Assembly: GCF_002218195.1 (NCBI RefSeq)
Contig: NZ_CP022336.1
Span: forward strand, 1,545,001-1,609,000
Direction of reading: 5' to 3'
Source of the DNA: Sphingorhabdus sp. SMR4y
Lineage (GTDB): Bacteria > Pseudomonadota > Alphaproteobacteria > Sphingomonadales > Sphingomonadaceae
Length of the DNA: 64,000 nucleotides
Shown: positions 1 to 64,000 of the stretch, piece by piece
Numbering within the stretch: the first letter of the stretch is position 1
Layout: every line of letters begins with the position of its first letter
Position numbers and translations under genes: made by a program
The notes under the pieces: model-generated
What the model was told of the DNA's origin: nothing
The model's input: only the letters and a program-made list of their open reading frames with translations
Databases searched by the model: none

Positions 1-315
1 GGGCACAGGTCGGAGGAATTGGAAGATTTGGAAGCATCTTTATTGCCCTATACGCAAATCTGCGACGGCAATGCCGACTGCACCGCGAGCTTTGAAACCT
101 ATCTGGAAGACGCGGTCGATTTGCGCAGCTGTCCGGGCGAAGGGGAACTGCCGGTGGCAGATATTATCAAAGCGCTGCCGCCAGATATCCCACTCAGTCT
201 TGAAGTCCGTTCCAAGGCCTATCGGGATCGCTTTTCCGATGCGACCGACCGCGCGACGGCGTTGCGTAGAGCGAGTCTGGCCTATCTGACGCAGAACGGC
301 ATTGCCCTGTCCTAG
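1..315 (+). CDS. Sugar phosphate isomerase/epimerase-like protein, C-terminal part (5' cut by window)
   Basis: The reading frame is open to the first base of the window, so only about the last 104 residues are present. The segment contains SCPGEGELPVADIIKALP followed by PLSLEVRS and ends with a short helical tail. This resembles the last strands of the xylose-isomerase-like TIM barrel (AP endonuclease family 2), where a Pro-Gly-Glu-Gly turn and a strand ending in Glu carry metal or substrate ligands. The substrate cannot be told from this piece. A TTG at base 19 could be read as a start, but the upstream codons are open and the fold would be truncated, so it is probably internal. The gene ends 9 bases before the convergent CBS gene. 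Confidence 0.6.
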   Translation, partial: GHRSEELEDLEASLLPYTQICDGNADCTASFETYLEDAVDLRSCPGEGELPVADIIKALPPDIPLSLEVRSKAYRDRFSDATDRATALRRASLAYLTQNGIALS

Positions 316-324
316 CGGCACACT

Positions 325-753
325 CTAGGCCGACTGGATATAATCCCGCATCGCCGCGGCTTCGCTTTCGATCTTGTCGATCCGGTATTTGACCAGGTCA
401 CCGATCGAGACAAAGCCGACCAGCTTGCCCTCCTCGACCACCGGAAGATGGCGAATCCGCCGTCGGGTCATCAGCGACAGCGCGCCGATGACGCTCTTCG
501 TCCGCTCGACCGAGATCACATCCGCTGTCATCACATCACGAACCGCAAGGTCCATCGCGTCATGACCATATTTGCGGAGACAGTGAAGGACATCACGCTC
601 CGAGAATATACCCGCCACATGGTCGCCATCCAGCACCGGCAGCGCGCCAATGCCTTTTTCGGCCAGAATCTCCACGGCCTGCGAGACCGACATGTCGGCG
701 GTGCAACTATATATTTCGCCGCTGCGTCCCTGCAAAATCGAATTTATGGTCAT
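325..753 (-). CDS. CBS domain-pair protein
   Basis: A 142-residue protein made almost entirely of two CBS motifs, which typically bind adenine nucleotides and act as regulatory modules. Signatures seen are ALPVLDGDHVAGIFSERDVL (first repeat) and LPVVEEGKLVGFVSIGDLVK (second repeat), with an inter-repeat segment VRDVMTADVISVERTKSV. I chose the ATG at 753 (MTINSILQG) because AGGAGA lies just upstream; the frame stays open to 966 but that extension is low-complexity and overlaps the divergent gene. A stand-alone pair like this often modulates an unknown partner; no partner gene is adjacent. Confidence 0.85.
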   Translation of the reverse strand: MTINSILQGRSGEIYSCTADMSVSQAVEILAEKGIGALPVLDGDHVAGIFSERDVLHCLRKYGHDAMDLAVRDVMTADVISVERTKSVIGALSLMTRRRIRHLPVVEEGKLVGFVSIGDLVKYRIDKIESEAAAMRDYIQSA

Positions 754-874
754 TGCGCCTCTCCTCGGTTCTGATTCTGTTTCCAACATGTCTGTAACAT
801 ATTTTTGAATGTGATTGCGCTTGATGGTAACAGGATTCCCGTTCAATGCACTGAAAACCACCGGAGTCCCCCCC

Positions 875-1180
875 TTGCCCCAGCATTCCCGCCTCGACGA
901 TCCGCAATATGCCAGCTTTGCATGGGCCCGATATTGGCGACTGATGCGCGGCATGGCGATATTCACCCTGATCTGCGTCGCCGTGTCTCTCGGGATCCTG
1001 TTCTATCTGCACGGTTTCGTATCAATCCACATGTATCTTGCCACGGCAGCCGGCATTGCCTTTGCGCTGATGCTGATGGCTGGCCTGATGGGGCTGGTGT
1101 TTCTTTCAAGCGGCACCGGCCATGACGAATCGATCGATGACCCCGTATCAAAGGATATTTCCCCCGATGAGCAAGGATGA
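875..1180 (+). CDS. Small two-helix inner-membrane protein
   Basis: About 101 residues, with an N-terminal soluble stretch (SRLDDPQYASFAWARYWRLM) and two hydrophobic helices separated by the short segment GFVSIHMYL, ending in the acidic tail DESIDDPVSKDISPDEQ. Short proteins with this SRLDDP...AWARYRRL pattern recur in sphingomonads, as recalled; their function is unknown. I prefer the TTG at 875, preceded by GGAG at 8 bases; an ATG at 824 would add 17 residues. The 3' end overlaps the next gene by 14 bases, so the two are probably translationally coupled. Confidence 0.7.
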   Translation: MPQHSRLDDPQYASFAWARYWRLMRGMAIFTLICVAVSLGILFYLHGFVSIHMYLATAAGIAFALMLMAGLMGLVFLSSGTGHDESIDDPVSKDISPDEQG

Positions 1181-1583
1181 CCTGAACGCACTGGCGAAGA
1201 TGCAGCCGGTATTGCGAGTTGCCCCGCAACCCCGCGATCTGAACAATAATGGCCATATATTCGGCGGCTGGGTGCTCTCGCAAATGGATATCGCCGGCGG
1301 GATTATGGCAGCGCGCGTAGCGCAGGGCTCAACCGCCACCGTAGCGATCGAAGCAATGGAATTTATCGCCCCCATCCTGACCCGCGACCTGATTTCCGTC
1401 TATGCCCGGGTGGAGCGAATCGGCAGGACATCGGTCGCGATCCGGCTGGACGTGATCGCGTCGCGCAATCTTGGTGAAGAGCGCGTGCCGGTTACCAGCG
1501 GCCTGTTCACCTTTGTCGCACTGGACGAGAATCACAATCCGCGCGTGATCCCTGAAACGTCCAGAGAGAAATATCTCGGCTAG
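1167..1583 (+). CDS. Acyl-CoA thioesterase, hotdog fold (YciA-like)
   Basis: A 138-residue single-hotdog protein. RDLNNNGHIFGGWVLSQMD matches the YciA/BACH-type acyl-CoA thioesterase signature, in which Asn/Asp and the GGW(V/L) helix form the active site; the later stretch VAIEAMEFIAPILTRDLISV is the second conserved strand. It would hydrolyse acyl-CoA to free acid plus CoA in the cytoplasm; chain-length preference cannot be read. The ATG at 1167 has AAGGA 11 bases upstream, inside the preceding gene. A longer start at 1122 overlaps more and adds unlikely sequence. It ends 3 bases from the convergent DUF4139 gene. Confidence 0.85.
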   Translation: MSKDDLNALAKMQPVLRVAPQPRDLNNNGHIFGGWVLSQMDIAGGIMAARVAQGSTATVAIEAMEFIAPILTRDLISVYARVERIGRTSVAIRLDVIASRNLGEERVPVTSGLFTFVALDENHNPRVIPETSREKYLG

Positions 1584-1586
1584 GGG

Positions 1587-3158
1587 CTATTTACGCCGCT
1601 CGACCCGATAGGTCAGCACCCGCTCACTGCTGGGCGGCACGGTGACCTTCCAGATATCCGTACCATCCTTGCGCGTCAGCTTGTGACTGGTCTTCCTGAA
1701 CCGCTCGCTATCGCTGCGGAGCAATTTGATTTCCACCTGCGCGGCAGACTGGGAAGCATTAGTCAGGGTGAGTCGCATGTCGCGCGCGTGTTTTTTCCCG
1801 TCATCGACCTGCGCCAATTGCTCCAGTGCAGCCCTCACCTGCTCGCTCGCCCCGATGGCAACTTCAACTTTCTCGTCCACCGCCTTGTCATCAATACTGC
1901 CCTCGCCGAGCCACATCCTTATGCCGTCGACATCCCGGAAGGCGACCAACTGTCCAGCTGGCAGCGGCACGCCCAGCCCGTCCCGTTTCCGGTTCTGGAA
2001 GCGCAGCACAATCGCCATCGGTCGGGCCGGCAGGGCATTGGTTGCCCGGATCGTGCTTTCGTAAATCTGCAGGAAGGGAATGGCCGATTTCTCCAGAAAC
2101 GCGATCTGCTTCTGACTTTGCGCCGCCACCGTGACCGGCACCGGGATACGGTAGAGCTTGAGATCACCGAGATCTTCCTGCTCCGCCATCATCTTGCGCG
2201 CGGTGACCGTTATACTGTCCGCCGCCATAGACATCATCATCGGGGCTGGTGCGGGGGGAGGCGGAACAGCGCCAAGAGCTTCGCGTCGCTGCACATATTG
2301 CGCGATGATATCGCTGCTCGTCCCGTCCGGCCAGCAAGCCAGGTTCACGCTACCGCCAGACGCCCGGGCTATAGTATCGCGCCCTTTGTTGGGCTGCCCG
2401 GCAACGGTCTGGGTCTGCGCCTGCACAAAGGATGTTTCATCACCATTGGCCAACGTCAGCCAGGAAAAGAGGTTCAGGTTCGAACCGTCATCAGAAATAT
2501 CGGCGACATAATTGGCCTGCCAGTCGAATCCGGTTGCCAGATAGGACAAGGTCACCGTCGCACGGGTTGCTGCTTTCACCCGGCTTTTTACTGACAATGT
2601 GGGTTTGGCCGAAAGCCCTCCCGGGATCGCCGGATAGACAATGGCTTCGTTCAACCCGGTACATTGTAAAGCCTCGAATCCATCTGCCGTCTGGATCACC
2701 ACCCCGCCGCTGGCATCGGTCCGGATCGTTGCATCGAATGTTTCCGTTTCACCGGTTGCCCCGCTGGTCCGCCGGATCGTAACACCCTGCCCCAGATATC
2801 CGTTGAGCAATGCCCACGGTGAAAGCAGCGCCGCATCCCGGTTCTTTTCGATAATATCATCAGGCAAGCCCGTCACAATTGCCGATTGCGGAATGATCCC
2901 GCCTGCGACGCCTTCAAACCGCAAATCCACCTCGCCTTCGGGCAGATCAATCGTCCGCTGTTCGGTAATCAGGGCATAGCCGCCAAGATAGCGCGATTTC
3001 ATCGCGATTTGCGACGCGCGGTTCGGGCTTCGGTAAACCGTGACAGAGACCGATTCCGGTCGTTGGGACGTCACAACCTGACCCACAAGACCGGATTGCG
3101 CCTCGGCGGGGGCCGATAGCGCAAGGATCAGGAACGCGAGAAGCGTCCGTCGCGCCAT
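1587..3158 (-). CDS. DUF4139 domain-containing secreted protein (second of tandem pair)
   Basis: A 523-residue protein with a signal peptide (MARRTLLAFLILALSAPAEA, cleavage after AQA/EA). The body is beta-rich, with VTLSYLATGFDWQANYVADI, the hallmark of DUF4139 (LSYxxxxxxWxxxY). It closely parallels the gene upstream, so the pair is a tandem duplication. A central low-complexity insert (PPPPAPAPMMMSM, roughly residues 300-315) and the stretch SITVTARKMMAEQ are not in the paralogue. The start lies one base after the stop of the upstream gene with little room for its own ribosome site, so it is probably translated by coupling. Known DUF4139 proteins are envelope-associated; no catalytic role is established. 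Confidence 0.8.
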   Translation of the reverse strand: MARRTLLAFLILALSAPAEAQSGLVGQVVTSQRPESVSVTVYRSPNRASQIAMKSRYLGGYALITEQRTIDLPEGEVDLRFEGVAGGIIPQSAIVTGLPDDIIEKNRDAALLSPWALLNGYLGQGVTIRRTSGATGETETFDATIRTDASGGVVIQTADGFEALQCTGLNEAIVYPAIPGGLSAKPTLSVKSRVKAATRATVTLSYLATGFDWQANYVADISDDGSNLNLFSWLTLANGDETSFVQAQTQTVAGQPNKGRDTIARASGGSVNLACWPDGTSSDIIAQYVQRREALGAVPPPPAPAPMMMSMAADSITVTARKMMAEQEDLGDLKLYRIPVPVTVAAQSQKQIAFLEKSAIPFLQIYESTIRATNALPARPMAIVLRFQNRKRDGLGVPLPAGQLVAFRDVDGIRMWLGEGSIDDKAVDEKVEVAIGASEQVRAALEQLAQVDDGKKHARDMRLTLTNASQSAAQVEIKLLRSDSERFRKTSHKLTRKDGTDIWKVTVPPSSERVLTYRVERRK

Positions 3159-3159
3159 A

Positions 3160-4539
3160 TCAGAACCGGGTCTCGAAGACCGCCGTGACTGTCGTCCGGC
3201 CGTTGGCGGGAACGGGTACCTTCCAGACCACCGAATCCGATGATCGCCGCTTGCTGGTCATGCTCTCGCTGACGATGCGGGTGTCATCCCAGTAAAAATC
3301 GAGACCGTTCTGGATTAGCGACACGGTGACCGCATCCGGTCGCGCGTTGCTCAGCTCGTAGCTCATGCTGGTGCGCCATTTCGACGATGACAGGCGCCGG
3401 CGTTCGGCCACGGTCGCTTTCACCTTGACATCAAATGCCTCGCCCGTTTTCAGCCCCAGTTCCGACCCCATCGGCGTATGGCCGATATTGTTTTCACCGA
3501 TAAATTGCGGCTGGCCAGCGGCATCCTTCATATAGACCCGGACGGTGCCGGCGGGCAGCGCATCGCCCAGTCCACCATCGCTGGAAGAACTGAATTCCAG
3601 CACCGTATCCACGCTTTGCGGTTCGTCCTGGGACCCAAGCCAGCGATTGGAATATTCATAGCTTTTCTGTGCCGAAGCGCCGGTCACGTCCAGAAAACTG
3701 ACTTGCTTGGTCTGGGCATTGGCAATGGTCGTGCGCGCCGCCAGCGGATAAAGATAGAAGTCACCCAACGATTCCCGGTCGACCGATTCAATGCCGACGC
3801 CGCGGATGTTGTTCCGCGACGCATAATTGCTTCGACCATTCACATTTGGCGTTCCGGCAACCAACAGGGTTTTGGCATTGTCGAAGGTCGTACCGGTAGT
3901 GTTGGTCAGCGTAACCCAGCCCTGCACGTCCATTTTGCCGGCTTTCTCGTCGAACAGGGCCACATAGTCGGCCTTCCAACCCAGACCCGAAGTCAGATAG
4001 CTGAGTTGGGCGGGACGGTTGCCTGCGCGGGAACTGTTCAGGGTCACCGACAGGGTTGGCCGGGCCCGCAAATTATCGGGGACTTTGTCAAAAATCACCC
4101 GCGTCGGCAGGCGGTCATCACGCAGCACTTCGATCCGGCTGCCGATTTGCAAGACAACGCCGCCATTGGCGGCCAGCACCTTTGCCCGTTCGCGGCTCTC
4201 GGATCCGGTAGCGGGGTTGATCCGCACAATCGTTATTGTTTCGCCCACCGCCTTCTCCATCAGCTTCGATGGAGACAGCAGATCATAATCGAAATTCTGT
4301 TCGACAATGCCAGTATTGGGAGCGGTAAAGCTGACCGTCTCGGCCCGGATCTGTCCGGAAACGCCGGGAAAGTCCTGAACCGATCTGCCGGCGGGAATGT
4401 CCAATTGCCGGACATCCTGCACCAGCGCCAGATTGTTGTTGTAGATCGTAACCGAGACCTCACCCTGCCCCGAAGACTGGCCGAGTGCCGGCGACGTTGT
4501 TGTCGCCAAGAACAATCCCGCAAGAACAAAAGGTCGCAT
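3160..4539 (-). CDS. DUF4139 domain-containing secreted protein (first of tandem pair)
   Basis: A 459-residue protein with a signal peptide ending near SPALGQS. It opens with EVSVTIYNNNLALVQDVR, typical of the N-terminal strand of DUF4139 proteins, and carries LSYLTSGLGWKADYVALFDE, the family core motif. It is shorter than the downstream paralogue and lacks its proline/methionine insert. The ATG at 4539 is preceded by GGGGAGAG, a strong ribosome site, which marks this as the lead gene of the two-gene operon. The predicted location is the periplasm or outer surface. Function is unknown; both proteins may work together because they are coexpressed. Confidence 0.8.
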   Translation of the reverse strand: MRPFVLAGLFLATTTSPALGQSSGQGEVSVTIYNNNLALVQDVRQLDIPAGRSVQDFPGVSGQIRAETVSFTAPNTGIVEQNFDYDLLSPSKLMEKAVGETITIVRINPATGSESRERAKVLAANGGVVLQIGSRIEVLRDDRLPTRVIFDKVPDNLRARPTLSVTLNSSRAGNRPAQLSYLTSGLGWKADYVALFDEKAGKMDVQGWVTLTNTTGTTFDNAKTLLVAGTPNVNGRSNYASRNNIRGVGIESVDRESLGDFYLYPLAARTTIANAQTKQVSFLDVTGASAQKSYEYSNRWLGSQDEPQSVDTVLEFSSSSDGGLGDALPAGTVRVYMKDAAGQPQFIGENNIGHTPMGSELGLKTGEAFDVKVKATVAERRRLSSSKWRTSMSYELSNARPDAVTVSLIQNGLDFYWDDTRIVSESMTSKRRSSDSVVWKVPVPANGRTTVTAVFETRF

Positions 4540-4600
4540 ATTGTCTCTCCCCTATCGAAACGCGATGCTAACGCATTGAAAATGAACCTCGTCTAAATGT

Positions 4601-6175
4601 CTATTGCGCCGGCCCGGCGCTGTCGGTCGGGGCTAGCCAGCGAAAGCGTGTGCCAGCGTCCGAAATGCCTCTGTCGAACTCTTCGGCGACGACGATATTC
4701 CTGGCCATCAGGGCCTCCCTTGCCACAGCCCTGTCCGGAGCGGTCCCGCTCATCCCCAATGGCAGGCCGATCCGCTCGGATGCCCAGATGATCACATCAA
4801 GATTATCGCCCGAGGCAGGGTCCACTGCACCATTTGCAATCCTGACCACCGGCAGCGCGATGGCCGGCGGCTGCAGCCTGATGATCCATCCCTTTGCAGC
4901 CGACGCAACCCGTTGCTCGAGGGCCCGATAGGATGCGAGTGTCGCCCCCGGCAATGGCTTGGCAACAACGACGGCGCGCCGCTTGTTGCTGTCCAGCGTT
5001 ACATCATCGACCGACACCCCGGCGATGAGAGCGAGATTCTCCCGCAATCGAGTCACCTGGATCTCGGCCTCCCGGGCCTGCGCCTGGGTTTTTGCAGCAG
5101 CCAGTTCCGCCGACCGTGCGTCTTCACCGGTTTCCACCTTGAACTGGTCGACATTGACCGTGATCGACCGCCCCAGAGACCGGCTCAAGACCCGCGAGCT
5201 CTGTTCGGCTGCTCCGGCAATGATTGTCGGCGTGAAAACCGTGGCATTGACGGTGATCGGGTCGGCAGCGAAATCAATCTCGATCTGCGATACGCTCGCC
5301 CGCTTGCCGAACTGGTCCTTGATATATCCGTTGGCGGAGCGCGAGACATTCGCCTCCCAGGCGATTTGGCGCAGCGAAAGGCCCAGCGGGATCGCCAGCG
5401 CGATGAAAACCACCACCATGGCAGCGATCTGGAACTGCGATTGCCGTTCGGACAAATAGGACCGAAAGCCGTAAAGCCAGGCCATGGCAGTCGCGGTCAG
5501 CGCAATCGTCATCAGGTTGGTGAAGAAAAGCAGCAACGAGCCGCCAAAGACAGCCCAGTTGAAGGTTGCCAGCCCGAAACCGACAACCGCTAGAGGCGGC
5601 ATCAGGGCGGTGGCGATCGCAACGCCGACGATCGTCCCCATTCTCCCGCGGATCATCGCATAAGCACCAGCCAGCGCGGAGAAAAGCGCGACGAGCAGAT
5701 CGAACAAATTGGGCCGTGTGCGAGCTGCAATTTCGGCGGTAACCGTTTGTAGCGGCGACAGAGTCACCACCAGTCCGGCAAACAGGATCGAGATGATGCT
5801 TCCCAACACGATTGCCTTGCCGCTTTCCCGCAACCAGGCAGAATCGCCGACGGCGAGCGCAAAGCCCGCCCCCATGATTGGCCCCATTAACGGTGAAAGC
5901 AGCATGGCGCCGATGACGACAGCCGGAGACGATAGCAGCAAGCCCAATATGGCAATGCCGGCCGACATCGAAGTCATGAAAGCGAAATGAGGCGTAAAAC
6001 CGCTGTCCTCCCGGACCTTGTCGATCACTGCCTGCTGCTCGACATCGGCGCGGACGACCATTCGCCACCAGCGACGAAACAGGCGAATGCTCCCGGTAAC
6101 CGGATCCAGCAGACCGGATGAGGACTTGGGTTTCAAAGCTTCCGGACCTGCCGCATTTGCCTGATTGTCTGTCAT
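4601..6175 (-). CDS. DUF389 family membrane protein
   Basis: A 524-residue protein. After a 50-residue cytosolic start it has a block of about six transmembrane helices, beginning FTPHFAFMTSMSAGIAILGL and SPAVVIGAMLLSPLMGPIMG, which are the defining motifs of DUF389 (the TIGR00341/TIGR00271-type family). The C-terminal half (after about residue 260) is soluble and includes a helical, Ala/Glu-rich segment near LAAAKTQAQAREAEIQV followed by a BON-like alpha/beta region. The family has been proposed to be membrane transport or channel related, but the substrate is unproven. The ribosome site before the ATG is weak. The gene ends 61 bases beyond the DUF4139 operon start and is probably separate. 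Confidence 0.85.
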   Translation of the reverse strand: MTDNQANAAGPEALKPKSSSGLLDPVTGSIRLFRRWWRMVVRADVEQQAVIDKVREDSGFTPHFAFMTSMSAGIAILGLLLSSPAVVIGAMLLSPLMGPIMGAGFALAVGDSAWLRESGKAIVLGSIISILFAGLVVTLSPLQTVTAEIAARTRPNLFDLLVALFSALAGAYAMIRGRMGTIVGVAIATALMPPLAVVGFGLATFNWAVFGGSLLLFFTNLMTIALTATAMAWLYGFRSYLSERQSQFQIAAMVVVFIALAIPLGLSLRQIAWEANVSRSANGYIKDQFGKRASVSQIEIDFAADPITVNATVFTPTIIAGAAEQSSRVLSRSLGRSITVNVDQFKVETGEDARSAELAAAKTQAQAREAEIQVTRLRENLALIAGVSVDDVTLDSNKRRAVVVAKPLPGATLASYRALEQRVASAAKGWIIRLQPPAIALPVVRIANGAVDPASGDNLDVIIWASERIGLPLGMSGTAPDRAVAREALMARNIVVAEEFDRGISDAGTRFRWLAPTDSAGPAQ

Positions 6176-6335
6176 AGCGTTACTTTAGCCGCGAAAAATG
6201 ATGACGAATAGTCAAAGATGATCTCGGGGGTAATTGAAAAATGAAGTGTTTCGTCTTTTATCAGAGAACTGTATCGCCTATATAGATCACTGCGGCTATC
6301 ATGCCACGCCAGGAACTCTTGGGAGGAGCCGTCCT

Positions 6336-6974
6336 ATGCCACGTCCCGAAACCGACATTGCCGCCACGCGGGCAAAGATCATTGCCGCCGCCGACAAGAT
6401 GATCGAGGAAAGAGGCGCGATCAGCTTCACGATGAGTGATCTGGCGACCGCGGTCGGCATGTCACCCTCCAACCTCTACCGCTTTTTCGAGAACAAGGAT
6501 GCGCTGGCAGAAGCCATGGCGGGAGAATGGTTCGCCGAATTGCTTGCCATCATGGAAGAGCTGGTGTCTGCCGACATGCCGGTGGAAGAGAAACTCTACC
6601 AGTTTTTCGCCAGACGTGTCGTCATCAAACGGGCGCGTTACGAGGACGATCCCGAACTTTTCGAATCCTATATGGAACTCGGTGACGAGCATTTTGACGT
6701 GATCAAGGGCTATGTCGATCTGGCCGATCATTATATGGCCTCGATTCTCGCCGAGGCCATGGAAAAGGGTTATTTCAAGGGTCTGGATCTCGACAGCGTC
6801 GTGTCACTGGTCAACACCATGATGCAGCCTTTCTGCAATCCCAAGCTGATGATGCAGATGATGCATCTCGCTACCGAAGAGCGGCTGAGAATCGTGATCA
6901 ACACGATCCTGAGCGGCCTGCATGCGCACAACAACACCGCCAGCACCAAGCCGGAGCTCTTTGTCGCCAGCTAG
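6336..6974 (+). CDS. TetR family transcriptional regulator
   Basis: A 212-residue one-component repressor-type protein. The N-terminal helix-turn-helix is FTMSDLATAVGMSPSNLYRF followed by FENKDALAEAM, the classical TetR DNA-binding signature. The C-terminal ligand/dimer domain is Met-rich at the end (NTMMQPFCNPKLMMQMMHL). The ATG at 6336 is preceded by GGGAGGAG at 8 bases; the frame runs back to 6234 but the extra residues do not fit the family. It converges on, and overlaps by 4 bases, the VOC protein gene. It may regulate that VOC/AhpD-like pair or itself, but no operator was identified. Confidence 0.9.
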   Translation: MPRPETDIAATRAKIIAAADKMIEERGAISFTMSDLATAVGMSPSNLYRFFENKDALAEAMAGEWFAELLAIMEELVSADMPVEEKLYQFFARRVVIKRARYEDDPELFESYMELGDEHFDVIKGYVDLADHYMASILAEAMEKGYFKGLDLDSVVSLVNTMMQPFCNPKLMMQMMHLATEERLRIVINTILSGLHAHNNTASTKPELFVAS

Positions 6975-7501
6975 GCCTCTTTTGCCAGCCACTGTTTCAT
7001 CATTGCCGGCGGCGGTGACGGGATCATCTCACGCTCGTCGAGTGCCGCCAGAGCGCGCTCGCGGTCAGCATCGGTAAACGAGCCGGTGGTCAGGCAGAAT
7101 TCCACCATATTGCCATTGGGATCGCGGGTGTAGACCGAGTGGCACCAATTGTGGTCGATCTCCAGCACATCGAGACCGGCGGCGTTCCATTTCTCGCGCC
7201 AGGCAATAAGCTCCTCTGCCGTATCGACGGCAAAACTATAATGGTTCGTACCCTGCGGCGTTCCGGCCGCCTTGTTGAGATCGAAAGAATATCCCGCTTC
7301 GTCCGGCGTGTCCTTGAGCTCCCAGAAAGCTATGAACCGGCTGTCGTCGCCGTCCATCCGGTAAAAGAAATGCTTGCCCCAGCCGCCGCCCATGACCGGT
7401 GCGATCTCGACCTTGACCAGTTCGAACCCCATTACGCCTTCGTAAAATGCGTGGATGGCTTTCATGTCCTTCGCCGCCAGTGCCAGGTGATGATAGCTCA
7501 T
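6971..7501 (-). CDS. VOC family (glyoxalase/dioxygenase-like) metalloprotein
   Basis: A 176-residue protein with two beta-alpha-beta-beta-beta units of the vicinal oxygen chelate fold. Candidate metal ligands are the His in YHHLALAAKDM near the N terminus, the His in GTNHYSFAVDTAEEL and the Glu in DPNGNMVEFCL. The C-terminal tail (ERALAALDEREMIPS) is an extension often seen in sphingomonad VOC proteins. The start overlaps the stop of the upstream AhpD-like gene by ATGA, so the two are translationally coupled. The reaction is not predictable; the family includes ring-cleavage dioxygenases, glyoxalases and epimerases. Confidence 0.85.
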   Translation of the reverse strand: MSYHHLALAAKDMKAIHAFYEGVMGFELVKVEIAPVMGGGWGKHFFYRMDGDDSRFIAFWELKDTPDEAGYSFDLNKAAGTPQGTNHYSFAVDTAEELIAWREKWNAAGLDVLEIDHNWCHSVYTRDPNGNMVEFCLTTGSFTDADRERALAALDEREMIPSPPPAMMKQWLAKEA

Positions 7502-8151
7502 TGATCCGCCCCCGTCCGCTTGTCGACCATGCCCATGACATCGGCAGTCGCGCCATCCGGTGCGGGCACTTCGACAACGCGCTCCGGGACGTCGTCAAAT
7601 TCCAGTTTCAGCGCCCGGCTCATCACTGCGTGCATCATATAGGTGCAGGTGATGTAGGTGAGTTCGAGTATCTCCACTTCGCTCAGATATTTTTTCAGCG
7701 CGGCGAAGACACCGTCGGACACCCTGCCCCGCTCGAGCACCAGACAATCGGCATAGGCCAGCACCGCCCGCTCGACATCGTCGAAGCAATCGGCCACCTG
7801 CCAGTGGGGAATGGCCCGAACCTGCTCCTCAGAATAGCCTTCGAAGCGCATCGCCTTGCTGTGCTGGGAATAGACAAATTGCGATCCCACCGCATAGCCG
7901 GCACGAATCTGGCCGAGTTCGCGCAATTTGGGGTCGAGTTTGCGACTGGACGATCGGTAGAAACCGAAACCCTCGCTGGTATGTTTGAAAGCGTCGGGGA
8001 CCTGCGCGAAGACGGTCCACCAGTTGCCCGGCGTGCCGGTTGCGGTGCCGGGTTCTGCCACCGGATCGCGATCGCCAAACAGGATGTTATAGAGACCGAG
8101 GACATAGTCATCGGTCACCTCGGACCGGGGAATTTCGCGCAGTCGGGGCAT
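7498..8151 (-). CDS. Carboxymuconolactone decarboxylase/AhpD-fold protein lacking CXXC
   Basis: A 217-residue all-helical protein. The core SSSRKLDPKLRELGQIRAG and VGSQFVYSQHSKAMRFEG matches the carboxymuconolactone decarboxylase/AhpD family. The place where peroxidase-active AhpD has Cys-x-x-Cys reads FVYSQH here, so a thiol peroxidase role is unlikely and a lyase/hydrolase-type or unknown role is more plausible. The ATG at 8151 has an AGGAGAGAGA ribosome site. It leads a two-gene operon with the VOC protein, a pairing that suggests catabolism of a small carbon compound; this is inference. Confidence 0.8.
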   Translation of the reverse strand: MPRLREIPRSEVTDDYVLGLYNILFGDRDPVAEPGTATGTPGNWWTVFAQVPDAFKHTSEGFGFYRSSSRKLDPKLRELGQIRAGYAVGSQFVYSQHSKAMRFEGYSEEQVRAIPHWQVADCFDDVERAVLAYADCLVLERGRVSDGVFAALKKYLSEVEILELTYITCTYMMHAVMSRALKLEFDDVPERVVEVPAPDGATADVMGMVDKRTGADQ

Positions 8152-8198
8152 AGAGTCTCTCTCCTATGCCCCGACTATGCACAATTTGATGCGACTGA

Positions 8199-10880
8199 CT
8201 AGCTCGCGAGATTTCTCAGCACATAATGCAGTATGCCGCCATTGAGGAAATATTCCATTTCATTGGCGGTATCGATCCGGCAGATCGTCTGGAAGGTCGA
8301 GGTTGTGCCGTCGGCGCGGGTCATTTCGACTTCGACTTCCTGCAACGGCTTCAGCGTTGCGACGCCCTTGATCGTGAAGCTCTCGCTGCCATCGAGGCTG
8401 AGGAGTTCGCGATCAAAACCCTCGGCGAACTGCAAGGGAAGAACGCCCATGCCGACGAGGTTCGAACGGTGGATCCGCTCGTAGCTTTCGACGATGACAG
8501 CGCGAACGCCGAGCAGGTTGGTGCCCTTCGCCGCCCAGTCGCGGGAGGAACCGGTGCCGTACTGCTCACCGCCGATGACGACCAATGGCGTGCCGTCGGC
8601 CTTGTGCTTCATCGCGGCGTCGTAGATCGGCATGACCTGGCCGTTATATTTGGTGTAACCGCCTTCTTTTCCGTCGGCCATTTCGTTTTTGATTCTGATG
8701 TTGGCGAAAGTGCCTCTCATCATGACTTCGTGGTTGCCGCGGCGGGAGCCGTATGAATTGAAGTCCTGCTTGCTAACCTGATGATTTTTCAGATATTCTC
8801 CAGCAGGGCTGTCCTCCTTGATCGCGCCGGCTGGCGAGATGTGGTCGGTGGTAATGCTGTCACCGAGCAGCGCCAGCGTCTTCGCCTCGATGATATCGCC
8901 GACCGGTTCGGGCGTCATCGTCATGCCTTCAAAATAAGGCGGATTGGCAACATAGGTCGAGCCCGCGCGCCATTGATAGGTGTCGCCGCCGGTGACGTCG
9001 ATATCCTGCCAGGCCGCGTCGCCCTTGTAGACATCGGCATAGCGGCTCATGAACATCTCGCGGTTGACCGCCCCGCCCATCGCTGCGTTGACCTCGGCAT
9101 TGGTCGGCCAGATGTCCTTGAGGAACACGTCCTCGCCGTCCTTGCCCTGGCCGATCGGCGTTTCATACATGTCGAGACGCACCGTGCCCTTCAGCGCATA
9201 GGCGACAACCAGCGGCGGCGAAGCGAGATAATTGGCCTGCACGTCCTGCGACACCCGGCCCTCGAAATTGCGGTTGCCCGACAGCACCGACGCGGCGACA
9301 ATGCCATTGTCGTTGATCGCCTTGCTGATCGGCGCCGGCAGCGGACCGCTATTACCGATACAGGTGGTGCAGCCATAGCCGACCAGGTTGAAGCCGAGAT
9401 AGTCCAGATCATCCTGCAATCCCGCCTTGTTGAGATAGTCGGTCACCACCTGCGATCCCGGCGCCAGCGAGCTTTTCACCCATGGCTTGCGCTGCAGACC
9501 CTTTTCGCGCGCCTTTTTCGCGACCAGACCGGCGGCGATCAGCACGCTCGGGTTGGAGGTGTTGGTGCAGGAGGTAATCGCGGCAATCGCGACATCGCCA
9601 TGGGCAAAGCCATGATCGCTGCCCTCGACATCGACCCGCTTGCCGTCATCCTCGACCCCGAAGACCTTCTGCAGGTCGCGGTTGAACTCTTCGTCCAGCT
9701 CACTCATCGACACGCGCTGCTGCGGCAGTTTCGGTCCGGAGAGCGACGGCACGACGCTGCTGATGTCGAGCTCCAGCGTCTTGGTGTAGATCGCGTCCTT
9801 GGTGGTCTCGTCATAGCGCCAGAAGCCTTGCTCCCGCGCATAGGCTTCGGTCAGCGCGATCTCGTCGGCGCTGCGGCCGGTCAGCTCGAGATATTCCAGC
9901 GTCTTTTCGTCGATCGGGAAATAGCCGCAGGTCGCGCCATATTCCGGCGCCATATTGGCAATGGTCGCGCGATCGGCGAGCGACAGTTCCTTCAGGCCCG
10001 GACCGTAAAATTCGACAAAGCTGCCGACCACGCCGACTTCGCGCAGCATCTGCACGCAGGTCAGCACCAGATCGGTCGCGGTAATGCCCTCGGCCAGCTT
10101 GCCGGTCAGCTTGAAGCCGACAACCGGTGGAATCAGCATCGACACCGGCTGGCCGAGCATCGCGGCTTCCGCCTCGATCCCGCCAACGCCCCAGCCGAGC
10201 ACGCCGAGACCGTTGATCATCGTGGTGTGGCTGTCGGTGCCGACGCAGGTGTCGGGATAGGCGACCAGATTGCCGTCGGCATCTTTCGACGACCAGACCG
10301 CCTTGGCGATATATTCCAGGTTCACCTGGTGGCAGATGCCGGTTCCCGGCGGCACCACGGAGAAATTGTCAAACGCCTGCGAACCCCATTTCAAGAATTC
10401 ATAGCGCTCCATGTTGCGCTGATATTCCAGCGCGACATTATTTTCAAAAGCCTGCGGCGTGCCGAATTCGTCGACCATCACCGAGTGATCGATGACCAGA
10501 TGCACCGGCACCTGCGGGTTGATCTTTTCAGCATCGCCGCCGAGCGCCTTGATCCCGTCGCGCATCGCGGCGAGATCAACCACCGCGGGCACGCCGGTGA
10601 AATCCTGCATCAGCACGCGGGCCGGGCGATATTGAATTTCCGCCGCGCTCTTGGCTTCCTTCTGCCAGTCGACCACCGCCTGCGCGTCTTTGGCGTCCAC
10701 GGTAAAGCCGCCATCCTCGAAGCGCAGCATATTTTCCAGCAGCACTTTCAGCGTGTAGGGCAGCTGGTCGATATTGCCGAGCTTTTCCGCCGCCTTGGCG
10801 AGCGAATAATAGCTGTAGTCGGTGCCGTTGACGGTCATCGTCGAGCGGGTGCCGAGTGTGTCTTTGCCGGTGGTTGTCAT
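8199..10880 (-). CDS. acnA: Aconitate hydratase A
   Basis: An 893-residue cytoplasmic enzyme, the usual length for AcnA, interconverting citrate and isocitrate through cis-aconitate in the TCA cycle. The three [4Fe-4S] cysteines are visible: one in [14 protein letters not shown] (about residue 437) and two in [14 protein letters not shown] (about residues 503 and 506). The C-terminal swivel domain carries the substrate-loop [20 protein letters not shown] and the [13 protein letters not shown] motif. It belongs to the iron-regulatory-protein-like aconitase A group by length and motif order. The ATG has GGAG 10 bases upstream. It is transcribed alone, pointing away from the Dcm cassette. Confidence 0.97.
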
Positions 10881-11030
10881 GGGTCTTTGCTCCGTTTTCT
10901 TATCGTTGGTTCAACCGCATGGGGAGAGCGTTGTAGGCAGCGCAGACGGTTGATGAATCAGGTTCGGGAGCGCTTTAGCTTATGGGTGTGGGAGTGGCAA
11001 TGGGTGGCAGCGTGAACAAAAGGAAAACAG

Positions 11031-12266
11031 TTGTCAGAATTAAGTAGATATGCAATTAACAATGCCGATGTCACCGAACAATTTTGGAGCCAAGTTTTGT
11101 ACACCAAAGATGACATAGAAAGTGCGTCAATCGGTACTCAGCGTGCGATCGCAGTCGAAAAAGCATTAGGGAACCTACCTGAACATTTGTCAGAATCCCG
11201 CGAAAACTTTAGATTTATAGATTTGTTTGCGGGCATTGGTGGAATTAGAATTCCGTTCGAAGAACTGGGTGGCTCATGTGTCTTGACTTCTGAATGGGAT
11301 AAATTTGCCCAGCTGACTTATGAAAGAAATTTCGGAGAAGTTCCACAAGGCGATATCACTAAAATTAGCGCGAAGTCTGTTCCGGATCATGAACTCTTGC
11401 TAGCAGGGTTTCCTTGCCAAGCATTCTCGTTGGCCGGCTTCAAGAGAGGTTTTTCCGATACCAGAGGAACCATGTTCTTCGAAATACAGCGTATGTTGGC
11501 AACTAAAAGGCCGAAAGCGTTTCTTCTTGAAAATGTGAAGCAACTTCGCGGACATGATGGTGGCCGTACTTTAGAGACAATATTAAAAATATTGAGGGGA
11601 GAAGACACGCCTTCGATCCCGCTCGACGTTCCGATGAGTCCTGAAGCTCGGCGCAGCATGTCTGTGAAACTGAACTATAATGTCGAGTATAAAGTTCTGA
11701 AAGCAACCGAGTTCGGTGTACCTCAAAACCGGGAACGCATATACATAGTCGGCTTCGATAAAGACGAATTTCCGGCACTGGACCTTAAAGATTTCTTCCA
11801 AAATTTGTCAGGAAAAGTTGAAACAACCAGACTTGGCGATGCACTTCAATCGCCTGAATCTATCCCAGAGAAATATACCATTTCTGACAAGCTACTCCTT
11901 GGTTTGGAAAAGCGGATGGAACGGCACCGGTTGAAGGGTAACGGGTTTGGCCACAGTGTGTTCAACTACGATAGCAAGCACTGTAATACAATTACCTCGC
12001 GCTATTATAAGGACGGACGGGAAATCCTGATCGACCAAAGTAAATTTGGTAAAAATCCAAGAAAATTAACACCTCGGGAATGCGCAAACATTCAAGGGTT
12101 CCCTGAGTGGTTCGATGTCTCGGCGGTCTCGGATACACAAGCTTATCGTCAGTTCGGAAATTCGGTATCCGTCCCCGTGATCCGATCAATTGCGAAGTCC
12201 ATGATAAATATTTTGCAATCTCAAACTGCGGTTCAGGAAAACGAGAAAGAAATCGCTGTTGGTTGA
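11031..12266 (+). CDS. Dcm-like DNA (cytosine-5)-methyltransferase
   Basis: A 411-residue C5-methylase. Motifs in order: I, DLFAGIGG (about residues 64-71); IV, GFPCQAFS with the catalytic Cys near 129; VI, LLENV; VIII, PQNRERIYIVGF; IX/X, RKLTPRECANIQGFPEWF and AYRQFGNSV. The target region and spacing, including KGNGFGHSVFNYDS and ITSRYYKDGREILID, resemble E. coli Dcm, so a CCWGG-like target is a reasonable guess but unproven. The start is a TTG with AAGGA 7 bases upstream. Base composition is clearly AT-richer than acnA next door, a sign of transfer. The stop overlaps the vsr start, giving a methylase-repair operon. Confidence 0.93.
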   Translation: MSELSRYAINNADVTEQFWSQVLYTKDDIESASIGTQRAIAVEKALGNLPEHLSESRENFRFIDLFAGIGGIRIPFEELGGSCVLTSEWDKFAQLTYERNFGEVPQGDITKISAKSVPDHELLLAGFPCQAFSLAGFKRGFSDTRGTMFFEIQRMLATKRPKAFLLENVKQLRGHDGGRTLETILKILRGEDTPSIPLDVPMSPEARRSMSVKLNYNVEYKVLKATEFGVPQNRERIYIVGFDKDEFPALDLKDFFQNLSGKVETTRLGDALQSPESIPEKYTISDKLLLGLEKRMERHRLKGNGFGHSVFNYDSKHCNTITSRYYKDGREILIDQSKFGKNPRKLTPRECANIQGFPEWFDVSAVSDTQAYRQFGNSVSVPVIRSIAKSMINILQSQTAVQENEKEIAVG

Positions 12267-12732
12267 CATTGTTTCGCCCGAAAAGCGTAGCAAAATGATG
12301 GCTGGGATTTCGGGGAAGAATACGAAGCCCGAATTAATCGTGCGGCGAATCCTTCATTCGCAGGGATTCCGATATCGGCTGCATGACAAATCGCTTCCAG
12401 GAAAACCGGACATCGTTTTAAGAAAATGGAACAAGGTTATCCTTGTTGATGGTTGCTTTTGGCATGGCCATAAAGACTGTGCTATATTCAGATTGCCTAA
12501 ATCAAGAACCGAATTTTGGCAGGCGAAAATCCAAAACAATATTCAGCGAGACCAAGCCAACATAAAACTTTTGGTATCGGAAGGTTGGGGAATTATTCGT
12601 ATTTGGGAATGCGCCACAAAAGGAAAGACACGAATTTCACCTCAAACCATGGCCGAAATCTTGAAAAAATCTGTCACGAAAAACCAGGCATTTGCTGAAG
12701 TTCGTGGAGGACCAGAAACTATCCGTACATAG
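12259..12732 (+). CDS. vsr: Very short patch repair endonuclease
   Basis: A 157-residue Vsr protein. MVDIVSPEKRSKMMAGISGK and NTKPELIVRRILHSQGFRYR are the conserved N-terminal lines; RLHDKSLPGKPDIVL and VDGCFWHGHKDC contain the catalytic Asp, the zinc-associated Cys/His residues and the FWHGH motif. It nicks 5' of the T in T:G mismatches that arise by deamination of 5-methylcytosine. The start is TTG at 12259, overlapping the methylase stop by 8 bases, so it is coupled to it. The C terminus runs a few residues longer than needed and overlaps the convergent HNH gene by 14 bases. Confidence 0.93.
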   Translation: MVDIVSPEKRSKMMAGISGKNTKPELIVRRILHSQGFRYRLHDKSLPGKPDIVLRKWNKVILVDGCFWHGHKDCAIFRLPKSRTEFWQAKIQNNIQRDQANIKLLVSEGWGIIRIWECATKGKTRISPQTMAEILKKSVTKNQAFAEVRGGPETIRT

Positions 12733-13591
12733 CGAATATGTCGTCACTTACTAAATCGAGTGATCGAATAAAATCGAGCCTTGTCTTTACGAGTATGTTC
12801 AACGAATCGACGATGTCATCGAACTTTCCGTGATGCAACATTCGATGAGATAGGGGATTAAGGACACATATATTCTCGATTGTATCAAGATTAATAGCAT
12901 CTTTGTATACCGTCTGCAGTTTCATAGGAACAAGATGATGTGCTTCCATGAATGGATTTCCAGTTGCTCTAGACACGAAAGTTGGGAATTCTGGATGGAT
13001 TTCACATTCGTAATTTTTAGACTTTAGTGCGCCAGCGGCTATCTTCGGGTCACGCTTCCATTGCATAGAATGGCTTTCCATCTGCTCGGGGGCGGCACTA
13101 TTGGCTTCGCTTTGAAAGTCGTCGATTTCGGCTTCGAGCAAGTGCCGATCATCAAATTGAAGTTCGTCATTTTTCAAGGCTCCGAACAACTTTTGACTAA
13201 AATTACAAATCCAGATCTCGCCTTTCTTTGTGAAAATTCCCCAGAATTCTCCTTCAGTCACCTTGAATTCTTCTGCATTGAAGTAAAGGCGAAGTTCCGT
13301 TCCTTTCGATTTGGCGTATTTCAGCTTGGGATACACTACTTGACCGGTAGTGAAGTGTCTAAAAGCTCGCCGAGCATCTAAACCTTTGCTAGCAAGCACC
13401 TCATCATTACCGCGATATTCGGAAAGCTCGGCTTCCCCGAAATAGTTTAAGGCCAATTTTTTTTCTTCGCCCGTAAGGGTAACCTGGCCATCATCTGCCT
13501 CTGTCGGAGTGACAATCGAATAAGCACCTTTATCAGCGCCGAAAAAAGCACATAGTCTCTGATCAAAAGGTTTGTCGCCACTCACCGCCAT
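12719..13591 (-). CDS. HNH nuclease, probable restriction partner of the Dcm/Vsr cassette
   Basis: About 290 residues. The C-terminal third carries an HNH nuclease: YECEIHPEFPTF, then GNPFMEAHHLVPMK with the paired His, and ENICVLNPLSHRMLHHG with the Asn/His metal ligands. The N-terminal two thirds are unassigned. I prefer the ATG at 13591, which follows AAGGGGGG, over the GTG at 13645 (18 residues longer, no ribosome site). It converges on vsr with overlapping ends and shares the AT-rich composition of the cassette. Its position makes it the likely restriction endonuclease for the Dcm-like methylase; this is inferred from context only. Confidence 0.75.
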   Translation of the reverse strand: MAVSGDKPFDQRLCAFFGADKGAYSIVTPTEADDGQVTLTGEEKKLALNYFGEAELSEYRGNDEVLASKGLDARRAFRHFTTGQVVYPKLKYAKSKGTELRLYFNAEEFKVTEGEFWGIFTKKGEIWICNFSQKLFGALKNDELQFDDRHLLEAEIDDFQSEANSAAPEQMESHSMQWKRDPKIAAGALKSKNYECEIHPEFPTFVSRATGNPFMEAHHLVPMKLQTVYKDAINLDTIENICVLNPLSHRMLHHGKFDDIVDSLNILVKTRLDFIRSLDLVSDDIFAMYG

Positions 13592-13665
13592 ATTGCCCCC
13601 CTTTTCGACAATTTTTTCAATAAGCATGTGTAATGTTTTACTCACGAATGGATAGATGAAAAATA

Positions 13666-13701
13666 GGAATTACGGTGACAGGTGGAATTACGGAGACAGG
13701 T
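13666..13701. repeat. Tandem 18-bp direct repeat
   Basis: Two head-to-tail copies of GGAATTACGGTGACAGGT; the second reads GGAATTACGGAGACAGGT, one mismatch. They sit upstream of the HNH gene, just before the palindromic repeat cluster. Motifs of the AATTACGGTGACAG type are, as I recall, frequent in the non-coding part of REP-associated tyrosine transposase elements, so this may be a relic; no transposase frame is present. Confidence 0.6.
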
Positions 13702-13824
13702 GCAACAATCCCCAAATAGGGGACCGATAAACCCTCAAATCTCTCGGTCCTGATGACGGAATATGCCCAGCACTGCCTTAAATATCTCTTGGACCAGCGT
13801 CAGAAAGACTCGGACTGCCGTAAT

Positions 13825-13895
13825 CCGTTCGCACTGAGCTTGTCGAAGTGCACCTGTCGTCTAGAAGTGTCCTTCGACAAGCTCAGGACGAACGG
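13825..13895. repeat. Sphingomonad-type palindromic repeat pair (copy A)
   Basis: An inverted pair: CCGTTCGCACTGAGCTTGTC... at 13825-13851 and its near reverse complement ending GCTCAGGACGAACGG at 13868-13895. The spacer is 16 bases. Paired this way they would form a stem of about 27 bp. The same element occurs at 14047, 37655, 55978, 56102 and inside ileS at 57727. Confidence 0.85.
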
Positions 13896-13910
13896 GGGTG
13901 GGGTGAGCTC

Positions 13911-14006
13911 GTCATCCTGAACTTGGTTCAGGATCCCGTGAGATTGGGCTGTGCCGGTGGGGTCCTGAGCCGAAGGCCACCGCAAGGTAAACGAGTTCAG
14001 GATGAC
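13911..14006. repeat. Second inverted-repeat family (GTCATCCTGAAC type)
   Basis: GTCATCCTGAACTTGGTTCA at 13911 contains its own small palindrome (CCTGAAC...GTTCAGG), and a divergent reverse copy ends GAGTTCAGGATGAC at 13993-14006. Between them lies GGTCCTGAGCCGAAGGCCAC, related to similar intergenic repeats. This is a different family from the CTTCGACAAGCTCAG element on either side. Confidence 0.7.
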
Positions 14007-14046
14007 GACGCTGTTGCGGTGAGATGGTGATGGTTGGGCTACCCCA

Positions 14047-14138
14047 CCGTTCGTGCTGAGCTTGTCGAAGCACGGGCTAGCGCCACCAAGTGCCCCTATT
14101 GCCGAAAGATGTCCTTCGACAGGCTCAGGACGAACGGT
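14047..14138. repeat. Palindromic repeat pair (copy B)
   Basis: CCGTTCGTGCTGAGCTTGTC... at 14047-14075 and the inverted partner TGTCCTTCGACAGGCTCAGG... at 14110-14138, separated by 34 bases. It ends 16 bases past the stop of the cinA-like gene, where it could serve as a transcript-end hairpin, though there is no T-run. Confidence 0.85.
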
Positions 14139-14154
14139 AGCACGGTCCCCGCCG

Positions 14155-14913
14155 CTAGATCCCGCCGTCAGTGACCTCGTAGCCGGCTTCTTCCAGCCCG
14201 GCTTTCAGCGCGACGCGGCAGGTTTCCAGGTCGTGCGGGTCGGTCGAGCGGACGACGAAATTGGCGCCGACCGTGCCGTTGCGAAAGAAGGGATAGCTGC
14301 CGATGACGCAGCTTTCGTGCGCCTTTTCCGCCTGGCGCAGCACGTCGGCGATCTCGCTTTCCGGGGCCCAGGCGCCGAGTGTCACGGACAGGAGCGGCGC
14401 GCCGCCTTCGAGCGTGCCGGTCAGCGCGTCGAGCATGCCGGCGGTGATATGGGGGACGCCGGCCATCAGATAGAGATTGTCGATGCGGATGCCGGGGGCG
14501 CCGGACATGCGGTTCTCGATCAGCTCGGCGCCCTCGGGCACGCGGGCCATGCGCAGCCGGCCCTCGTTGAGGCCGCCGCGGCTCTCGTAATATTGCTCCA
14601 GGATCGCGCGGGCCGTCGGGTGGATCACGACCTCGACGCCGAGCGCCGCGGCGACCGCGTCGACGGTGATGTCGTCATGGGTCGGGCCGATGCCGCCGGT
14701 GGTGAAGAGATAGTCGTTGCGCGCGCGCAGGATGTTCACCGCCTCGGCGATATGGTCCATGTCGTCGGCGATCACGCGGACCTCGGCGAGGCGGATGCCC
14801 TGCACGTTGAGCCAGCTCGCGACCTGGGCGATATTCTTGTCCTGGGTGCGGCCGGAGAGGATTTCGTCGCCGATCACGATCAGCGCGGCGGTCCAGATTT
14901 TTTCATTGCTCAT
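14155..14913 (-). CDS. Competence/damage-inducible protein A-like molybdopterin-binding domain protein
   Basis: A 252-residue protein with the MoaB/Mog (MPT-binding) fold in its N-terminal 170 residues. WTAALIVIGDEILSGRTQDK and FTTGGIGPTHDDITVDAVA are the standard signatures, the latter forming the nucleotide/pterin-binding loop. It has the CinA N-terminal domain only; the C-terminal amidase (PncC) domain of full CinA is absent, as is common in alphaproteobacteria. In CinA-family proteins this domain has ADP-ribose pyrophosphatase activity; that is only a possibility here. GC content is high, as in the native backbone, in contrast with both flanking AT-rich blocks. Confidence 0.85.
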   Translation of the reverse strand: MSNEKIWTAALIVIGDEILSGRTQDKNIAQVASWLNVQGIRLAEVRVIADDMDHIAEAVNILRARNDYLFTTGGIGPTHDDITVDAVAAALGVEVVIHPTARAILEQYYESRGGLNEGRLRMARVPEGAELIENRMSGAPGIRIDNLYLMAGVPHITAGMLDALTGTLEGGAPLLSVTLGAWAPESEIADVLRQAEKAHESCVIGSYPFFRNGTVGANFVVRSTDPHDLETCRVALKAGLEEAGYEVTDGGI

Positions 14914-15258
14914 GCTGCTGCTATAGAGCGATGCCGGGCGCTTTGGGAATATGTTATTTGGTACCGGTGGCCGGCTTTGTTCGCCAGTCGGGCTGATCGC
15001 CTGATTGAGGGTGCGCGTGATGGTACGCGTGATGGCCCGCCCGATGGCCGGCCCGATAATCCGGGCGCGGCGGACGGGCGATGCGGACGGGCGGCAGGCC
15101 GGGGCCGGTCAGGCCATATTGCAACCGGCCTGGCCTCACGGTGATCAGATTCCCCCGTTCCCCGGGCGGGCCGCATGAGGCAAGCGGGTTCAGATCCGGC
15201 AAAAATCACCGCTATTTCGGGTCTCGCCAAACGGCCACGCGATGCCTATATAGGCCGC
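14914..15258. other. Divergent intergenic region cinA-like/map
   Basis: A 345-base GC-rich spacer between divergently transcribed genes with no credible coding frame. It should hold both promoters, but I see no clear -35/-10 pair. Its one obvious feature is the 12-bp tandem repeat listed separately. Frames crossing it are arginine/proline-rich and look like composition artefacts. Confidence 0.6.
15015..15062. repeat. Four degenerate 12-bp tandem repeats
   Basis: Head-to-tail units GCGTGATGGTAC, GCGTGATGGCCC, GCCCGATGGCCG and GCCCGATAATCC. They lie in the divergent spacer upstream of map. Likely products of replication slippage; a regulatory role is not supported. Confidence 0.7.
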
Positions 15259-16083
15259 ATGACAGACTATATGACCGTAGAAGACACCACCCCGCAATCC
15301 CGCACCGGCGCGATCAAGCTGCACGGGCCGGAAGCTTTTGAAGGCATGCGCAAGGCCGGACGCCTCGCCGCCGATATCCTCGACAGCCTGGTCCCGCATG
15401 TCGTCCCCGGCGTCACCACCGGCGCGCTCGACGACATGGTCCGCCAGCAGGCCTTTGCCGCCGGCGCGGTCCCCGCGACCCTAGGCTATCGCGGATTTAC
15501 CCATAGCTGCTGCACCTCGATCAACCATGTCGTCTGCCACGGTATTCCCGGTGACAAGAAGCTCAACGAGGGCGATATCGTCAATATCGACGTGACCGTG
15601 ATCGTCGACGGCTGGCACGGCGACACCAGCCGCATGTATCTGGTCGGCAAGACCCCGATCAAGGCAAGCAAGCTGGTCCAGGTGACCTATGAATGCCTGA
15701 TGCTCGGCATCGAGCAGGCGGTCCCGGGCAACCGGATGGGCGACGTTGCCCACGCGATCCAGAGCCACGCCGAAGCCCACCGCTATTCGGTGGTCCGCGA
15801 TTTCTGTGGCCACGGCCTCGGCCAGATGTTCCACGACGCCCCCGAAGTCGTCCACGCCGGCCGCCCCGGCACCGGCCCGGAACTGCGCCCCGGCATGTTC
15901 TTCACCATCGAGCCGATGATCAATATCGGAAAATATGCCTGCAAGATGCTGGATGATGGCTGGACGGCGGTGACCCGCGACCGGTCGCTGACGGCGCAGT
16001 TCGAGCATAGTATCGGGATTACCGAGGACGGGAACGAGATATTTACGAAGAGTGCGGCTGGGTTGGATGCGCCGCCTTATTAG
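15259..16083 (+). CDS. map: Methionine aminopeptidase, type I
   Basis: A 274-residue enzyme that removes the initiator Met from nascent proteins. All five metal ligands are visible: Asp in GDIVNIDVTVIVDG, Asp in WHGDTSRMYLVG, His in FCGHGLGQMFHDAP, Glu in GMFFTIEPMINIG and Glu in AQFEHSIGIT; the substrate His lies in FTHSCCTSINHVVCHG. It lacks the type II insert. I start at ATG 15259 (MTDYMTVED); the next ATG at 15271 is an alternative, and the frame back to 15175 is unlikely to be coding. Neither start has a strong ribosome site. Its 3' end overlaps a truncated antitoxin-like frame on the other strand. Confidence 0.96.
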   Translation: MTDYMTVEDTTPQSRTGAIKLHGPEAFEGMRKAGRLAADILDSLVPHVVPGVTTGALDDMVRQQAFAAGAVPATLGYRGFTHSCCTSINHVVCHGIPGDKKLNEGDIVNIDVTVIVDGWHGDTSRMYLVGKTPIKASKLVQVTYECLMLGIEQAVPGNRMGDVAHAIQSHAEAHRYSVVRDFCGHGLGQMFHDAPEVVHAGRPGTGPELRPGMFFTIEPMINIGKYACKMLDDGWTAVTRDRSLTAQFEHSIGITEDGNEIFTKSAAGLDAPPY

Positions 16084-16186
16084 GTTTTGCTTCCGGCACA
16101 ATGCGCGCGCGGAATCGCTTGCCCTGAACGAAGGCGGTCGCATCCTTGACGCCTTTCAAGATGCCAATAAAATCTTTGTGCTTCAT
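16043..16186 (-). pseudogene. Truncated HTH antitoxin-like gene (HigA/XRE type, N-terminal remnant)
   Basis: A 47-codon frame starting MKHKDFIGILKGVKDATAFV and QGKRFRARIVP, preceded by GGAG at 9 bases. This opening resembles the N terminus of XRE-family antitoxins of the HigA kind, which start M-x-x-K-x-F-x-x-I-x-x-G-x-x-x-A and then continue into a helix-turn-helix. Here the frame stops about 15 residues later, before any DNA-binding helix, and its tail lies inside map on the opposite strand. No partner toxin is adjacent. I read it as a remnant left when the neighbouring AT-rich block was inserted or deleted; a genuine 47-residue protein is possible but less likely. Confidence 0.4.
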
Positions 16187-16302
16187 TGTCTCGACTCCAA
16201 GCTGCCCGCATTGTCACGGATTAAGCCACGAGCAAGCGGCTCAACTGTAGGTTGTGTCGAATATAATCTAGCGATTAATAGCAGAAATACTAATGACGTT
16301 TA

Positions 16303-16647
16303 CTAGCTGACAAACCAACGGTGTTCTTTTCCATCCCAACCGTGATATCTATTGTGAAATGCAGATAATACACCCTCATACTGAGACATAACTAAAATTG
16401 CATCACTGTATTGAGGAAGCACTTCGTCATCTAGAAGATCAAGGTACTTGCTTTCTGGTTCGTCGTGGGTGAAGGATTTTATGTCTTCAAGAATTCTATT
16501 GATGAATTTAACTTTCGATTCGCTGAGAGTGTCAGCTGGTTTTTTCATTCCAAGAGCTTTCAGTTCTTTGTGCATATGCAGAAAGGCTGACGCGACCCCA
16601 TCATAAGCTTCCGCTTTCTCCTTGGTAGTAGAGCTCTGCATTTTCAT
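16303..16647 (-). CDS. Unknown small helical protein, third gene of nuclease cassette
   Basis: A 114-residue protein without recognised domains, signal peptide or membrane helices. It is mostly charged alpha-helix, with the conserved-looking stretch YLDLLDDEVLPQYSDAILVM and SQYEGVLSAFHNRY. This pairs with FDLFDPDDVPSNSDATVVLT and SYLEELERY in the 125-residue neighbour, so the two are diverged paralogues. The ATG overlaps the upstream stop by 4 bases (ATGA), which indicates translational coupling. The gene is AT-rich like the rest of the cassette. I do not recognise its function; an accessory or immunity-type partner of the nuclease is conceivable. Confidence 0.75.
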   Translation of the reverse strand: MKMQSSTTKEKAEAYDGVASAFLHMHKELKALGMKKPADTLSESKVKFINRILEDIKSFTHDEPESKYLDLLDDEVLPQYSDAILVMSQYEGVLSAFHNRYHGWDGKEHRWFVS

Positions 16648-17021
16648 TTGTTTTGCAATCTTTTTGGAGGGTTTGTGCGGACACGAGTATCGTCGTCAAA
16701 GATGTAAAAATAATAACCCGAGAGATTCTCTATATTGTCACTGCGATAACGTTCTAATTCTTCCAAATACGAAGTTAGGACTACGGTTGCATCGCTGTTA
16801 CTCGGAACATCGTCAGGATCGAACAAGTCGAACTCTTCTATCGGTTTATAAGCGGCCCCCAAAATCTCATTTGCAACGGATAGAAAACCGTTCAAAATTT
16901 TTAACTTGAATCCATTCAACGCGTCTGTGGATGACTTTTTGGCCAAAAGAGAAAATTCTCTGTGCAATCCTTCTAACTGCCCGGTGACTTTTTCTAGTTG
17001 TTCGACATCTTCAATATTCAC
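16644..17021 (-). CDS. Unknown small helical protein, second gene of nuclease cassette
   Basis: A 125-residue protein. The N-terminal 60 residues are heptad-like (EQLEKVTGQLEGLHREFSLL), suggestive of coiled coil or helical bundle; the C terminus ends in a short beta-prone segment (GYYFYIFDDDTRVR) and a basic tail. The central SDATVVLTSYLEELERY aligns with SDAILVMSQYEGVLSAF of the downstream protein. The GTG start has AGGA 8 bases upstream and follows the nuclease stop by 8 bases, so all three genes form one operon. No signal peptide. Function not recognised. Confidence 0.75.
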   Translation of the reverse strand: MNIEDVEQLEKVTGQLEGLHREFSLLAKKSSTDALNGFKLKILNGFLSVANEILGAAYKPIEEFDLFDPDDVPSNSDATVVLTSYLEELERYRSDNIENLSGYYFYIFDDDTRVRTNPPKRLQNK

Positions 17022-17029
17022 AGCGATTC

Positions 17030-18403
17030 CTAACTTGGACAGGCCCTAGAAAATTCAACATATTTTTTTGTTACCACGTCTAAAGGTAGTCGCTGTTTGC
17101 TAGCAAACAACTCAACCATTTGTGCAATATCTTCATCGAGCAATGTGACTATACAACGCCGCTGGCCGCTCCACAGATCAATAGTGTTTTGAAACCGTGC
17201 CCTTGATAAACGATTGCGCGTCACCAATATCCCAAATTTTCCAAGTGTATCGGTCATATATCGGTTCAATTGGTTGATATGATCTCTGCTAACTGCACCA
17301 ACATTCTTCATTTCAAAAACCAACTGTCTCGAATCAAACTGATCCATGATATCTTTCAAGAACTCGTTCGAACGATTATTATAAAAGATTAAATCGCGTA
17401 TTTGCGATCCGCTATCGGTTCTACTTTGTGCCTGAGCAAAATCCAATTGCGGATAGAGTAGCGAGGGCAGAAGTTCGCAAATAGCATTCTCGTAATCTTG
17501 GTCGGCGTTATCAGTCTTTCCGGTAGGCAAACCTGCAATGAGTTTTAATTTTCGTTTGGCTGAAACGATTGGTATCTGCGAAAATAAGGGATCGTTCTGA
17601 CAATCATTACCAGTGCGCTCTTTTCTGGTGATGTAGCTATCAATAGCACCGTAATTTTCCCTATTGTAATTCAAGACTTCAATACGTCCAATATCCTCGA
17701 CGTCGTGAGAGATATCATCCAACGGGCAATGACTTTTGAAATAGTCATCATAATTAATCCAAGGAGTGAACCTTAGCCATCGCTTTGGTACCAAAATCAA
17801 AGGTTGATTGGTTTGAGGATGGTTTGGCAGCTGTATATTCTCGGCTTCTTCAAACCCATTTTTTCGGTAATCATAAAGGTCAGCGACAGTACACATTTCG
17901 GTTGGTATTCCGAGTTTCGCACATTGGTCGATCGTAAAATCAATCAAAAAAGACTTCAAAAAATTGCACGCGATATCACTGATTCTATCTTTTGAAATTC
18001 CCTCTGTGTAGAATTGAATTTCTTCGAAGTGCCGGAACCCCTGATCTCTATACCGAGGTATAATCTTAAAAAGTTCTAATACTTCGACTGCTTTCTCTTT
18101 CCCTATCCTTTTCCCTTTTCGCCTCGCAGAGGAACCCAATCCGACTTCATCGCATTCTGATGCTTTGATTAGGTTTTCAATCGCCTCCGCCTCCTGTCCA
18201 TTGCAGTAAGAGTGGCCCAACTGATTGAAGGCATTGATAAGCCCCGTATGCAACATTTGATCTTGTTGAGCCGGAGATGCCCAAAGAAGGAATGGATCAA
18301 GGTATAAAGGGATATCTTCTTCAAAGTGCGGAATCGCAAAATCTAGTTCACTTTGAGGAATGAGGATACCGTGATAATCCGTCAATCGTGGAGATATTAG
18401 CAA
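17030..18403 (-). CDS. PD-(D/E)XK-like nuclease, lead gene of an unrecognised cassette
   Basis: A 457-residue protein. The C-terminal part has a restriction-like pattern: Asp337 in SGSQIRDLIFYNN, Glu364 and Lys366 in QLVFEMKNVG (E-x-K), then HINQLNRYM with Gln378 and Tyr382, the Q-x-x-x-Y that follows the core in many PD-(D/E)XK nucleases. The N-terminal 300 residues begin SPRLTDYHGILIPQSELDFA and DIPLYLDPFLLW; I do not recognise this region. The start is TTG with GGA upstream. The gene is clearly AT-richer than its flanks. Next to toxin-antitoxin debris and near a restriction cassette, it is a candidate defence nuclease, but that is inference from context. Confidence 0.75.
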   Translation of the reverse strand: MLISPRLTDYHGILIPQSELDFAIPHFEEDIPLYLDPFLLWASPAQQDQMLHTGLINAFNQLGHSYCNGQEAEAIENLIKASECDEVGLGSSARRKGKRIGKEKAVEVLELFKIIPRYRDQGFRHFEEIQFYTEGISKDRISDIACNFLKSFLIDFTIDQCAKLGIPTEMCTVADLYDYRKNGFEEAENIQLPNHPQTNQPLILVPKRWLRFTPWINYDDYFKSHCPLDDISHDVEDIGRIEVLNYNRENYGAIDSYITRKERTGNDCQNDPLFSQIPIVSAKRKLKLIAGLPTGKTDNADQDYENAICELLPSLLYPQLDFAQAQSRTDSGSQIRDLIFYNNRSNEFLKDIMDQFDSRQLVFEMKNVGAVSRDHINQLNRYMTDTLGKFGILVTRNRLSRARFQNTIDLWSGQRRCIVTLLDEDIAQMVELFASKQRLPLDVVTKKYVEFSRACPS

Positions 18404-18517
18404 TGTGTTTAGTCCAATAGAGTTATACGCTGATCATGACGTAACCTATCTCTATCTATAGTGCACTTTTATCTTCGTGATGATGACCTCAGAAAAAAGT
18501 GCGCCGCCACCGCTGCC

Positions 18518-18808
18518 CTAAAACTCCCGCTCAAAATCCACCCCGTGCTGCACCACCCACACGATAAACAGCCCCTCCCGCTCACCCCTGTAAAACACAA
18601 CATGCGCCTGCTGGCGGATGCGGCGCAGGTCCGGGGCGACTTCCTCCGCGCTGCGGCCGAGCGCAGGGTTGGCGAGCAGGGACTGGAAACAGGCCTGCAA
18701 CTGGTCGCGATAGCGCCGGGCCTGATCGATGCCGAATTCGGCAATCGTATAATCGGCTATTTCGGCCAGGTCGCTGGCGGCGCGCCTGATCGGGCGCAGG
18801 TCAGCCAT
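18518..18808 (-). CDS. RelE/ParE family toxin
   Basis: A 96-residue ParE-type protein. IRRAASDLAEIADYTIAEFG is the N-terminal helical hairpin; RYRDQLQACFQSLLANPALG and the strands RRIRQQAHVVFYRGE and LFIVWVVQHGVDFEREF are the conserved core and C terminus of ParE, which poisons DNA gyrase in characterised members. It is of full length. The upstream antitoxin is broken (see the remnant at 18852), leaving a 43-base gap where coupling would be expected. Either the toxin is inactive or silent, or another antitoxin neutralises it. Confidence 0.85.
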   Translation of the reverse strand: MADLRPIRRAASDLAEIADYTIAEFGIDQARRYRDQLQACFQSLLANPALGRSAEEVAPDLRRIRQQAHVVFYRGEREGLFIVWVVQHGVDFEREF

Positions 18809-18851
18809 TTGTGGCGCGGTCTTCGGCGGCAGTCCATATATCGCCCAGCGA

Positions 18852-18992
18852 CTAGTCGCTGGTGCCGTTGGCGAGGCCCTCGGCTATTGCGGCGCGCAAC
18901 GTGGCCAGCCGGCCTTGCTGCGACTGGTCGCGTTTGACCAGATCGCGGATATATGCGCTGTCATTGGTGAATTCGCTGTAATCCAGAAGTCC
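18852..18992 (-). pseudogene. ParD antitoxin, C-terminal remnant
   Basis: A frame ending LLDYSEFTNDSAYIRDLVKR, then DQSQQGRLATLRAAIAEGLA before TAG. This is the C-terminal half of a ParD antitoxin (the YIRDLV(K/R)RDQ motif and the helix binding ParE). The usual N-terminal ribbon-helix-helix is missing: upstream of about 18992 the frame continues into sequence belonging to the lasso-type precursor gene with no start or RHH motif. The break point lies within a few bases of the precursor stop codon, which suggests a recombination joint. Confidence 0.65.
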
Positions 18993-18996
18993 GGCG

Positions 18997-19155
18997 CTAG
19001 CTGGGGCCGATGGGCGATCCAAAGGCTGTGTCCTCTGTACTGACCGGGAAGCCCTTGCCTTCGGTTAAAAGCGTGTGCGTCAGTTCGATCAGCGCAGGCT
19101 TTTCATATTTTTTTATAACCGTCGGTACGTTTGCTTCACTTTCATTGGTCTTCAT
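18997..19155 (-). CDS. Lasso-peptide-type RiPP precursor (orphan)
   Basis: A 52-residue peptide. The leader has the Y-x-x-P-x-L motif (KKYEKPALIEL; Tyr17, Pro20, Leu22) that binds the lasso leader-recognition protein. Leader Thr31 sits at position -2 to Gly33. The putative core is GKGFPVSTEDTAFGSPIGPS: Gly1 could be joined to Glu9 as a nine-residue macrolactam ring, leaving an 11-residue tail. The ATG at 19155 has a strong AAGGAG ribosome site; a longer frame to 19230 is unlikely. No lasso cyclase, leader peptidase, transporter or isopeptidase gene lies in this window, so it is an orphan here. Leader family call is solid; the ring assignment is inference. Confidence 0.7.
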   Translation of the reverse strand: MKTNESEANVPTVIKKYEKPALIELTHTLLTEGKGFPVSTEDTAFGSPIGPS

Positions 19156-19492
19156 TTCCAAACTCCTTCGACCGTCAAATGGGCGGGTCGGTGCGCGTCG
19201 GCTGAATGCGCGTACCGGCCTGATTTTCATAAACTTTATTTTCGGACCTCACAAATATATTCCGCTCTCCCACAACCGGTGGATTGGCATGGACGCGGCA
19301 AAGGCGGAATTCGGTCATCTGCCGCAAGCGCCGGAATGACTGCTTTCGTTTGCTTGCCGACCGTTCGCTCCCGCGACTCGAAACCGGAAGCTGCGACATC
19401 GGACATGGACCAGCAGCCAATCTTTGTCTGGCAATCCCACCCGCGTCTCCCTAGGCAAGCCCCTCACCTCCCACCAACCGAGACCCCAAAAC
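19156..19492. other. Divergent spacer upstream of the lasso-type precursor
   Basis: 337 bases between the precursor (minus strand) and the HNH gene (plus strand). It carries the precursor ribosome site at its left end. The minus-strand stretch around 19215-19250 is AT-rich and could hold the precursor promoter, but no convincing -35/-10 pair is visible. Frames spanning it have no family resemblance. Confidence 0.5.
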
Positions 19493-19834
19493 ATGGCCCG
19501 CAAACATTCGAAACGGGGTGGCTGGCAGGATCAGCCCGACGCTCCGGAGGAAGCTCCAGCGGAGGCTCCGGATTGCTGGCTGTGCGCGCGGCCGACCGGG
19601 GAGACGATTGTCTGGCATCACCCGATACCGAAAAGCCGGGGCGGGCGCGATACGGTGCCGATGCATGCGATCTGCCAGAAGATGCTGATCACCCAGTTCA
19701 GCAACAGCGAGCTGCAGCGCCACGGGATGGACGTCGAGGGGCTGCTCGCCGATCCGGCGGTGCGCAAATTTGTCGACTGGGTGGCGAAAAAGGACCCGGA
19801 CTTCAACGCGACGATCGCCAGGAAGCCGCGCTGA
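19493..19834 (+). CDS. Small HNH endonuclease-like protein
   Basis: A 113-residue protein. A basic N terminus (MARKHSKRGGW) leads into CWLCARPTGETIVWHHPIPK and SRGGRDTVPMHAICQ: a Cys-x-x-Cys knuckle, the His-His pair of the HNH motif, and a further His/Cys. The remainder is helical with FVDWVAKKDPDFNA near the end. Similar short HNH proteins occur widely in sphingomonad genomes, as recalled, without known targets. The Asn expected in the middle of HNH is not obvious, so nuclease activity is uncertain. The start was chosen at the first ATG (19493); the ribosome site is weak. Confidence 0.75.
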   Translation: MARKHSKRGGWQDQPDAPEEAPAEAPDCWLCARPTGETIVWHHPIPKSRGGRDTVPMHAICQKMLITQFSNSELQRHGMDVEGLLADPAVRKFVDWVAKKDPDFNATIARKPR

Positions 19835-20129
19835 GCGGGCTGGCTGCGGCTTCGGGTGATGGTGCGGCATCGGCCTGAAGGCTGATGATACCGCGGCCTT
19901 TGCCGGACGGATCAGGATGGATTGCCAGACTTGCGGGTGGCGGAGCGATCCGCTGCGTCTTTTGGCGTGCCGGATTGCCGCGTCGTCTTGGGCTCTTCGC
20001 GGTGACGGCGGGGGTGTGTTTTCCGGCTGCTCCTCATATTTACTTGTTCACTTAATGTAATTGAGTAAATGAATTGGATATTTCCGGATCGGGGCGGTAA
20101 AAGCTCTTCACCATCAGAAAGGAAATGAC

Positions 20130-20759
20130 ATGACATTGCATATTGGAGACACCGCCCCCGACTTTACCGTCGACACCCAGAACGGCGAGATCAGCCTGCA
20201 CGACTGGGCTGGCGACAGCTGGGTTTTCTTCTTCAGCCATCCGGCCGACTTTACCCCGGTCTGCACCACCGAAATGGGGCGCACGGCGCAGCTCGCCGAA
20301 CAGTTCGACGCGCGCAACACCAAGCCGCTCGGCCTGTCGACCGACACCGCCGACGAACATCGCAAGTGGATTGCCGATGTCAACGACACGCAGAATACCA
20401 ACCTCACCTTCCCGATTGTCGCCGATGCCGATCTGGCGATCGCCAAGATGTACGACATGATCCATCCCGACGAGAGCGAGACCGCGGCGGTCCGGTCGGT
20501 GTTCATCATCGATCCCGACAAGAAGGTGCGGCTGACGATGACCTATCCGATGAGCGTCGGGCGGAATTTTGACGAGATCCTGCGGGTCATCGACGCGCTG
20601 CAGCTGAGCGACCGCAAGCGGATCGCGACGCCGGCCGACTGGCAGATCGGCAAGGAAGTGATCATCCCGCCGTCGATCAGCGACGAAGAGGCGAAAGGCC
20701 TATTCCCGCAAGGCTGGACCGAGCACCGGCCCTATCTGCGGACCACCGACGTCAGCTAA
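20130..20759 (+). CDS. 1-Cys peroxiredoxin (Prx6 type)
   Basis: A 209-residue thiol peroxidase that reduces H2O2 and organic peroxides. The active-site motif HPADFTPVCTTE places the peroxidatic Cys at residue 45. The long C-terminal domain (IGKEVIIPPSISDEEAKGLF and GWTEHRPYLR) is characteristic of the Prx6/1-Cys group and takes part in dimer formation; no second resolving Cys is present. The ATG is preceded by AAGGAAATGAC. It stands alone, with an AT-rich stretch at 20035-20080 that could contain the promoter. Confidence 0.93.
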   Translation: MTLHIGDTAPDFTVDTQNGEISLHDWAGDSWVFFFSHPADFTPVCTTEMGRTAQLAEQFDARNTKPLGLSTDTADEHRKWIADVNDTQNTNLTFPIVADADLAIAKMYDMIHPDESETAAVRSVFIIDPDKKVRLTMTYPMSVGRNFDEILRVIDALQLSDRKRIATPADWQIGKEVIIPPSISDEEAKGLFPQGWTEHRPYLRTTDVS

Positions 20760-21013
20760 TCGCGCTGATCTGCCCCTCCCCAGACAGCGCGACGCCAGCC
20801 CGGCGGGCCTCCCTAGCCCGGCAACCGGGCTGGCGATTGTCGGGCGTTGATGCGGGAAGAGGCGAGCGTGCGGAGGCTGGAACGCGGGGCTGGCAGGGCT
20901 GATATGGCCGGAAAGACGCGGCCACAGGAGGCTGTCGCGCTTTTGGTTTACAGTCTTCGGTACTTACAATAAACTGTTGAAACGCCGTATAATTGTTCGG
21001 AGAGGAACAGGGC
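20760..21013. other. Spacer after the peroxiredoxin gene
   Basis: 254 bases with a perfect 7-bp hairpin, AGCCCGG-CAA-CCGGGCT at 20815-20831, about 55 bases past the peroxiredoxin stop. It has no T-run, so it is at best a weak or factor-assisted terminator. The right end (20950-21000) is AT-rich and probably carries the promoter of the small basic protein. Confidence 0.5.
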
Positions 21014-21166
21014 ATGTCGAGTGAGAATGGAGAGGGTGGATCACCCGCCGACCGACGCAAAGGGGACCGGCGGGTCCATGACGATCCAAATTACAAGGGA
21101 CCGGAACGCCGCCGCGGAGAGCGGCGCAAGGGGGATCGCAGACGCGAACCGCGCCACGGCGGCTGA
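21014..21166 (+). CDS. Small basic protein with repeated RRxGxRR motifs
   Basis: A 50-residue protein. It is acidic/polar at the start (MSSENGEGGSPADRRKGDRR) and then carries YKGPERRRGERRKGDRRREP, with three copies of a RR-x-G-[DE]-RR pattern. The ATG at 21014 has GGAGAGGAAC just upstream, a good ribosome site, and the frame stays open to a clean TGA. KGPERR-x-GERR sequences are also found next to PilZ domains and in small sphingomonad proteins, as recalled; arginine pairs of this kind bind c-di-GMP in PilZ, but no PilZ barrel is present here. Nucleic-acid or nucleotide binding is a guess. Confidence 0.6.
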   Translation: MSSENGEGGSPADRRKGDRRVHDDPNYKGPERRRGERRKGDRRREPRHGG

Positions 21167-21210
21167 ACCGGCTGCCGCGGGTGTTGCCCCGGCCGGTTTC
21201 AGCGCCAGAC

Positions 21211-21242
21211 GAAAAGGCAACGGGGCGGACATCGCCGCCCCG
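21211..21242 (-). terminator. Rho-independent terminator of the OmpA-family gene
   Basis: A perfect 8-bp stem, CGGGGCGG and CCGCCCCG with a 6-base loop (21221-21242). Read on the minus strand it is followed by TTGCCTTTTC. It lies about 70 bases past the OmpA-family stop. Confidence 0.65.
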
Positions 21243-21274
21243 CGCTGTGGATCGGCCCGGTTGCCAGGCCGGTC

Positions 21275-21319
21275 CGTTCAGATACCGGCCCGTTCAGATA
21301 CCGGCCCGTTCAGATACCG
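21275..21319. repeat. Three tandem 16-bp repeats over the end of the OmpA-family gene
   Basis: Units of CGTTCAGATACCGGCC at 21275 and 21291, and a third at 21307 that matches for 13 bases and then diverges. The third copy contains the actual stop codon (21310-21312) and last codons of the minus-strand gene. The other two are downstream duplicates of that tail, each including another in-register TATCTGA. Confidence 0.85.
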
Positions 21320-22191
21320 TCCAGGCCCTTGCTGACCAGGATATTGACCGCGACGCGGCGGTTCTGCGCCTTGCCGCTGGCGGTGTCGTTGCTGGCCATC
21401 GGGTCGGCTTCGGACATGCCGGTCGGAGTCAGCATGCGATAGGGCTTCCAGCCGCAATTTTGCTGGATATAATTGACCACGCGGCTGGCGCGTTTCTCGC
21501 TGAGCTGCTGGTTATAGTCATAATCGCCGGTCGAATCGGTATAGCCGACGACCAGGATCAGCGCGTTGTTCATGTCTTCCGCGGCCGCGGTGGTGGCGCA
21601 CAGGTCGGCCTTGCCGCTGGCGGAGAGCTTTGCCTTGCCGGTGTCGAAATAGACGTTGGTCGTGCCCTTCACATTATACTGGTCGATATCGCTGACCCGG
21701 CTGCGCAGCGCTTCGGTCGCGGCGCTCTGTTCGGCAAAGCCCTGCTCCGTGGCACTGTGGATCATATTGGCGGTCTTGAGATCGCTGTCCTTCAGCCTGA
21801 TCTCGCTGGCCACCAGATCATTGCCCAGTTGCACCGTCTTGACGGTGACCGGCAGGCCGTTGAGCAGCGCTTCGCCGCCGAGGCTTTCACGGCCGAGACC
21901 GAACAGGCCCTTGCTGGCCTTGATCTCGGTCACTTCGTTGAAACCGATGACGGTCCGGGTGCCATCGTCGGTCGCGATCTGCAGCCGGTCGTCGCGGCGG
22001 GCCGAGATGATGCCTTCCAGTTCCGGCCCGGCGGGGGCTTCGGACATCGCCGTGGCGAGATCGATTTCCTGCTGGCCGGAAACGATGATATCCTCGCCGG
22101 ATTCCTGCTGCGCCAGCAGGCTGCCGGGGGTCAGCAGAGCGGCGGAGGCGAGCAGGAGGCCTGCGGTCCTGGTGTGGGAAATGCTGTTCAT
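21310..22191 (-). CDS. OmpA family outer-membrane/peptidoglycan-binding protein
   Basis: A 293-residue exported protein. Signal peptide ends near PGSLLAQQ. The N-terminal half (residues 40-170) is unassigned but includes ATDDGTRTVIGFNEVTEI, a beta-rich region. The C-terminal OmpA-like domain starts at TTNVYFDTGKAKLSASGKAD and contains VVGYTDSTGDYDYNQQLSEK and RASRVVNYI, with the Asp/Arg that contact diaminopimelate in peptidoglycan. There is no obvious 8-strand barrel, so it is more likely periplasmic or tethered. The ATG at 22191 has AAAGGAGAAG upstream; the frame runs on to 22509 without a better start. Confidence 0.85.
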   Translation of the reverse strand: MNSISHTRTAGLLLASAALLTPGSLLAQQESGEDIIVSGQQEIDLATAMSEAPAGPELEGIISARRDDRLQIATDDGTRTVIGFNEVTEIKASKGLFGLGRESLGGEALLNGLPVTVKTVQLGNDLVASEIRLKDSDLKTANMIHSATEQGFAEQSAATEALRSRVSDIDQYNVKGTTNVYFDTGKAKLSASGKADLCATTAAAEDMNNALILVVGYTDSTGDYDYNQQLSEKRASRVVNYIQQNCGWKPYRMLTPTGMSEADPMASNDTASGKAQNRRVAVNILVSKGLDGI

Positions 22192-22580
22192 TATTCTTCT
22201 CCTTTGGTCGAATCTGTCCGGCTGAACCGTGCGCGTGGCAGTGGCTCCGGCCGGACCGGTGATGATGGGACGCCGCCTGTCAGTCTTCCTTTCGGTTTGC
22301 GGCGCGGTCGGGGCGGCCCTGGCACCGCCTGTGAACGAATAGCCATCCGACTGGCCGCGCCACCCTGTCGCCCGGATGAACATAGCGGCAAAACAGGCCG
22401 CTTCTGCAGGCAGCCCGAGCGGCTGTTGCGGCGAACCGTTTCCCGGCGATGCGCAAAAGCGGTCGAGAGGAGCCCGCGGTGCGCCGGATGTGCGGCCGGT
22501 AGTGCGCAAGGGCCAGTGAAAAAATGGCGGCCGTCATCGGAGTCACTTTCTTCTGCCGGTCATTATGCTATCGCAAGGCG
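22192..22580. other. Divergent spacer OmpA-family/histidine kinase
   Basis: 389 bases, GC-rich, between divergent genes. It holds the OmpA-family ribosome site. A 26-codon plus-strand frame starting at 22263 (MMGRRLSVFLSV...) looks like a signal peptide but ends at once and has no ribosome site, so I do not call it. No other features seen. Confidence 0.5.
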
Positions 22581-23684
22581 ATGAAACCCGAACTCCATCC
22601 CCAGGAGGCCGAGCGCCTCCGCGAACTGCGCCGCTATGGCATACTCGACACCGACCGCGAGCAGGCGTTTGACGAGATCGTCGAGCTGACGGCGCAATTG
22701 TGCGATGCGCCGGTGTCGGTGGTCAATTTCATCGACGAGGGACGGCAGTGGTTCAAGGCCGAGGTCGGGCTGGGCGTGCGCTCGACGCCAATCGATACCA
22801 GCCTGTGCGGCCATGTGATCCTGCAGGGCGATTTTGTCGAGATTCCCGACACGCTCGCCGATGAACGGATGGCCGACAATCCGCTGTGCACCAGCGAAGA
22901 CGGCTTCCGCTTCTACGCCGGAGCGGTGCTGAAGGCGGCCAACGGCCTGCCGCTGGGCACGCTGTGCGTGCTCGACAACAAGCCGCGCGTGCTCAGCGAA
23001 CAGCAGCGCAAGGTCATCCGGATCCTCTCGCACCAGGTGATGCGCGAACTGGACCTGCGCCAGGCGCTGGAAAGGGAGCAGGTGCTGCGCCGCGAAATCG
23101 ATCATCGGGTGAAAAATTCGCTGGCCTCGATCGGCTCGCTGTTTTCGATGAAGGCCCGCGCGGCGCCGGACGAGAAAGTGCGGCTGGCGCTCGAGGATGC
23201 AAGCCTGCGGATCCGCTCGCTCTCCTCCCTGCACGCCGAACTGCACGATCTGGAACAGGGGCAACTGGTCGATCTGGCCTCGCTGTTCCGCCGCGTCAGC
23301 CTCGATCTTCAGCAATTGCTGCCCGACGGGGTATCGCTGTCGGTCGCGGTAAGCGGTGATCATGCCAGCCCGCATCTCGCCAATGGCCTGCTGCTGATCT
23401 TCAATGAATTCGTGTCGAACAGCGTCAAGCACGGACTCGCCGATGCCGGCGGCACGATCGCATGCGAGATTGCGATAGAGAATGACCACTGGTCGATTGT
23501 CTGCAGGGACAACGGATCGGCCGGCCCGCAGGATGCGGAGCGGGCGGCTGCCAATTCGGGGCTGGGAACCAGGGTCATCAGTTCGCTGGCCACCTCGCTC
23601 GGCGCCTCCATTGACTGGCAGGCAGACGGGAGCGGCATGGCACTGCGGCTGGCCAGTATCGCCGACCAGGGAAGCAGCCGGTAG
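22581..23684 (+). CDS. GAF-domain sensor histidine kinase (HisKA_2/HWE-like)
   Basis: A 367-residue soluble kinase. A GAF domain covers about residues 20-160 (VSVVNFIDEGRQWFKAEVGL, then ADNPLCTSEDGFRFYAGAVL), the kind of GAF often found fused to bacterial signalling enzymes. The dimerisation/phosphoacceptor helix is REIDHRVKNSLASIGSLF with the likely phospho-His at 175. The ATPase domain has the N box LIFNEFVSNSVKHGL, a CRDNGS line and SGLGTRVISSLA. There is no transmembrane segment. HisKA_2 kinases in sphingomonads frequently feed the general stress response (PhyR/NepR/EcfG); no such partner lies nearby. Start at ATG 22581, weak AAGG site. Confidence 0.88.
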   Translation: MKPELHPQEAERLRELRRYGILDTDREQAFDEIVELTAQLCDAPVSVVNFIDEGRQWFKAEVGLGVRSTPIDTSLCGHVILQGDFVEIPDTLADERMADNPLCTSEDGFRFYAGAVLKAANGLPLGTLCVLDNKPRVLSEQQRKVIRILSHQVMRELDLRQALEREQVLRREIDHRVKNSLASIGSLFSMKARAAPDEKVRLALEDASLRIRSLSSLHAELHDLEQGQLVDLASLFRRVSLDLQQLLPDGVSLSVAVSGDHASPHLANGLLLIFNEFVSNSVKHGLADAGGTIACEIAIENDHWSIVCRDNGSAGPQDAERAAANSGLGTRVISSLATSLGASIDWQADGSGMALRLASIADQGSSR

Positions 23685-23820
23685 CAGGCCCGCAGCCTCG
23701 GCGGGACGGATGCGCGCAGCCGCCTGCCACCCTATAAGCCTTGACCATCGGCCCACAGCTTAGCTAGTCAGTTAAATTGCACGGACGGCAGACCGTCCGG
23801 CGGGATACAGGAGACGGGTG

Positions 23821-25944
23821 ATGCGCAGGCTGGGATTTTTATTGGCTCCTCTATTGCTGGCGGCTTGCCAGAGTCAGACCGGCGATCCCGTGGCTCCGGA
23901 CGCGGTGGTCAATGCGGACTGGGACAATATCGGCTTTGACGCCAAGGAACAGCGGCACAGCCCGCTCACCCAGATCAACGACGGCAATGTCGGCGACCTC
24001 GGCATCGCCTGGTACCAGGACCTGCCCGATGCCCGCGGCCAGGAAGCCACACCGGTGGTGGTCGACGGCAAGCTCTATATATCCACCGCCTGGTCAAAGG
24101 TCTTTGCCTATGATGCCAAGACCGGCGAGGAGCTCTGGTCCTATGATCCCGGCGTGGCGGGCGAAAAAGCGGTCGACGCCTGCTGCGATGTGGTCAATCG
24201 CGGCGTCGCGATCAGCCGCGGCAAATTATTCTTTGGCACCATCGACGGCCGGCTGATCGCGCTCGACGCCAATACCGGCGCGCGGCTCTGGGAGACCCAG
24301 ACCACCGACAACAGCAAGCCCTATACGATCACCGGCGCCCCGCGCGTGGTCAAGAATATGGTGATCATCGGCAATGGCGGTGCGGAATTTGGCGTGCGTG
24401 GCTATGTTTCGGCCTATAATGTCCGTGACGGCTTGCTGAAATGGCGCTTCTACACCGTACCCAATCCGGAAGGAAAACCGGACGGCGCCGCGAGCGACGA
24501 GATTTTCGCCAAGGCAGCAGCCAAGACCTGGGGCGATGGCGAATGGAAGGAATCCGGCGGCGGCGGCACGGTCTGGGACAGTATCGTCTATGACGAGGAT
24601 CTCGACCAGCTCTATTTCGGCGTCGGCAATGGCAATCCGTGGAACCACGGGCTGCGCTCGGGCGGCGAAGGCGACAATCTGTTCCTCTCCTCGATCGTCG
24701 CGGTTGATCCCGACACCGGCAAATATCTCTGGCATTATCAGGAAACACCGGCCGAGACCTGGGACTATACCGCGACCCAGCATATCATCCAGGCCGAGCT
24801 GCCGATCGACGGCAAGATGCGCAAAGTGCTCTATCACGCCCCGAAAAACGGCTTTTTCTTCGTCATCGACCGGCTCGACGGGACACTGATCAGCGCCGAA
24901 CCCTTTGTCGAGGGAATCAACTGGGCGGAAGGCTATGACCTAGCCACCGGCCGGCCGATCGAGAATCCCGCCGCCCGCTTCTACAAGACCAAGGAGCCGT
25001 TTGTCGCGATTCCCGGCGCGCTGGGCGCGCACAACTGGCATCCGATGAGCTATAATCCGGAAACCGGCCTCGTCTATATTCCGGCCCAGCAAGTCCCGCA
25101 GGGCTATGAAGTACCGGTTACGGAAATAGACAAGGCGCGCGAGCGGCTTGGCTTCAACGTCGGTATCGGCTGGGCGATTGGCCAGTTGCCGGACGACAAA
25201 GACGTCTACAAGGCGGCCGTGGCCGCAACCACCGGACGGCTGGTTGCGTTCAATCCCAAGACCGGCAAGGTCGAGTGGGGCGTTGATTATCCCGCCGCAT
25301 GGAACGGCGGCACGATGACGACCGCAGGCAATCTCGTCTTTCAGGGCACCAGCACCGGCTTCTTCAAGGCCTATTCGGCGGACAAGGGCACGGAATTGCT
25401 CAGCCTGCCAATGCAGTCGGGTATCGTCAGCGCGCCTTCGACCTATATGATCGACGGCGAGCAATATGTCGCCTTCCTGACCAGCAAGGGTGGTGCCTTT
25501 CCGCTGGTCGCGGGCGTTGCCGGCGGAGTCACCCGCCAGCTTCCCAATATTCCGCGGCTGGTGGTGCTGAAACTGGGCGGCACGGCGCAACTGCCTGCGC
25601 TTCCTGAAAAGGGCGAAGTGGTCTGGGATCCGCCGGTGCAGATCGGCACCCCGGAACAGGTTGCCGCCGGCAAGGGTCTCTACGGACGCAACTGCCTCGT
25701 CTGTCATGGCGACAGCGCGATCGGCAACGGCTTCACGCCCGATCTGCGGGTCAGCGGTGTATTGCCCGACACCGAAGCCTGGGCCTCGATAGTCACCGGT
25801 GGAGCGCTCAAGCAGCACGGCATGGTCGGTTTCGGATCGCAGCTAAGCGATGCCCAGGTCGAGAATATTCGCCACTATGTGGTGAACCGGTCGATCTGGA
25901 CCAAGGAAAATCTGCCCGAGATGACCGCGCCGACACCGCGCTAA
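23821..25944 (+). CDS. Quinohaemoprotein (PQQ- and haem c-dependent) alcohol dehydrogenase
   Basis: A 707-residue periplasmic enzyme with a lipoprotein-type signal (FLLAPLLLAACQS, lipobox LAAC). The eight-bladed PQQ propeller follows, with the vicinal cysteines of VDACCDVVNRG (residues 121-122) that stack on PQQ and the GNGNPWNHG and ETWDYTATQ motifs near the catalytic Asp. A C-terminal cytochrome c domain has CLVCHG (Cys625, Cys628, His629). The composition is type II quinohaemoprotein ADH, oxidising alcohols and passing electrons to a cytochrome. A lipid anchor is less usual for this class. The ATG at 23821 has AGGAG 8 bases upstream; a GTG three bases earlier is possible. Confidence 0.92.
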   Translation: MRRLGFLLAPLLLAACQSQTGDPVAPDAVVNADWDNIGFDAKEQRHSPLTQINDGNVGDLGIAWYQDLPDARGQEATPVVVDGKLYISTAWSKVFAYDAKTGEELWSYDPGVAGEKAVDACCDVVNRGVAISRGKLFFGTIDGRLIALDANTGARLWETQTTDNSKPYTITGAPRVVKNMVIIGNGGAEFGVRGYVSAYNVRDGLLKWRFYTVPNPEGKPDGAASDEIFAKAAAKTWGDGEWKESGGGGTVWDSIVYDEDLDQLYFGVGNGNPWNHGLRSGGEGDNLFLSSIVAVDPDTGKYLWHYQETPAETWDYTATQHIIQAELPIDGKMRKVLYHAPKNGFFFVIDRLDGTLISAEPFVEGINWAEGYDLATGRPIENPAARFYKTKEPFVAIPGALGAHNWHPMSYNPETGLVYIPAQQVPQGYEVPVTEIDKARERLGFNVGIGWAIGQLPDDKDVYKAAVAATTGRLVAFNPKTGKVEWGVDYPAAWNGGTMTTAGNLVFQGTSTGFFKAYSADKGTELLSLPMQSGIVSAPSTYMIDGEQYVAFLTSKGGAFPLVAGVAGGVTRQLPNIPRLVVLKLGGTAQLPALPEKGEVVWDPPVQIGTPEQVAAGKGLYGRNCLVCHGDSAIGNGFTPDLRVSGVLPDTEAWASIVTGGALKQHGMVGFGSQLSDAQVENIRHYVVNRSIWTKENLPEMTAPTPR

Positions 25945-26081
25945 TCTGGCGGCAACCGCCTGCCCAAATATTGGTCATGCATCGCGATAAATGCCTGTTT
26001 TTTGAGCAGCATTGTCAGTCGTTCGATAAGCGATTAGCAATGTAGCCAAGCATTCCGGCGATTCTGTTCGCGAATCGATTC

Positions 26082-26097
26082 TGGCATGGTAATTGAA
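26082..26097 (+). promoter_or_regulatory. Candidate sigma-54 (RpoN) promoter of the P-II gene
   Basis: TGGCATGGTAATTGAA against the consensus TGGCACG-N4-TTGCW. The -24 GG and the -12 TTG are present with exact spacing; the differences are C to T at position 6 and C to A in the -12 GC. It lies 85 bases upstream of the P-II start, where an NtrC-controlled nitrogen promoter would be expected. The altered -12 GC lowers confidence. Confidence 0.45.
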
Positions 26098-26100
26098 TAG

Positions 26101-26520
<420 letters not shown>

Positions 26521-26566
26521 TCTACCTTCAGACCAACCCAATAAACCAAAACCAAGGGACTAAATA

Positions 26567-27979
26567 ATGGGCAATACAGCATCCGATATTATTAAAATGA
26601 TCAAGGAACATGAGATCGAGTGGGTCGATGTTCGCTTCACCGATCCGCGCGGCAAATGGCAGCATCTGTCGATGTGCGCCGACGTCATTGACGAGGATGT
26701 GCTCGAAGAAGGCTTCATGTTCGACGGCAGCTCGATCGAGGGCTGGAAGGCAATCAACGAATCCGACATGATCCTGCGTCCCGATCTTGACGCGATGTAC
26801 ATGGACCCGTTCTCGGCCACCCCGATGATGATCCTGGTCTGCAACATCGTCGAGCCCGGCGACGGATCGCTGTACAGCCGCGACCCGCGTTCAACCGCTG
26901 TTCGCGCCGAAGCCTATCTGAAATCGACCGGCATCGGCGACACTATCTATGTCGGACCGGAACCGGAATTTTTCATGTTCGACGACGTGAAATTCGAGGA
27001 CGGCTATGACCGCTCGGGCTTCAAGATCGACGATATCGAGCTGCCGACCAACACCGGCCGCGATTATGATGTCGGCAACATGGGGCACCGCCCACGCGCC
27101 AAGGGCGGCTATTTCCCTGTCGCTCCGGTAGACAGCTGCATGGACATTCGTGGCGAAATGGTCGCAACCATGCTGGAAATGGGCCTGCCGATGGACAAGC
27201 ACCATCATGAGGTTGCCGCCGCACAGCACGAACTGGGCATAACCTTTGGCACGCTGACCCAGACTGCCGACCGCACCCAGGTTTACAAATATGTCGTGCA
27301 GCAGGTTGCCCATGCCTATGGCAAGACGGCAACCTTCATGCCGAAGCCGATCAAGGAAGATAACGGCAGCGGCATGCACACCCATATGTCGATCTGGAAA
27401 GACGGCAAGCCACTGTTCGCCGGCAATGAATATGCCGGCCTGTCGGAAATGTGCCTGCACTATATCGGCGGCGTGATCAAACATGCCAAGGCGATCAACG
27501 CTTTCTCCAACCCGACGACCAACAGCTACAAGCGTCTGGTTCCCGGTTTTGAGGCACCGGTGCTGCTCGCTTATTCGAGCCGCAACCGTAGCGCATCCTG
27601 CCGGATTCCTTATGGTGCCGGCGACAAGGCGAAGCGCGTCGAGTTCCGCTTCCCCGATCCGTTGGCAAACCCCTATCTCAGCGCCGCTGCGTTGCTGATG
27701 GCGGGCCTCGACGGTATCGAGAACAAGATTCATCCGGGCGAAGCCATGGACAAGAATCTCTATGACCTGCCACCGGCTGAGCTGGCCGAAGTCCCAACCG
27801 TCTGCGGTTCGCTGCGCGAAGCTCTGGAAGCACTGGAAGCCGATCACGAATTCCTGCTCAAGGGTGACGTTTTCTCGAAAGACCAGATCGACGCCTATGC
27901 CGAGCTGAAATGGGAAGAAGTCAGCCGCTTCGAAACCACGCCGAGCCCGGTCGAGTTTGACATGTATTATTCGAGCTGA
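26567..27979 (+). CDS. glnA: Glutamine synthetase, type I
   Basis: A 470-residue dodecameric enzyme making glutamine from glutamate, ammonia and ATP. Signatures: [34 protein letters not shown] with metal-binding Glu, [18 protein letters not shown] with the metal His, and [17 protein letters not shown], the glutamate-binding loop. NLYDLPPAE carries the adenylylation Tyr (about residue 398), so activity is expected to be controlled by GlnE via P-II. The ATG follows AAGGGAC. The 46-base gap from the P-II gene and the shared terminator suggest cotranscription. Confidence 0.97.
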
Positions 27980-28003
27980 TCTTTTCGATCAGACTGGAAA
28001 CAG

Positions 28004-28041
28004 AAGCCCGGGGCAAGCGATTGCTCCGGGCTTTTTCTTTT
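28004..28041 (+). terminator. Rho-independent terminator of the glnB-glnA operon
   Basis: A long stem AAGCCCGGGGCAA with loop GCGA and TTGCTCCGGGCTT, followed directly by TTTCTTTT. It lies 25 bases past the glnA stop. Confidence 0.93.
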
Positions 28042-28480
28042 GATCTATTGAGGGGAATAGTCCCTGATGGTCGGGGCTGCCGCCGGGCGCGTTAACTCGG
28101 TCCGAAAGCTGAAGTTTCCGTTAATAAAAAAGTGACTTTACCTTCCGTATCCTTTGAATTCAGGCAAACCAAAACAGGCTTTTCATATTCACGCTTGATT
28201 GTCGGCTCGTGAGTTTTCGCGTCCATGATATTCAATTCAGTGCTCCTTTCAGGATTGCTGCTGTCGACCGGATGCCGAGATCAGCAAGCTTTGTGCAGAT
28301 ATTACATGGTCTGAATCTACAAAAATTTCGTTTCCGTTCAACGAAAAAAGAAGCGACGGGAATCACTGTAACAGCTTCCGGTCCTTCGCGGACAGCAACC
28401 GGGGCATGATGGCGGCGGCGCGTGACCGGATCGGCTGCAAAATGCAGGCCCGCCTTTCGCCACTCTGCCTTCTGATAGCT
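28042..28480. other. Gene-free region between the glnA terminator and tamB
   Basis: About 440 bases without a supported gene, oddly AT-rich in the middle (28110-28340). A 29-codon plus-strand frame at 28225 begins like a lipoprotein (LLSGLLLSTGC) but lacks a ribosome site and is rejected. TTCGTTTCCGTTCAACGAA at 28328-28346 is a small inverted repeat. It may be the downstream region of the long tamA-tamB transcript; no terminator for it was found. Confidence 0.5.
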
Positions 28481-31400
28481 TCAATAATCCTTGCTCACCC
28501 GCACATTGGCGCTTTGCCGGCCGAGGGTCGAAATACTCGACAGGATCGACAGCCAGCGGGTGATCTGGAATTCCAGCTGGGTAGCGCTATAGCCCTTGCC
28601 GTCGGTGATCAGTTCGACATAGACCCGGCGGGTGATATATTTGCCAGCGGCAATCGATGTGCCGGTACCGGTGTCGGTGTCGGAAGGCAATATCCGCAAC
28701 CGGTCCAGACCGACCGCCTTGCGCAGCTGATTGATCGGATCAAGGCCGCCACCGCTGTTCAGCGAAGCCACGGCTGCGGCAAGCTGGACCGCTTCAGGAG
28801 CGGACAGGTCGGCGATCGAAGCGCCGAACAATATGCGCGACAGCAATTCATCCTCGGGCAGAGCCGGGATGCTGGTGAACGCGATCTCCGGCTGGTTGCC
28901 GGTGCCGGTAACATTGATTGTTGCGTTGAGGCCGGTCAGATTGGCTTCGGCCTCGATGTCCAGAGTCGGATTGACCGGCTGGTTGCCGACGAAGCGGATG
29001 GCGCCGCGCTGTAGCGTGAAGCGCCGGCCGGCGAACGTATAATTGCCGCGGATCAGATTGGCGGTGCCGACCATCGCGAAATTGTCGACCGGCCCGGAAA
29101 TCCTGAGGTCGGCGCCCCATTCGCTGTCCAGCCCCAGACCTTCAACCCGCAGGCGGTTCGGTGCCTTGGCGGTCAGCGCGAATTGCCAGGGGCGGCTGCG
29201 GGTTACGACCGGCCGTTCATCCGCGCGCCGGTTGATCTCGCGGGTCTTGATATCCGGCAGGCTGGCCGTCGCGCTGGCCCGGCCGAACCGGAAGTAGCTG
29301 CGGTTGAGCAGCACATCGCCGGAAATCAGGCCACCATTGACCGAGCTGCGGATTTTGATCGGCCCGGTCACCGTGGCGGCGAAATCATCGCGGGCGATCA
29401 GCGCGGCCTGTTCGGCATTGACGTCCATCGTGATGCCGATGCCCTCACCCGGCGCGACCGCGAAGTTGAAACTGCCACTGCCGCTGACCGTGCCGCCTCC
29501 CGCCGTGGTGCCGGTCAATTCCGGCAGCACCAGCCGCGAGCCGTCGAACTGGCCCACCGTCCGGATGTTGGAAATGACGGTACCGGTGAGCGGGCTTTCG
29601 AGCCGCGCGTTGCTGGTGCGCACCTGTCCCCTGATTTGCGGATTGGCGAGACTGCCGCTGACATCGGCGCTGGCGGCGACCGGACCGGTCAGGTCGAAGG
29701 TTTCGACACCAGTAAGCCGCCACAGGCTTTCGGCACCGCCATTGAACCGCGCTTGCGCAAATAGCGGCCTGCGGATCAGCTCATCCTGCCAGTTGCCGCT
29801 GCCAAGACCGGTCACTCGCCCCTGGAACCGGCCAATGGTCTGGCCTTCGGGGGACTTGATGATGCCACGCGCCGCTGCGTTGCGACTGGAAAGCGCAATA
29901 TTGAGGCCAAGATCGACCGGCGCAGACGTGAGAATCAGACCGGAGCGGGTCAGCCCCTTGACCGTGAGTCTGGCTTCGCCGACCGGCATCCGCGCACCCG
30001 ACTGGGTCAGCTTGACCGTGCCGTTTACATTGCCGCCCAGCCCGAGATCGGGATAGCCGATGTCGATCAGGGACAGCGGCATCTTCGCCAATGACAGGTC
30101 CAGCCTGGAATCGCCGCTGCCCCAGCGACCGGACAGCCTGGCACTGCCGCGTCCATAGTTGATCGTGGTTGCCGAGACGGTCCAGCCATCGTCAACCCGC
30201 CGCAGTTCGAGCGGCTGCGCGAGACGCAGGTTGCGGCCTTCAAACTGTCCGGTGCCGGAGATCCGGTAGCGGGCCGGCGTGATATCGGCCTTGGCCTGAA
30301 ATTCAAAAGTGCTGCCGCGTGTCCCGGCGACAGTGAAGGTTGCCGAACCGCTGCCGTCGGTCAGCTTGGCATTGGCGGCGACCCGGCCGATGATCAACTC
30401 GCCACGGCTGATCCCCTGGGCCCGGAGAGTGGCGTCTATATTGGACTGGCCGTCGATCAGCACGATATCTGCGTCCACCACGGCGGTGCGGATGAAGATC
30501 GGTGGCTCGCCGCCGAACCGCGCATTTTCCGCCTCGAGTTTGGCACGGATCAGCTGCTGTCCGTTGCCGGGGCGGAACAGGATATCGCCATCCACCCCGC
30601 CACCGCTGACCGCGAGCCTGCCGGCCAGGCCGTCGGCGGTTGTCCGGATCGTGCCGCTGGCCAGCGTGTCGGAGACCAGCAAGCGGTCGACCCGTACCGC
30701 GGTGTCCTGGCCCGGCGTGGTCAGGATCATCCCGTCGCTGCTGAACGGTCCCAGCGTCGATCCGCCGGAAGCGACATAGGAGAATCCACCCTTGACCGGA
30801 TCAAGCTGCAGGCTGACTGCCGAGAGCCCAGCCGCCGGCAGCGGGCTGTCGAGCAACAGCGCTAGCCTGGGCCGGTCAAGAGCTCCGTCGAGTTTCAGGT
30901 CAAAGCGGCCATAGCTGTCCTGCCTGCCCGATCCGCGGAAGGTAAAGGTCGCCGCCCCGGTCTGACGGCCCGATCCCCGGAAAGAGAGTTTCGGAGCCGA
31001 CACGTCGAGATTGGTGAAACGCAGCAGCCCGTCCGGTCCAAGCGCGAGGCCGGTCTGCAATTGCGGGAGGCCCCCGGCGAGTTCGCGCAAGAAGCCGATG
31101 TCGAATCGCCGCATGCTGGCATTGACCTGGCCGTCCAGGGCGAGCCCGGTCGGGGCCGGACGCAGATTTATCGCGGCCACGATATCGGCAACCCCGACGC
31201 CCTGCACTGCAAAACCGGGCGCATTGGCATCGATATCCAGGGCAAAATCGCCGGTCGAGGGACGCAGCTCCAGATCCAGCGTGCCCTTCGCCGCATTGGT
31301 CGCCACCCTCGCCCGCTCGGCGAACAGCAGATCCTTCTCGTAGCGAAGCAAGGCGGTCGCGCTGAAGCCGGAAAGCAATTGCTTCAGCAATTCGCCATTC

Positions 31401-32650
31401 CCGATCACCGTCCCGACCGAAAGCTTCACCGGAATGTCCCAGCCGCCGGCATCGCGCTGCCCTTCGCCCTCGCCGCGGACATTGGTCAGCAAGGTCTTGC
31501 CCAAGGCCAGTTGCGGCGCGGTCAGCAGATATTGATAGCGCAAGCGGGATAGCTTGCCGTTGAGCAGCGCTTTCAGCTCGAAATCCTGCGCTCTCATGTT
31601 TGCGGCCAGCGCGGATGGATCGGCGAGACGTGCCTCCAGCCGCATCGCATCCAGACTGTTGCGGGCCAGATCGATCCCGCCCGTCGCGGTGAAGGACAAG
31701 GCAGCGGAACGCGCCTGAAGGTCGAGCGCCACAATCCGGTCCGCCAGACTTGCCGTGCCATTTATCAGCAGATCGGGCGATGCGAGCCTTTGCGCCGCCC
31801 CTGCCGGGAGCACGGAAGCGGTCAGCTTGCCATCATAGGAAAACTGTCCGTCCTTCGCCTCGATCGTGGCTTGCACCAGCGTCTGCGCGTTGCTGAGCGC
31901 GATCAGTTCGCCATCCCATTTTTGCCAGCTGCCATCGCCTTTCAGGGTCACCGCAAGGTCGCGATCCATGCCCAGAGCAGCGGCTATCGCGCCACCGGCA
32001 GGAGCGATGATTTCGGCATCGATATCGAGCTTCTGGCGTTCGGGTTCCGCGTTCAGCGCGAGCAGCAGCTTGTCGCCGCTGCGCGTCGTGGCGGCGTCCA
32101 GGCGCACCATCGCCCGACCGGCCCTGATATCAGCAGAACCGGACAGATTGGCAAATTGCTCGCTGCCCGCAATGGCTTCCCCGAGCGCCAGATTCTCGGC
32201 GCGAAAGGCACCGACATACATATCGAAACCGGGGAGCAAGGGACTGTCCTCGCCACTATCGATCAGTTCCGGCAAGCGATCAAGCCGCCCCTTCAGCACC
32301 AGCGCTTCGGAAATATTCAGCTCGTTGAAAATCCAGGCCAGCGGGTTCCAGTCGACCGCCACGGTACCGGCGGAAAAAAACTCGCCCCTGGGATCGAGCA
32401 GGCGCAATCCCTGCACCTTGCCTTCGCCGTATATTGACCCTTCGATGTCCGCGATCCGGATACGCAGACCGTCCTCAGGTTCCAGCGCCTCGACCTGGTC
32501 AATGATGAAACGATGGCCGGAATCGCTGTCCAGCCACATTGCCCCGCCAACCAGGCCGAGCAGGACGATCGCCGCAAGCCCGAACAGGCCGCGCAGGGAC
32601 CAGCGCCAGATCGGCAGCCTGGAGCGGCTATTGTCCCCGGTTTCCGTCAT
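28481..32650 (-). CDS. tamB: Translocation and assembly module inner-membrane protein TamB
   Basis: A 1389-residue protein anchored by one N-terminal helix (LRGLFGLAAIVLLGLVGGAM) and otherwise a long beta-helical body spanning the periplasm. The C-terminal 350 residues have the DUF490/TamB signature, including IRGNYTFAGRRFTLQRGAIR, PTLDIEAEANLTGLNATINV and PEDELLSRILFGASIADLSA, and end with the conserved DRLRILPSD and ITRRVYVELIT lines. TamB helps move phospholipids to, and assemble proteins in, the outer membrane. It directly abuts the tamA stop with no gap, so it is translated by coupling. Its length is usual for TamB. Confidence 0.93.
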   Translation of the reverse strand: MTETGDNSRSRLPIWRWSLRGLFGLAAIVLLGLVGGAMWLDSDSGHRFIIDQVEALEPEDGLRIRIADIEGSIYGEGKVQGLRLLDPRGEFFSAGTVAVDWNPLAWIFNELNISEALVLKGRLDRLPELIDSGEDSPLLPGFDMYVGAFRAENLALGEAIAGSEQFANLSGSADIRAGRAMVRLDAATTRSGDKLLLALNAEPERQKLDIDAEIIAPAGGAIAAALGMDRDLAVTLKGDGSWQKWDGELIALSNAQTLVQATIEAKDGQFSYDGKLTASVLPAGAAQRLASPDLLINGTASLADRIVALDLQARSAALSFTATGGIDLARNSLDAMRLEARLADPSALAANMRAQDFELKALLNGKLSRLRYQYLLTAPQLALGKTLLTNVRGEGEGQRDAGGWDIPVKLSVGTVIGNGELLKQLLSGFSATALLRYEKDLLFAERARVATNAAKGTLDLELRPSTGDFALDIDANAPGFAVQGVGVADIVAAINLRPAPTGLALDGQVNASMRRFDIGFLRELAGGLPQLQTGLALGPDGLLRFTNLDVSAPKLSFRGSGRQTGAATFTFRGSGRQDSYGRFDLKLDGALDRPRLALLLDSPLPAAGLSAVSLQLDPVKGGFSYVASGGSTLGPFSSDGMILTTPGQDTAVRVDRLLVSDTLASGTIRTTADGLAGRLAVSGGGVDGDILFRPGNGQQLIRAKLEAENARFGGEPPIFIRTAVVDADIVLIDGQSNIDATLRAQGISRGELIIGRVAANAKLTDGSGSATFTVAGTRGSTFEFQAKADITPARYRISGTGQFEGRNLRLAQPLELRRVDDGWTVSATTINYGRGSARLSGRWGSGDSRLDLSLAKMPLSLIDIGYPDLGLGGNVNGTVKLTQSGARMPVGEARLTVKGLTRSGLILTSAPVDLGLNIALSSRNAAARGIIKSPEGQTIGRFQGRVTGLGSGNWQDELIRRPLFAQARFNGGAESLWRLTGVETFDLTGPVAASADVSGSLANPQIRGQVRTSNARLESPLTGTVISNIRTVGQFDGSRLVLPELTGTTAGGGTVSGSGSFNFAVAPGEGIGITMDVNAEQAALIARDDFAATVTGPIKIRSSVNGGLISGDVLLNRSYFRFGRASATASLPDIKTREINRRADERPVVTRSRPWQFALTAKAPNRLRVEGLGLDSEWGADLRISGPVDNFAMVGTANLIRGNYTFAGRRFTLQRGAIRFVGNQPVNPTLDIEAEANLTGLNATINVTGTGNQPEIAFTSIPALPEDELLSRILFGASIADLSAPEAVQLAAAVASLNSGGGLDPINQLRKAVGLDRLRILPSDTDTGTGTSIAAGKYITRRVYVELITDGKGYSATQLEFQITRWLSILSSISTLGRQSANVRVSKDY

Positions 32651-34744
32651 CTAGAAGGCCTGCCCGAGCGAAACATAGACCGCGATGCGCGAATCACCGG
32701 GTTGCGGATTGATTGGCGTACCGACGTCGATCCGGATCGGTCCGAAATCGCTGTAATAGCGGACGCCGAGACCGGCACCATAGCGCATCCCCGAAAAATC
32801 CGGGGTGCTGCTGGTGTAGACATTGCCGGCATCGATGAATGGCACAACACCGAAATTGCCGCCAAAAAAGCCGGTACGCACGCGCGCTTCAAGCGAAAAC
32901 TCCACCAGCGAACGACCGCCGACCGGATCATTATTGGCATCACGCGGGCCGATGCTCTGATAACCATAGCCGCGCACCGAACCGCCGCCGCCGGCATAAA
33001 GCCGGCGCGACGGCGCGATCCGGTTGTTGCCGGCTCCGACGATCGTCCCCAGCCGCGTCCGGCCGGCCAGCACGATCTTGTCGGAAACCGGGAAATAGGC
33101 CGATCCGTCGAACTGATTGCGGACATAAAAGAAACTGCCATCCTGCAGCGATGCTTCGGGGGCAATCCGGGCGCTGAGCCTGAATCCCCGGGTCGGATCA
33201 AGCAAGTCGTCACTGGCATCAAATGTGACCAGACCCGGAAGCGCACCGATGAAATAGGTATCCCGGCCCGTCGCATCCGTGGGGCCGGTAACATCTTCTT
33301 CACGCGAGGCAAGCAATTCGACCCCGAGCGACCAGCTCCAGCGCTTCTGGTAAATCAGATTGCTCTGGCGCTCGATATTGGCCGCGACGGAAAACGTCTG
33401 GGCCTTGAATGCCGGACGATCGACAATGCTCAACGCGGTGCGTCCGTTCAATATATTGTCGCGGCGGCGGTAATTGTTGCGACGAAAGGAAAGGCTGCCC
33501 GACTGTTCCTGGGTAGCGAGCACCGCGGTCGCGCGGATCAGACCTTCCGGCGGGAAGAAATTCCGGTGCTCCCAGCTGACTTCCGCACGAGCGCCTTCGC
33601 CGGTGCCATAGCCCAGCTCACCGGCCACGGTGCGCAATGGTGCCGGAGTCAGCGCTACCGCAACATCCACCGCTTCCGGATCATCGGCCGCGACCGGGTC
33701 AATGGCGATCGTCGAAACCAGACCGGTTGCGATCAGCGCCCGGCGCAGATCCTCAAGATCCGAGGCCTGATAGATATCGCCGGGCGCAAAGCGGGCGATC
33801 ATCTGGACATGGTCGGCATCGAACAAATCCGTCGGTGCCAGCACGATCGAGCCAAAATTATAGCGCCCGCCCGGCGTCACCTGTACTTCCAGATCGCCGA
33901 GCCGCTCCGCATGGTCGATTTCCAGTTCCGGTTCTCCGGTCTCGGCAAATGGATAGCCATTTTCGGCCATCGCACCGTCGATCCGGCCGATCGCTTCCAT
34001 GATCCGGTCGCTGTTGACAATATCGCCCGGCTGCAGCCCGAAGCTTTCGCGAAAATTCACCGGATCGGGAGCAACCGCCGATTCCAGACCAGGCAAGGCA
34101 ATGGTATCGAGCTTATATTGCGGTCCGGCCTGCACCCTGATCACCACATTGATCCGCTTCGCCCCGTCGGCCTCGAAACGGGTCTGAACGACCGCGTCAT
34201 AATAGCCTTCGATACGCAGCAGCCGTTCGACGAGATCGGCATCGCTTTGCGCGCGCCGCCTGATCTGCGCAAAATTGGCATCGTCGCCGCGATATTGTTC
34301 GAGCACCGACAATATATCAAAGCGCGTATCAAAGGTTTCTCCGATCGCTTCGGGCAATCCTTCGAAACTGATCCCGTAGGCCGTCTCTGCCAGCGCATCG
34401 GTCGGTCGAAATTCATCGGTCGGTGTCTGTTCGGCCAGTTGCTCTTCAACAGGCGGGATATTCTGATCGCCGGTCTCGCCTTCGGCTGTCTGCCGCTCAG
34501 CGCCGACATCCTCGCTCTCTGCGACCAGCGGCTGCGCCTCCTCGTCGAGATCGGGCCATTCTACACCAAAATCGGGGAATTCGGTCAGCGGTTGATCCGG
34601 ATCGAGCGGCGTATCAAAATCCGGTTCGTCCGCTGCGCTGATGCCCTGTTGTTCCAGGCTTTGCGCATGGCCCGGCCCGATGAGCGAACCCATCAGCAAA
34701 ACACCCAGCATGCCAAGGCAGCGACAATATGCGGTCAGACCCAT
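32651..34744 (-). CDS. tamA: Translocation and assembly module outer-membrane protein TamA (Omp85 family)
   Basis: A 697-residue Omp85-type protein: signal peptide ending GPGHAQS, POTRA-type repeats (about residues 150-370, for example VIRVQAGPQYKLDTIALPGL) and a C-terminal 16-strand barrel with the conserved GGGGSVRGYGYQSIG and the final strand RIAVYVSLGQAF. Between signal and POTRA is an unusually acidic, proline-rich stretch of about 95 residues (DEPDFDTPLDPDQPLTEFPD). The ATG at 34744 follows AAAGAGA; the frame extends to 34810 but without a ribosome site. It leads the tamA-tamB operon. Confidence 0.92.
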   Translation of the reverse strand: MGLTAYCRCLGMLGVLLMGSLIGPGHAQSLEQQGISAADEPDFDTPLDPDQPLTEFPDFGVEWPDLDEEAQPLVAESEDVGAERQTAEGETGDQNIPPVEEQLAEQTPTDEFRPTDALAETAYGISFEGLPEAIGETFDTRFDILSVLEQYRGDDANFAQIRRRAQSDADLVERLLRIEGYYDAVVQTRFEADGAKRINVVIRVQAGPQYKLDTIALPGLESAVAPDPVNFRESFGLQPGDIVNSDRIMEAIGRIDGAMAENGYPFAETGEPELEIDHAERLGDLEVQVTPGGRYNFGSIVLAPTDLFDADHVQMIARFAPGDIYQASDLEDLRRALIATGLVSTIAIDPVAADDPEAVDVAVALTPAPLRTVAGELGYGTGEGARAEVSWEHRNFFPPEGLIRATAVLATQEQSGSLSFRRNNYRRRDNILNGRTALSIVDRPAFKAQTFSVAANIERQSNLIYQKRWSWSLGVELLASREEDVTGPTDATGRDTYFIGALPGLVTFDASDDLLDPTRGFRLSARIAPEASLQDGSFFYVRNQFDGSAYFPVSDKIVLAGRTRLGTIVGAGNNRIAPSRRLYAGGGGSVRGYGYQSIGPRDANNDPVGGRSLVEFSLEARVRTGFFGGNFGVVPFIDAGNVYTSSTPDFSGMRYGAGLGVRYYSDFGPIRIDVGTPINPQPGDSRIAVYVSLGQAF

Positions 34745-34961
34745 TAGCAGTCTCTTTAGCGGTGGATGAATCGCGATGCCAACGAATAAGCGCGTTTTTC
34801 CGACAAGCATTTCATTTTGCGCGATATTCCGTCCAGCCAGCCAAGGACTGCCAGTTTCATAGCTGGCTTTAACCGCATATTAACCATGATAAGCCATATT
34901 CCATCCAACACAAACCGGGCGCTTTTGTCCGGTTGGCAACCGTTCAACAGGATCGTTAGAA

Positions 34962-35507
34962 ATGTCCAATATGCGCGTGATTTTGCTCGAAGCGGCGATG
35001 GTCGCCGGTGTTTTGATGACGGGATTGTCTGCTGCCCAGGTTGCTCATGCGGCATCCTCTACAGACAGTGCCGAAAAGGCAGCAACCGATCCGCGAGCCA
35101 ATGTCAAAATCGACAGCTCAATCATGATCGAGCGCACCACAATATCGGAAGATGGCACCTCTGTTACGCAATTGGTCAGCCCTTCGGCCGTCAAGGTCGT
35201 TCCCGGAGACAAGCTTCTGATAACCAACAGTTATCGCAATCTGGGCGACGAAGCGGTGACCGGTTTTGTGCTGAACAATCCAGTCCATCAGGCGGTTATC
35301 TTTACCGAAGCGCTCGAGGACTGGGCGCTGGTATCGGTTGATGGCGGCAAGAATTTCGGTAGCCTGTCCGCGCTGAGCGTTGCCGATGAGACGCAGCAAT
35401 CGCGACCTGCCGTGGCGGCTGACGTTACCCATATTCGATGGGTCATGCCTTCGCCGATAGAACCGGGCGCGACCGGCGAACTGCGTTTCCGGGGAACCGT
35501 CAAATAG
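34962..35507 (+). CDS. Exported protein with DUF11-like domain
   Basis: A 181-residue protein with a signal peptide (LLEAAMVAGVLMTGLSAAQV, cleavage near AHAAS). The mature part has the beta-sandwich pattern of DUF11/conserved-repeat domains: LVSPSAVKVVPGDKLLITNS, YRNLGDEAVTGFVLNNPV and a closing IRWVMPSPIEPGATGELRF. Such single-domain secreted proteins are common in sphingomonads, as recalled, with unknown function. It could start at 34962 or at the second Met (34971); the ribosome site is weak. It is single, convergent with the YcaQ-like gene, and oriented away from tamA. Confidence 0.65.
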   Translation: MSNMRVILLEAAMVAGVLMTGLSAAQVAHAASSTDSAEKAATDPRANVKIDSSIMIERTTISEDGTSVTQLVSPSAVKVVPGDKLLITNSYRNLGDEAVTGFVLNNPVHQAVIFTEALEDWALVSVDGGKNFGSLSALSVADETQQSRPAVAADVTHIRWVMPSPIEPGATGELRFRGTVK

Positions 35508-35522
35508 GAGCGCAACCCGCTT

Positions 35523-36692
35523 TTACCCGCCTTTGCATTCCCAAAGCACATTCCGAACACCAATCAGGCGGGCCAGCCTTGCCAGCTCCGCGCTCAGCTT
35601 GTTCTGCCGAGCGGATGAACTGCGAACGCCCGGTTCGGGCCAATATTGCGTGACCCGCAAATGGCCCGCCGCCCGGTCGGCCTTGATCTCGATCCGGCCG
35701 ACAAAGCGGTCGCCCTCCAGAATCGGATAGACATAATAGCCCCATTGCCGCCGGGCTGCGGGCACGAACATTTCGTTGCGATAGTGGAAGCCGAACAGGG
35801 TCAGCAGACGGTAACGGTCGCGAACGACCGGATCAAACGGATTGATGATGCGCAGGCGCGTGGTTGGCCGGGATACGTTTTCCAGACGAATTTCGATATC
35901 AGGCGGTGCCAGGGCCTTGATCCACTGGCCCTCATGGTTCTCCACCTCGACCGCGACAGCATCCCTGGCCGAATCTGCCCACAGCTTCGTTTCCTTCGCA
36001 TTCACCGCGTCCCAGAACCGCTGGATTTCACCAAGCGAGCCGAAGGCCAGCCGGTCGAGCGCATTGCGGCACAGCCAGTCGATCTGGCTTTCGTCGTCAT
36101 GGATCGTCTCGCGGTGCTGCAACGGGATCACCCGCTCGCTGAGGTCATAATATTTGGTAAAATTGAGCCTGTGCGAGGTCGCCAGTTCGCCGGCATACCA
36201 GAGCTGGTCCATTACGCGCTTGTGCGGCGGGCGGTCCCACATCTGTTTTGGGCCGCTAAGCCTGGTGTCAAAATCCTGGGTGGACAGCGGACCTTCTGCC
36301 GCGATCCGCGCCTTTATCTCTTCGCCGCCGATCTCCGCGACCGCTTTTTGGAACGAGGCATAGCCCGCCACCTTCTCGCCCAGCCGCCGGAACTGGCGCT
36401 GCCACATCGGGTAGAATTCCATCGGCAGGACCGAGGCGTCGTGGGTAAAATGTTCGAACACCGCCCTGTCCTCGCCCAGCATCTTGTCGAGCATCGGTTC
36501 GCGATAATTCTGGTTGCGGCTCCACAATATATGGTGATGGGCGCGGGTGACATTCTGGACCGTGTCGAGCTGGACATAGCCGAGGCGGCGGATCATCTCC
36601 GGCAGATCGAGCGGTCCGGTCGGTGTGTCCGCCAACCCCTGTGCCTGCAGCCAGAGCCAGCGCGCCTGCCGGTTGCCGATCCGTAGCGCCAT
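35523..36692 (-). CDS. YcaQ-like winged-helix protein (crosslink-repair glycosylase family)
   Basis: A 389-residue member of the HTH_42/YcaQ family. Near the N terminus LGYVQLDTVQNVTRAHHHIL and WSRNQNYREPMLDKML contain the QxD and HH features of the AlkX/YcaQ group, whose E. coli and Streptomyces members unhook DNA interstrand crosslinks. Later lines such as FDPVVRDRYRLLTLFGFHYR and YYVYPILEGDRFVGRIEIKA are conserved in the family. Activity here is inferred only from homology. The ATG at 36692 lies 5 bases after the stop of the DMT transporter, so the two form an operon. The frame to 36758 would overlap the transporter. Confidence 0.85.
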   Translation of the reverse strand: MALRIGNRQARWLWLQAQGLADTPTGPLDLPEMIRRLGYVQLDTVQNVTRAHHHILWSRNQNYREPMLDKMLGEDRAVFEHFTHDASVLPMEFYPMWQRQFRRLGEKVAGYASFQKAVAEIGGEEIKARIAAEGPLSTQDFDTRLSGPKQMWDRPPHKRVMDQLWYAGELATSHRLNFTKYYDLSERVIPLQHRETIHDDESQIDWLCRNALDRLAFGSLGEIQRFWDAVNAKETKLWADSARDAVAVEVENHEGQWIKALAPPDIEIRLENVSRPTTRLRIINPFDPVVRDRYRLLTLFGFHYRNEMFVPAARRQWGYYVYPILEGDRFVGRIEIKADRAAGHLRVTQYWPEPGVRSSSARQNKLSAELARLARLIGVRNVLWECKGG

Positions 36693-36697
36693 CGCGA

Positions 36698-37621
36698 TCA
36701 GACCGCGGTGGTTTCGATATGCGCGACTTTGCGGTCGCGCCGGGTGGCCAATATGCATCCGATGACGATCATCAGCGCACCGGCCACGGTGGTCAGCGTG
36801 ATCGGCTCTCGGAAGAACAGCCAGCCGAAAATCGCCGCCCAGATGAAGGCGCTATATTCCAGATTGATCAGATTCTGCGCCTCTGCCCGGGCATAGCCCC
36901 AGGCAATGAATATGGCCGAGATGATCGAGAATAGGGCAGCAGCACCGATCAGCGGCAGCGACTCCACCTCGGGGACCACCGCGAAAAACGGCGCGAGCAG
37001 CAGGAAGGACGAACCGACGACGAGATTTTGCGCGAAGCTGATCTCGATCGGACCGGCGAGCAGGGCCTGCTGGCGCTGGATCACCAGATTGCCGGCATAG
37101 AGCACCGCCGATATCAGGATCGCACCGATGCCGAGCAGCGCCTCTTTTTCAAATGTGCCGCTCGCCCTGCCCCATGCGATCACCAGCACGCCGGAAAAAC
37201 CGAGCGCGGACGCATAGATGGCGTTGCGGTGGATGGTCTCGCCGAGGAACACCGCGGCGAGATAGAGCGCGATGATCGGCGCGATGAAGGACAATGCGAT
37301 GGCTTCGGCCAGCGGCACCCGCGCCAGGCCCCAGAAGAACAGATAGGACATGAAGACAATGATGATGCCGCGCTGCAGATGGATCTTGCGGGCGGCCTTG
37401 CCCGGCATTCTCGGGCGGCGGGCGAAGAAGACCACCGAAACGATAACAAGCGCGAGCAGCACCCGCCAGAGAATGGCATTATAGGCACCCAGCTCGATCG
37501 ACAGGCTTTTCATCGCGACGTCCATCATCGCGAATGTGAGCAGACCGAAGAGCACCGAACCCGCCGGCAGCAGGATCGGGGCGTTTTCGGATGGGCTTTC
37601 GGCGGATATCAGATCGGGCAT
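36698..37621 (-). CDS. EamA-family (DMT superfamily) transporter
   Basis: A 307-residue integral membrane protein with ten predicted helices in two EamA halves. FGLLTFAMMDVAMKSLSIEL and VPLAEAIALSFIAPIIALYL are typical of the first half; the second has AWGYARAEAQNLINLEYSAF and GWLFFREPITLTTVAGALMI. The family exports metabolites or amino acids; the substrate is not predictable. It has an unusually polar N-terminal 20 residues. It is the first gene of the operon with the YcaQ-like protein, an association of unclear meaning. Confidence 0.88.
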   Translation of the reverse strand: MPDLISAESPSENAPILLPAGSVLFGLLTFAMMDVAMKSLSIELGAYNAILWRVLLALVIVSVVFFARRPRMPGKAARKIHLQRGIIIVFMSYLFFWGLARVPLAEAIALSFIAPIIALYLAAVFLGETIHRNAIYASALGFSGVLVIAWGRASGTFEKEALLGIGAILISAVLYAGNLVIQRQQALLAGPIEISFAQNLVVGSSFLLLAPFFAVVPEVESLPLIGAAALFSIISAIFIAWGYARAEAQNLINLEYSAFIWAAIFGWLFFREPITLTTVAGALMIVIGCILATRRDRKVAHIETTAV

Positions 37622-37654
37622 ATTTCATTCCATCAGCATGATGCTGTTGCAGTC

Positions 37655-37684
37655 CCGGTGCTTCGACAGGCTCAGCACGAACGG
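37655..37684. repeat. Single copy of the palindromic intergenic repeat
   Basis: CGGTGCTTCGACAGGCTCAG followed by CACGAACGGA, one half of the inverted pair seen at 13825 and elsewhere. It lies between the acyl-CoA dehydrogenase stop and the DMT transporter start on the same strand. No partner half is within 150 bases. Confidence 0.85.
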
Positions 37685-37734
37685 ATTGCAAGACGCTCTG
37701 CTTATCGCCCGCAAGCCGGAAATGGCAAGCGGGA

Positions 37735-38877
37735 TCAGAGGCCCATTTGCCGGACGGCGAGATCGCGCATGATTTCTTCCGAGCCGCCGCCGATCGCCAT
37801 CACCTTGACCTCGCGATAGAAACGCTCGACCGGATTGCCGCGCAGATAGCCGGCGCCGCCGAGAATCTGCATCGCCTCGCTGGCGCAATATTCGAGATCC
37901 TTGGTGGCGCTGAACTTGGCCTTGCAGATTTGCGCCACCGGCATTTCGCCCTGGTCGGCGAGCCAGCAGATCTGGTTCAGCCAGGCGTCGAGCCGGTCGA
38001 CGCGGGCCGACATCTCGGCAATCTTGTGGCGGATCACCTGATGCCGGATCAGCGGCTTGCCGAAGGTCTCGCGCTGCTGCGCATAGTCGATCGCATATTC
38101 GAGCAGCACCCGCATCATGCCGAGCGACTGGGCGACCATGCCGAGCCGTTCGTGGTTGAAATTGTGCATGATCTGGATGAAGCCGCGGCCTTCCTCGCCG
38201 AGCATATTTTCCGCCGGAACGCGGACGTCGTCGAAATAGAGCGAGGCCTGATCCGATGCCCACCAGCCCATTTTCTTGTCGAGCGCGGTGCGCGAGAAGC
38301 CCTCGGCATCGGCGTCGACCAGAAACAGCGAAATGCCATTCAGTCCTTCGCCGCCGGTGCGCGCGCCGATGACATAATGGTCGGCGGTCATGCCGCCGGT
38401 GATGAAAGTCTTGGCGCCGTTGATCACCCAGTGATTGCCGTCCTGCCGCGCGGTGGTCTGCATATTGGCGACATCCGACCCGCCACCCGGTTCGGTGATG
38501 CCGAGGCTGGAGCCCTTTTTGCCGAGCACGATATCCTTCAGGATCCGGTCCTTGATATCCTGCGAGGCCAGCTTGTGGATCGGACCGATCGAAATGCTGC
38601 GCCCGCCGAGCGCCGCCAGCGTGCCGCCGTTATGCGCGCGCGCCGCTTCCTCGCCCCAGGCCGCGCGCATGAAGACATCATCCATGCCGAGGCCACCATA
38701 TTTTTCGTCAACGCCGAAGCCCCAGACGCCGAGCGCGCCGACCTTCTCGTGCAACGCCCAGGGGATTTCGCCGGCTTCATCCCACTCGTTGGCATAGGGC
38801 TGCAATTCGGTCTCCGCAAAACGGCGACAGGTTTCGCGGAACTGGCGCCGCTCTTCCGTTTCAAAGGGGCGTAGCAT
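37735..38877 (-). CDS. Acyl-CoA dehydrogenase
   Basis: A 380-residue FAD enzyme that introduces the alpha,beta double bond in acyl-CoA. Family motifs: SSLGITEPGGGSDVANMQTT for FAD and substrate binding, WVINGAKTFITGG, and QILGGAGYLRGNPVERFYRE near the end. The catalytic base is probably the first Glu of IGGGSEEIMRDLA. The chain preference is unclear. It is the last gene of a three-gene operon (Fe-alcohol dehydrogenase, thioesterase, this gene), separated from the thioesterase by a 29-base gap that carries a palindrome. The ATG follows the AGGAGAGAGAC site. Confidence 0.93.
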   Translation of the reverse strand: MLRPFETEERRQFRETCRRFAETELQPYANEWDEAGEIPWALHEKVGALGVWGFGVDEKYGGLGMDDVFMRAAWGEEAARAHNGGTLAALGGRSISIGPIHKLASQDIKDRILKDIVLGKKGSSLGITEPGGGSDVANMQTTARQDGNHWVINGAKTFITGGMTADHYVIGARTGGEGLNGISLFLVDADAEGFSRTALDKKMGWWASDQASLYFDDVRVPAENMLGEEGRGFIQIMHNFNHERLGMVAQSLGMMRVLLEYAIDYAQQRETFGKPLIRHQVIRHKIAEMSARVDRLDAWLNQICWLADQGEMPVAQICKAKFSATKDLEYCASEAMQILGGAGYLRGNPVERFYREVKVMAIGGGSEEIMRDLAVRQMGL

Positions 38878-38893
38878 GTCTCTCTCCTAGCGA

Positions 38894-38911
38894 TTTAATC
38901 GTCTGATTAAA
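38894..38911. promoter_or_regulatory. Palindromic candidate operator upstream of the acyl-CoA dehydrogenase gene
   Basis: TTTAATC-GTCT-GATTAAA, perfect 7-bp arms. It overlaps the thioesterase stop and lies 17 bases upstream of the acyl-CoA dehydrogenase start. The size and symmetry suit a TetR- or GntR-type regulator of fatty-acid or acyl-CoA genes. A similar but imperfect site occurs at 43271. Confidence 0.5.
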
Positions 38912-39356
38912 CCTCTATCGCTTCCAGCGCGGAACGCAAGGGAGATGGCAGCGAAACCGGTCGCCGGCTTTCACGGTCGACATAGACATGGGTGAAGCTG
39001 CCGGCCGCCGAGGCCACATCCTCGTCACCGCGGAACAGGCCGACGCCGTAGGTGACGCTGCTGTTGCCGAGCCGGTCGACGCGGATCCGCGCCATCACCT
39101 CGTCGGGAAAGGCAATCGGCGCGAAATAGTCGCAGCTGGTGTTGACCACCAGACCGATGGTCGCCCCGCCGGTGATGTCGAGCGCGCCCTGCTCGACCAG
39201 ATAGCGGTTTACCGCGGTATCGAACCAGAAATAGTAGATCGCGTTGTTGACGTGGCCATAAGGATCATTGTCGTTCCAGCGCGTGGTAATCGCAGAACCA
39301 GCGCGATAGGCATCGCGCCGCGGCGGTTCAGCCCTGGGGCTCTTACCAGGCGGCAT
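38907..39356 (-). CDS. Acyl-CoA thioesterase (4HBT hotdog)
   Basis: A 149-residue 4-hydroxybenzoyl-CoA-thioesterase-like protein. ITTRWNDNDPYGHVNNAIYY is the classical active-site line, with the Asp in ND and the GHVNN turn; VNTSCDYFAPIAFPDEVMAR is the second conserved region. It would hydrolyse short or aromatic acyl-CoA. The start overlaps the upstream Fe-alcohol dehydrogenase by 14 bases, so it is coupled. Placement between an alcohol dehydrogenase and an acyl-CoA dehydrogenase suggests a small-molecule acid/alcohol catabolic route. Confidence 0.88.
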   Translation of the reverse strand: MPPGKSPRAEPPRRDAYRAGSAITTRWNDNDPYGHVNNAIYYFWFDTAVNRYLVEQGALDITGGATIGLVVNTSCDYFAPIAFPDEVMARIRVDRLGNSSVTYGVGLFRGDEDVASAAGSFTHVYVDRESRRPVSLPSPLRSALEAIEV

Positions 39357-40509
39357 CGTAGATCTTCTGCGCGTCGGCCAGCGTCACTTCTCTGGGATTA
39401 TTGTCCAAGAGCCGGCCTTGCAGCATCGCCGCCTCGGCCAGTTCGGTGGTGGCCTCCTGCGCGATGCCGATTTCGCGCAGCTTGCGCGGTGCCTCGACCT
39501 TGACGGCCAGCGCCTCGAGATAGTCGATCAGCTGCTGCGCCCGCGCTTCGCTGCTGTTCTCGCTGCCGCGCGGCAGGCCGAGGGCATCGGCGAGCTCGGC
39601 ATAAAGCGGTGCGGCGGCCTCCAGATTGAACTGCATGACATAGGGCATGACCAGCGCGTTGGAGAGACCATGCGGGATATGATAGATGCCGCCGAGCGGA
39701 TAGGCGAGCGCGTGGATCGCGCCGACGGGCGAATTGGCAAAAGCCTGTCCGGCGAGCATCGAACCGCGCAGCATGGCTTCGCGCGCCTGCATGTTTTTCC
39801 CGTCGGAACAGGCGGTCTCGATATTCGCGGTGAGCAGCTTCAGCGCCTCGATCGCGAGCATGTCCGACACCGGGTTCTTGCCATTGCGGCTGGTATAGGA
39901 TTCGACCGCGTGCACCATCGCGTCGATGCCGGTGGCGGCGGTGACACTGGCGGGCAGACCAACCGTCAGCGCCGGGTCGAGCAGCGCGACATCGGCATAA
40001 AGATGCGGCGAGATGATGCCGGCCTTGGTGGTTTCGCCGGTGGTCAGGATCGAAATGGCGGTGACCTCCGATCCGGTGCCGGAAGTCGTCGGGATCAATA
40101 TGGTCGGCAGGCCCTTGCGCTCGAGCAAACCGATGCCGTAAATTTCCGCAAGCGGTTGCGCGCCATCCACAGCCAGCGCCGCAACCACCTTGGCGGTGTC
40201 GAGCGAACTGCCGCCACCCAGTCCGATGACGATATCCGCGCCTGCTGTTTTGGCCGCTTCGACAGCCTGCAGGACAATCGCTTCCGGCGGGTCGGCGACA
40301 ACCGCGTCGAATATCGCGACATCAAATCCCGCTTCGGACAATGTTTTTTCAACCGGCACGATCAGGCCCGCATTGACGATACCCTTGTCGGTGACAATCA
40401 TCGGTCGGGATGCGCGCAGGGCGGCTATCTGGCGGGGAAGTTCGGCGAGGCAGCCTTCGCCAAAGTGCAACACGGGGACGGTCTGGAAGAGAAATTTTTT
40501 CATGGCCAT
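39343..40509 (-). CDS. Iron-containing alcohol dehydrogenase
   Basis: A 388-residue group III (Fe-dependent) alcohol dehydrogenase. The NAD(P)-binding loop is IVIGLGGGSSLDTAKVVAAL with PTTSGTGSEVTAISIL; metal ligands are the Asp and His in GIDAMVHAVESY, and two His in NSPVGAIHALAYPLGG and HIPHGLSNALVMP. It interconverts an alcohol and its aldehyde or ketone in the cytosol. It is the promoter-proximal gene of the operon with the thioesterase and acyl-CoA dehydrogenase. Two in-frame ATGs (40509 and 40503) are possible; the first has AAAAGA next to it. Confidence 0.93.
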   Translation of the reverse strand: MAMKKFLFQTVPVLHFGEGCLAELPRQIAALRASRPMIVTDKGIVNAGLIVPVEKTLSEAGFDVAIFDAVVADPPEAIVLQAVEAAKTAGADIVIGLGGGSSLDTAKVVAALAVDGAQPLAEIYGIGLLERKGLPTILIPTTSGTGSEVTAISILTTGETTKAGIISPHLYADVALLDPALTVGLPASVTAATGIDAMVHAVESYTSRNGKNPVSDMLAIEALKLLTANIETACSDGKNMQAREAMLRGSMLAGQAFANSPVGAIHALAYPLGGIYHIPHGLSNALVMPYVMQFNLEAAAPLYAELADALGLPRGSENSSEARAQQLIDYLEALAVKVEAPRKLREIGIAQEATTELAEAAMLQGRLLDNNPREVTLADAQKIYDAAW

Positions 40510-40540
40510 TCTTTTGCACCAATGGGTCCGTCGCGCAATA

Positions 40541-40564
40541 AAAAGGGGCCGGAAAACCGGCCCC
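40541..40564 (-). terminator. Rho-independent terminator of TonB-dependent receptor 1
   Basis: Perfect 8-bp stem GGGGCCGG and CCGGCCCC with a 4-base loop. On the minus strand it is followed by TTTTTATT. It lies about 40 bases past the receptor stop and upstream of the Fe-alcohol dehydrogenase. Confidence 0.9.
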
Positions 40565-40605
40565 TGTCCATCTGGTGACTATTTGCCACCGCTATTTCAT
40601 TCAGC

Positions 40606-43182
40606 CTAGAATTTGCCGCGCAGGGTCAGGCCGTACATCCGTGGTTCCTGGACGAAGGCCGAGCGCGACGCCGCAGCACCCGATCCACGAAGCACGGTAT
40701 TGAACGTCACACCGCGTGTCACTTCGTTGGTCAGGTTGGTCACCCAGGCTTCGATACCCCATGCGTCGTTGATATCGCCGATACCCGCCCGCATGTTGAT
40801 CTTGATATTGCCGTCCTGGACATCAAACGGAACCAGCGGTGCCGCATCGACCGCAGCCTGGACGCTGCCCGCTGCGGCAATGTCTGCTGCACCGGGAACA
40901 ACAATCGCCTGCGTCGACGTCCGGCGGTCGCTTTCCATGCGAACCTGGCCGTTTACGAAGAACTTCAGGCTGCTGCCCAGATCGCGATCATAGGTCGCGC
41001 CCAGGATGCTGACCCATTTCGGCGCATTGGTCAGCGAATTGCCGCAGAGCGACAAGACATTCGCCGAGGTTTGCGAACCGGCGCAATCTTCCGGATAGCG
41101 CGCATCGGTATAGGTCAGACCACCGTTGATGGTGAGGTTATCACTGGGACGCGCCTGCATTTCCAGTTCGACACCGCTGGATTTCGCCTTCGGAACGTTG
41201 AACGTGGTAAACTGGGCACCGGTGAATTCAAGCACCTGGAAATTGCTGAATTCTTCGTGAAAACCAGCGATGTTCACAGTCAGCGCATTGTCGAGGAACT
41301 TGCCCTTGAAGCCGATTTCATAGGCATCGACTTCTTCCGAAAGGAAGCTCGGGTCGCTGCCGCCGACGGCCGCCGTCGAATCGAGGTTGAAGCCGCCGGA
41401 TTTATAGCCGTGCGTAAAGCTGGCATAAACCGTGACCGGAGAAGCAAATTCGTAGCTGACCTTGCCGGTATAGATCAGTTCTTCATCGCTAAAGGTACCG
41501 GTGAACGAACGCGGCAGCGGGACAGCGACGGCCTGAGGCAGGTCAGCCGGCGCCGTGAACGCGAAACATCCGGTTCCGAACAGGCCGTTGCCCAGGGTCG
41601 TACCCAAAGGCGGAGCCGGTGCAGCGCCGGTTGGCGGAGAGCCCAGCAGGTTGCTCAAAATTGCAGGACAAAGCGCATTGTTCACCGACGGCTGGGTAAA
41701 GCCACCGTCCTTGCTTTCGTCCGAATAGCGCAGACCAACGGTCAGCTTCAGCCCCTCTGCCACCTCCAGAGTATTGTGGGTGAAGATCGACCAGCTTTTG
41801 CTGCTTTGCGTATAGGCATTTGTTGCCCGGACGGTCGAAGCATCGACACCGCCGGAGAAGAGGGCAAGCGGAGCCGGGCCAGCAGCACCGCCAAACAAGG
41901 CGCCAACCAGAGCGTCGTAATCATCGCCGAGGCCAAAATTGACAACCTGGCTGATATCCTCGTCGGAGTAATAGCCACCGACCAGCCAGCTCAGCGCGCC
42001 ATCCAGAGCATCGCCCTGCAGACGCAATTCATGGGTCATCGTGTCGATCGACGTTCCGCCACCGGGAAGAACGTTGAAAATATCGAGGCCCGAGAAGTCC
42101 GAATCGTAGGATTCATTGGCACGGAATTCGCGATAGGAACCGATATAGACCAGATCGGCAGAGTCACTGACGGGAACCTCTACCTCGGCCGTGACGCCCC
42201 ACTGGTCATTGCTGTTCATCGACTGGAAGCTCTGCGTCGCAAGACGGTTGTCGACCGCACGCTGCATGGTGGTCGTGTCAAACGGATTTACCGCCACAGC
42301 CGGTGCAGCCATGCCGCCACGGGCGCCCAGTCCGACCAGAGCAAAGGCCCCGGACGTTTCAACCGGGGACTGGTAGACTTCGACAGCCGCACAGCAACTG
42401 GCCGTGCTTTTGGAATAGTCTGCGATCAGACGACCGCTGATCCCGCCATCGGTTTCGAAACCCAGTTGGCCACGAATCAGATATTGATCGGTATTGTTGG
42501 ATTCCCCGTTTGTCGCCCCGGTGGCGTCGATCGTCCGGACATAGCCGTCACGCTTGCGATACGCACCGGTGACACGCAGCGCCAGATTATCTTCGATCAG
42601 GGGGGCGTTGATCGCGCCCTGAATGCTCATATGGTCGAAATTGCCATAGGTCGCGTTTACAAAACCGCCGAAATCGTTGAGGTCGGGCCGAACATTGGTG
42701 ATGTTCAGAGCGCCTGCCGAGGTGTTCCGGCCAAACAAAGTGCCCTGCGGGCCGCGAAGAACCTCGACGCGTTCGACGTCGACAAATTCGCCCAGTGCGA
42801 CGCCGGGACGGGACTGATAAGCACCGTCCACGAAGATGCCGACAGCGGATTCAAAACCGATATTGTTGGAAGTCGTACCAACACCGCGAATTCGCAGAAC
42901 CACGGTTCCGGATGCCGTTTGCGCATTGGAAGTCGAGAAGCTTGGCGAAACGCTGCCGATATTCTGCACGTTCACGACGCCCTGCTGCTCGAGCTGGGCC
43001 GGGCTGACCGCAGTCACGGCGATGGGAATGTCCTGCACATCCTCTGCACGGCGGGTTGCCGTCACGATGATCACATTATCGTCGAAGGTTTCGGCTTCCT
43101 GCGCTGCATCCTGCGCAAAAGCGGGGGTGGTCATGGCTGTGCTACACAATGCTGCCATGAGAATTTTATTGATCGTTTTCAT
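40606..43182 (-). CDS. TonB-dependent outer-membrane receptor 1
   Basis: An 858-residue receptor. Signal peptide ends at TTPAFAQDA; the TonB-box-like NVIIVTATRRAEDVQDIPIA follows, then the plug with FVDGAYQSRPGVALGEFVDV and ERVEVLRGPQGTLFGRNTSA, then a 22-strand barrel ending in Phe (MYGLTLRGKF). These plug lines are typical of the sphingomonad receptor group, many of which take up siderophores, vitamins or aromatic/lipid substrates; the substrate here is unknown. It is a close paralogue of the receptor at 47278. GGGAGAG precedes the ATG. It is divergent from the DUF3604 operon with a 222-base shared promoter region. Confidence 0.93.
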   Translation of the reverse strand: MKTINKILMAALCSTAMTTPAFAQDAAQEAETFDDNVIIVTATRRAEDVQDIPIAVTAVSPAQLEQQGVVNVQNIGSVSPSFSTSNAQTASGTVVLRIRGVGTTSNNIGFESAVGIFVDGAYQSRPGVALGEFVDVERVEVLRGPQGTLFGRNTSAGALNITNVRPDLNDFGGFVNATYGNFDHMSIQGAINAPLIEDNLALRVTGAYRKRDGYVRTIDATGATNGESNNTDQYLIRGQLGFETDGGISGRLIADYSKSTASCCAAVEVYQSPVETSGAFALVGLGARGGMAAPAVAVNPFDTTTMQRAVDNRLATQSFQSMNSNDQWGVTAEVEVPVSDSADLVYIGSYREFRANESYDSDFSGLDIFNVLPGGGTSIDTMTHELRLQGDALDGALSWLVGGYYSDEDISQVVNFGLGDDYDALVGALFGGAAGPAPLALFSGGVDASTVRATNAYTQSSKSWSIFTHNTLEVAEGLKLTVGLRYSDESKDGGFTQPSVNNALCPAILSNLLGSPPTGAAPAPPLGTTLGNGLFGTGCFAFTAPADLPQAVAVPLPRSFTGTFSDEELIYTGKVSYEFASPVTVYASFTHGYKSGGFNLDSTAAVGGSDPSFLSEEVDAYEIGFKGKFLDNALTVNIAGFHEEFSNFQVLEFTGAQFTTFNVPKAKSSGVELEMQARPSDNLTINGGLTYTDARYPEDCAGSQTSANVLSLCGNSLTNAPKWVSILGATYDRDLGSSLKFFVNGQVRMESDRRTSTQAIVVPGAADIAAAGSVQAAVDAAPLVPFDVQDGNIKINMRAGIGDINDAWGIEAWVTNLTNEVTRGVTFNTVLRGSGAAASRSAFVQEPRMYGLTLRGKF

Positions 43183-43270
43183 ATTTACTCTCCCGTTATG
43201 CCTGCTGCCGTGGTCGCCAATTTCCTGGGGGGATGGCTTGTATTTTGCGGCAGCTGCACTTGCGTCAGTC

Positions 43271-43291
43271 GATTAATTGAGCCATTAAATC
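43271..43291. promoter_or_regulatory. Imperfect inverted repeat in the receptor/DUF3604 divergent promoter
   Basis: GATTAAT-TGAGCC-ATTAAATC, related in sequence to the perfect palindrome at 38894 (TTTAATC-N4-GATTAAA) but with one extra base. It lies in the middle of the 222-base divergent region, where one operator could control both directions. The link to the other site is an inference from similarity. Confidence 0.35.
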
Positions 43292-43404
43292 AAGCGGTGA
43301 GGGACAGCCACAGGCCGATTCCGTGGAAAACGTTGCATTTATGTAACAATCGCAACGGATCGAGACGACCGGAAACCGGCGTTTACCCTCGAGGAGGGAT
43401 GAAA

Positions 43405-45309
43405 ATGACACATAAATTGTCCGTATTGATCGCAATGGCTATGCTCATTAGCGGCTGTTCTGCAGAAAAGGGGCCGGACGGCGACAGGCATGTCGCTCTG
43501 GCGCCGGGTGAAACCGCCGGGGAAGAAGCCAATCCGGACCGCAATGTCTATTTCGGCGATCTCCATATTCACACCAAGAACAGTTTCGACGCCTATATAT
43601 TCAATGTCCGGACGACGCCGGATGATGCCTATAAATTCGGCATGGGCGAGACCGTAAAACATCCGCTCGGCTATGACCTGACGCTGGAAGGGCCGCCGCT
43701 GGATTTCATGGCCGTGACCGATCACGCCGCCTATCTCGGACATCTCGAGGCGATGAACACGCCGAGCTCGCCGCTTTCAAAGCTCGCCATGGCGAAGGAT
43801 ATGTTCAGCACGGACTCCGACAAGATCACCGCGGCGTTCCAGCTTATCGGCGGGGCCGTCCGCGACGGCAGCAAGATGCCCGGTGTCTATGATCCCGCGA
43901 TCGTCGGTAATGTCTGGAAACAGATTGTCGATGCAGCGGAAAAATATAATCAGCCGGGTAAATTTACCACCTTTGCCGGCTATGAATATACGGCAGTACG
44001 GATCACGCGTGGCAAGGATGGCGGATTTGCCGGCGGCAATCTGCACCGCAATGTCATTTTTCGCGGCTCGGCCCCCGACATGCCGTTCGCGACCGTCGAC
44101 TCGACCAATCCGGAGGATCTCTGGTCGTGGATGGACGATCAGCGTGAAGCCGGCCACGACGCCATGTCGATACCCCACAACAGCAATGTCTCCGATGGCG
44201 AGATGTTCAAGATGGAAACCTATAACGGCCAGCCCCTGACCAAGGCTTACGCCGAACAACGGGTGCGCAACGAGCCGCTGGTCGAGATCACCCAGGTAAA
44301 GGGAACGTCGGAAACCCATCCCTCGCTCTCCCCGAATGACGAATGGGCCGATTTCGAAATTTACGACAAGCTGCTCAGTTCACCGGTCCCGTCGAAAACG
44401 GCGACCGGCGACTATGTCCGGCAGGCGCTCGCCAACGGATTGAAACTGGTCGAAAAAATCGGTGCTGACCCGTTTCATTTCGGCTTTATCGGATCAAGCG
44501 ACACCCATGTCGTTGGCGGATCGTTTGACGAGAAGAATTTCTGGTCAAAGGTCGGCCTGCTCGACGGCACGGCGGAAACGCGCGGCTCCATCCCGCCCGG
44601 CGGCAAGAAAAGCTGGGAGGGCGTGACTCTCGCTCCCAGCGCCGCTGACTGGTTTTCGCGCTGGAGCGCTTCGGGCTATGCCGCAGTCTGGGCGGAAGAA
44701 AACAGCCGCGAGGCAATTTTCGACGCGATGCGGCGCAAGGAAACCTATGCGACCACCGGCACGCGTATCAAATTGCGGTTCTTCGGCGGCTTCGGCTTTG
44801 ACGAGACGATGCTGGATGATCCGCAAATGGTCAGGAAGGCTTATCAGGACGGCGTACCGATGGGAGGCGATCTGGTCGGCAGCAAGGCACCGGGCTTCAT
44901 TATCTGGGCGATGCGCGATGCGATGAGCGCGCCGCTGCAGCGCGTGCAGGTGATCAAGGTCTGGACTGACGGCGGCGAAGCGAAAGAGAAGGTCTTTGAT
45001 GTCGCCTGCAGCGATGGCGGTTCGCTGGATGGCACATTCCGCTGCCCCGACAATGGCGCGAAAGTGGATTTGAGCGATTGCTCGATCTCCACCGACAAGG
45101 GTGCACCGGAACTGAAGACATTCTGGCGCGACCCCGAGCACAAGGCGGGCCAGCGGGCCTCCTATTATGTACGGGTGCTGGAAAATCCGGTTTGCCGCTG
45201 GTCGACATGGGATGCGTTGCGGGCGGGCGTCCCGCCCAATCCTGCGCTTCCCAGGACGATCCAGGAACGGGCATGGTCCTCGCCGATCTGGTATGTGCCG
45301 ACGGCCTGA
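43405..45309 (+). CDS. DUF3604 (PHP-like) lipoprotein
   Basis: A 634-residue exported lipoprotein; the lipobox is LISGC with Cys18. Metal-site motifs of the PHP phosphoesterase type are seen in order: YFGDLHIHTKNSFDAY (His54, His56), DFMAVTDHAAYLG, SIPHNSNVSDG and FGFIGSSDTHVVGG. The characterised PHP superfamily uses such H-x-H, DH, H and D-x-H residues to bind two or three metals for hydrolysis; DUF3604 proteins have no assigned reaction. The ATG at 43405 is 6 bases from GAGGAGG; the ATG two codons earlier is too close to it. It is the first gene of an operon with a PPIase and a HupE protein. Confidence 0.88.
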   Translation: MTHKLSVLIAMAMLISGCSAEKGPDGDRHVALAPGETAGEEANPDRNVYFGDLHIHTKNSFDAYIFNVRTTPDDAYKFGMGETVKHPLGYDLTLEGPPLDFMAVTDHAAYLGHLEAMNTPSSPLSKLAMAKDMFSTDSDKITAAFQLIGGAVRDGSKMPGVYDPAIVGNVWKQIVDAAEKYNQPGKFTTFAGYEYTAVRITRGKDGGFAGGNLHRNVIFRGSAPDMPFATVDSTNPEDLWSWMDDQREAGHDAMSIPHNSNVSDGEMFKMETYNGQPLTKAYAEQRVRNEPLVEITQVKGTSETHPSLSPNDEWADFEIYDKLLSSPVPSKTATGDYVRQALANGLKLVEKIGADPFHFGFIGSSDTHVVGGSFDEKNFWSKVGLLDGTAETRGSIPPGGKKSWEGVTLAPSAADWFSRWSASGYAAVWAEENSREAIFDAMRRKETYATTGTRIKLRFFGGFGFDETMLDDPQMVRKAYQDGVPMGGDLVGSKAPGFIIWAMRDAMSAPLQRVQVIKVWTDGGEAKEKVFDVACSDGGSLDGTFRCPDNGAKVDLSDCSISTDKGAPELKTFWRDPEHKAGQRASYYVRVLENPVCRWSTWDALRAGVPPNPALPRTIQERAWSSPIWYVPTA

Positions 45310-45327
45310 TCTGACGAGGAATATAAA

Positions 45328-46152
45328 GTGAAAATCTTTCGTGACCCGATCATGCATTTTGTCCTGATCGGACTGGCGCTGGTTGCCATCAATCATTTCT
45401 GGTCCGGCTGGCAGGGCGAGCAGGGCCGGACGATCGTGGTAAGCGCCGCCGAGATCGACCGGCTGGAAAAAATCTGGGCGGGCACGGCGGGACGCCTGCC
45501 CACCGGCGAAGACCGGCAGCAGATCATCGACCAATATGTGCAGGAGGAAGCGCTGGTCCGCGAGGCCGGACGGCTCGGGCTGGGCGAAGGGGACACGATC
45601 ATCCGGCGGCGGCTGGCGCAGAAAATGGATTTTCTGGTCGGCGATGACGCCAGGGCCGACGACCCCAGCGACGCCGCGCTGGAAGACTGGTTCAACGACC
45701 ATCGCGACCGTTTTGCCGCACCGGAAATGCGCAGCTTCACCCATGTCTATTTCAGTCCCGAAAAGCATGGATCACGGATAGAGTCGGTAGCCGACGCGGC
45801 GCGCGTGCGGTTGCAATCCGGTGCAGACTGGAAGGCCATCGGCGATCCGTTCATCCAGAAGCGCAGCTATGCCGCGGTACCCGAACGGGAGGTCGCGCGA
45901 CTGTTCGGACCGGAGTTTGCCGCCGCCATATTCAAGCTGGACGCACGGATATGGAGCAAACCGGTCGGCTCCGCCTTCGGCCTGCATCTGGTCCGTATCG
46001 AAGCCATCGACAGCGCCGCGCAAGCAGGCTTTGAGCCGATCCGCGCCGAAGTGCTGGCCGCATGGCAGGATGAACAGCGCAGCGAGGCAAAGCGGGCCGC
46101 GCTGGAGGAACTGATCGGCCAATATGAAGTGGTGGTCGAGACCAGGCGATGA
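45328..46152 (+). CDS. Membrane-anchored parvulin-type peptidyl-prolyl isomerase
   Basis: A 274-residue protein with one N-terminal helix (MHFVLIGLALVAINHF) and a periplasmic body. Residues 120-240 fit the PpiC/rotamase domain: MRSFTHVYFSPEKH, IQKRSYAAVPEREVARLFG and FKLDARIWSKPVGSAFGLHL, which ends with the conserved (F)GxHLV(R/K)I line. The preceding QYVQEEALVREAGRLGLGEG resembles the SurA_N-type chaperone segment. It probably assists folding of an exported partner such as the DUF3604 protein. The GTG start lies 19 bases after the DUF3604 stop, and its stop overlaps the HupE start (ATGA). Confidence 0.85.
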   Translation: MKIFRDPIMHFVLIGLALVAINHFWSGWQGEQGRTIVVSAAEIDRLEKIWAGTAGRLPTGEDRQQIIDQYVQEEALVREAGRLGLGEGDTIIRRRLAQKMDFLVGDDARADDPSDAALEDWFNDHRDRFAAPEMRSFTHVYFSPEKHGSRIESVADAARVRLQSGADWKAIGDPFIQKRSYAAVPEREVARLFGPEFAAAIFKLDARIWSKPVGSAFGLHLVRIEAIDSAAQAGFEPIRAEVLAAWQDEQRSEAKRAALEELIGQYEVVVETRR

Positions 46153-47177
46153 GGCCCCTCCTCTTTTCAGGCTTGCCTAACGTGCCGGGCCGGGCGAACG
46201 GCGGCTGGCTATGGCAGGCGCTGGCCATCGGGTTCTGCCTGATATGGCTGACGCGCCCGGCAGCGGCCCATGAAATCCGGCCAGCCGCGCTCGAGCTGAC
46301 CGAGCAGGCCGACGGCACGGTTGATGTCATCTGGAAACAGCCGGTCCTGTCGGGCCGCAAGCTCAGGATGCGGCCGGTTCTTCCGGCGCAATGCGCGCCG
46401 CCCGAGCAGACGCAGCAGCAATTTTCCGGCACGGCGACCATCGAAAGCTGGCAGACCGCCTGCCGCCTCGATCGCGGTCAAGTCCGGATCGAGGGGCTCG
46501 AGCGGACGCTGACCGATGTCTTTGTCCGCCTGACCCTCGCCGACGGGCGCGAGCTGACACGGGTCCTGCGCCCGGCCACTCCCGCTTTCTCCCTGCAGGC
46601 GCAGACCGGTGATTCACCGGCCAGCGCCTATCTGCGGATCGGCGGGGAGCATATGCTGCTCGGCTGGGATCATCTGCTGTTTGTTCTCGGCTTGCTGCTG
46701 CTCACGCCCGTGCGCCGGATATTCTGGGTGATCACCGCCTTTACCGCGGGCCACAGCCTGACGCTGGCGATTACCGCGCTCGGCCTTTTGCGCCTGCCGG
46801 GCGGGCCGGTCGAGCTGCTGATCGCGCTCAGTATATTCTTTCTGGCCGTGGAGGTCGTCCGCAAGCAGGCCGGAAAAACCAGCCTGACCATCCGGCAGCC
46901 GTGGATCGTTGCTGCCGCTTTCGGGCTGCTGCACGGGCTGGGCTTTGCCGGCGCGCTGGCCGACATCGGCCTGCCCAAAGGTCAGGAAATCTGGGCCTTG
47001 CTGCTGTTCAATCTGGGCGTCGAGATCGGCCAGATCCTGTTTGTCGCGGCGGCACTGGGCGCATACTGGGTAATCGGCCGCACGCCGCTTGACCGGCAGC
47101 AATGGCTGGCGCGCCCTGCCCTCTATCTGGTCGGCTCGCTCGGCGCCTACTATACGCTGACGCGAATATTGGCGTGA
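46149..47177 (+). CDS. HupE/UreJ family membrane protein with periplasmic domain
   Basis: A 342-residue protein. A signal-like helix ends at PAAAHEIRPAALELTEQADG; the next 130 residues are soluble and beta-rich. From about residue 165 there are six to seven membrane helices with the HupE signature GGEHMLLGWDHLLFVLGLLL and AFTAGHSLTLAITAL, whose His and Asp residues are thought to bind a transition metal (Ni or Co) in characterised HupE/UreJ. The N-terminal extension is not in plain HupE. The gene is coupled to the PPIase by ATGA and closes the operon. Confidence 0.88.
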   Translation: MRPLLFSGLPNVPGRANGGWLWQALAIGFCLIWLTRPAAAHEIRPAALELTEQADGTVDVIWKQPVLSGRKLRMRPVLPAQCAPPEQTQQQFSGTATIESWQTACRLDRGQVRIEGLERTLTDVFVRLTLADGRELTRVLRPATPAFSLQAQTGDSPASAYLRIGGEHMLLGWDHLLFVLGLLLLTPVRRIFWVITAFTAGHSLTLAITALGLLRLPGGPVELLIALSIFFLAVEVVRKQAGKTSLTIRQPWIVAAAFGLLHGLGFAGALADIGLPKGQEIWALLLFNLGVEIGQILFVAAALGAYWVIGRTPLDRQQWLARPALYLVGSLGAYYTLTRILA

Positions 47178-47215
47178 TGCCAGACCGGACAGAACGGGCG
47201 TTGCGACCATAGATT

Positions 47216-47240
47216 GAGAGGCCGGACGAACCGGCCCCTC
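47216..47240. terminator. Candidate bidirectional hairpin between HupE and receptor 2
   Basis: GAGAGGCCGG-ACGAA-CCGGCCCCTC, a 10-bp stem with one G-T-type mismatch, midway between the two converging genes (HupE stop 47177, receptor stop 47278). There is no strong T-run either side, so termination efficiency is uncertain. The core CCGG stem resembles that of the receptor 1 terminator. Confidence 0.55.
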
Positions 47241-47277
47241 ACCTCGCCTATTGCAAGACGCCCGATCGGGCGCGATC

Positions 47278-49821
47278 CTAGAACTGGCTGCGCAGGGTCA
47301 GTCCGTAGCTGCGCGGTTCCTGCACAAAGACGGACTGCGAACCGGAGCGCAGGATCGTCGCAAAAGTGACGCCGCGCGTCACTTCGTTGGTCAGATTGGT
47401 CACGAAAGCCTCGATGCCCCAGCTTTTGTCCTGACTGCCGATACCGGCGCGCAGGTTGATCTTGATATTGCTGTCCTGAACGACGAACGGCAGCGGGGTT
47501 GCCGCGGCCAGATCTGCGGTATCAATGGCCTGGGTCGATGTCCGGCGATCGCCCGCGAAGCGGATCTGGCCGTTGAGGAAATATTCCAGATCGGCACCGA
47601 TATCATTGCTGTAGGTGGCCCCGGCAATGCCGACAAAATCCGGCGCATTGGTCAGCGAATTGCCGCATAGCGCGACCACATTGACCGTGGTCTGGCTACC
47701 GGCGCAATCATCCGGATAATGGGCATCGGTGTAGGTCAGCGCAGCGTTGACCGTGAAATGGTCACTGGGCCGCAGCATCGTTTCGATCTCGACGCCCTGG
47801 GTGACGGCTTTCGGGACGTTGAAGGGCCGGAACTGTGTACCGATAAATTCGAGAATCTGGAAATTCGTGAACTGCTCCCGGAAGGCCGCCAGGTTCAGCG
47901 TCACTCTATCCTTCAGGAATTTTGCTTTCAGGCCAATTTCATAGGAATCAACCTCTTCCGACTGGAACCGCGGATCATTGCCCCCGGCAGTAGCGGTGGA
48001 GTCCAGATTTAGTCCCCCCGACTTGTAGCCATGGGTGAAGCTGGCATAGATGTTGACCGGATCGGCGAAGGCATAAGACAGTTTACCGGTATAGATCAGT
48101 TCGCTGTCGCTGAACTTGCTGCTGAACGTGCGCGGCGTCGGCAGAACGGCTGCGAAGGGCGCATCGGCCGGAGCGGTCAGCGCGAAACAGCCGAAACCGA
48201 ACAGCGCATTCTGCAGGGAAGCCGGCAGGCCGCCCAGCGGTCCGCCAGGGGAAATTTGCCCGACGATCGCGGGGCAGACGGAATTGTTGGTGCCGCCGCT
48301 GGCAAAGCTGCCGTCCTTGCTTTCGTCCGAATAGCGCAGGCCGATTGTCAGCTTCAGCCCGTCGGCCACTTCCAGCTCATTATGGGTGAAGATCGACCAG
48401 CTTTCGCTATTTTGCGCATAAAGATTGGTGTTGGTGACGGTTGCCGGATCAAAGCCGGTGATATTCTGCAGCGGCGTGGCACCAAAGAATATCGGGCTGA
48501 GCGGATTGAGCGTCGCGCCACCGGTGGCGCCGGCAAGCGTGGCACCAACCACTTGGTCATAATCCTGTCCCAGCGCCAGCGACAGGCTCTGGTCGATATC
48601 CTCACGGGAATAATAGCCGCCGACCAGCCAGTTCAGCGCGCCGCCGAACAGATCGCCCTGGACCCGCAGCTCATGGGTCATGGTGTCAATAGCGGTGCGG
48701 TTGCTGGTGACGTTGAACAGATCCAGATCCGAGAAATCATTGTCATAGGCCTCGGTCGCATCATATTCGCGATAGGAACCGATATAGATCAGGTTGGTGC
48801 TGTCGCCGAGCGGCACTTCAATCTCGCCGGTGATGCCCCACTGGTCAAAGCGGGTCTGCGGTGCGTAGCTGGCGGTGGAAACCAGATTGCCGGCGGCGGT
48901 TTCCGCGGTGGTCGTGTCGAACGGATTCACCGCGACGTCGGGTCCGGCCATGCCGCCACGCGGCCCCAGGCCGACAGCCGCAAACAGGCCAGCGGTTTCG
49001 AGCGGGGATTGCAGCACTTCGATTGCAGCGCAGCAACCGGCCGTGCTCTTGGAATAGTCGGCGATCAGCCGTCCCTTGATCCCGCCATCGGTTTCGAAGC
49101 CCAGCTGGCCACGAACAAGATATTGGTCGGTGCCATTTGAATCGCCGATTTTGCTGCCGCTGCCATCGACGACGGTGACAAAGCCGTCGCGTTCCCGATA
49201 GGCACCGGTGACGCGCAACGCCAGTTTGTCCGCGACGATCGGCACATTCACCGCACCCTGCACGCCGACCAGGTCACGATTGCCATAGGTCGCGTTGGCA
49301 AAGCCTCCGAACTCGTCGAGGTCGGGCCGGACATTGATGATATTCAGGGCACCGGCGGAGGTATTCCGTCCGAAAAGCGTCCCCTGCGGACCACGCAGAA
49401 CTTCGACCCGCTCGACATCGACCAGCTCGGAAAGCGCGACACCGGGGCGCGACTGATAGGCGCCGTCAATGAAGATGCCGACCGCGGATTCAAAACCGAT
49501 ATTGTTGGACGTCGTCCCGACGCCGCGAATTCTCAGAACCACCGAACCGGAAGCGAGCTGGGCATTGGAGACCGAATAGCTGGAGGAGACATTGGTCAGC
49601 TGGCCGACATTGACCACGCCCTGGCGATCGAGTTCAGCCGAACTGACCGCGGTCACGGCAATAGGAATGTTCTGGACATTCTGCGCGCGACGGGTTGCGG
49701 TAACGATGATGACATCATCATCGAAGCTTTCGGTCGCCGCCACATCATCCTGCGCGATAGCGGGGGGCGTCATCGCGGTTGCGCACAGCGCAGCCGCCAG
49801 CAATTTATGCATATTGTTCAC
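47278..49821 (-). CDS. TonB-dependent outer-membrane receptor 2
   Basis: An 847-residue receptor, a close paralogue of the one at 40606: long identical stretches such as RIRGVGTTSNNIGFESAVGI and EVLRGPQGTLFGRNTSAGAL, the same TonB-box-like VIIVTATRRAQNVQNIPIAV, and the same C-terminal layout ending YGLTLRSQF. Signal peptide ends at PPAIAQDD. Divergence is greatest in the extracellular loops, for example residues 440-470 and 530-570, where ligand contacts lie, so the two may recognise related but different substrates. Start GTG 49821 with GGAG 7 bases upstream. It converges on the HupE gene. Confidence 0.92.
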   Translation of the reverse strand: MNNMHKLLAAALCATAMTPPAIAQDDVAATESFDDDVIIVTATRRAQNVQNIPIAVTAVSSAELDRQGVVNVGQLTNVSSSYSVSNAQLASGSVVLRIRGVGTTSNNIGFESAVGIFIDGAYQSRPGVALSELVDVERVEVLRGPQGTLFGRNTSAGALNIINVRPDLDEFGGFANATYGNRDLVGVQGAVNVPIVADKLALRVTGAYRERDGFVTVVDGSGSKIGDSNGTDQYLVRGQLGFETDGGIKGRLIADYSKSTAGCCAAIEVLQSPLETAGLFAAVGLGPRGGMAGPDVAVNPFDTTTAETAAGNLVSTASYAPQTRFDQWGITGEIEVPLGDSTNLIYIGSYREYDATEAYDNDFSDLDLFNVTSNRTAIDTMTHELRVQGDLFGGALNWLVGGYYSREDIDQSLSLALGQDYDQVVGATLAGATGGATLNPLSPIFFGATPLQNITGFDPATVTNTNLYAQNSESWSIFTHNELEVADGLKLTIGLRYSDESKDGSFASGGTNNSVCPAIVGQISPGGPLGGLPASLQNALFGFGCFALTAPADAPFAAVLPTPRTFSSKFSDSELIYTGKLSYAFADPVNIYASFTHGYKSGGLNLDSTATAGGNDPRFQSEEVDSYEIGLKAKFLKDRVTLNLAAFREQFTNFQILEFIGTQFRPFNVPKAVTQGVEIETMLRPSDHFTVNAALTYTDAHYPDDCAGSQTTVNVVALCGNSLTNAPDFVGIAGATYSNDIGADLEYFLNGQIRFAGDRRTSTQAIDTADLAAATPLPFVVQDSNIKINLRAGIGSQDKSWGIEAFVTNLTNEVTRGVTFATILRSGSQSVFVQEPRSYGLTLRSQF

Positions 49822-50074
49822 TTATATTCTCCAGTTCGACGCACTGTCGCCATGTCTGATGTCTTGAGTTGGGGGGTCGCTGGCCTTCTCCTAAGGCCAT
49901 TTCCTTGCCAGACTCTTACGATTGGCAAAAAAGCGGGTGACGGGGACTGGCACGCCACGGGACACCATCCCTCCGCGCGCAACCGCCAGCAGAGTTGGAA
50001 CTGCCCGAAATCACTCTTGGCGAGCCACGTCGTCACCGCTAGAGGAAGGAGAAACATAAATTTAAGGACAATCA

Positions 50075-50761
50075 ATGCCCCAACTCATCCTGCTTCGCCA
50101 CGGTCAGTCACAATGGAATCTCGAAAACCGCTTCACCGGCTGGTGGGATGTCGATGTCACGGACAAGGGCGTAGAAGAAGCCAGGGCGGCCGGGCAGTTG
50201 ATGAGGGAACGCGGCATTGACCCGAACGTCTGCTTCACCAGCGTCCAGACGCGGGCGATCAAGACGCTCAACCTCGCGCTGGAGGAAATGGGCCGGCTGT
50301 GGCTGCCGGTGGAGAAAAATTACCGGCTCAACGAACGCCACTATGGCGGTTTGACCGGCCTGAACAAGCAGGAAACACGGGACAAGCACGGCGACGAGCA
50401 GGTCCATATCTGGCGACGCAGCTTTGACACCCCACCACCACCGATGGCGTCGGACAGCCCCTATCAGATGTCCAATGACCCACGCTACAAAGGGATCGAA
50501 GTGCCGGCGACCGAAAGCTTGAAAGATACGATCGCACGCGTGTTGCCCTACTGGAAAAGCCGGATCGCACCGGAATTGCAGAACGGCAAAAAGGTCCTGA
50601 TCTCGGCCCATGGCAACAGCCTGCGCGCGCTCGTCAAACATCTGTCGAAGATTCCCGATGACGAAATCACCGGGCTGGAAATTCCGACGGGCCAGCCGAT
50701 TGTCTATGAGCTGGACGACGATCTGAACGAGATTGAACGCTATTATCTTTCGGAGCGATAG
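50075..50761 (+). CDS. gpmA: 2,3-bisphosphoglycerate-dependent phosphoglycerate mutase
   Basis: A 228-residue glycolytic enzyme interconverting 3- and 2-phosphoglycerate. The phospho-His is in LILLRHGQSQWNLENRFTGW (His9); other catalytic lines are NERHYGGLTGLNKQET with the proton-donor Glu nearby, and LISAHGNSLRALVKHL with the second His. The insert SFDTPPPPMASDSPYQMSND is characteristic of the dPGM group rather than the phosphatase relatives. The ATG follows AAGGACAATCA. The 250-base upstream spacer has a GGCCTT-CTCCT-AAGGCC hairpin at 49882-49898 and no gene. Confidence 0.95.
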   Translation: MPQLILLRHGQSQWNLENRFTGWWDVDVTDKGVEEARAAGQLMRERGIDPNVCFTSVQTRAIKTLNLALEEMGRLWLPVEKNYRLNERHYGGLTGLNKQETRDKHGDEQVHIWRRSFDTPPPPMASDSPYQMSNDPRYKGIEVPATESLKDTIARVLPYWKSRIAPELQNGKKVLISAHGNSLRALVKHLSKIPDDEITGLEIPTGQPIVYELDDDLNEIERYYLSER

Positions 50762-50798
50762 TCCGGGACGGCATCCGAGAGGGCAATAGTCGCGAATC

Positions 50799-51371
50799 TT
50801 ATGCCGGCTTGTCCTTCGCTCGGTACATGGCGGCATCGGCACGGGACATCAGGCCGTCTGTCGTGTCTTTGGGGCCGACGAAGCAATAGCCTATCGACGC
50901 ACCCAGAGGCAGCTTCTGGCCTTCATGGACGATATTTTCCCTGGCCAGATCCTGAAGGAGAGATTCGATTTTGTCTGCCACCTGATCGCCGTTTAGGTTG
51001 TCGAGCAAGAGGCCGAATTCGTCGCCGCCAATCCGCGCGACCACATCTGTTCCCCGGATATGGCTCTTCAAGATCTTCGCCAGCCTGACCAGCAACGCGT
51101 CTCCGGCAGCATGGCCATGCTCGTCATTGATCGCCTTCAACTTGTCGACATCGAGAAACAGGACCGCGCAATTGTCCCCGCATCGCCGGCACCGCTCAAC
51201 GCGTTCCTCGAGATTTTCAACAAAAAAGCGCCGGTTTGAAAGTCCGGTAAGCACGTCATTATAAGCGCGCAGCTTCATTTCGGCGAGATCCGCCTTCAAT
51301 GCAACTATTTCCTGCTCCAATATGTAGCAGTTAGGGCAATGTTGGTCATTGCTTGCGCGACTCTGTTGCAT
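50799..51371 (-). CDS. GGDEF diguanylate cyclase
   Basis: A 190-residue protein. The start is a short region with CPNCYILEQEIVALKADLAE, a Cys-x-x-Cys then a coiled-coil-like helix that could drive dimerisation. The GGDEF domain follows: NDVLTGLSNRRFFVENLEER, AVLFLDVDKLKAINDEHGHA and the active-site ARIGGDEFGLLL. All residues needed for c-di-GMP synthesis from two GTP appear present; the RxxD inhibitory site four to five residues before GGDEF is not obvious (GTDVVARIGGDEF, no R-x-x-D). No sensor domain is attached. ATG 51371 was chosen over a TTG at 51389 that sits too close to its ribosome site. Confidence 0.9.
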   Translation of the reverse strand: MQQSRASNDQHCPNCYILEQEIVALKADLAEMKLRAYNDVLTGLSNRRFFVENLEERVERCRRCGDNCAVLFLDVDKLKAINDEHGHAAGDALLVRLAKILKSHIRGTDVVARIGGDEFGLLLDNLNGDQVADKIESLLQDLARENIVHEGQKLPLGASIGYCFVGPKDTTDGLMSRADAAMYRAKDKPA

Positions 51372-51629
51372 TTTATTTATGACCCTCAAATCCTGCCGGA
51401 CCTATATTTCTATCTATTTGAAAGCACAACAGGATTATTCGACCGATCCATGGCAGACATCGAGGCGCAGGATCTGGCATCGATATCGGTCCATTCCGCT
51501 TAGAATAGCAACTATTCTCCAGACAGGATTTCGTTGCTCCAAAAATACAAAAGTCGGACATGTGTCATTGCGTCCGCGTCATTTCATGACTAAACCGCAT
51601 TGCTTCCGTAGCATTTGTCAGGGACGAAA
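51372..51629. other. Spacer between diguanylate cyclase and purE
   Basis: 258 bases between divergent genes. It is mildly AT-rich at 51395-51440 and must contain both promoters, but no convincing element, repeat or small gene is visible. A purine-repressor-type palindrome was looked for upstream of purE and not found. Confidence 0.4.
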
Positions 51630-52118
51630 ATGGCCGAAGCATCTCCTCCTGTTGGTATTATCATGGGCAGCCAGTCCGACTGGGCGACGATGAAGCTCGG
51701 CAGCGAGATATTGGATCAATTGCAGGTGCCACATGAACAGAAGATCGTGTCGGCGCACCGGACGCCCGGGCGCCTGTACGATTACGCCACCTCGGCAGCA
51801 GAGCGCGGATTGCAGGTGATTATCGCCGGCGCCGGCGGCGCGGCCCATTTGCCCGGCATGGTTGCTTCGATGACCCGCGTTCCGGTGCTCGGCGTGCCGA
51901 TCCAGTCGAAGGCATTAAGTGGCATGGACAGCCTGTTATCGATCGCGCAAATGCCTGCCGGTATCCCGGTCGGCACCCTGGCAATTGGCGACGCGGGCGC
52001 GAAAAACGCGGCGTTGCTGGCGGCCGCCATTCTGGCCAATGGCGACCCGGCCCTGGCCCAGCGGCTCGAAGCCTGGCGCGCGGCGCAGACCGAAGCTGTC
52101 GCTGACAGGCCGGAATAA
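51630..52118 (+). CDS. purE: 5-(carboxyamino)imidazole ribonucleotide mutase
   Basis: A 162-residue class I PurE. It shifts the carboxylate from N5 to C4 of the imidazole ring in purine synthesis. [20 protein letters not shown] is the nucleotide-binding start, [19 protein letters not shown] carries the catalytic His, and [20 protein letters not shown] plus [18 protein letters not shown] complete the active site. The ATG at 51630 has AGGGACG just upstream; a TTG at 51615 would add five residues. It lies 9 bases before purK, forming the purEK operon. Confidence 0.95.
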
Positions 52119-52127
52119 GCAGACGCG

Positions 52128-53198
52128 ATGAAGACTCTCCCTCCCGGATCCACCATCGGCATATTGGGCGGCGGCCAGCTCGGCCGGATGCTGAGCGTGG
52201 CGGCGGCGCAGCTCGGCTATCGCTGTCATATCTATGCGCCGAATGCCGATAGCGTGGCAGCGGAAGTCTCGGCAGAATTTACCTGCGCCGAAGATGACGA
52301 TATCGCCGCCCTGACCGGCTTTGCCGAAAGATGCGACGTGATTACATTCGAATTTGAGAATGTGCCGGTCGACCCGCTCCATCGAATCGAAGACTGCGCG
52401 CCACTGCACCCACCCATCGCGGCACTGGATATTGCGCAGAACCGGGTCGCCGAAAAGAATTTCGCTCGCGACCTTGGCGGCACCACTGCCCCCTTTGCCG
52501 AAGTGACCGATCGCGCCGCGCTCGATCGCGCGATTGCCGACATCGGCGCGCCGGCGATCCTGAAGACCATCCGCATGGGCTATGACGGCAAGGGCCAGTC
52601 GCGGATCCGGCCGGGAGACGATCTCGACCGGCATTGGCAAGCCGTGTCGCACCAGCCTTGCGTTGCCGAGGGTTTTGTCACCTTCGAGCATGAATTTTCG
52701 GTGATTTTGGTGCGCGGACAGGATGGTGAAATCCGTTTCTGGGATACGCCGCACAATATTCACGTCGACGGCATATTGTCGGTCTCCTCCGCGCCTGCCC
52801 CCGCCGCAATATTGGAACAGCAGGACGACGCCCGCGCCCTTGCCGCCAGAATGGCCGGCGCAATGAACTATGTCGGCGTGCTGACCTGCGAATTTTTTGC
52901 CACCAAGGACGGTCCGGTCTTCAACGAAATGGCCCCGCGCGTTCACAACAGCGGCCACTGGACGATCGAGGGCGCGATCACCAGCCAGTTTGAAAATCAT
53001 ATCCGGGCGATTTGCGGATTACCGCTCGGCGACACCGGGCTGGCCGCGGAAAAGGTGGAGATGCACAATCTGATCGGAGATCAATCCGACGAATGGCAGA
53101 GCCTGTTATCCGACGGCGAGAACCATCTCCATCTCTACGGCAAGGGCGAAAGCAGGCCGGGTCGCAAAATGGGCCATGTTACAAAATTGCATTTCTAA
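52128..53198 (+). CDS. purK: 5-(carboxyamino)imidazole ribonucleotide synthase
   Basis: A 356-residue ATP-grasp enzyme that makes N5-CAIR from AIR, bicarbonate and ATP, supplying PurE. IGILGGGQLGRMLSVAAAQL is the N-terminal nucleotide fold; AILKTIRMGYDGKGQSRIRP is the ATP-grasp glycine loop; VFNEMAPRVHNSGHWTIEGA contains the metal-binding Asn/Glu residues near the end. It is the second gene of purEK and is followed by folA after 35 bases. All motifs intact. Confidence 0.95.
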   Translation: MKTLPPGSTIGILGGGQLGRMLSVAAAQLGYRCHIYAPNADSVAAEVSAEFTCAEDDDIAALTGFAERCDVITFEFENVPVDPLHRIEDCAPLHPPIAALDIAQNRVAEKNFARDLGGTTAPFAEVTDRAALDRAIADIGAPAILKTIRMGYDGKGQSRIRPGDDLDRHWQAVSHQPCVAEGFVTFEHEFSVILVRGQDGEIRFWDTPHNIHVDGILSVSSAPAPAAILEQQDDARALAARMAGAMNYVGVLTCEFFATKDGPVFNEMAPRVHNSGHWTIEGAITSQFENHIRAICGLPLGDTGLAAEKVEMHNLIGDQSDEWQSLLSDGENHLHLYGKGESRPGRKMGHVTKLHF

Positions 53199-53233
53199 TT
53201 TGCAGTCTGCCGGAACTGCGCTAGGCGTCGCCC

Positions 53234-53728
53234 ATGAACCATCCTGAAATCATTTTCTTTCTCGCCCGCGCCGACAATGGCGTGATTGGCGATGGCGACA
53301 GCATTCCCTGGCGCCTGCCGGAGGATCAGCGGCGGTTCAAGCGCTTGACCATGGGCAAGCCGATGATCATGGGGCGCAAGACCTTTGACAGCCTGCCCGG
53401 CCTGTTGCCCGGACGGCGCCATATCGTCCTCACCCGGGACCCGGACTGGGAAGCCGATGACGCGGAAATCGCGAACAGCGTTGCAAGCGCCCTGAAAATG
53501 GCCAACTCGCCGCATATTGCAGTGATCGGCGGCGCGCAAATCTACGAGGCCTTTCTGGACCGGGCCGACCGGATCGAGCTGACCGAAGTGCATAGCAAGC
53601 CGAAAGGCGATATCAGGATGGCGCCCTTTGACGAAACCGTCTGGGAAGAAGTGGCGCGCGAGGATCATGCCGCCAAAGATGACAAGCCCGGTTACAGCTT
53701 CGTCACCCTGAAAAGGAAAATCGGGTGA
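53234..53728 (+). CDS. folA: Dihydrofolate reductase
   Basis: A 164-residue NADPH-dependent enzyme making tetrahydrofolate. RADNGVIGDGDSIPWRLPED includes the Met20-loop equivalent and the Trp; the Asp in PEDQRRFKRLTMG is the catalytic acid. GKPMIMGRKTFDSLP and LPGRRHIVLTRD bind NADPH, and AVIGGAQIYEAFL is the conserved GG turn. The length is normal. Its stop overlaps the GTG start of the dipeptidase gene, implying coupled translation; purEK precede it, so these genes may be one transcript. Confidence 0.95.
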   Translation: MNHPEIIFFLARADNGVIGDGDSIPWRLPEDQRRFKRLTMGKPMIMGRKTFDSLPGLLPGRRHIVLTRDPDWEADDAEIANSVASALKMANSPHIAVIGGAQIYEAFLDRADRIELTEVHSKPKGDIRMAPFDETVWEEVAREDHAAKDDKPGYSFVTLKRKIG

Positions 53729-54960
53729 AGAAATTCCTGCTGGCACTTCTGGGGCTTGTCGGGATCATACTTGCCGCGTTTCTGATTTTTGCGCCGGCGG
53801 CGTTCGAGAAACAGACCAATATGGTCGACGGCAAACCGCTGCCGGAGATTCGCGCAAACGCGCAGAAACTGCACGACAGTCTGATGATCGTTGATCTGCA
53901 CGGCGACACACTGCTGTGGAAACGCAAGATTACCGACAGCTTGGATCGCGGACATATCGATCTCGAGCGGCTGCAGGCGGGCAATGTCGGACTGCAGATA
54001 TTCTCCAGCGTGACCAAGACGCCCAAGGGGCAGAATTACGACAGCAACAGCGGCGACACCGATAATATCACCTTGCTGGCAATCGCCCAATTGCAGCCGA
54101 TGCGGACCTGGTTCGCGCTGCTCGAGCGGCAGCTCTATCATGCACAGAAGCTTGACCGGGCGGTCGAAAGGTCGGCGGGCGCGATGATGCCGGTCCGCGC
54201 ATCCGCCGATCTTGACCAGCTCGCAGCTGCGCGGAGCGAATCAGATGGTCCGATTGGTGTGCTATTCTCGGCTGAAGGATTGCAGACGCTGGAAGGCGAG
54301 CGGGGAAATCTGAAGCCACTCTACGCCGCGGGCATGCGCATGGCCGGGCTGGTGCATTTTTTCGACAATGAGCTGGCCGGATCGATGCACGGAATCGAAA
54401 AGGGCGGGCTGACCGAATTTGGCCGGACCATTGTCCGCGACATGGAAGACATGGGGATGATCGTCGATATCGCCCATTCGAGCCACGCGACGGTGGCTGA
54501 CATCCTGAAAATGGCGCGGCGTCCTGTGGTCTCCAGCCATGGCGGCGTGCAGGCGGTGTGTGGGGTCAATCGCAATCTGACCGACGCAGAGATCAGAGGC
54601 GTGGCGGCGACCGGCGGCGTGATCGGTCTCGGCTATTGGGACGGCGCGATGTGCAATACCGATCCGGCGACCGTGGCGAAAGCGGCGAAACATGTCCGCG
54701 ATCTGGTGGGTATAGAACATGTCGCGCTGGGCAGCGATTTTGACGGCGCGGTGACGACGCGCTTTGACACCAGCGGGGTTGTACAAATCACCCAGGCACT
54801 AATGGATGCCGGGTTCAGCGAAGCGGAAATCCGTGCGGTCATGGGGCTGAATGCGTTGCGGGTGATCAGGGCGGGGATCAAGCCATTGTCGCCATCCGTT
54901 GCCCCAGCGACGGCTGGGGGCCAACCCGATCGCGACGCTCGCGCTACGGATGCGGGCTAG
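53725..54960 (+). CDS. Membrane dipeptidase (peptidase M19 family)
   Basis: A 411-residue zinc dipeptidase of the renal-dipeptidase type. An N-terminal hydrophobic helix (FLLALLGLVGIILAAFLIFA) serves as signal or anchor. Metal-site residues: His and Asp in LMIVDLHGDTLLWKR, Glu in VLFSAEGLQTLEG, His in MIVDIAHSSHATVADIL and His in RPVVSSHGGVQAVCGV; the late HVALGSDFDGAV supplies the Asp. It cleaves dipeptides, including D-amino-acid-containing ones in some members. The GTG start overlaps the folA stop. The last 25 residues are Ala/Asp-rich and unlike the family, so the C terminus may read through a repeat remnant. Confidence 0.9.
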   Translation: MKKFLLALLGLVGIILAAFLIFAPAAFEKQTNMVDGKPLPEIRANAQKLHDSLMIVDLHGDTLLWKRKITDSLDRGHIDLERLQAGNVGLQIFSSVTKTPKGQNYDSNSGDTDNITLLAIAQLQPMRTWFALLERQLYHAQKLDRAVERSAGAMMPVRASADLDQLAAARSESDGPIGVLFSAEGLQTLEGERGNLKPLYAAGMRMAGLVHFFDNELAGSMHGIEKGGLTEFGRTIVRDMEDMGMIVDIAHSSHATVADILKMARRPVVSSHGGVQAVCGVNRNLTDAEIRGVAATGGVIGLGYWDGAMCNTDPATVAKAAKHVRDLVGIEHVALGSDFDGAVTTRFDTSGVVQITQALMDAGFSEAEIRAVMGLNALRVIRAGIKPLSPSVAPATAGGQPDRDARATDAG

Positions 54961-55025
54961 ATGCCAGCTTGCGCTGGCATGACGAATTTGTTGAATGAAA
55001 TGCAAAATCCCGCAATAGCGATTCG

Positions 55026-55949
55026 ATGATAAGACTGAACGGAAAAGACCGGATCGAAGGCGAGCTGCGCGGCGCGATCATTGCGCTGGGCAATTTTGAC
55101 GGCTTTCATTTCGGCCATCAGGCGGTGGCCGGCAAGGCGCTGAGATGGGCGCGGAAGGAAGGCCGTCCGGCGATTATCGCGACATTCGATCCGCATCCGG
55201 TGCGCTTTTTCAAGCCCGATGTCGCGCCGTTCAGGCTGACGTCGCTGGACCAGCGCCAGCGATTGTTTGCCGATGCCGGGGCCAGCGCGATGCTGGTCTT
55301 CGAATTTGACGCAAGGCTGGCGGCCACAACGGCGGAGGATTTTGTCAGCAAGCTGCTGGTCGAGCGTTTCGGCGCGGCTGGCGTGGTGACCGGTGCGGAT
55401 TTCACCTTCGGCAAGGGCGCCAAGGGCAATATCGACCTGCTGCGCGATGTCGGCACGGTGCACGGATTAAAATGCAAAGCGGTTAGCCCGATTGGCGACA
55501 GCGATGCGATAATCTCTTCCAGCCGCATCCGGGCGGCACTGAAAGAAGGCCATTGCGAAGAAGCAAACCGCTTGCTGACCCGGCCATTCGCGATCCGGGG
55601 CGAGGTGATCCACGGCGACAAGAACGGCCGCGAATTCGGTTTTCCCACCGCCAACGTCGATATCGGCCAATATCTGCGCCCGAAATATGGCATCTATGCG
55701 GTCAAGGGCCGCCTGCCTGATGGCCGGGTGCTGAACGGCGCGGCCAATCTGGGCATTCGCCCGAGCTTTGATCCGCCGAAGGAATTGCTCGAGCCGCATT
55801 TCTTTGATTTCAGCGAGGACCTTTATGGCCGGACGATCGAGGTCGAGCTGCACCATTTTTTGCGCGGCGAGGAGAAATTCGACGATCTGGATGCGCTAAA
55901 GGCGCAGATGAAGAAGGATTGCGACCGGGCGCGGCAATTGCTGACTTAG
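55026..55949 (+). CDS. ribF: Bifunctional riboflavin kinase/FAD synthetase
   Basis: A 307-residue enzyme converting riboflavin to FMN and then FAD. The N-terminal nucleotidyltransferase half has IALGNFDGFHFGHQAVAGKA, with the HxGH-type motif, and GADFTFGKGAKGNIDLL; ISSSRIRAALKEGHCEEANR is the ISSxxIR line. The C-terminal kinase half has IRGEVIHGDKNGREFGFPTA and NVDIGQYLRPKYGIYAVKGR. The length is standard. It stands 65 bases after the dipeptidase and is followed by a repeat cluster. Confidence 0.95.
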   Translation: MIRLNGKDRIEGELRGAIIALGNFDGFHFGHQAVAGKALRWARKEGRPAIIATFDPHPVRFFKPDVAPFRLTSLDQRQRLFADAGASAMLVFEFDARLAATTAEDFVSKLLVERFGAAGVVTGADFTFGKGAKGNIDLLRDVGTVHGLKCKAVSPIGDSDAIISSSRIRAALKEGHCEEANRLLTRPFAIRGEVIHGDKNGREFGFPTANVDIGQYLRPKYGIYAVKGRLPDGRVLNGAANLGIRPSFDPPKELLEPHFFDFSEDLYGRTIEVELHHFLRGEEKFDDLDALKAQMKKDCDRARQLLT

Positions 55950-55977
55950 GCGAGCGGATGGGCGTGAGAGTATCTGC

Positions 55978-56174
55978 CGTTCGTCCTGAGCCTGTCGAAG
56001 GACGCGTCAAGCCGATGGAGGTCGTTGAGCTGCGCTCGCCCTTCGGGTCGACAAGCTCAGGACGAACGGTTTTAGGGCAACCTGATGAAGCTATCCCATC
56101 TCCCGTTCGTGGTGAGCCTGTCGAACCACGCCTCCCGACGAGAAATGTCCTTCGACAAGCTCAGGATGAACGGA
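55978..56174. repeat. Two inverted pairs of the palindromic intergenic repeat
   Basis: Pair 1: CCGTTCGTCCTGAGCCTGTC... at 55978-56004 and its inverse ending CTCAGGACGAACGG at 56069, with a 35-base spacer. Pair 2: CCGTTCGTGGTGAGCCTGTC... from 56103-56130 and the inverse ending CTCAGGATGAACGG at 56173. Each could fold into a 25-28 bp hairpin. Same family as 13825, 14047, 37655 and 57727. Confidence 0.85.
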
Positions 56175-56198
56175 TGCAGGCGTTTAGGCAGCCCTGTA

Positions 56199-56280
56199 CG
56201 TCATTGCGAGCCCAGCGAAGCAATCCAGAGCGTCGCTTGCCGCACTGGATTGCCACGGGCTTTCAGCCCTCGCAATGACG
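56199..56280. repeat. Inverted repeat, GTCATTGCGAGC family
   Basis: CGTCATTGCGAGCCCAGCGA... at 56199, continuing to CAATCCAGAG, and the inverse CTGGATTGCC...CTCGCAATGACG ending at 56280. The two arms are about 30 bases with an internal gap. It is a separate repeat family from the CTTCGACAAGCTCAG element beside it. Confidence 0.8.
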
Positions 56281-56354
56281 CGCCGGATGGACCGCTCCCG
56301 TGAGGCACAAATCTCGCTTGCACCCGCGCCCCGCCTCCCCTAATCCCCGCGATC

Positions 56355-59234
56355 ATGACCGATCCCAAAGCAGATTATAAAGACACGGTTTTCCTGCCGA
56401 AAACCGATTTCCCGATGAAAGCCGGCCTTGCGAACAAGGAACCGGCAATATTGGAGCGCTGGCAGAAGATCGGTCTCTATGAAAAGCTGCGCGAAGCCCG
56501 CGCCGGCCGCGAGAAATTCATCCTTCACGACGGCCCGCCTTATGCCAATGGTAATATCCATATCGGCCACAGCCTCAACAAGACGCTGAAGGATCTGGTG
56601 GTCCGCTCGCAGAGCCTGCTCGGCAAGGACGCGCCTTATGTGCCCGGCTGGGATTGTCACGGTCTGCCGATCGAGTGGAAGATCGAGGAGCAATATCGCA
56701 AGAAAAAGCTGAACAAGGACGAGGTCCCGGCGAGCGAATTCCGCGCGGAATGCCGTGAATATGCCGACAATTGGGTCAAGGTGCAGCGCGAGGAATTCAA
56801 ACGGCTCGGCGTGCTGGCGCAGTGGGACAAGCCCTATCTGACGATGGACTATGACGCCGAAGCGGCGATTGTCGCCGAGCTGCTGAAATTCGCCGAAGCC
56901 GGCCAGCTCTATCGCGGCGCCAAGCCGGTGATGTGGTCGCCGGTCGAGAAAACCGCGCTGGCCGAGGCCGAGGTGGAATATGAGGATATTGTCTCGACGC
57001 AGATTGATGTGGCGTTCGAGATTATCGACGCGCCGAACGCGCCAGAACTGGTTGGCGCTCATGCGGTGATCTGGACGACGACGCCGTGGACTATTCCGGT
57101 CAATCAGGCGTTGGCTTATGGGGCGGATGTTGATTATGTTTTGGTAGGCGAGCATCAAGGACCAAAATATCTAGTCGCGAAAGCTCTGGTTGAATCCGGT
57201 GAACTATATGGCCGTTTCCTCGCTCAAGAGGCGACCGAAATCGTTTGGCAGGGTAAAGGCTCGCAACTCGACGGAGCCACCGCCAAACACCCGATGGCCG
57301 ACAAATTCCCGGACAGCGAATTCTACACCAAGCCGCGCCCGTTTCTCGATGGTTCACATTTTGTCACCACCGATGCGGGTACCGGGCTCGTCCATATGTC
57401 GCCCGATCATGGCGAGGATGATTTCGATCTCTGCAAGGCCAATGGCATCAATCCGGTGTTCGCGGTCGATGCGGATGGCGTCTATCGTGAGGACTGGCCT
57501 TGGCTGCCGCGTGGCGACGAGCGCGCCGGCGGGGTGATCAACAAGAATTTCAACGGTCCGGAAGGCCCGATCTGTTCGGATTTGCGCGAGGCGGGCGCCC
57601 TGCTGTCGGCCAGCGCCGATTTCAAGCATAGCTATCCGCACAGCTGGCGCTCGAAGGCGAAGATCATTTACCGCTGCACGCCGCAATGGTTTGTGCCGAT
57701 GGATGAGCCATTGGCGGCACCCGATGCCGTTCGTGCTGAGCTTGTCGAAGCACAGCTTACAGACGCAGGCCCTTCGACAAGCTCAGGGCGAACGGATACT
57801 CCCACCCTCCGCGAAGTCGCGCTGGACGAAATTCGCAACAAGGTCCGCTTCGTACCGGAACGCGGGCGGCGCCGTCTCGAATCTATGGTCGAGGGCCGCC
57901 CCGACTGGGTATTGTCACGGCAGCGCGCCTGGGGCGTGCCGATCGCGCTTTATGTAAACCGCAAGAGCGGTGAATATCTCAACGATCCGGCGGTCAATGC
58001 GCGGATCATCGAGGCGTTCAAGACCGGCGGGGCCGATGCCTGGTTCAATGCCAATCATCAGGATTTCCTCGGTAATGATCACAATCTCGAGGATTATGAG
58101 GTGATCACCGACATTCTCGACGTCTGGTTCGACAGCGGCTGCACCCATGCCTTCGTGCTGGAAAGCGGCAAATGGCCCGATCATCAGTCGCCGGCGGATC
58201 TCTATCTCGAAGGCAGCGACCAGCATCGCGGCTGGTTCCAGTCGAGCCTGCTGGAATCCTGCGGCACGCGCGGGCGGGCACCGTACAAGGCGGTCCTGAC
58301 CCACGGGATGACGCTCGACAAGAATGGCAAGAAAATGTCGAAGTCGCTCGGCAACACGCTTGATCCGAAGAAGATCATCGACGTGCAGGGCGCGGATATC
58401 CTGCGGCTGTGGGCGGCGAGTGTCGATTTTACCGAGGATCACCGGATCGGCGATGAAATCCTGAAAGGGGTTTCGGACAGCTACCGGAAGCTGCGCAACA
58501 CCTTCCGCTATATGCTCGGCGGTCTTGGCGACTTCACCGATGCCGAGCGCGTCGCGGTCGCCGATATGCCGGAGCTGGAACGCTATATCCTGCACCGGCT
58601 GGCCGAGGTCGACGCGGAGCTGAAGCAGCACGTCAACGACTTCGCCTTCGGTCCCTATATGCGGACGCTGAACGCCTTTGCGCAGGAAGACCTCAGCGCC
58701 TTCTTCTTCGATATCCGCAAGGATTGCCTCTATTGCGATGCGCCGGACGATCCCAAGCGCATGGCTTACCGGACGGTGATGGATATCCTTTTCCACGCCC
58801 TCACCCGCTATATCGCGCCGGTGCTGGTATTTACGGCCGAAGAGATCTGGCAGTGTCGCTTCCCGGACGAGAATGACTCGATCCATTTGAAGGAATGGCC
58901 GGAGGTCGATGGGAGCTGGACGGATGCTGATCTCGCCGGGAAATGGCAGAAAATTCGCGATGCCCGTGAAAAGGTTACCGAGGCGATCGAACCGTTGCGG
59001 CGGGAGAAGACCATCCGCTCCAGTCTGGAAGCAGAGGTCGTGTATCCGATGGCCGATCTGCCGATCAGCGCGGAAGAATTTGCCGAGCTGGCGATTGTTG
59101 CGGATGTTACCGATGGCGCGGAAATCGCTGTGACCAAGACCGACAACCACAAATGCGGACGCTGCTGGCGCCTGCTACCGGAAGTGGAAGAAGACGGCGC
59201 GCTGTGCGGGCGTTGTGCGGAGGTTTTGGCGTGA
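56355..59234 (+). CDS. ileS: Isoleucyl-tRNA synthetase
   Basis: A 959-residue class I synthetase. PPYANGNIHIGHSLNKTLKD gives the HIGH motif (His69-His72); NGKKMSKSLGN gives KMSKS at about residue 660; the C-terminal zinc ribbon is CGRCWRLLPEVEEDGALCGRC. Editing-domain lines such as HAVIWTTTPWTIPVNQALAY are present. Unusual: residues about 458-480, between the lines QWFVPMDEPL and LREVALDEI, read VRAELVEAQLTDAGPSTSSG, the translation of an inverted pair of the palindromic intergenic repeat. The frame is kept and the enzyme must tolerate the insert. Essential gene, followed by lspA. Confidence 0.97.
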   Translation: MTDPKADYKDTVFLPKTDFPMKAGLANKEPAILERWQKIGLYEKLREARAGREKFILHDGPPYANGNIHIGHSLNKTLKDLVVRSQSLLGKDAPYVPGWDCHGLPIEWKIEEQYRKKKLNKDEVPASEFRAECREYADNWVKVQREEFKRLGVLAQWDKPYLTMDYDAEAAIVAELLKFAEAGQLYRGAKPVMWSPVEKTALAEAEVEYEDIVSTQIDVAFEIIDAPNAPELVGAHAVIWTTTPWTIPVNQALAYGADVDYVLVGEHQGPKYLVAKALVESGELYGRFLAQEATEIVWQGKGSQLDGATAKHPMADKFPDSEFYTKPRPFLDGSHFVTTDAGTGLVHMSPDHGEDDFDLCKANGINPVFAVDADGVYREDWPWLPRGDERAGGVINKNFNGPEGPICSDLREAGALLSASADFKHSYPHSWRSKAKIIYRCTPQWFVPMDEPLAAPDAVRAELVEAQLTDAGPSTSSGRTDTPTLREVALDEIRNKVRFVPERGRRRLESMVEGRPDWVLSRQRAWGVPIALYVNRKSGEYLNDPAVNARIIEAFKTGGADAWFNANHQDFLGNDHNLEDYEVITDILDVWFDSGCTHAFVLESGKWPDHQSPADLYLEGSDQHRGWFQSSLLESCGTRGRAPYKAVLTHGMTLDKNGKKMSKSLGNTLDPKKIIDVQGADILRLWAASVDFTEDHRIGDEILKGVSDSYRKLRNTFRYMLGGLGDFTDAERVAVADMPELERYILHRLAEVDAELKQHVNDFAFGPYMRTLNAFAQEDLSAFFFDIRKDCLYCDAPDDPKRMAYRTVMDILFHALTRYIAPVLVFTAEEIWQCRFPDENDSIHLKEWPEVDGSWTDADLAGKWQKIRDAREKVTEAIEPLRREKTIRSSLEAEVVYPMADLPISAEEFAELAIVADVTDGAEIAVTKTDNHKCGRCWRLLPEVEEDGALCGRCAEVLA
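57727..57795. repeat. Palindromic repeat pair inserted in frame within ileS
   Basis: CCGTTCGTGCTGAGCTTGTC... at 57727-57753 and the inverse CCCTTCGACAAGCTCAGGGC... at 57770-57795. The total of 69 bases equals 23 codons, so the reading frame is unbroken. It lies in the ileS segment just before the conserved LREVALDEI helix. All other copies in the window are intergenic. Confidence 0.85.
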
Positions 59235-59242
59235 ACCGTTCT

Positions 59243-59317
59243 CCGTTCGTCTCGAGCGTAGTCGAGAGACGCATTACGCAATATCCATGTGTCTCGACTT
59301 CGCTCGACACGAACGGG
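59243..59317. repeat. Inverted repeat pair, related TCGAGCGTAGTCGAGA family
   Basis: CCGTTCGTCTCGAGCGTAGT... at 59243-59271 and its inverse TGTCTCGACTTCGCTCGACA... ending GAACGGG at 59317, with an 18-base spacer. It fills the gap between the ileS stop and lspA start. It shares the CCGTTCGT end with the main repeat family but differs in the centre. Confidence 0.8.
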
Positions 59318-59324
59318 GGCTGAT

Positions 59325-59858
59325 ATGACGGATAGCGCGCAAATCACCAAATATCGCCGCATCGGCTTAATCATTGCCTTTCTGATCTTCATCCTCGATC
59401 AGGCGAGCAAATTTGTCGTGATGCAATTGTTGCAGCTGCCGTCCAGAGGCCAGATCGAGCTGATTCCCTTTTTCAACCTGACCTGGGCGGAAAATTACGG
59501 GGTGTCGATGGGGCTTCTGACTGCGTCATCCGATTTCCAGCGCTGGGCGCTGGTCGCGTTGACCGGTCTGATCGGCTTTGCTGTTTTCATCTGGATGCAC
59601 CGTGAAAAGGCGAAATGGGATATTCTCGCGCTGGCCATGGTACTCGGCGGAGCAATGGGCAATATCGTCGATCGCGCGCGGCTCGGCTATGTTGCCGACT
59701 TTGCCGATCTGCATATCGGCGAGTTCCGGCCATTTCTGATTTTCAACCTCGCCGATGCCTGTATCAGCATCGGCGTGGTGATCCTGCTTGCACGGGCGCT
59801 GCTAATCCGCGAAAAGAAGGACGATACAAAAGACGATGTTCAGCTTGACGAAAGTTGA
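59325..59858 (+). CDS. lspA: Lipoprotein signal peptidase (signal peptidase II)
   Basis: A 177-residue inner-membrane aspartyl protease that cleaves prolipoproteins before the lipid-modified Cys. Four helices are visible; IAFLIFILDQASKFVVMQLL is the first, with conserved Asp. Catalytic aspartates lie in AMGNIVDRARLGYVADFADL and FNLADACISIGVVILL. NLTWAENYGVSMGLL is the NxGxxF-like conserved loop, with Ser/Met in place of the usual Ala-Phe. The ATG at 59325 was chosen; the frame from 59289 only translates the repeat. The 3' part is coupled closely to the DUF3035 gene. Confidence 0.93.
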   Translation: MTDSAQITKYRRIGLIIAFLIFILDQASKFVVMQLLQLPSRGQIELIPFFNLTWAENYGVSMGLLTASSDFQRWALVALTGLIGFAVFIWMHREKAKWDILALAMVLGGAMGNIVDRARLGYVADFADLHIGEFRPFLIFNLADACISIGVVILLARALLIREKKDDTKDDVQLDES

Positions 59859-59913
59859 CCTGTGTCAGGAGCGCGCTATCAGGCTTCGTAAGAGATTTTT
59901 GAGGGACAATAAC

Positions 59914-60321
59914 ATGCGTAAATCGACCGTCGCCATCAGCCTTGTTTCGCTGGCCAGCTTGACCGCCTGCGGCTCCAGCGGGCTGTTCGACCGTGACCGG
60001 CCGGATGAATTCGCAGTTTCGCGCCAGCCACCACTGGTCATTCCGCCCGATTTCACGCTGACCCCGCCGCAGCCCGGCCAACCGCGCCCGCAATCCGGCG
60101 GTTTGCAGCAGCAGACTCTGGAAGCCCTGTTTGGCGGGCCACAGGCGCGCAGCGTCACCGAAAATGCAGTTGTCGGCCTGGCCGGTGAATCCGATGCCGG
60201 GATTCGGTCCTCGGTCGGCGATCCGGACACCTATACCGTCGACAAGGGCAGCGTCACCCGCGACATTATCGCCGCGCCGGAAGGCGACGGTCAGAACGCC
60301 CAGGCCGCTACGCCGGATTAA
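59914..60321 (+). CDS. DUF3035 lipoprotein
   Basis: A 135-residue exported lipoprotein. Signal with lipobox LASLTACGSSG; Cys at residue 20. The mature part has DRPDEFAVSRQPPLVIPPDF, the hallmark of DUF3035 (RDRPDEFAV...PLxxPPDFxLxxP), then a disordered Pro/Gln-rich tract and a short tail. Some alphaproteobacterial members have been described as accessory subunits of the BAM outer-membrane assembly complex; the link to this gene is inferred. The ATG follows GAGGGACAATAAC. Position next to lspA fits, since LspA would process it. Confidence 0.8.
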   Translation: MRKSTVAISLVSLASLTACGSSGLFDRDRPDEFAVSRQPPLVIPPDFTLTPPQPGQPRPQSGGLQQQTLEALFGGPQARSVTENAVVGLAGESDAGIRSSVGDPDTYTVDKGSVTRDIIAAPEGDGQNAQAATPD

Positions 60322-60327
60322 TGATCG

Positions 60328-60357
60328 CGCTCCGCACATGATGCGGAGCGTTTTTCT
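60328..60357 (+). terminator. Rho-independent terminator after the DUF3035 gene
   Basis: Perfect 9-bp stem CGCTCCGCA-CATGA-TGCGGAGCG (60328-60350) followed by TTTTTCTTC. It closes the ileS-lspA-DUF3035 cluster. Confidence 0.93.
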
Positions 60358-60421
60358 TCATTTCCCGAATTGTCCCTCTGCGCAGACGCACCAAGCCTCT
60401 GCCGCACGGGAGAAGGCCTGT

Positions 60422-60712
60422 TCATTCAGGTACGGCGGTAATCTTTGTTCGTGCGTTGGTGCCACGGATGATTTCCAGTGATGTCCTGGGCAAGCCGAGC
60501 GCCTTTGACAGCAGCTTCAATACAGCCGCATTGGCCTTGCCATTTTCCGGTGTAGCGGTGACCCGAACCAGCAAGGTGCCGGCAGGTCCGCCCTCACCCG
60601 GCAGGCTGATGCTGTTGTCGCCCGCATTGGGCGTGACTTTCACGGTCAGTTCACCGTCATTGATGAGCGACAGCAGCTCTTCGCGGGGCGGGAATGGAGT
60701 CTTTTTTGCCAT
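60422..60712 (-). CDS. DUF167 family protein (YggU-like)
   Basis: A 96-residue small alpha/beta protein. ELTVKVTPNAGDNSIS, LLVRVTATPENGKANAAVLK and LLSKALGLPRTSLEIIRGTN are the family lines, with the P-x-x-G-K-AN motif. DUF167 proteins are widespread with no assigned function. The ATG at 60712 is at MAKKTPFPP. It is oriented against the DUF3035 terminator, and its upstream region is the structured spacer described at 60713. Confidence 0.88.
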   Translation of the reverse strand: MAKKTPFPPREELLSLINDGELTVKVTPNAGDNSISLPGEGGPAGTLLVRVTATPENGKANAAVLKLLSKALGLPRTSLEIIRGTNARTKITAVPE

Positions 60713-60982
60713 TGTTTTTCACTGTTCCCTTCTCCCGTGAAGGAGAAGGATAGGGAGCCTTATTCGCGAAGCGGGTTAGGCGGAGTTGGATGAGGATGTT
60801 CTGAACCCCGAAGCGCAGTACACCCTCACTCAGCTGCGACTAGCAAACAAGTTTGCTAGTCTGCGCAACCAGTTTGTTTCGGCTTCAGGTCGAAGCGATC
60901 CCCCGGATCACTTCTAAAACATGCTGGGAGCATGTTTTACCTGAAGCAGAACCAAACTCCCGTAAGGGAGAGGGAAAAAGGC
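60713..60982. repeat. Structured gene-free region with nested perfect hairpins
   Basis: 270 bases between the DUF167 gene start and purH stop. Elements: ACTAGCAAAC-AA-GTTTGCTAGT (60839-60860), 10-bp perfect arms; TAAAACATGCT-GGG-AGCATGTTTTA (60915-60939), 11-bp perfect arms; and outer arms GCTTCAGGT (60882-60890) and ACCTGAAGC (60939-60947) that enclose the latter. CTTCTCCCGTGAAGGAGAAG near the left end and CTCCCGTAAGGGAG near the right are a fourth, related palindromic type. No coding frame. Confidence 0.7.
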
Positions 60983-62575
60983 CTAATGCCGGAAATGGCG
61001 CATGCCGGTGAACAGCATCGCGAGCCCGGCTTCGTCAGCGGCGGCGATGACTTCATCGTCGCGAATCGAGCCGCCGGGCTGGATTACTGCGGTGGCGCCC
61101 GCCTCGACCGCGGCCAGCAGGCCGTCGGCGAAAGGGAAGAAGGCATCGGAGGCGACTGCCGAACCGATGGTGCGGGCTTCGCTCCAGCCGGCTTTTTCCG
61201 CTGCATCCTTGGCTTTCCATGCCGCGATCCGCGCCGACTCCAGCCGGTTCATCTGGCCAGCGCCGACGCCGGCCGTCGCGCCGTCCTTGGCATAGACAAT
61301 AGCGTTGGATTTGACATGTTTGGCAACCGTCCAGGCGAACAGGCAATCGGTCATTTCCTGCGCACTCGGCTGGCGCTTGGTCACGCATTTCAGATCATCG
61401 CGCGATATCTGGCCATTGTCGCGGGACTGCAGCAGGAAACCGCCGGCGATGGACTTGAAGCCCATGCCGGTGCGCGCCGGATCGGGAAGCTCTCCGGTCA
61501 GCAACAGGCGCAGATTCTTCTTCTTGGCGAAAATGGCCTTGGCCTCGTCATCGGCATCGGGGGCGCAGACGACTTCGGTGAAGATGCCGGTCATCGCTTC
61601 CGCCGCCGGTCCATCGAGCGGGCGGTTGACCGCGATAATGCCGCCAAAGGCCGACACGCTGTCGCAGGCCAGAGCGGCCTTGTATGCGTCGAGAATAGTG
61701 TCGGCGCTGGCGACGCCGCACGGATTGGCGTGCTTGACGATGACCACGGTCGGCGGCCCGTCGCGAAATTCGCTGACCAGCTCGAGCGCGGCATCGGCGT
61801 CGTTATAATTATTATAGCTGAGCGCCTTGCCCTGCAGCTGTTCGGCCTGGGCAATGCCGCTCGCGGACGGGCCGTCGGGCAGATAGAGCGCGGCACTCTG
61901 GTGCGGATTTTCGCCATAGCGCAGCTCGACCGGGCTGCTCATGGTGACCGGCAGCGTATCGGGGAACATCTTGCCCTGGTCGGCAAAACCGAACCACTGG
62001 GCGATCATGCTGTCATAGCTGGCGGTCGCGGCAAAGGCCTTGGCGGCCATGTTCTTGCGGAAAGCGAGCGAGGTGCCACCGTCATTCTGCTGCAGCTCGG
62101 TCAGCAGGGTATCATAATCGGAGGGATCGGTGACGATGGTGACGAAATCGTGATTCTTTGCCGCGCTGCGCACCATCGAGGGCCCGCCGATATCGATATT
62201 CTCGATAATCTCGTCCCGTTCCGCGCCCTTGGCGACGGTCTGGGCGAAGGGGTAGAGATTGACGATCACCAGATCGATCCCGGCAATATCATGTTCTTCC
62301 ATCGAGGCGACATGGCCGGCATCATCGCGCCGGGCGAGCAGGCCGCCGTGCACTTTCGGATGCAGGGTCTTGACCCGCCCGTCCATCATTTCTGGGAACT
62401 CGGTCACATCGCTGATGTCGGCGACGTCGAGTCCCGCTTCGCGCAGCGCCTTGGCCGTGCCGCCGGTCGAGATCAGCGCGATTCCCATCGCCGCCAGCTG
62501 CTTGCCAAGATCGGCGAGACCGCTCTTGTCCGAAACCGACAAAAGCGCGCGGTTGATTTTTATATTTTCGGTCAT
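60983..62575 (-). CDS. purH: Bifunctional AICAR transformylase/IMP cyclohydrolase
   Basis: A 530-residue enzyme doing the last two steps of IMP synthesis. The N-terminal IMP cyclohydrolase (MGS-like) domain opens with [20 protein letters not shown], then [20 protein letters not shown] and GGLLARRD. The transformylase domain has [30 protein letters not shown] with the catalytic Lys-His, and [20 protein letters not shown] at the end. Length is standard. The ATG at 62575 lies 2 bases after the stop of the heparinase-like gene, so the two are coupled. Confidence 0.97.
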
Positions 62576-62577
62576 TC

Positions 62578-64000
62578 TTACCCCATATGTTTGAGCAGCC
62601 AGCCGGTGGCGCCGCCGCCCCTGCCCACTGCTCCGGAAATTACCATCTGCATGACCTCATGGCCTATGCCCATGCCATCGACCCAGACGCTTTCTTCCAG
62701 TTGAATCTCTCCGCTGGTCGAGCGGAATTGCCACAAATTCCCATCCTTCAGACGCAACAAGACGCCCTTTCCTTCCGAGATCAGGTCAGTTTCTATATCA
62801 GGGCCAAGATGGAAGCGCAGCGCATATTCGATATCATTTTTGCGCCGTCGGCGTTTTTTGCCATCCGGGATCAGCATATCCTCGCCGCGCAGCTCCAGCC
62901 CGTCCGAGCGGACCAGCAGCAACCGCTTGTGGAGCAAGCCAAAGCGCCTGGCATAGCCGTCGTGGCTGGCCTCGAGCCGGGTCGCGTTTTCGACATCGCG
63001 ACGGAACAGTTCGACTTCGCTGACGCCGCGGCCGAGCTTGCCGTCCGGAAGGATCGAGGTGCTGTTGCTGTCGGCGATGCACAGGGTGCTGTGGGCAGCG
63101 GTGGTGCGCAGGCCGCGCGCGAGCGCCGCCGGGATGGTCGCGCCGACCAGTCCAGCCCCGCCACAATTGCTGATGATCCGGCAGTCGCCATTGGAAAATT
63201 CAAAGGCCAGTGTCGAGGCGCAGCCGGCCACCGCCATGCGCGCGATCGGCGGCGGCGCGGCATCGAGAACCAGCACCGAACGGCCGGAAGAAACGCGCTG
63301 ATAACCCCATTCGTGCGCCTGCCGCAGCGGTCTGGCCCGAACACCGCTGGCCTCCACCACTTGCGCGATCTGTTCCGCCGAGGTGGCGCCGCTGCCCTGC
63401 CAATTGCCCAGAGTTCCGTCAAAATGGGTCAGCGCGGTGAGCGGCGGCACCGCCTTGTTGAGCGCTTCTTCCAGAAAGGCAGGGGCATCTTCCTTGCGCG
63501 CGATATAGACCTGCTTGAGCATCGACAGCAGGATCACCGCATCGATCTGGTTGAGCGGCGAACGCGAGACGGAGCCGCCGTCGGCAAAGAAAAATTCGCC
63601 CATCGCCTTCTCCAGCCCCGCTTCGCCGACAATCTGGCGGACCCGTCCCTCGGGCAGCAGCAGCGAGGCTGCGACGACACCGCTCCACGCGACCAACCGG
63701 CCAAGGCTGCTGTTGGCCTTGTCCGCGGTCCGGTCGAGATGACGGGCGGTGCGGGCGATATTGTTGAGCAGCTTGGAGCGGTAGATGAGATCGCGCGACG
63801 ACAGGATAAGCGGCGCATGGCTGGCCCAGATCAGCAACCGCCAGCCACAATTGTCGGGCCGCCACGCCGGCTGGCGAATCGTGTCGCCATTGGCATCGAG
63901 CCACTGGTTCATCAGTTTTTCCGCCACCGGCACGGCCTGGTCCCGGGACGCCGCCGTGTCGAGATCGCGCAGCCACTGGAAACGGTGGACATAATCCTCG
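62578..64000 (-). CDS. Heparinase II/III family protein (5' cut by window)
   Basis: At least 474 residues; the frame is open to the right edge (upstream residues read [11 protein letters not shown]), so the true start lies outside. It has the alpha/alpha-toroid part ([32 protein letters not shown]) and the C-terminal beta-sandwich with [18 protein letters not shown] and [19 protein letters not shown]. This is the heparinase II/III-like fold present in nearly all sphingomonads next to purH, as recalled; whether it degrades polysaccharide is untested. The GTG at 63933 is not the start. It is coupled to purH. Confidence 0.85.

Follow-up and report, generated by a model that had tools for sequence, protein, structure and literature searches.

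Genome mining for lasso peptides usually seeks a precursor gene adjoining a cyclase gene. A looser arrangement is known from the prochlorosins, lanthipeptides in which one promiscuous enzyme acts on many precursors, some of them encoded away from the enzyme gene; their enzymes are unrelated to the lasso set. According to the accessible parts of the papers cited in this paragraph, lasso leaders carry the motif [Y/W]xxPx[L/V/I/A/F/Y] (PMC13381572), PadeB1 holds its own leader with nanomolar affinity, handing it on to B2 (PMC5067487), and in Bacillota a Tyr or Trp in the leader sorts precursors between RREs (PMC13381572). In the case of paeninodin, the kinase adds phosphate to the Ser that ends the precursor, a residue conserved in kinase-bearing clusters (PMC9266682); Ile or Val at position -2 is reported for kinase-linked lasso precursors, those of Sphingomonadales included, and one kinase of this group modifies Ser3 instead (PMC10368454). 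The accessible text also describes the LPP family, with a YxxP leader, a PqqD-like RRE and a kinase, for which a macrolactam is not known (PMC13381572). Titles and the beginnings of abstracts in the open-access PMC literature that we searched describe no unlinked lasso precursor, which does not prove that none has been reported; a term search for such precursors was likewise negative in the accessible text of PMC13352647, and the phrases "no precursor" and "genomically distant" in that of PMC9576775 and PMC12282076 concern other matters. The novel element of the system proposed below would be its dispersed, trans-served arrangement, as opposed to the usual tight lasso gene cluster.

From sequence comparison, we think it likely that an ORF at 18997-19155 in the window (the whole 64,000-nucleotide stretch analysed) from Sphingorhabdus sp. 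SMR4y (G000) specifies a lasso-peptide precursor whose maturation takes place in trans, through a distant cyclase, B1 and B2 locus serving about ten precursors. The ORF lies on the minus strand, with an ATG at 19155, 52 codons and a TAG stop at 18999-18997, and an AAGGAG ribosome-binding site (19163-19168, minus strand) stands 7 nt before the ATG. The 52-residue product divides into a leader, MKTNESEANVPTVIKKYEKPALIELTHTLLTE, and a predicted 20-residue core, GKGFPVSTEDTAFGSPIGPS (19000-19059, minus strand), in which Gly33 would be core residue 1 and Glu41 (codon 19033-19035) core residue 9, the two closing a Gly1-Glu9 ring; the cut site, and hence the core start, are predictions. The leader motif Y17-E-K-P20-A-L22 (19090-19107, minus strand), the expected B1-binding site, matches the lasso consensus, its Tyr lies 16 residues from core residue 1, and Thr31 occupies position -2, so that the ORF shows the small residue 1, the Asp or Glu at 7-9 and the Thr(-2) of the lasso rules. 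The preliminary description had read all of these residues and the ribosome-binding site exactly as they stand; it gave no strand, and it overlooked a second precursor of the same family in the window, MDAKTHEPTIKREYEKPVLVCLNSKDTE / GKVTFLLTETSAFGPS, at 28092-28226 on the minus strand (start codon uncertain; E = 7.9e-17 and 3.1e-15). Its statement that the window holds no cyclase or protease was borne out, because none of the genome's PF00733 or PF13471 matches falls within it. The broken parD that it placed downstream is plausible by eye as an apparent remnant of the C-terminal half of a ParD antitoxin (18852-18996, minus strand) abutting the precursor stop codon; this stretch has no Pfam or PDB-sequence match, whereas the ParE toxin homologue beyond it (18518-18808, minus strand) does match Pfam (PF05016, 61.1 bits, cut-off 23). 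That the apparent remnant starts right after the precursor stop suggests a rearrangement junction. At 17030-18403 there is a 457-aa ORF with a sub-threshold match to the PDDEXK_3 nucleases (17.3 bits, cut-off 22).

The 18997-19155 ORF had no match in NCBIfam, none by tblastn in plasmids, and in Pfam only a sub-threshold one to DUF5972 (12.1 bits, cut-off 22.6). As a lone query against 147 relatives it gave weak matches in its own genome (E 0.003 to 0.7) and in congeners, which share a common build: K-x-YEKP-x-L, a small residue followed by Lys, a Glu and a final Ser. A family profile that includes the ORF matched it at E = 1.1e-22. When the ORF was left out, a profile of the 21 other precursors still matched it at 2.3e-9 among the 1587 six-frame segments of the window, and a 12-row profile from which all G000 rows were removed did so at 1.8e-6 in the window, the rows of both having been aligned together before removal and most of them stemming from searches begun with this ORF; the sole further window match of the 12-row profile at E≤10 was the second precursor (28092-28280). 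Over 222,511 bases of G000 the 12-row model recovered all ten precursors described below (E from 5.6e-13 to 0.0076, the weakest being 1764443) and one atypical peptide, with nothing else at E≤10, and the reversed profile gave no match at E≤10 over the same 222,511 bases.

G000, a single 3.48 Mb contig, encodes ten precursors of this one family at six chromosomal places, ~44 kb to 1.1 Mb from the cyclase gene C1: 1564000 (the 18997-19155 ORF) and 1573095 (the second in the window), 1764443 and 1768382, 1847841, 1969321, 2777996, and an array of 2809357, 2809819 and 2810272. This count treats as one place each the two precursors of the window, separated by 9 kb, the two at 1.764 and 1.768 Mb, separated by 4 kb, and the three of the array. 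Among 24 candidates scored with a model that includes these rows, ten fell at E≤1.9e-12, one atypical peptide at 0.003 and nothing more to E = 10; models A1, A3 and A4 contain the rows found, and the leave-out search is the check on counts made with them. We analysed 17 precursors, ten from G000, four from the congener G016 and three from the congener G003, leaving aside the atypical RAS peptides (G000, G003, G016 and G029), the altered precursor of G004, a weak match in G008 (E = 0.055), five out-of-genus precursors and the WxxP ORF of a second G000 cluster (cluster II, below).

All 17 congeneric precursors have [Y/W]xxP in the leader, its first residue being Tyr in 16 and Trp in one (YxxP in 9/10 from G000), and the leader Pro is invariant in the 22 rows of alignment A4. 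All 17, across three species, also end in Ser, and in the register that we chose each has Glu at core position 9 (11 precursors) or 8 (6), counts that the kinship of the precursors inflates. Shuffled cores placed Glu at 8 or 9 with a probability of 0.12-0.15 per core; multiplying these probabilities would not yield a fair p-value, given the kinship of the peptides. Core residue 1 is Gly in 14, Ser in two and Ala in one, and residue 2 is Lys in 17/17, the core start having been set before that Lys, whose column is invariant in the 16-row alignment. The distance from the Tyr or Trp to core residue 1 is 16 residues in 14 precursors, 15 in two and 17 in one, and passes over an earlier Ser/Ala-Lys in three rows. 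Two features count against the main reading: with the earlier Ser/Ala-Lys taken as the start, 1573095, G016a and G016d have no acid at 7-9, and Thr at -2 is only partially kept (Thr 10, Ala 3, Val 2, Ser 2). Taking the orthology of the compared pairs as given, the leader was more alike than the core in all six cross-species pairs compared (89 v 38, 70 v 55, 68 v 47, 56 v 43, 45 v 35 and 56 v 30% identity) and in two of three within-genome pairs; the 18997-19155 precursor and 1573095 show a slight reversal (leader 41%, core 45%), again against the main reading.

Also against the main reading, a common upstream element is unsupported: the best 7-mer occurred in 4/10 upstream regions, a count reached by 3/200 shuffles, and with one array member kept the maximum was 3/8, reached by 219/500. 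The heptamer ATGCTTA lies 85-89 bases before the start of 2809357, 2810272 and 1969321 (L030, L094) and 88 before that of one G016 precursor; it is absent at 85-89 bases from the other precursors and not significant overall. A CxxCxxCC-type gene adjoins precursors with LEDxT(E/D)GK in G000 (L096 4533-5174 and L097 4585-5292, tested with PF03692) and, by eye, in G003 (L100 5792-6493). Conserved frames of 36-48 aa with Y(E/A)KPELIQLSEIHE and a SLFRAS ending, and without a lasso core, are found at G000:C1:3100965 (L098), G003:C2:2059340, G016:C1:1996325 and G029:C66:21817, the last in a genome in which the B2 search found none.

The lasso-type enzymes of G000 are encoded ~155 kb from the 18997-19155 precursor in a locus (L029) with the gene order HPr-kinase-like, sulfotransferase, ATP-grasp, cyclase C1, B1, B2 and MFS, its enzyme ORFs being uninterrupted. 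C1 (G000:C1:1718329-1720215) carries PF00733 Asn-synthase and GATase_7 glutamine-amidotransferase domains and scored 239.7 bits against NF033535, below the cut-off of 525, which counts against the main reading. B1 (G000:C1:1720392-1720676, ~156 kb from the precursor) scored 85.5 bits against NF033536 (cut-off 80), with the lasso PqqD chaperone 9x90_B (4.9e-15) and TbiB1 as its best PDB-sequence matches, and the B2 protease (G000:C1:1720680-1721183) scored 70 bits against NF033537 (cut-off 33). The B2 family PF13471 has a single match in the whole of G000 (1720818-1721156), adjoining the Asn-synthase-type gene at 1.718 Mb; the B2 Cys and His are kept in 15/15 aligned sequences (from 13 of the 29 loci L065-L093, plus G000 and G002), and B2 gave no match when searched against PDB sequences. 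By eye, the product of the HPr-kinase-like gene (PF07475, 35.7 bits, cut-off 33.3) shows the His (LHG), Lys (GKS) and Asp-Asp (ADD) of the published kinase motif (PMC9266682). The sulfotransferase belongs to PF00685, and the ATP-grasp gene (PF14397, L029 7102-8463), a possible extra tailoring step, overlaps the end of the cyclase ORF. By eye, a similar ATP-grasp gene in G016 (L105 5750-7030) overlaps the end of the cyclase ORF there.

With B1, B2 and C all in its genome (C1 below the NF033535 cut-off), G000 has the complement of a lasso system, and the HPr-kinase-like gene in the enzyme locus together with the Ser that ends all 17 precursors places it with the kinase-linked, paeninodin-type systems. 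The usual lasso arrangement, in which the precursor is encoded with the enzymes, is not the one seen in G000: no family precursor stands beside C1, the nearest being ~44 kb off with none closer at E≤10 among the 24 candidates scored; a divergent local precursor could still lie there. The search of the genome for a lasso cyclase and protease that the preliminary description had proposed thus found C1 and B2, and of the two possibilities it had offered, maturation genes elsewhere or a cluster relic, the first is supported by the lasso-type cyclase, B1 and B2 ~155 kb away and the second is disfavoured for 18997-19155. It had no means of seeing that the ORF is a member of a dispersed family of ten and that the lasso enzyme locus of this genome is without an adjoining precursor of that family, and the conservation in relatives on which it had made its reading depend was found, the leader motif, Glu spacing and terminal Ser recurring in the paralogues and in two congeners.

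If the 18997-19155 precursor is expressed, its YxxPxL leader would be bound by B1, B2 would cleave after Glu32, and C1 would link the amino group of Gly1 with the side chain of Glu9; the resulting 20-residue lasso would be threaded and perhaps active. As in paeninodin, the HPr-kinase-like enzyme would probably phosphorylate the C-terminal Ser before cleavage, and by the same analogy the C-terminal Ser of the dispersed precursors at large is probably phosphorylated. The sulfotransferase and the ATP-grasp enzyme may carry out further tailoring, and the MFS protein may export the product. The one enzyme locus would in this way serve the dispersed precursors, whose leader motif is conserved and whose cores differ.

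Core-bearing precursors occur, among 32 genus genomes, in G000, G016 and G003, and with an altered tail in G004, while a search of 147 relatives found PF13471 matches within the genus in G000, G002, G003, G016 and G025 (where the frames are longer). G016 is a clean, simpler congener that repeats the G000 pattern. It has one PF13471 (B2) match, one PqqD and a single match to the query C2, the cyclase-like protein of cluster II in G000; this match is a C1-type cyclase, 83% identical to G000 C1, and all three lie together at 0.50 Mb, with four core-bearing precursors dispersed elsewhere and none near the enzymes. In G003, B1 and B2 are present; C1 matched only over residues 1-546 of 628 and the flank differs, which speaks against a working C1 there, and that three core-bearing precursors are nevertheless found in G003 counts against the main reading. 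G002 has B2 without B1 or C on a 10.8-kb contig, and no precursor match. The G004 precursor (L107, G004:C165, near 3210) keeps its leader motif and has an altered tail and no terminal Ser; it looks decayed, in a draft that is 67% complete and has no B2 match. A scan of genome contigs with a two-row cyclase alignment found one locus, in Sphingorhabdus sp. 109. The G000 array lies in a sirtuin neighbourhood. Of the 30 genus genomes that have this sirtuin, G000, G016 and G003 alone yielded precursors within 1.5 kb downstream; the permease found after the array in G000 was reachable only in G016 and the G029 contig is too short to judge, so that clean empty sites are not shown.

Cyclase matches at E≤1e-60 were found in 6 of 397 family genomes drawn evenly, namely G000 and five from other genera. 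The Sphingomonadaceae clusters of G033, G185, G246, G335 and G422 encode a homologous cyclase, and in 5/5 a precursor-like ORF (Y/FxxP and a Ser end, found by pattern and by eye) lies against the cyclase ORF, overlaps it or comes shortly after it; several also have kinase-like and sulfotransferase-like ORFs, as read by eye. Given this adjacency in all five out-of-genus clusters, clustering is probably the ancestral state and dispersal the later one.

G000 has two further clusters with related genes. Cluster II, at 0.33 Mb (L028, G000:C1:323000-342000, 8992-18413), comprises a PqqD (G000:C1:331742-331939), C2 just downstream of it, a WxxP precursor-like ORF (15163-15474, found by eye and giving no match with the family profile), a kinase-like gene that scores below cut-offs, possibly a second such gene, oxygenases/hydroxylases, two sulfotransferases and a GT8 gene, and has no PF13471 B2 gene. 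Cluster III, at 1.764-1.768 Mb (L097, G000:C1:1763000-1774000, 312-5535), comprises a WxxP precursor, an Asp-hydroxylase-type gene, a kinase-like gene whose product is 29.5% identical to the main-locus kinase, the third PqqD of G000 (1.766 Mb), a sulfotransferase, a CxxCxxCC protein and a second precursor, with no cyclase or B2; 1764443 and 1768382 flank this module. Given C2 with its PqqD and the third PqqD, enzymes other than those of the main locus might serve the 18997-19155 precursor, which counts against the main reading. The ORF could thus be a true lasso precursor served by cluster II or by a mix of modules, and C2 does reach 324 bits against the lasso cyclase model, more than the 239.7 of C1, and has a PqqD just upstream, while the position of 1764443 and 1768382 around a cluster with its own PqqD would fit a mix. 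We nonetheless find such service unlikely: at E≤1e-30 C2 itself is confined to G000 among the 32 genus genomes (the identity of the other matches is 28-33%), dispersed precursors occur in G016 in the absence of C2, and cluster II includes a WxxP precursor-like ORF of its own, seen by eye, and no PF13471 gene. A tentative extension of the main reading joins these elements: the enzyme locus, lacking a precursor of its own, might serve the ten or so dispersed precursors, and clusters II and III, each with a WxxP-led ORF, might rely on the only B2 of the genome, and perhaps on C1, with precursors being sorted between RREs by the Tyr or Trp of their leaders.

It is also rather improbable that the product is an RRE-guided RiPP other than a lasso, for example a linear phosphorylated peptide of the LPP kind. 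The accessible text of PMC13381572 does describe LPP leaders and enzymes as resembling the lasso ones, and cluster III, with a PqqD, a kinase-like gene and a sulfotransferase and without a cyclase or B2, fits this. Against it, Glu at 8 or 9 in 17/17 cores, in the chosen register, is lasso grammar, the only PF13471, PqqD and C2-query matches of G016 sit together, and no LPP-type signal peptidase gene was noticed among the ORFs read. Lower still we rank a decaying relic, left beside a disrupted parD by a rearrangement and neither expressed nor matured. The precursor does abut the apparent parD remnant, and congeners show what decay may look like, G004 with its altered precursor tail and no B2 match, G002 with B2 alone and no precursor match; a relic is only a low rival because the precursor ORF and the enzyme ORFs of the same genome are uninterrupted, and the ORF also keeps a good ribosome-binding site and the conserved residues. 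A chance ORF with a lasso-like look can be dismissed, since the weak own-genome matches of the lone query (E 0.003 to 0.7) are outweighed by the leave-out matches (E = 2.3e-9 and 1.8e-6) and by a reversed profile that matches nothing.

If the 18997-19155 ORF is indeed a precursor matured in trans, a lasso enzyme locus that lacks a precursor is not necessarily defunct, and unlinked precursors are being missed. One natural enzyme set would then accept some ten cores whose rings are predicted to have 8 or 9 residues, offering a test of cyclase tolerance and of leader-guided sorting, and G016, as the simpler congener, makes the dispersed-precursor reading directly testable.

Among known systems, the paeninodin-type clusters (PadeK, ThcoK, SyanK) resemble the G000 system in their split B1/B2, cyclase, HPr-kinase-like enzyme and C-terminal Ser. 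They differ in that their precursors are usually in the cluster, compared with 0/10 in the G000 enzyme cluster, in the G000 ATP-grasp gene that overlaps the end of the cyclase ORF, and in their leaders, which in Bacillota paeninodin-like precursors are nearly always WxxP according to the accessible text of PMC13381572, against YxxP in nine of the ten from G000. The five Sphingomonadaceae clusters share the homologous cyclase and the Ser-ending ORF with Y/FxxP, and differ in that this precursor-like ORF adjoins the cyclase. The LPP family, in the accessible description (PMC13381572), is alike in its YxxP leader, RRE and kinase, and unlike in that it is not lasso and was described in Bacillota. 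As to arrangement, the proposed G000 system would be like the prochlorosins in having one enzyme set and many precursors, some of them distant, and differs from them in that they belong to the lanthipeptide class.
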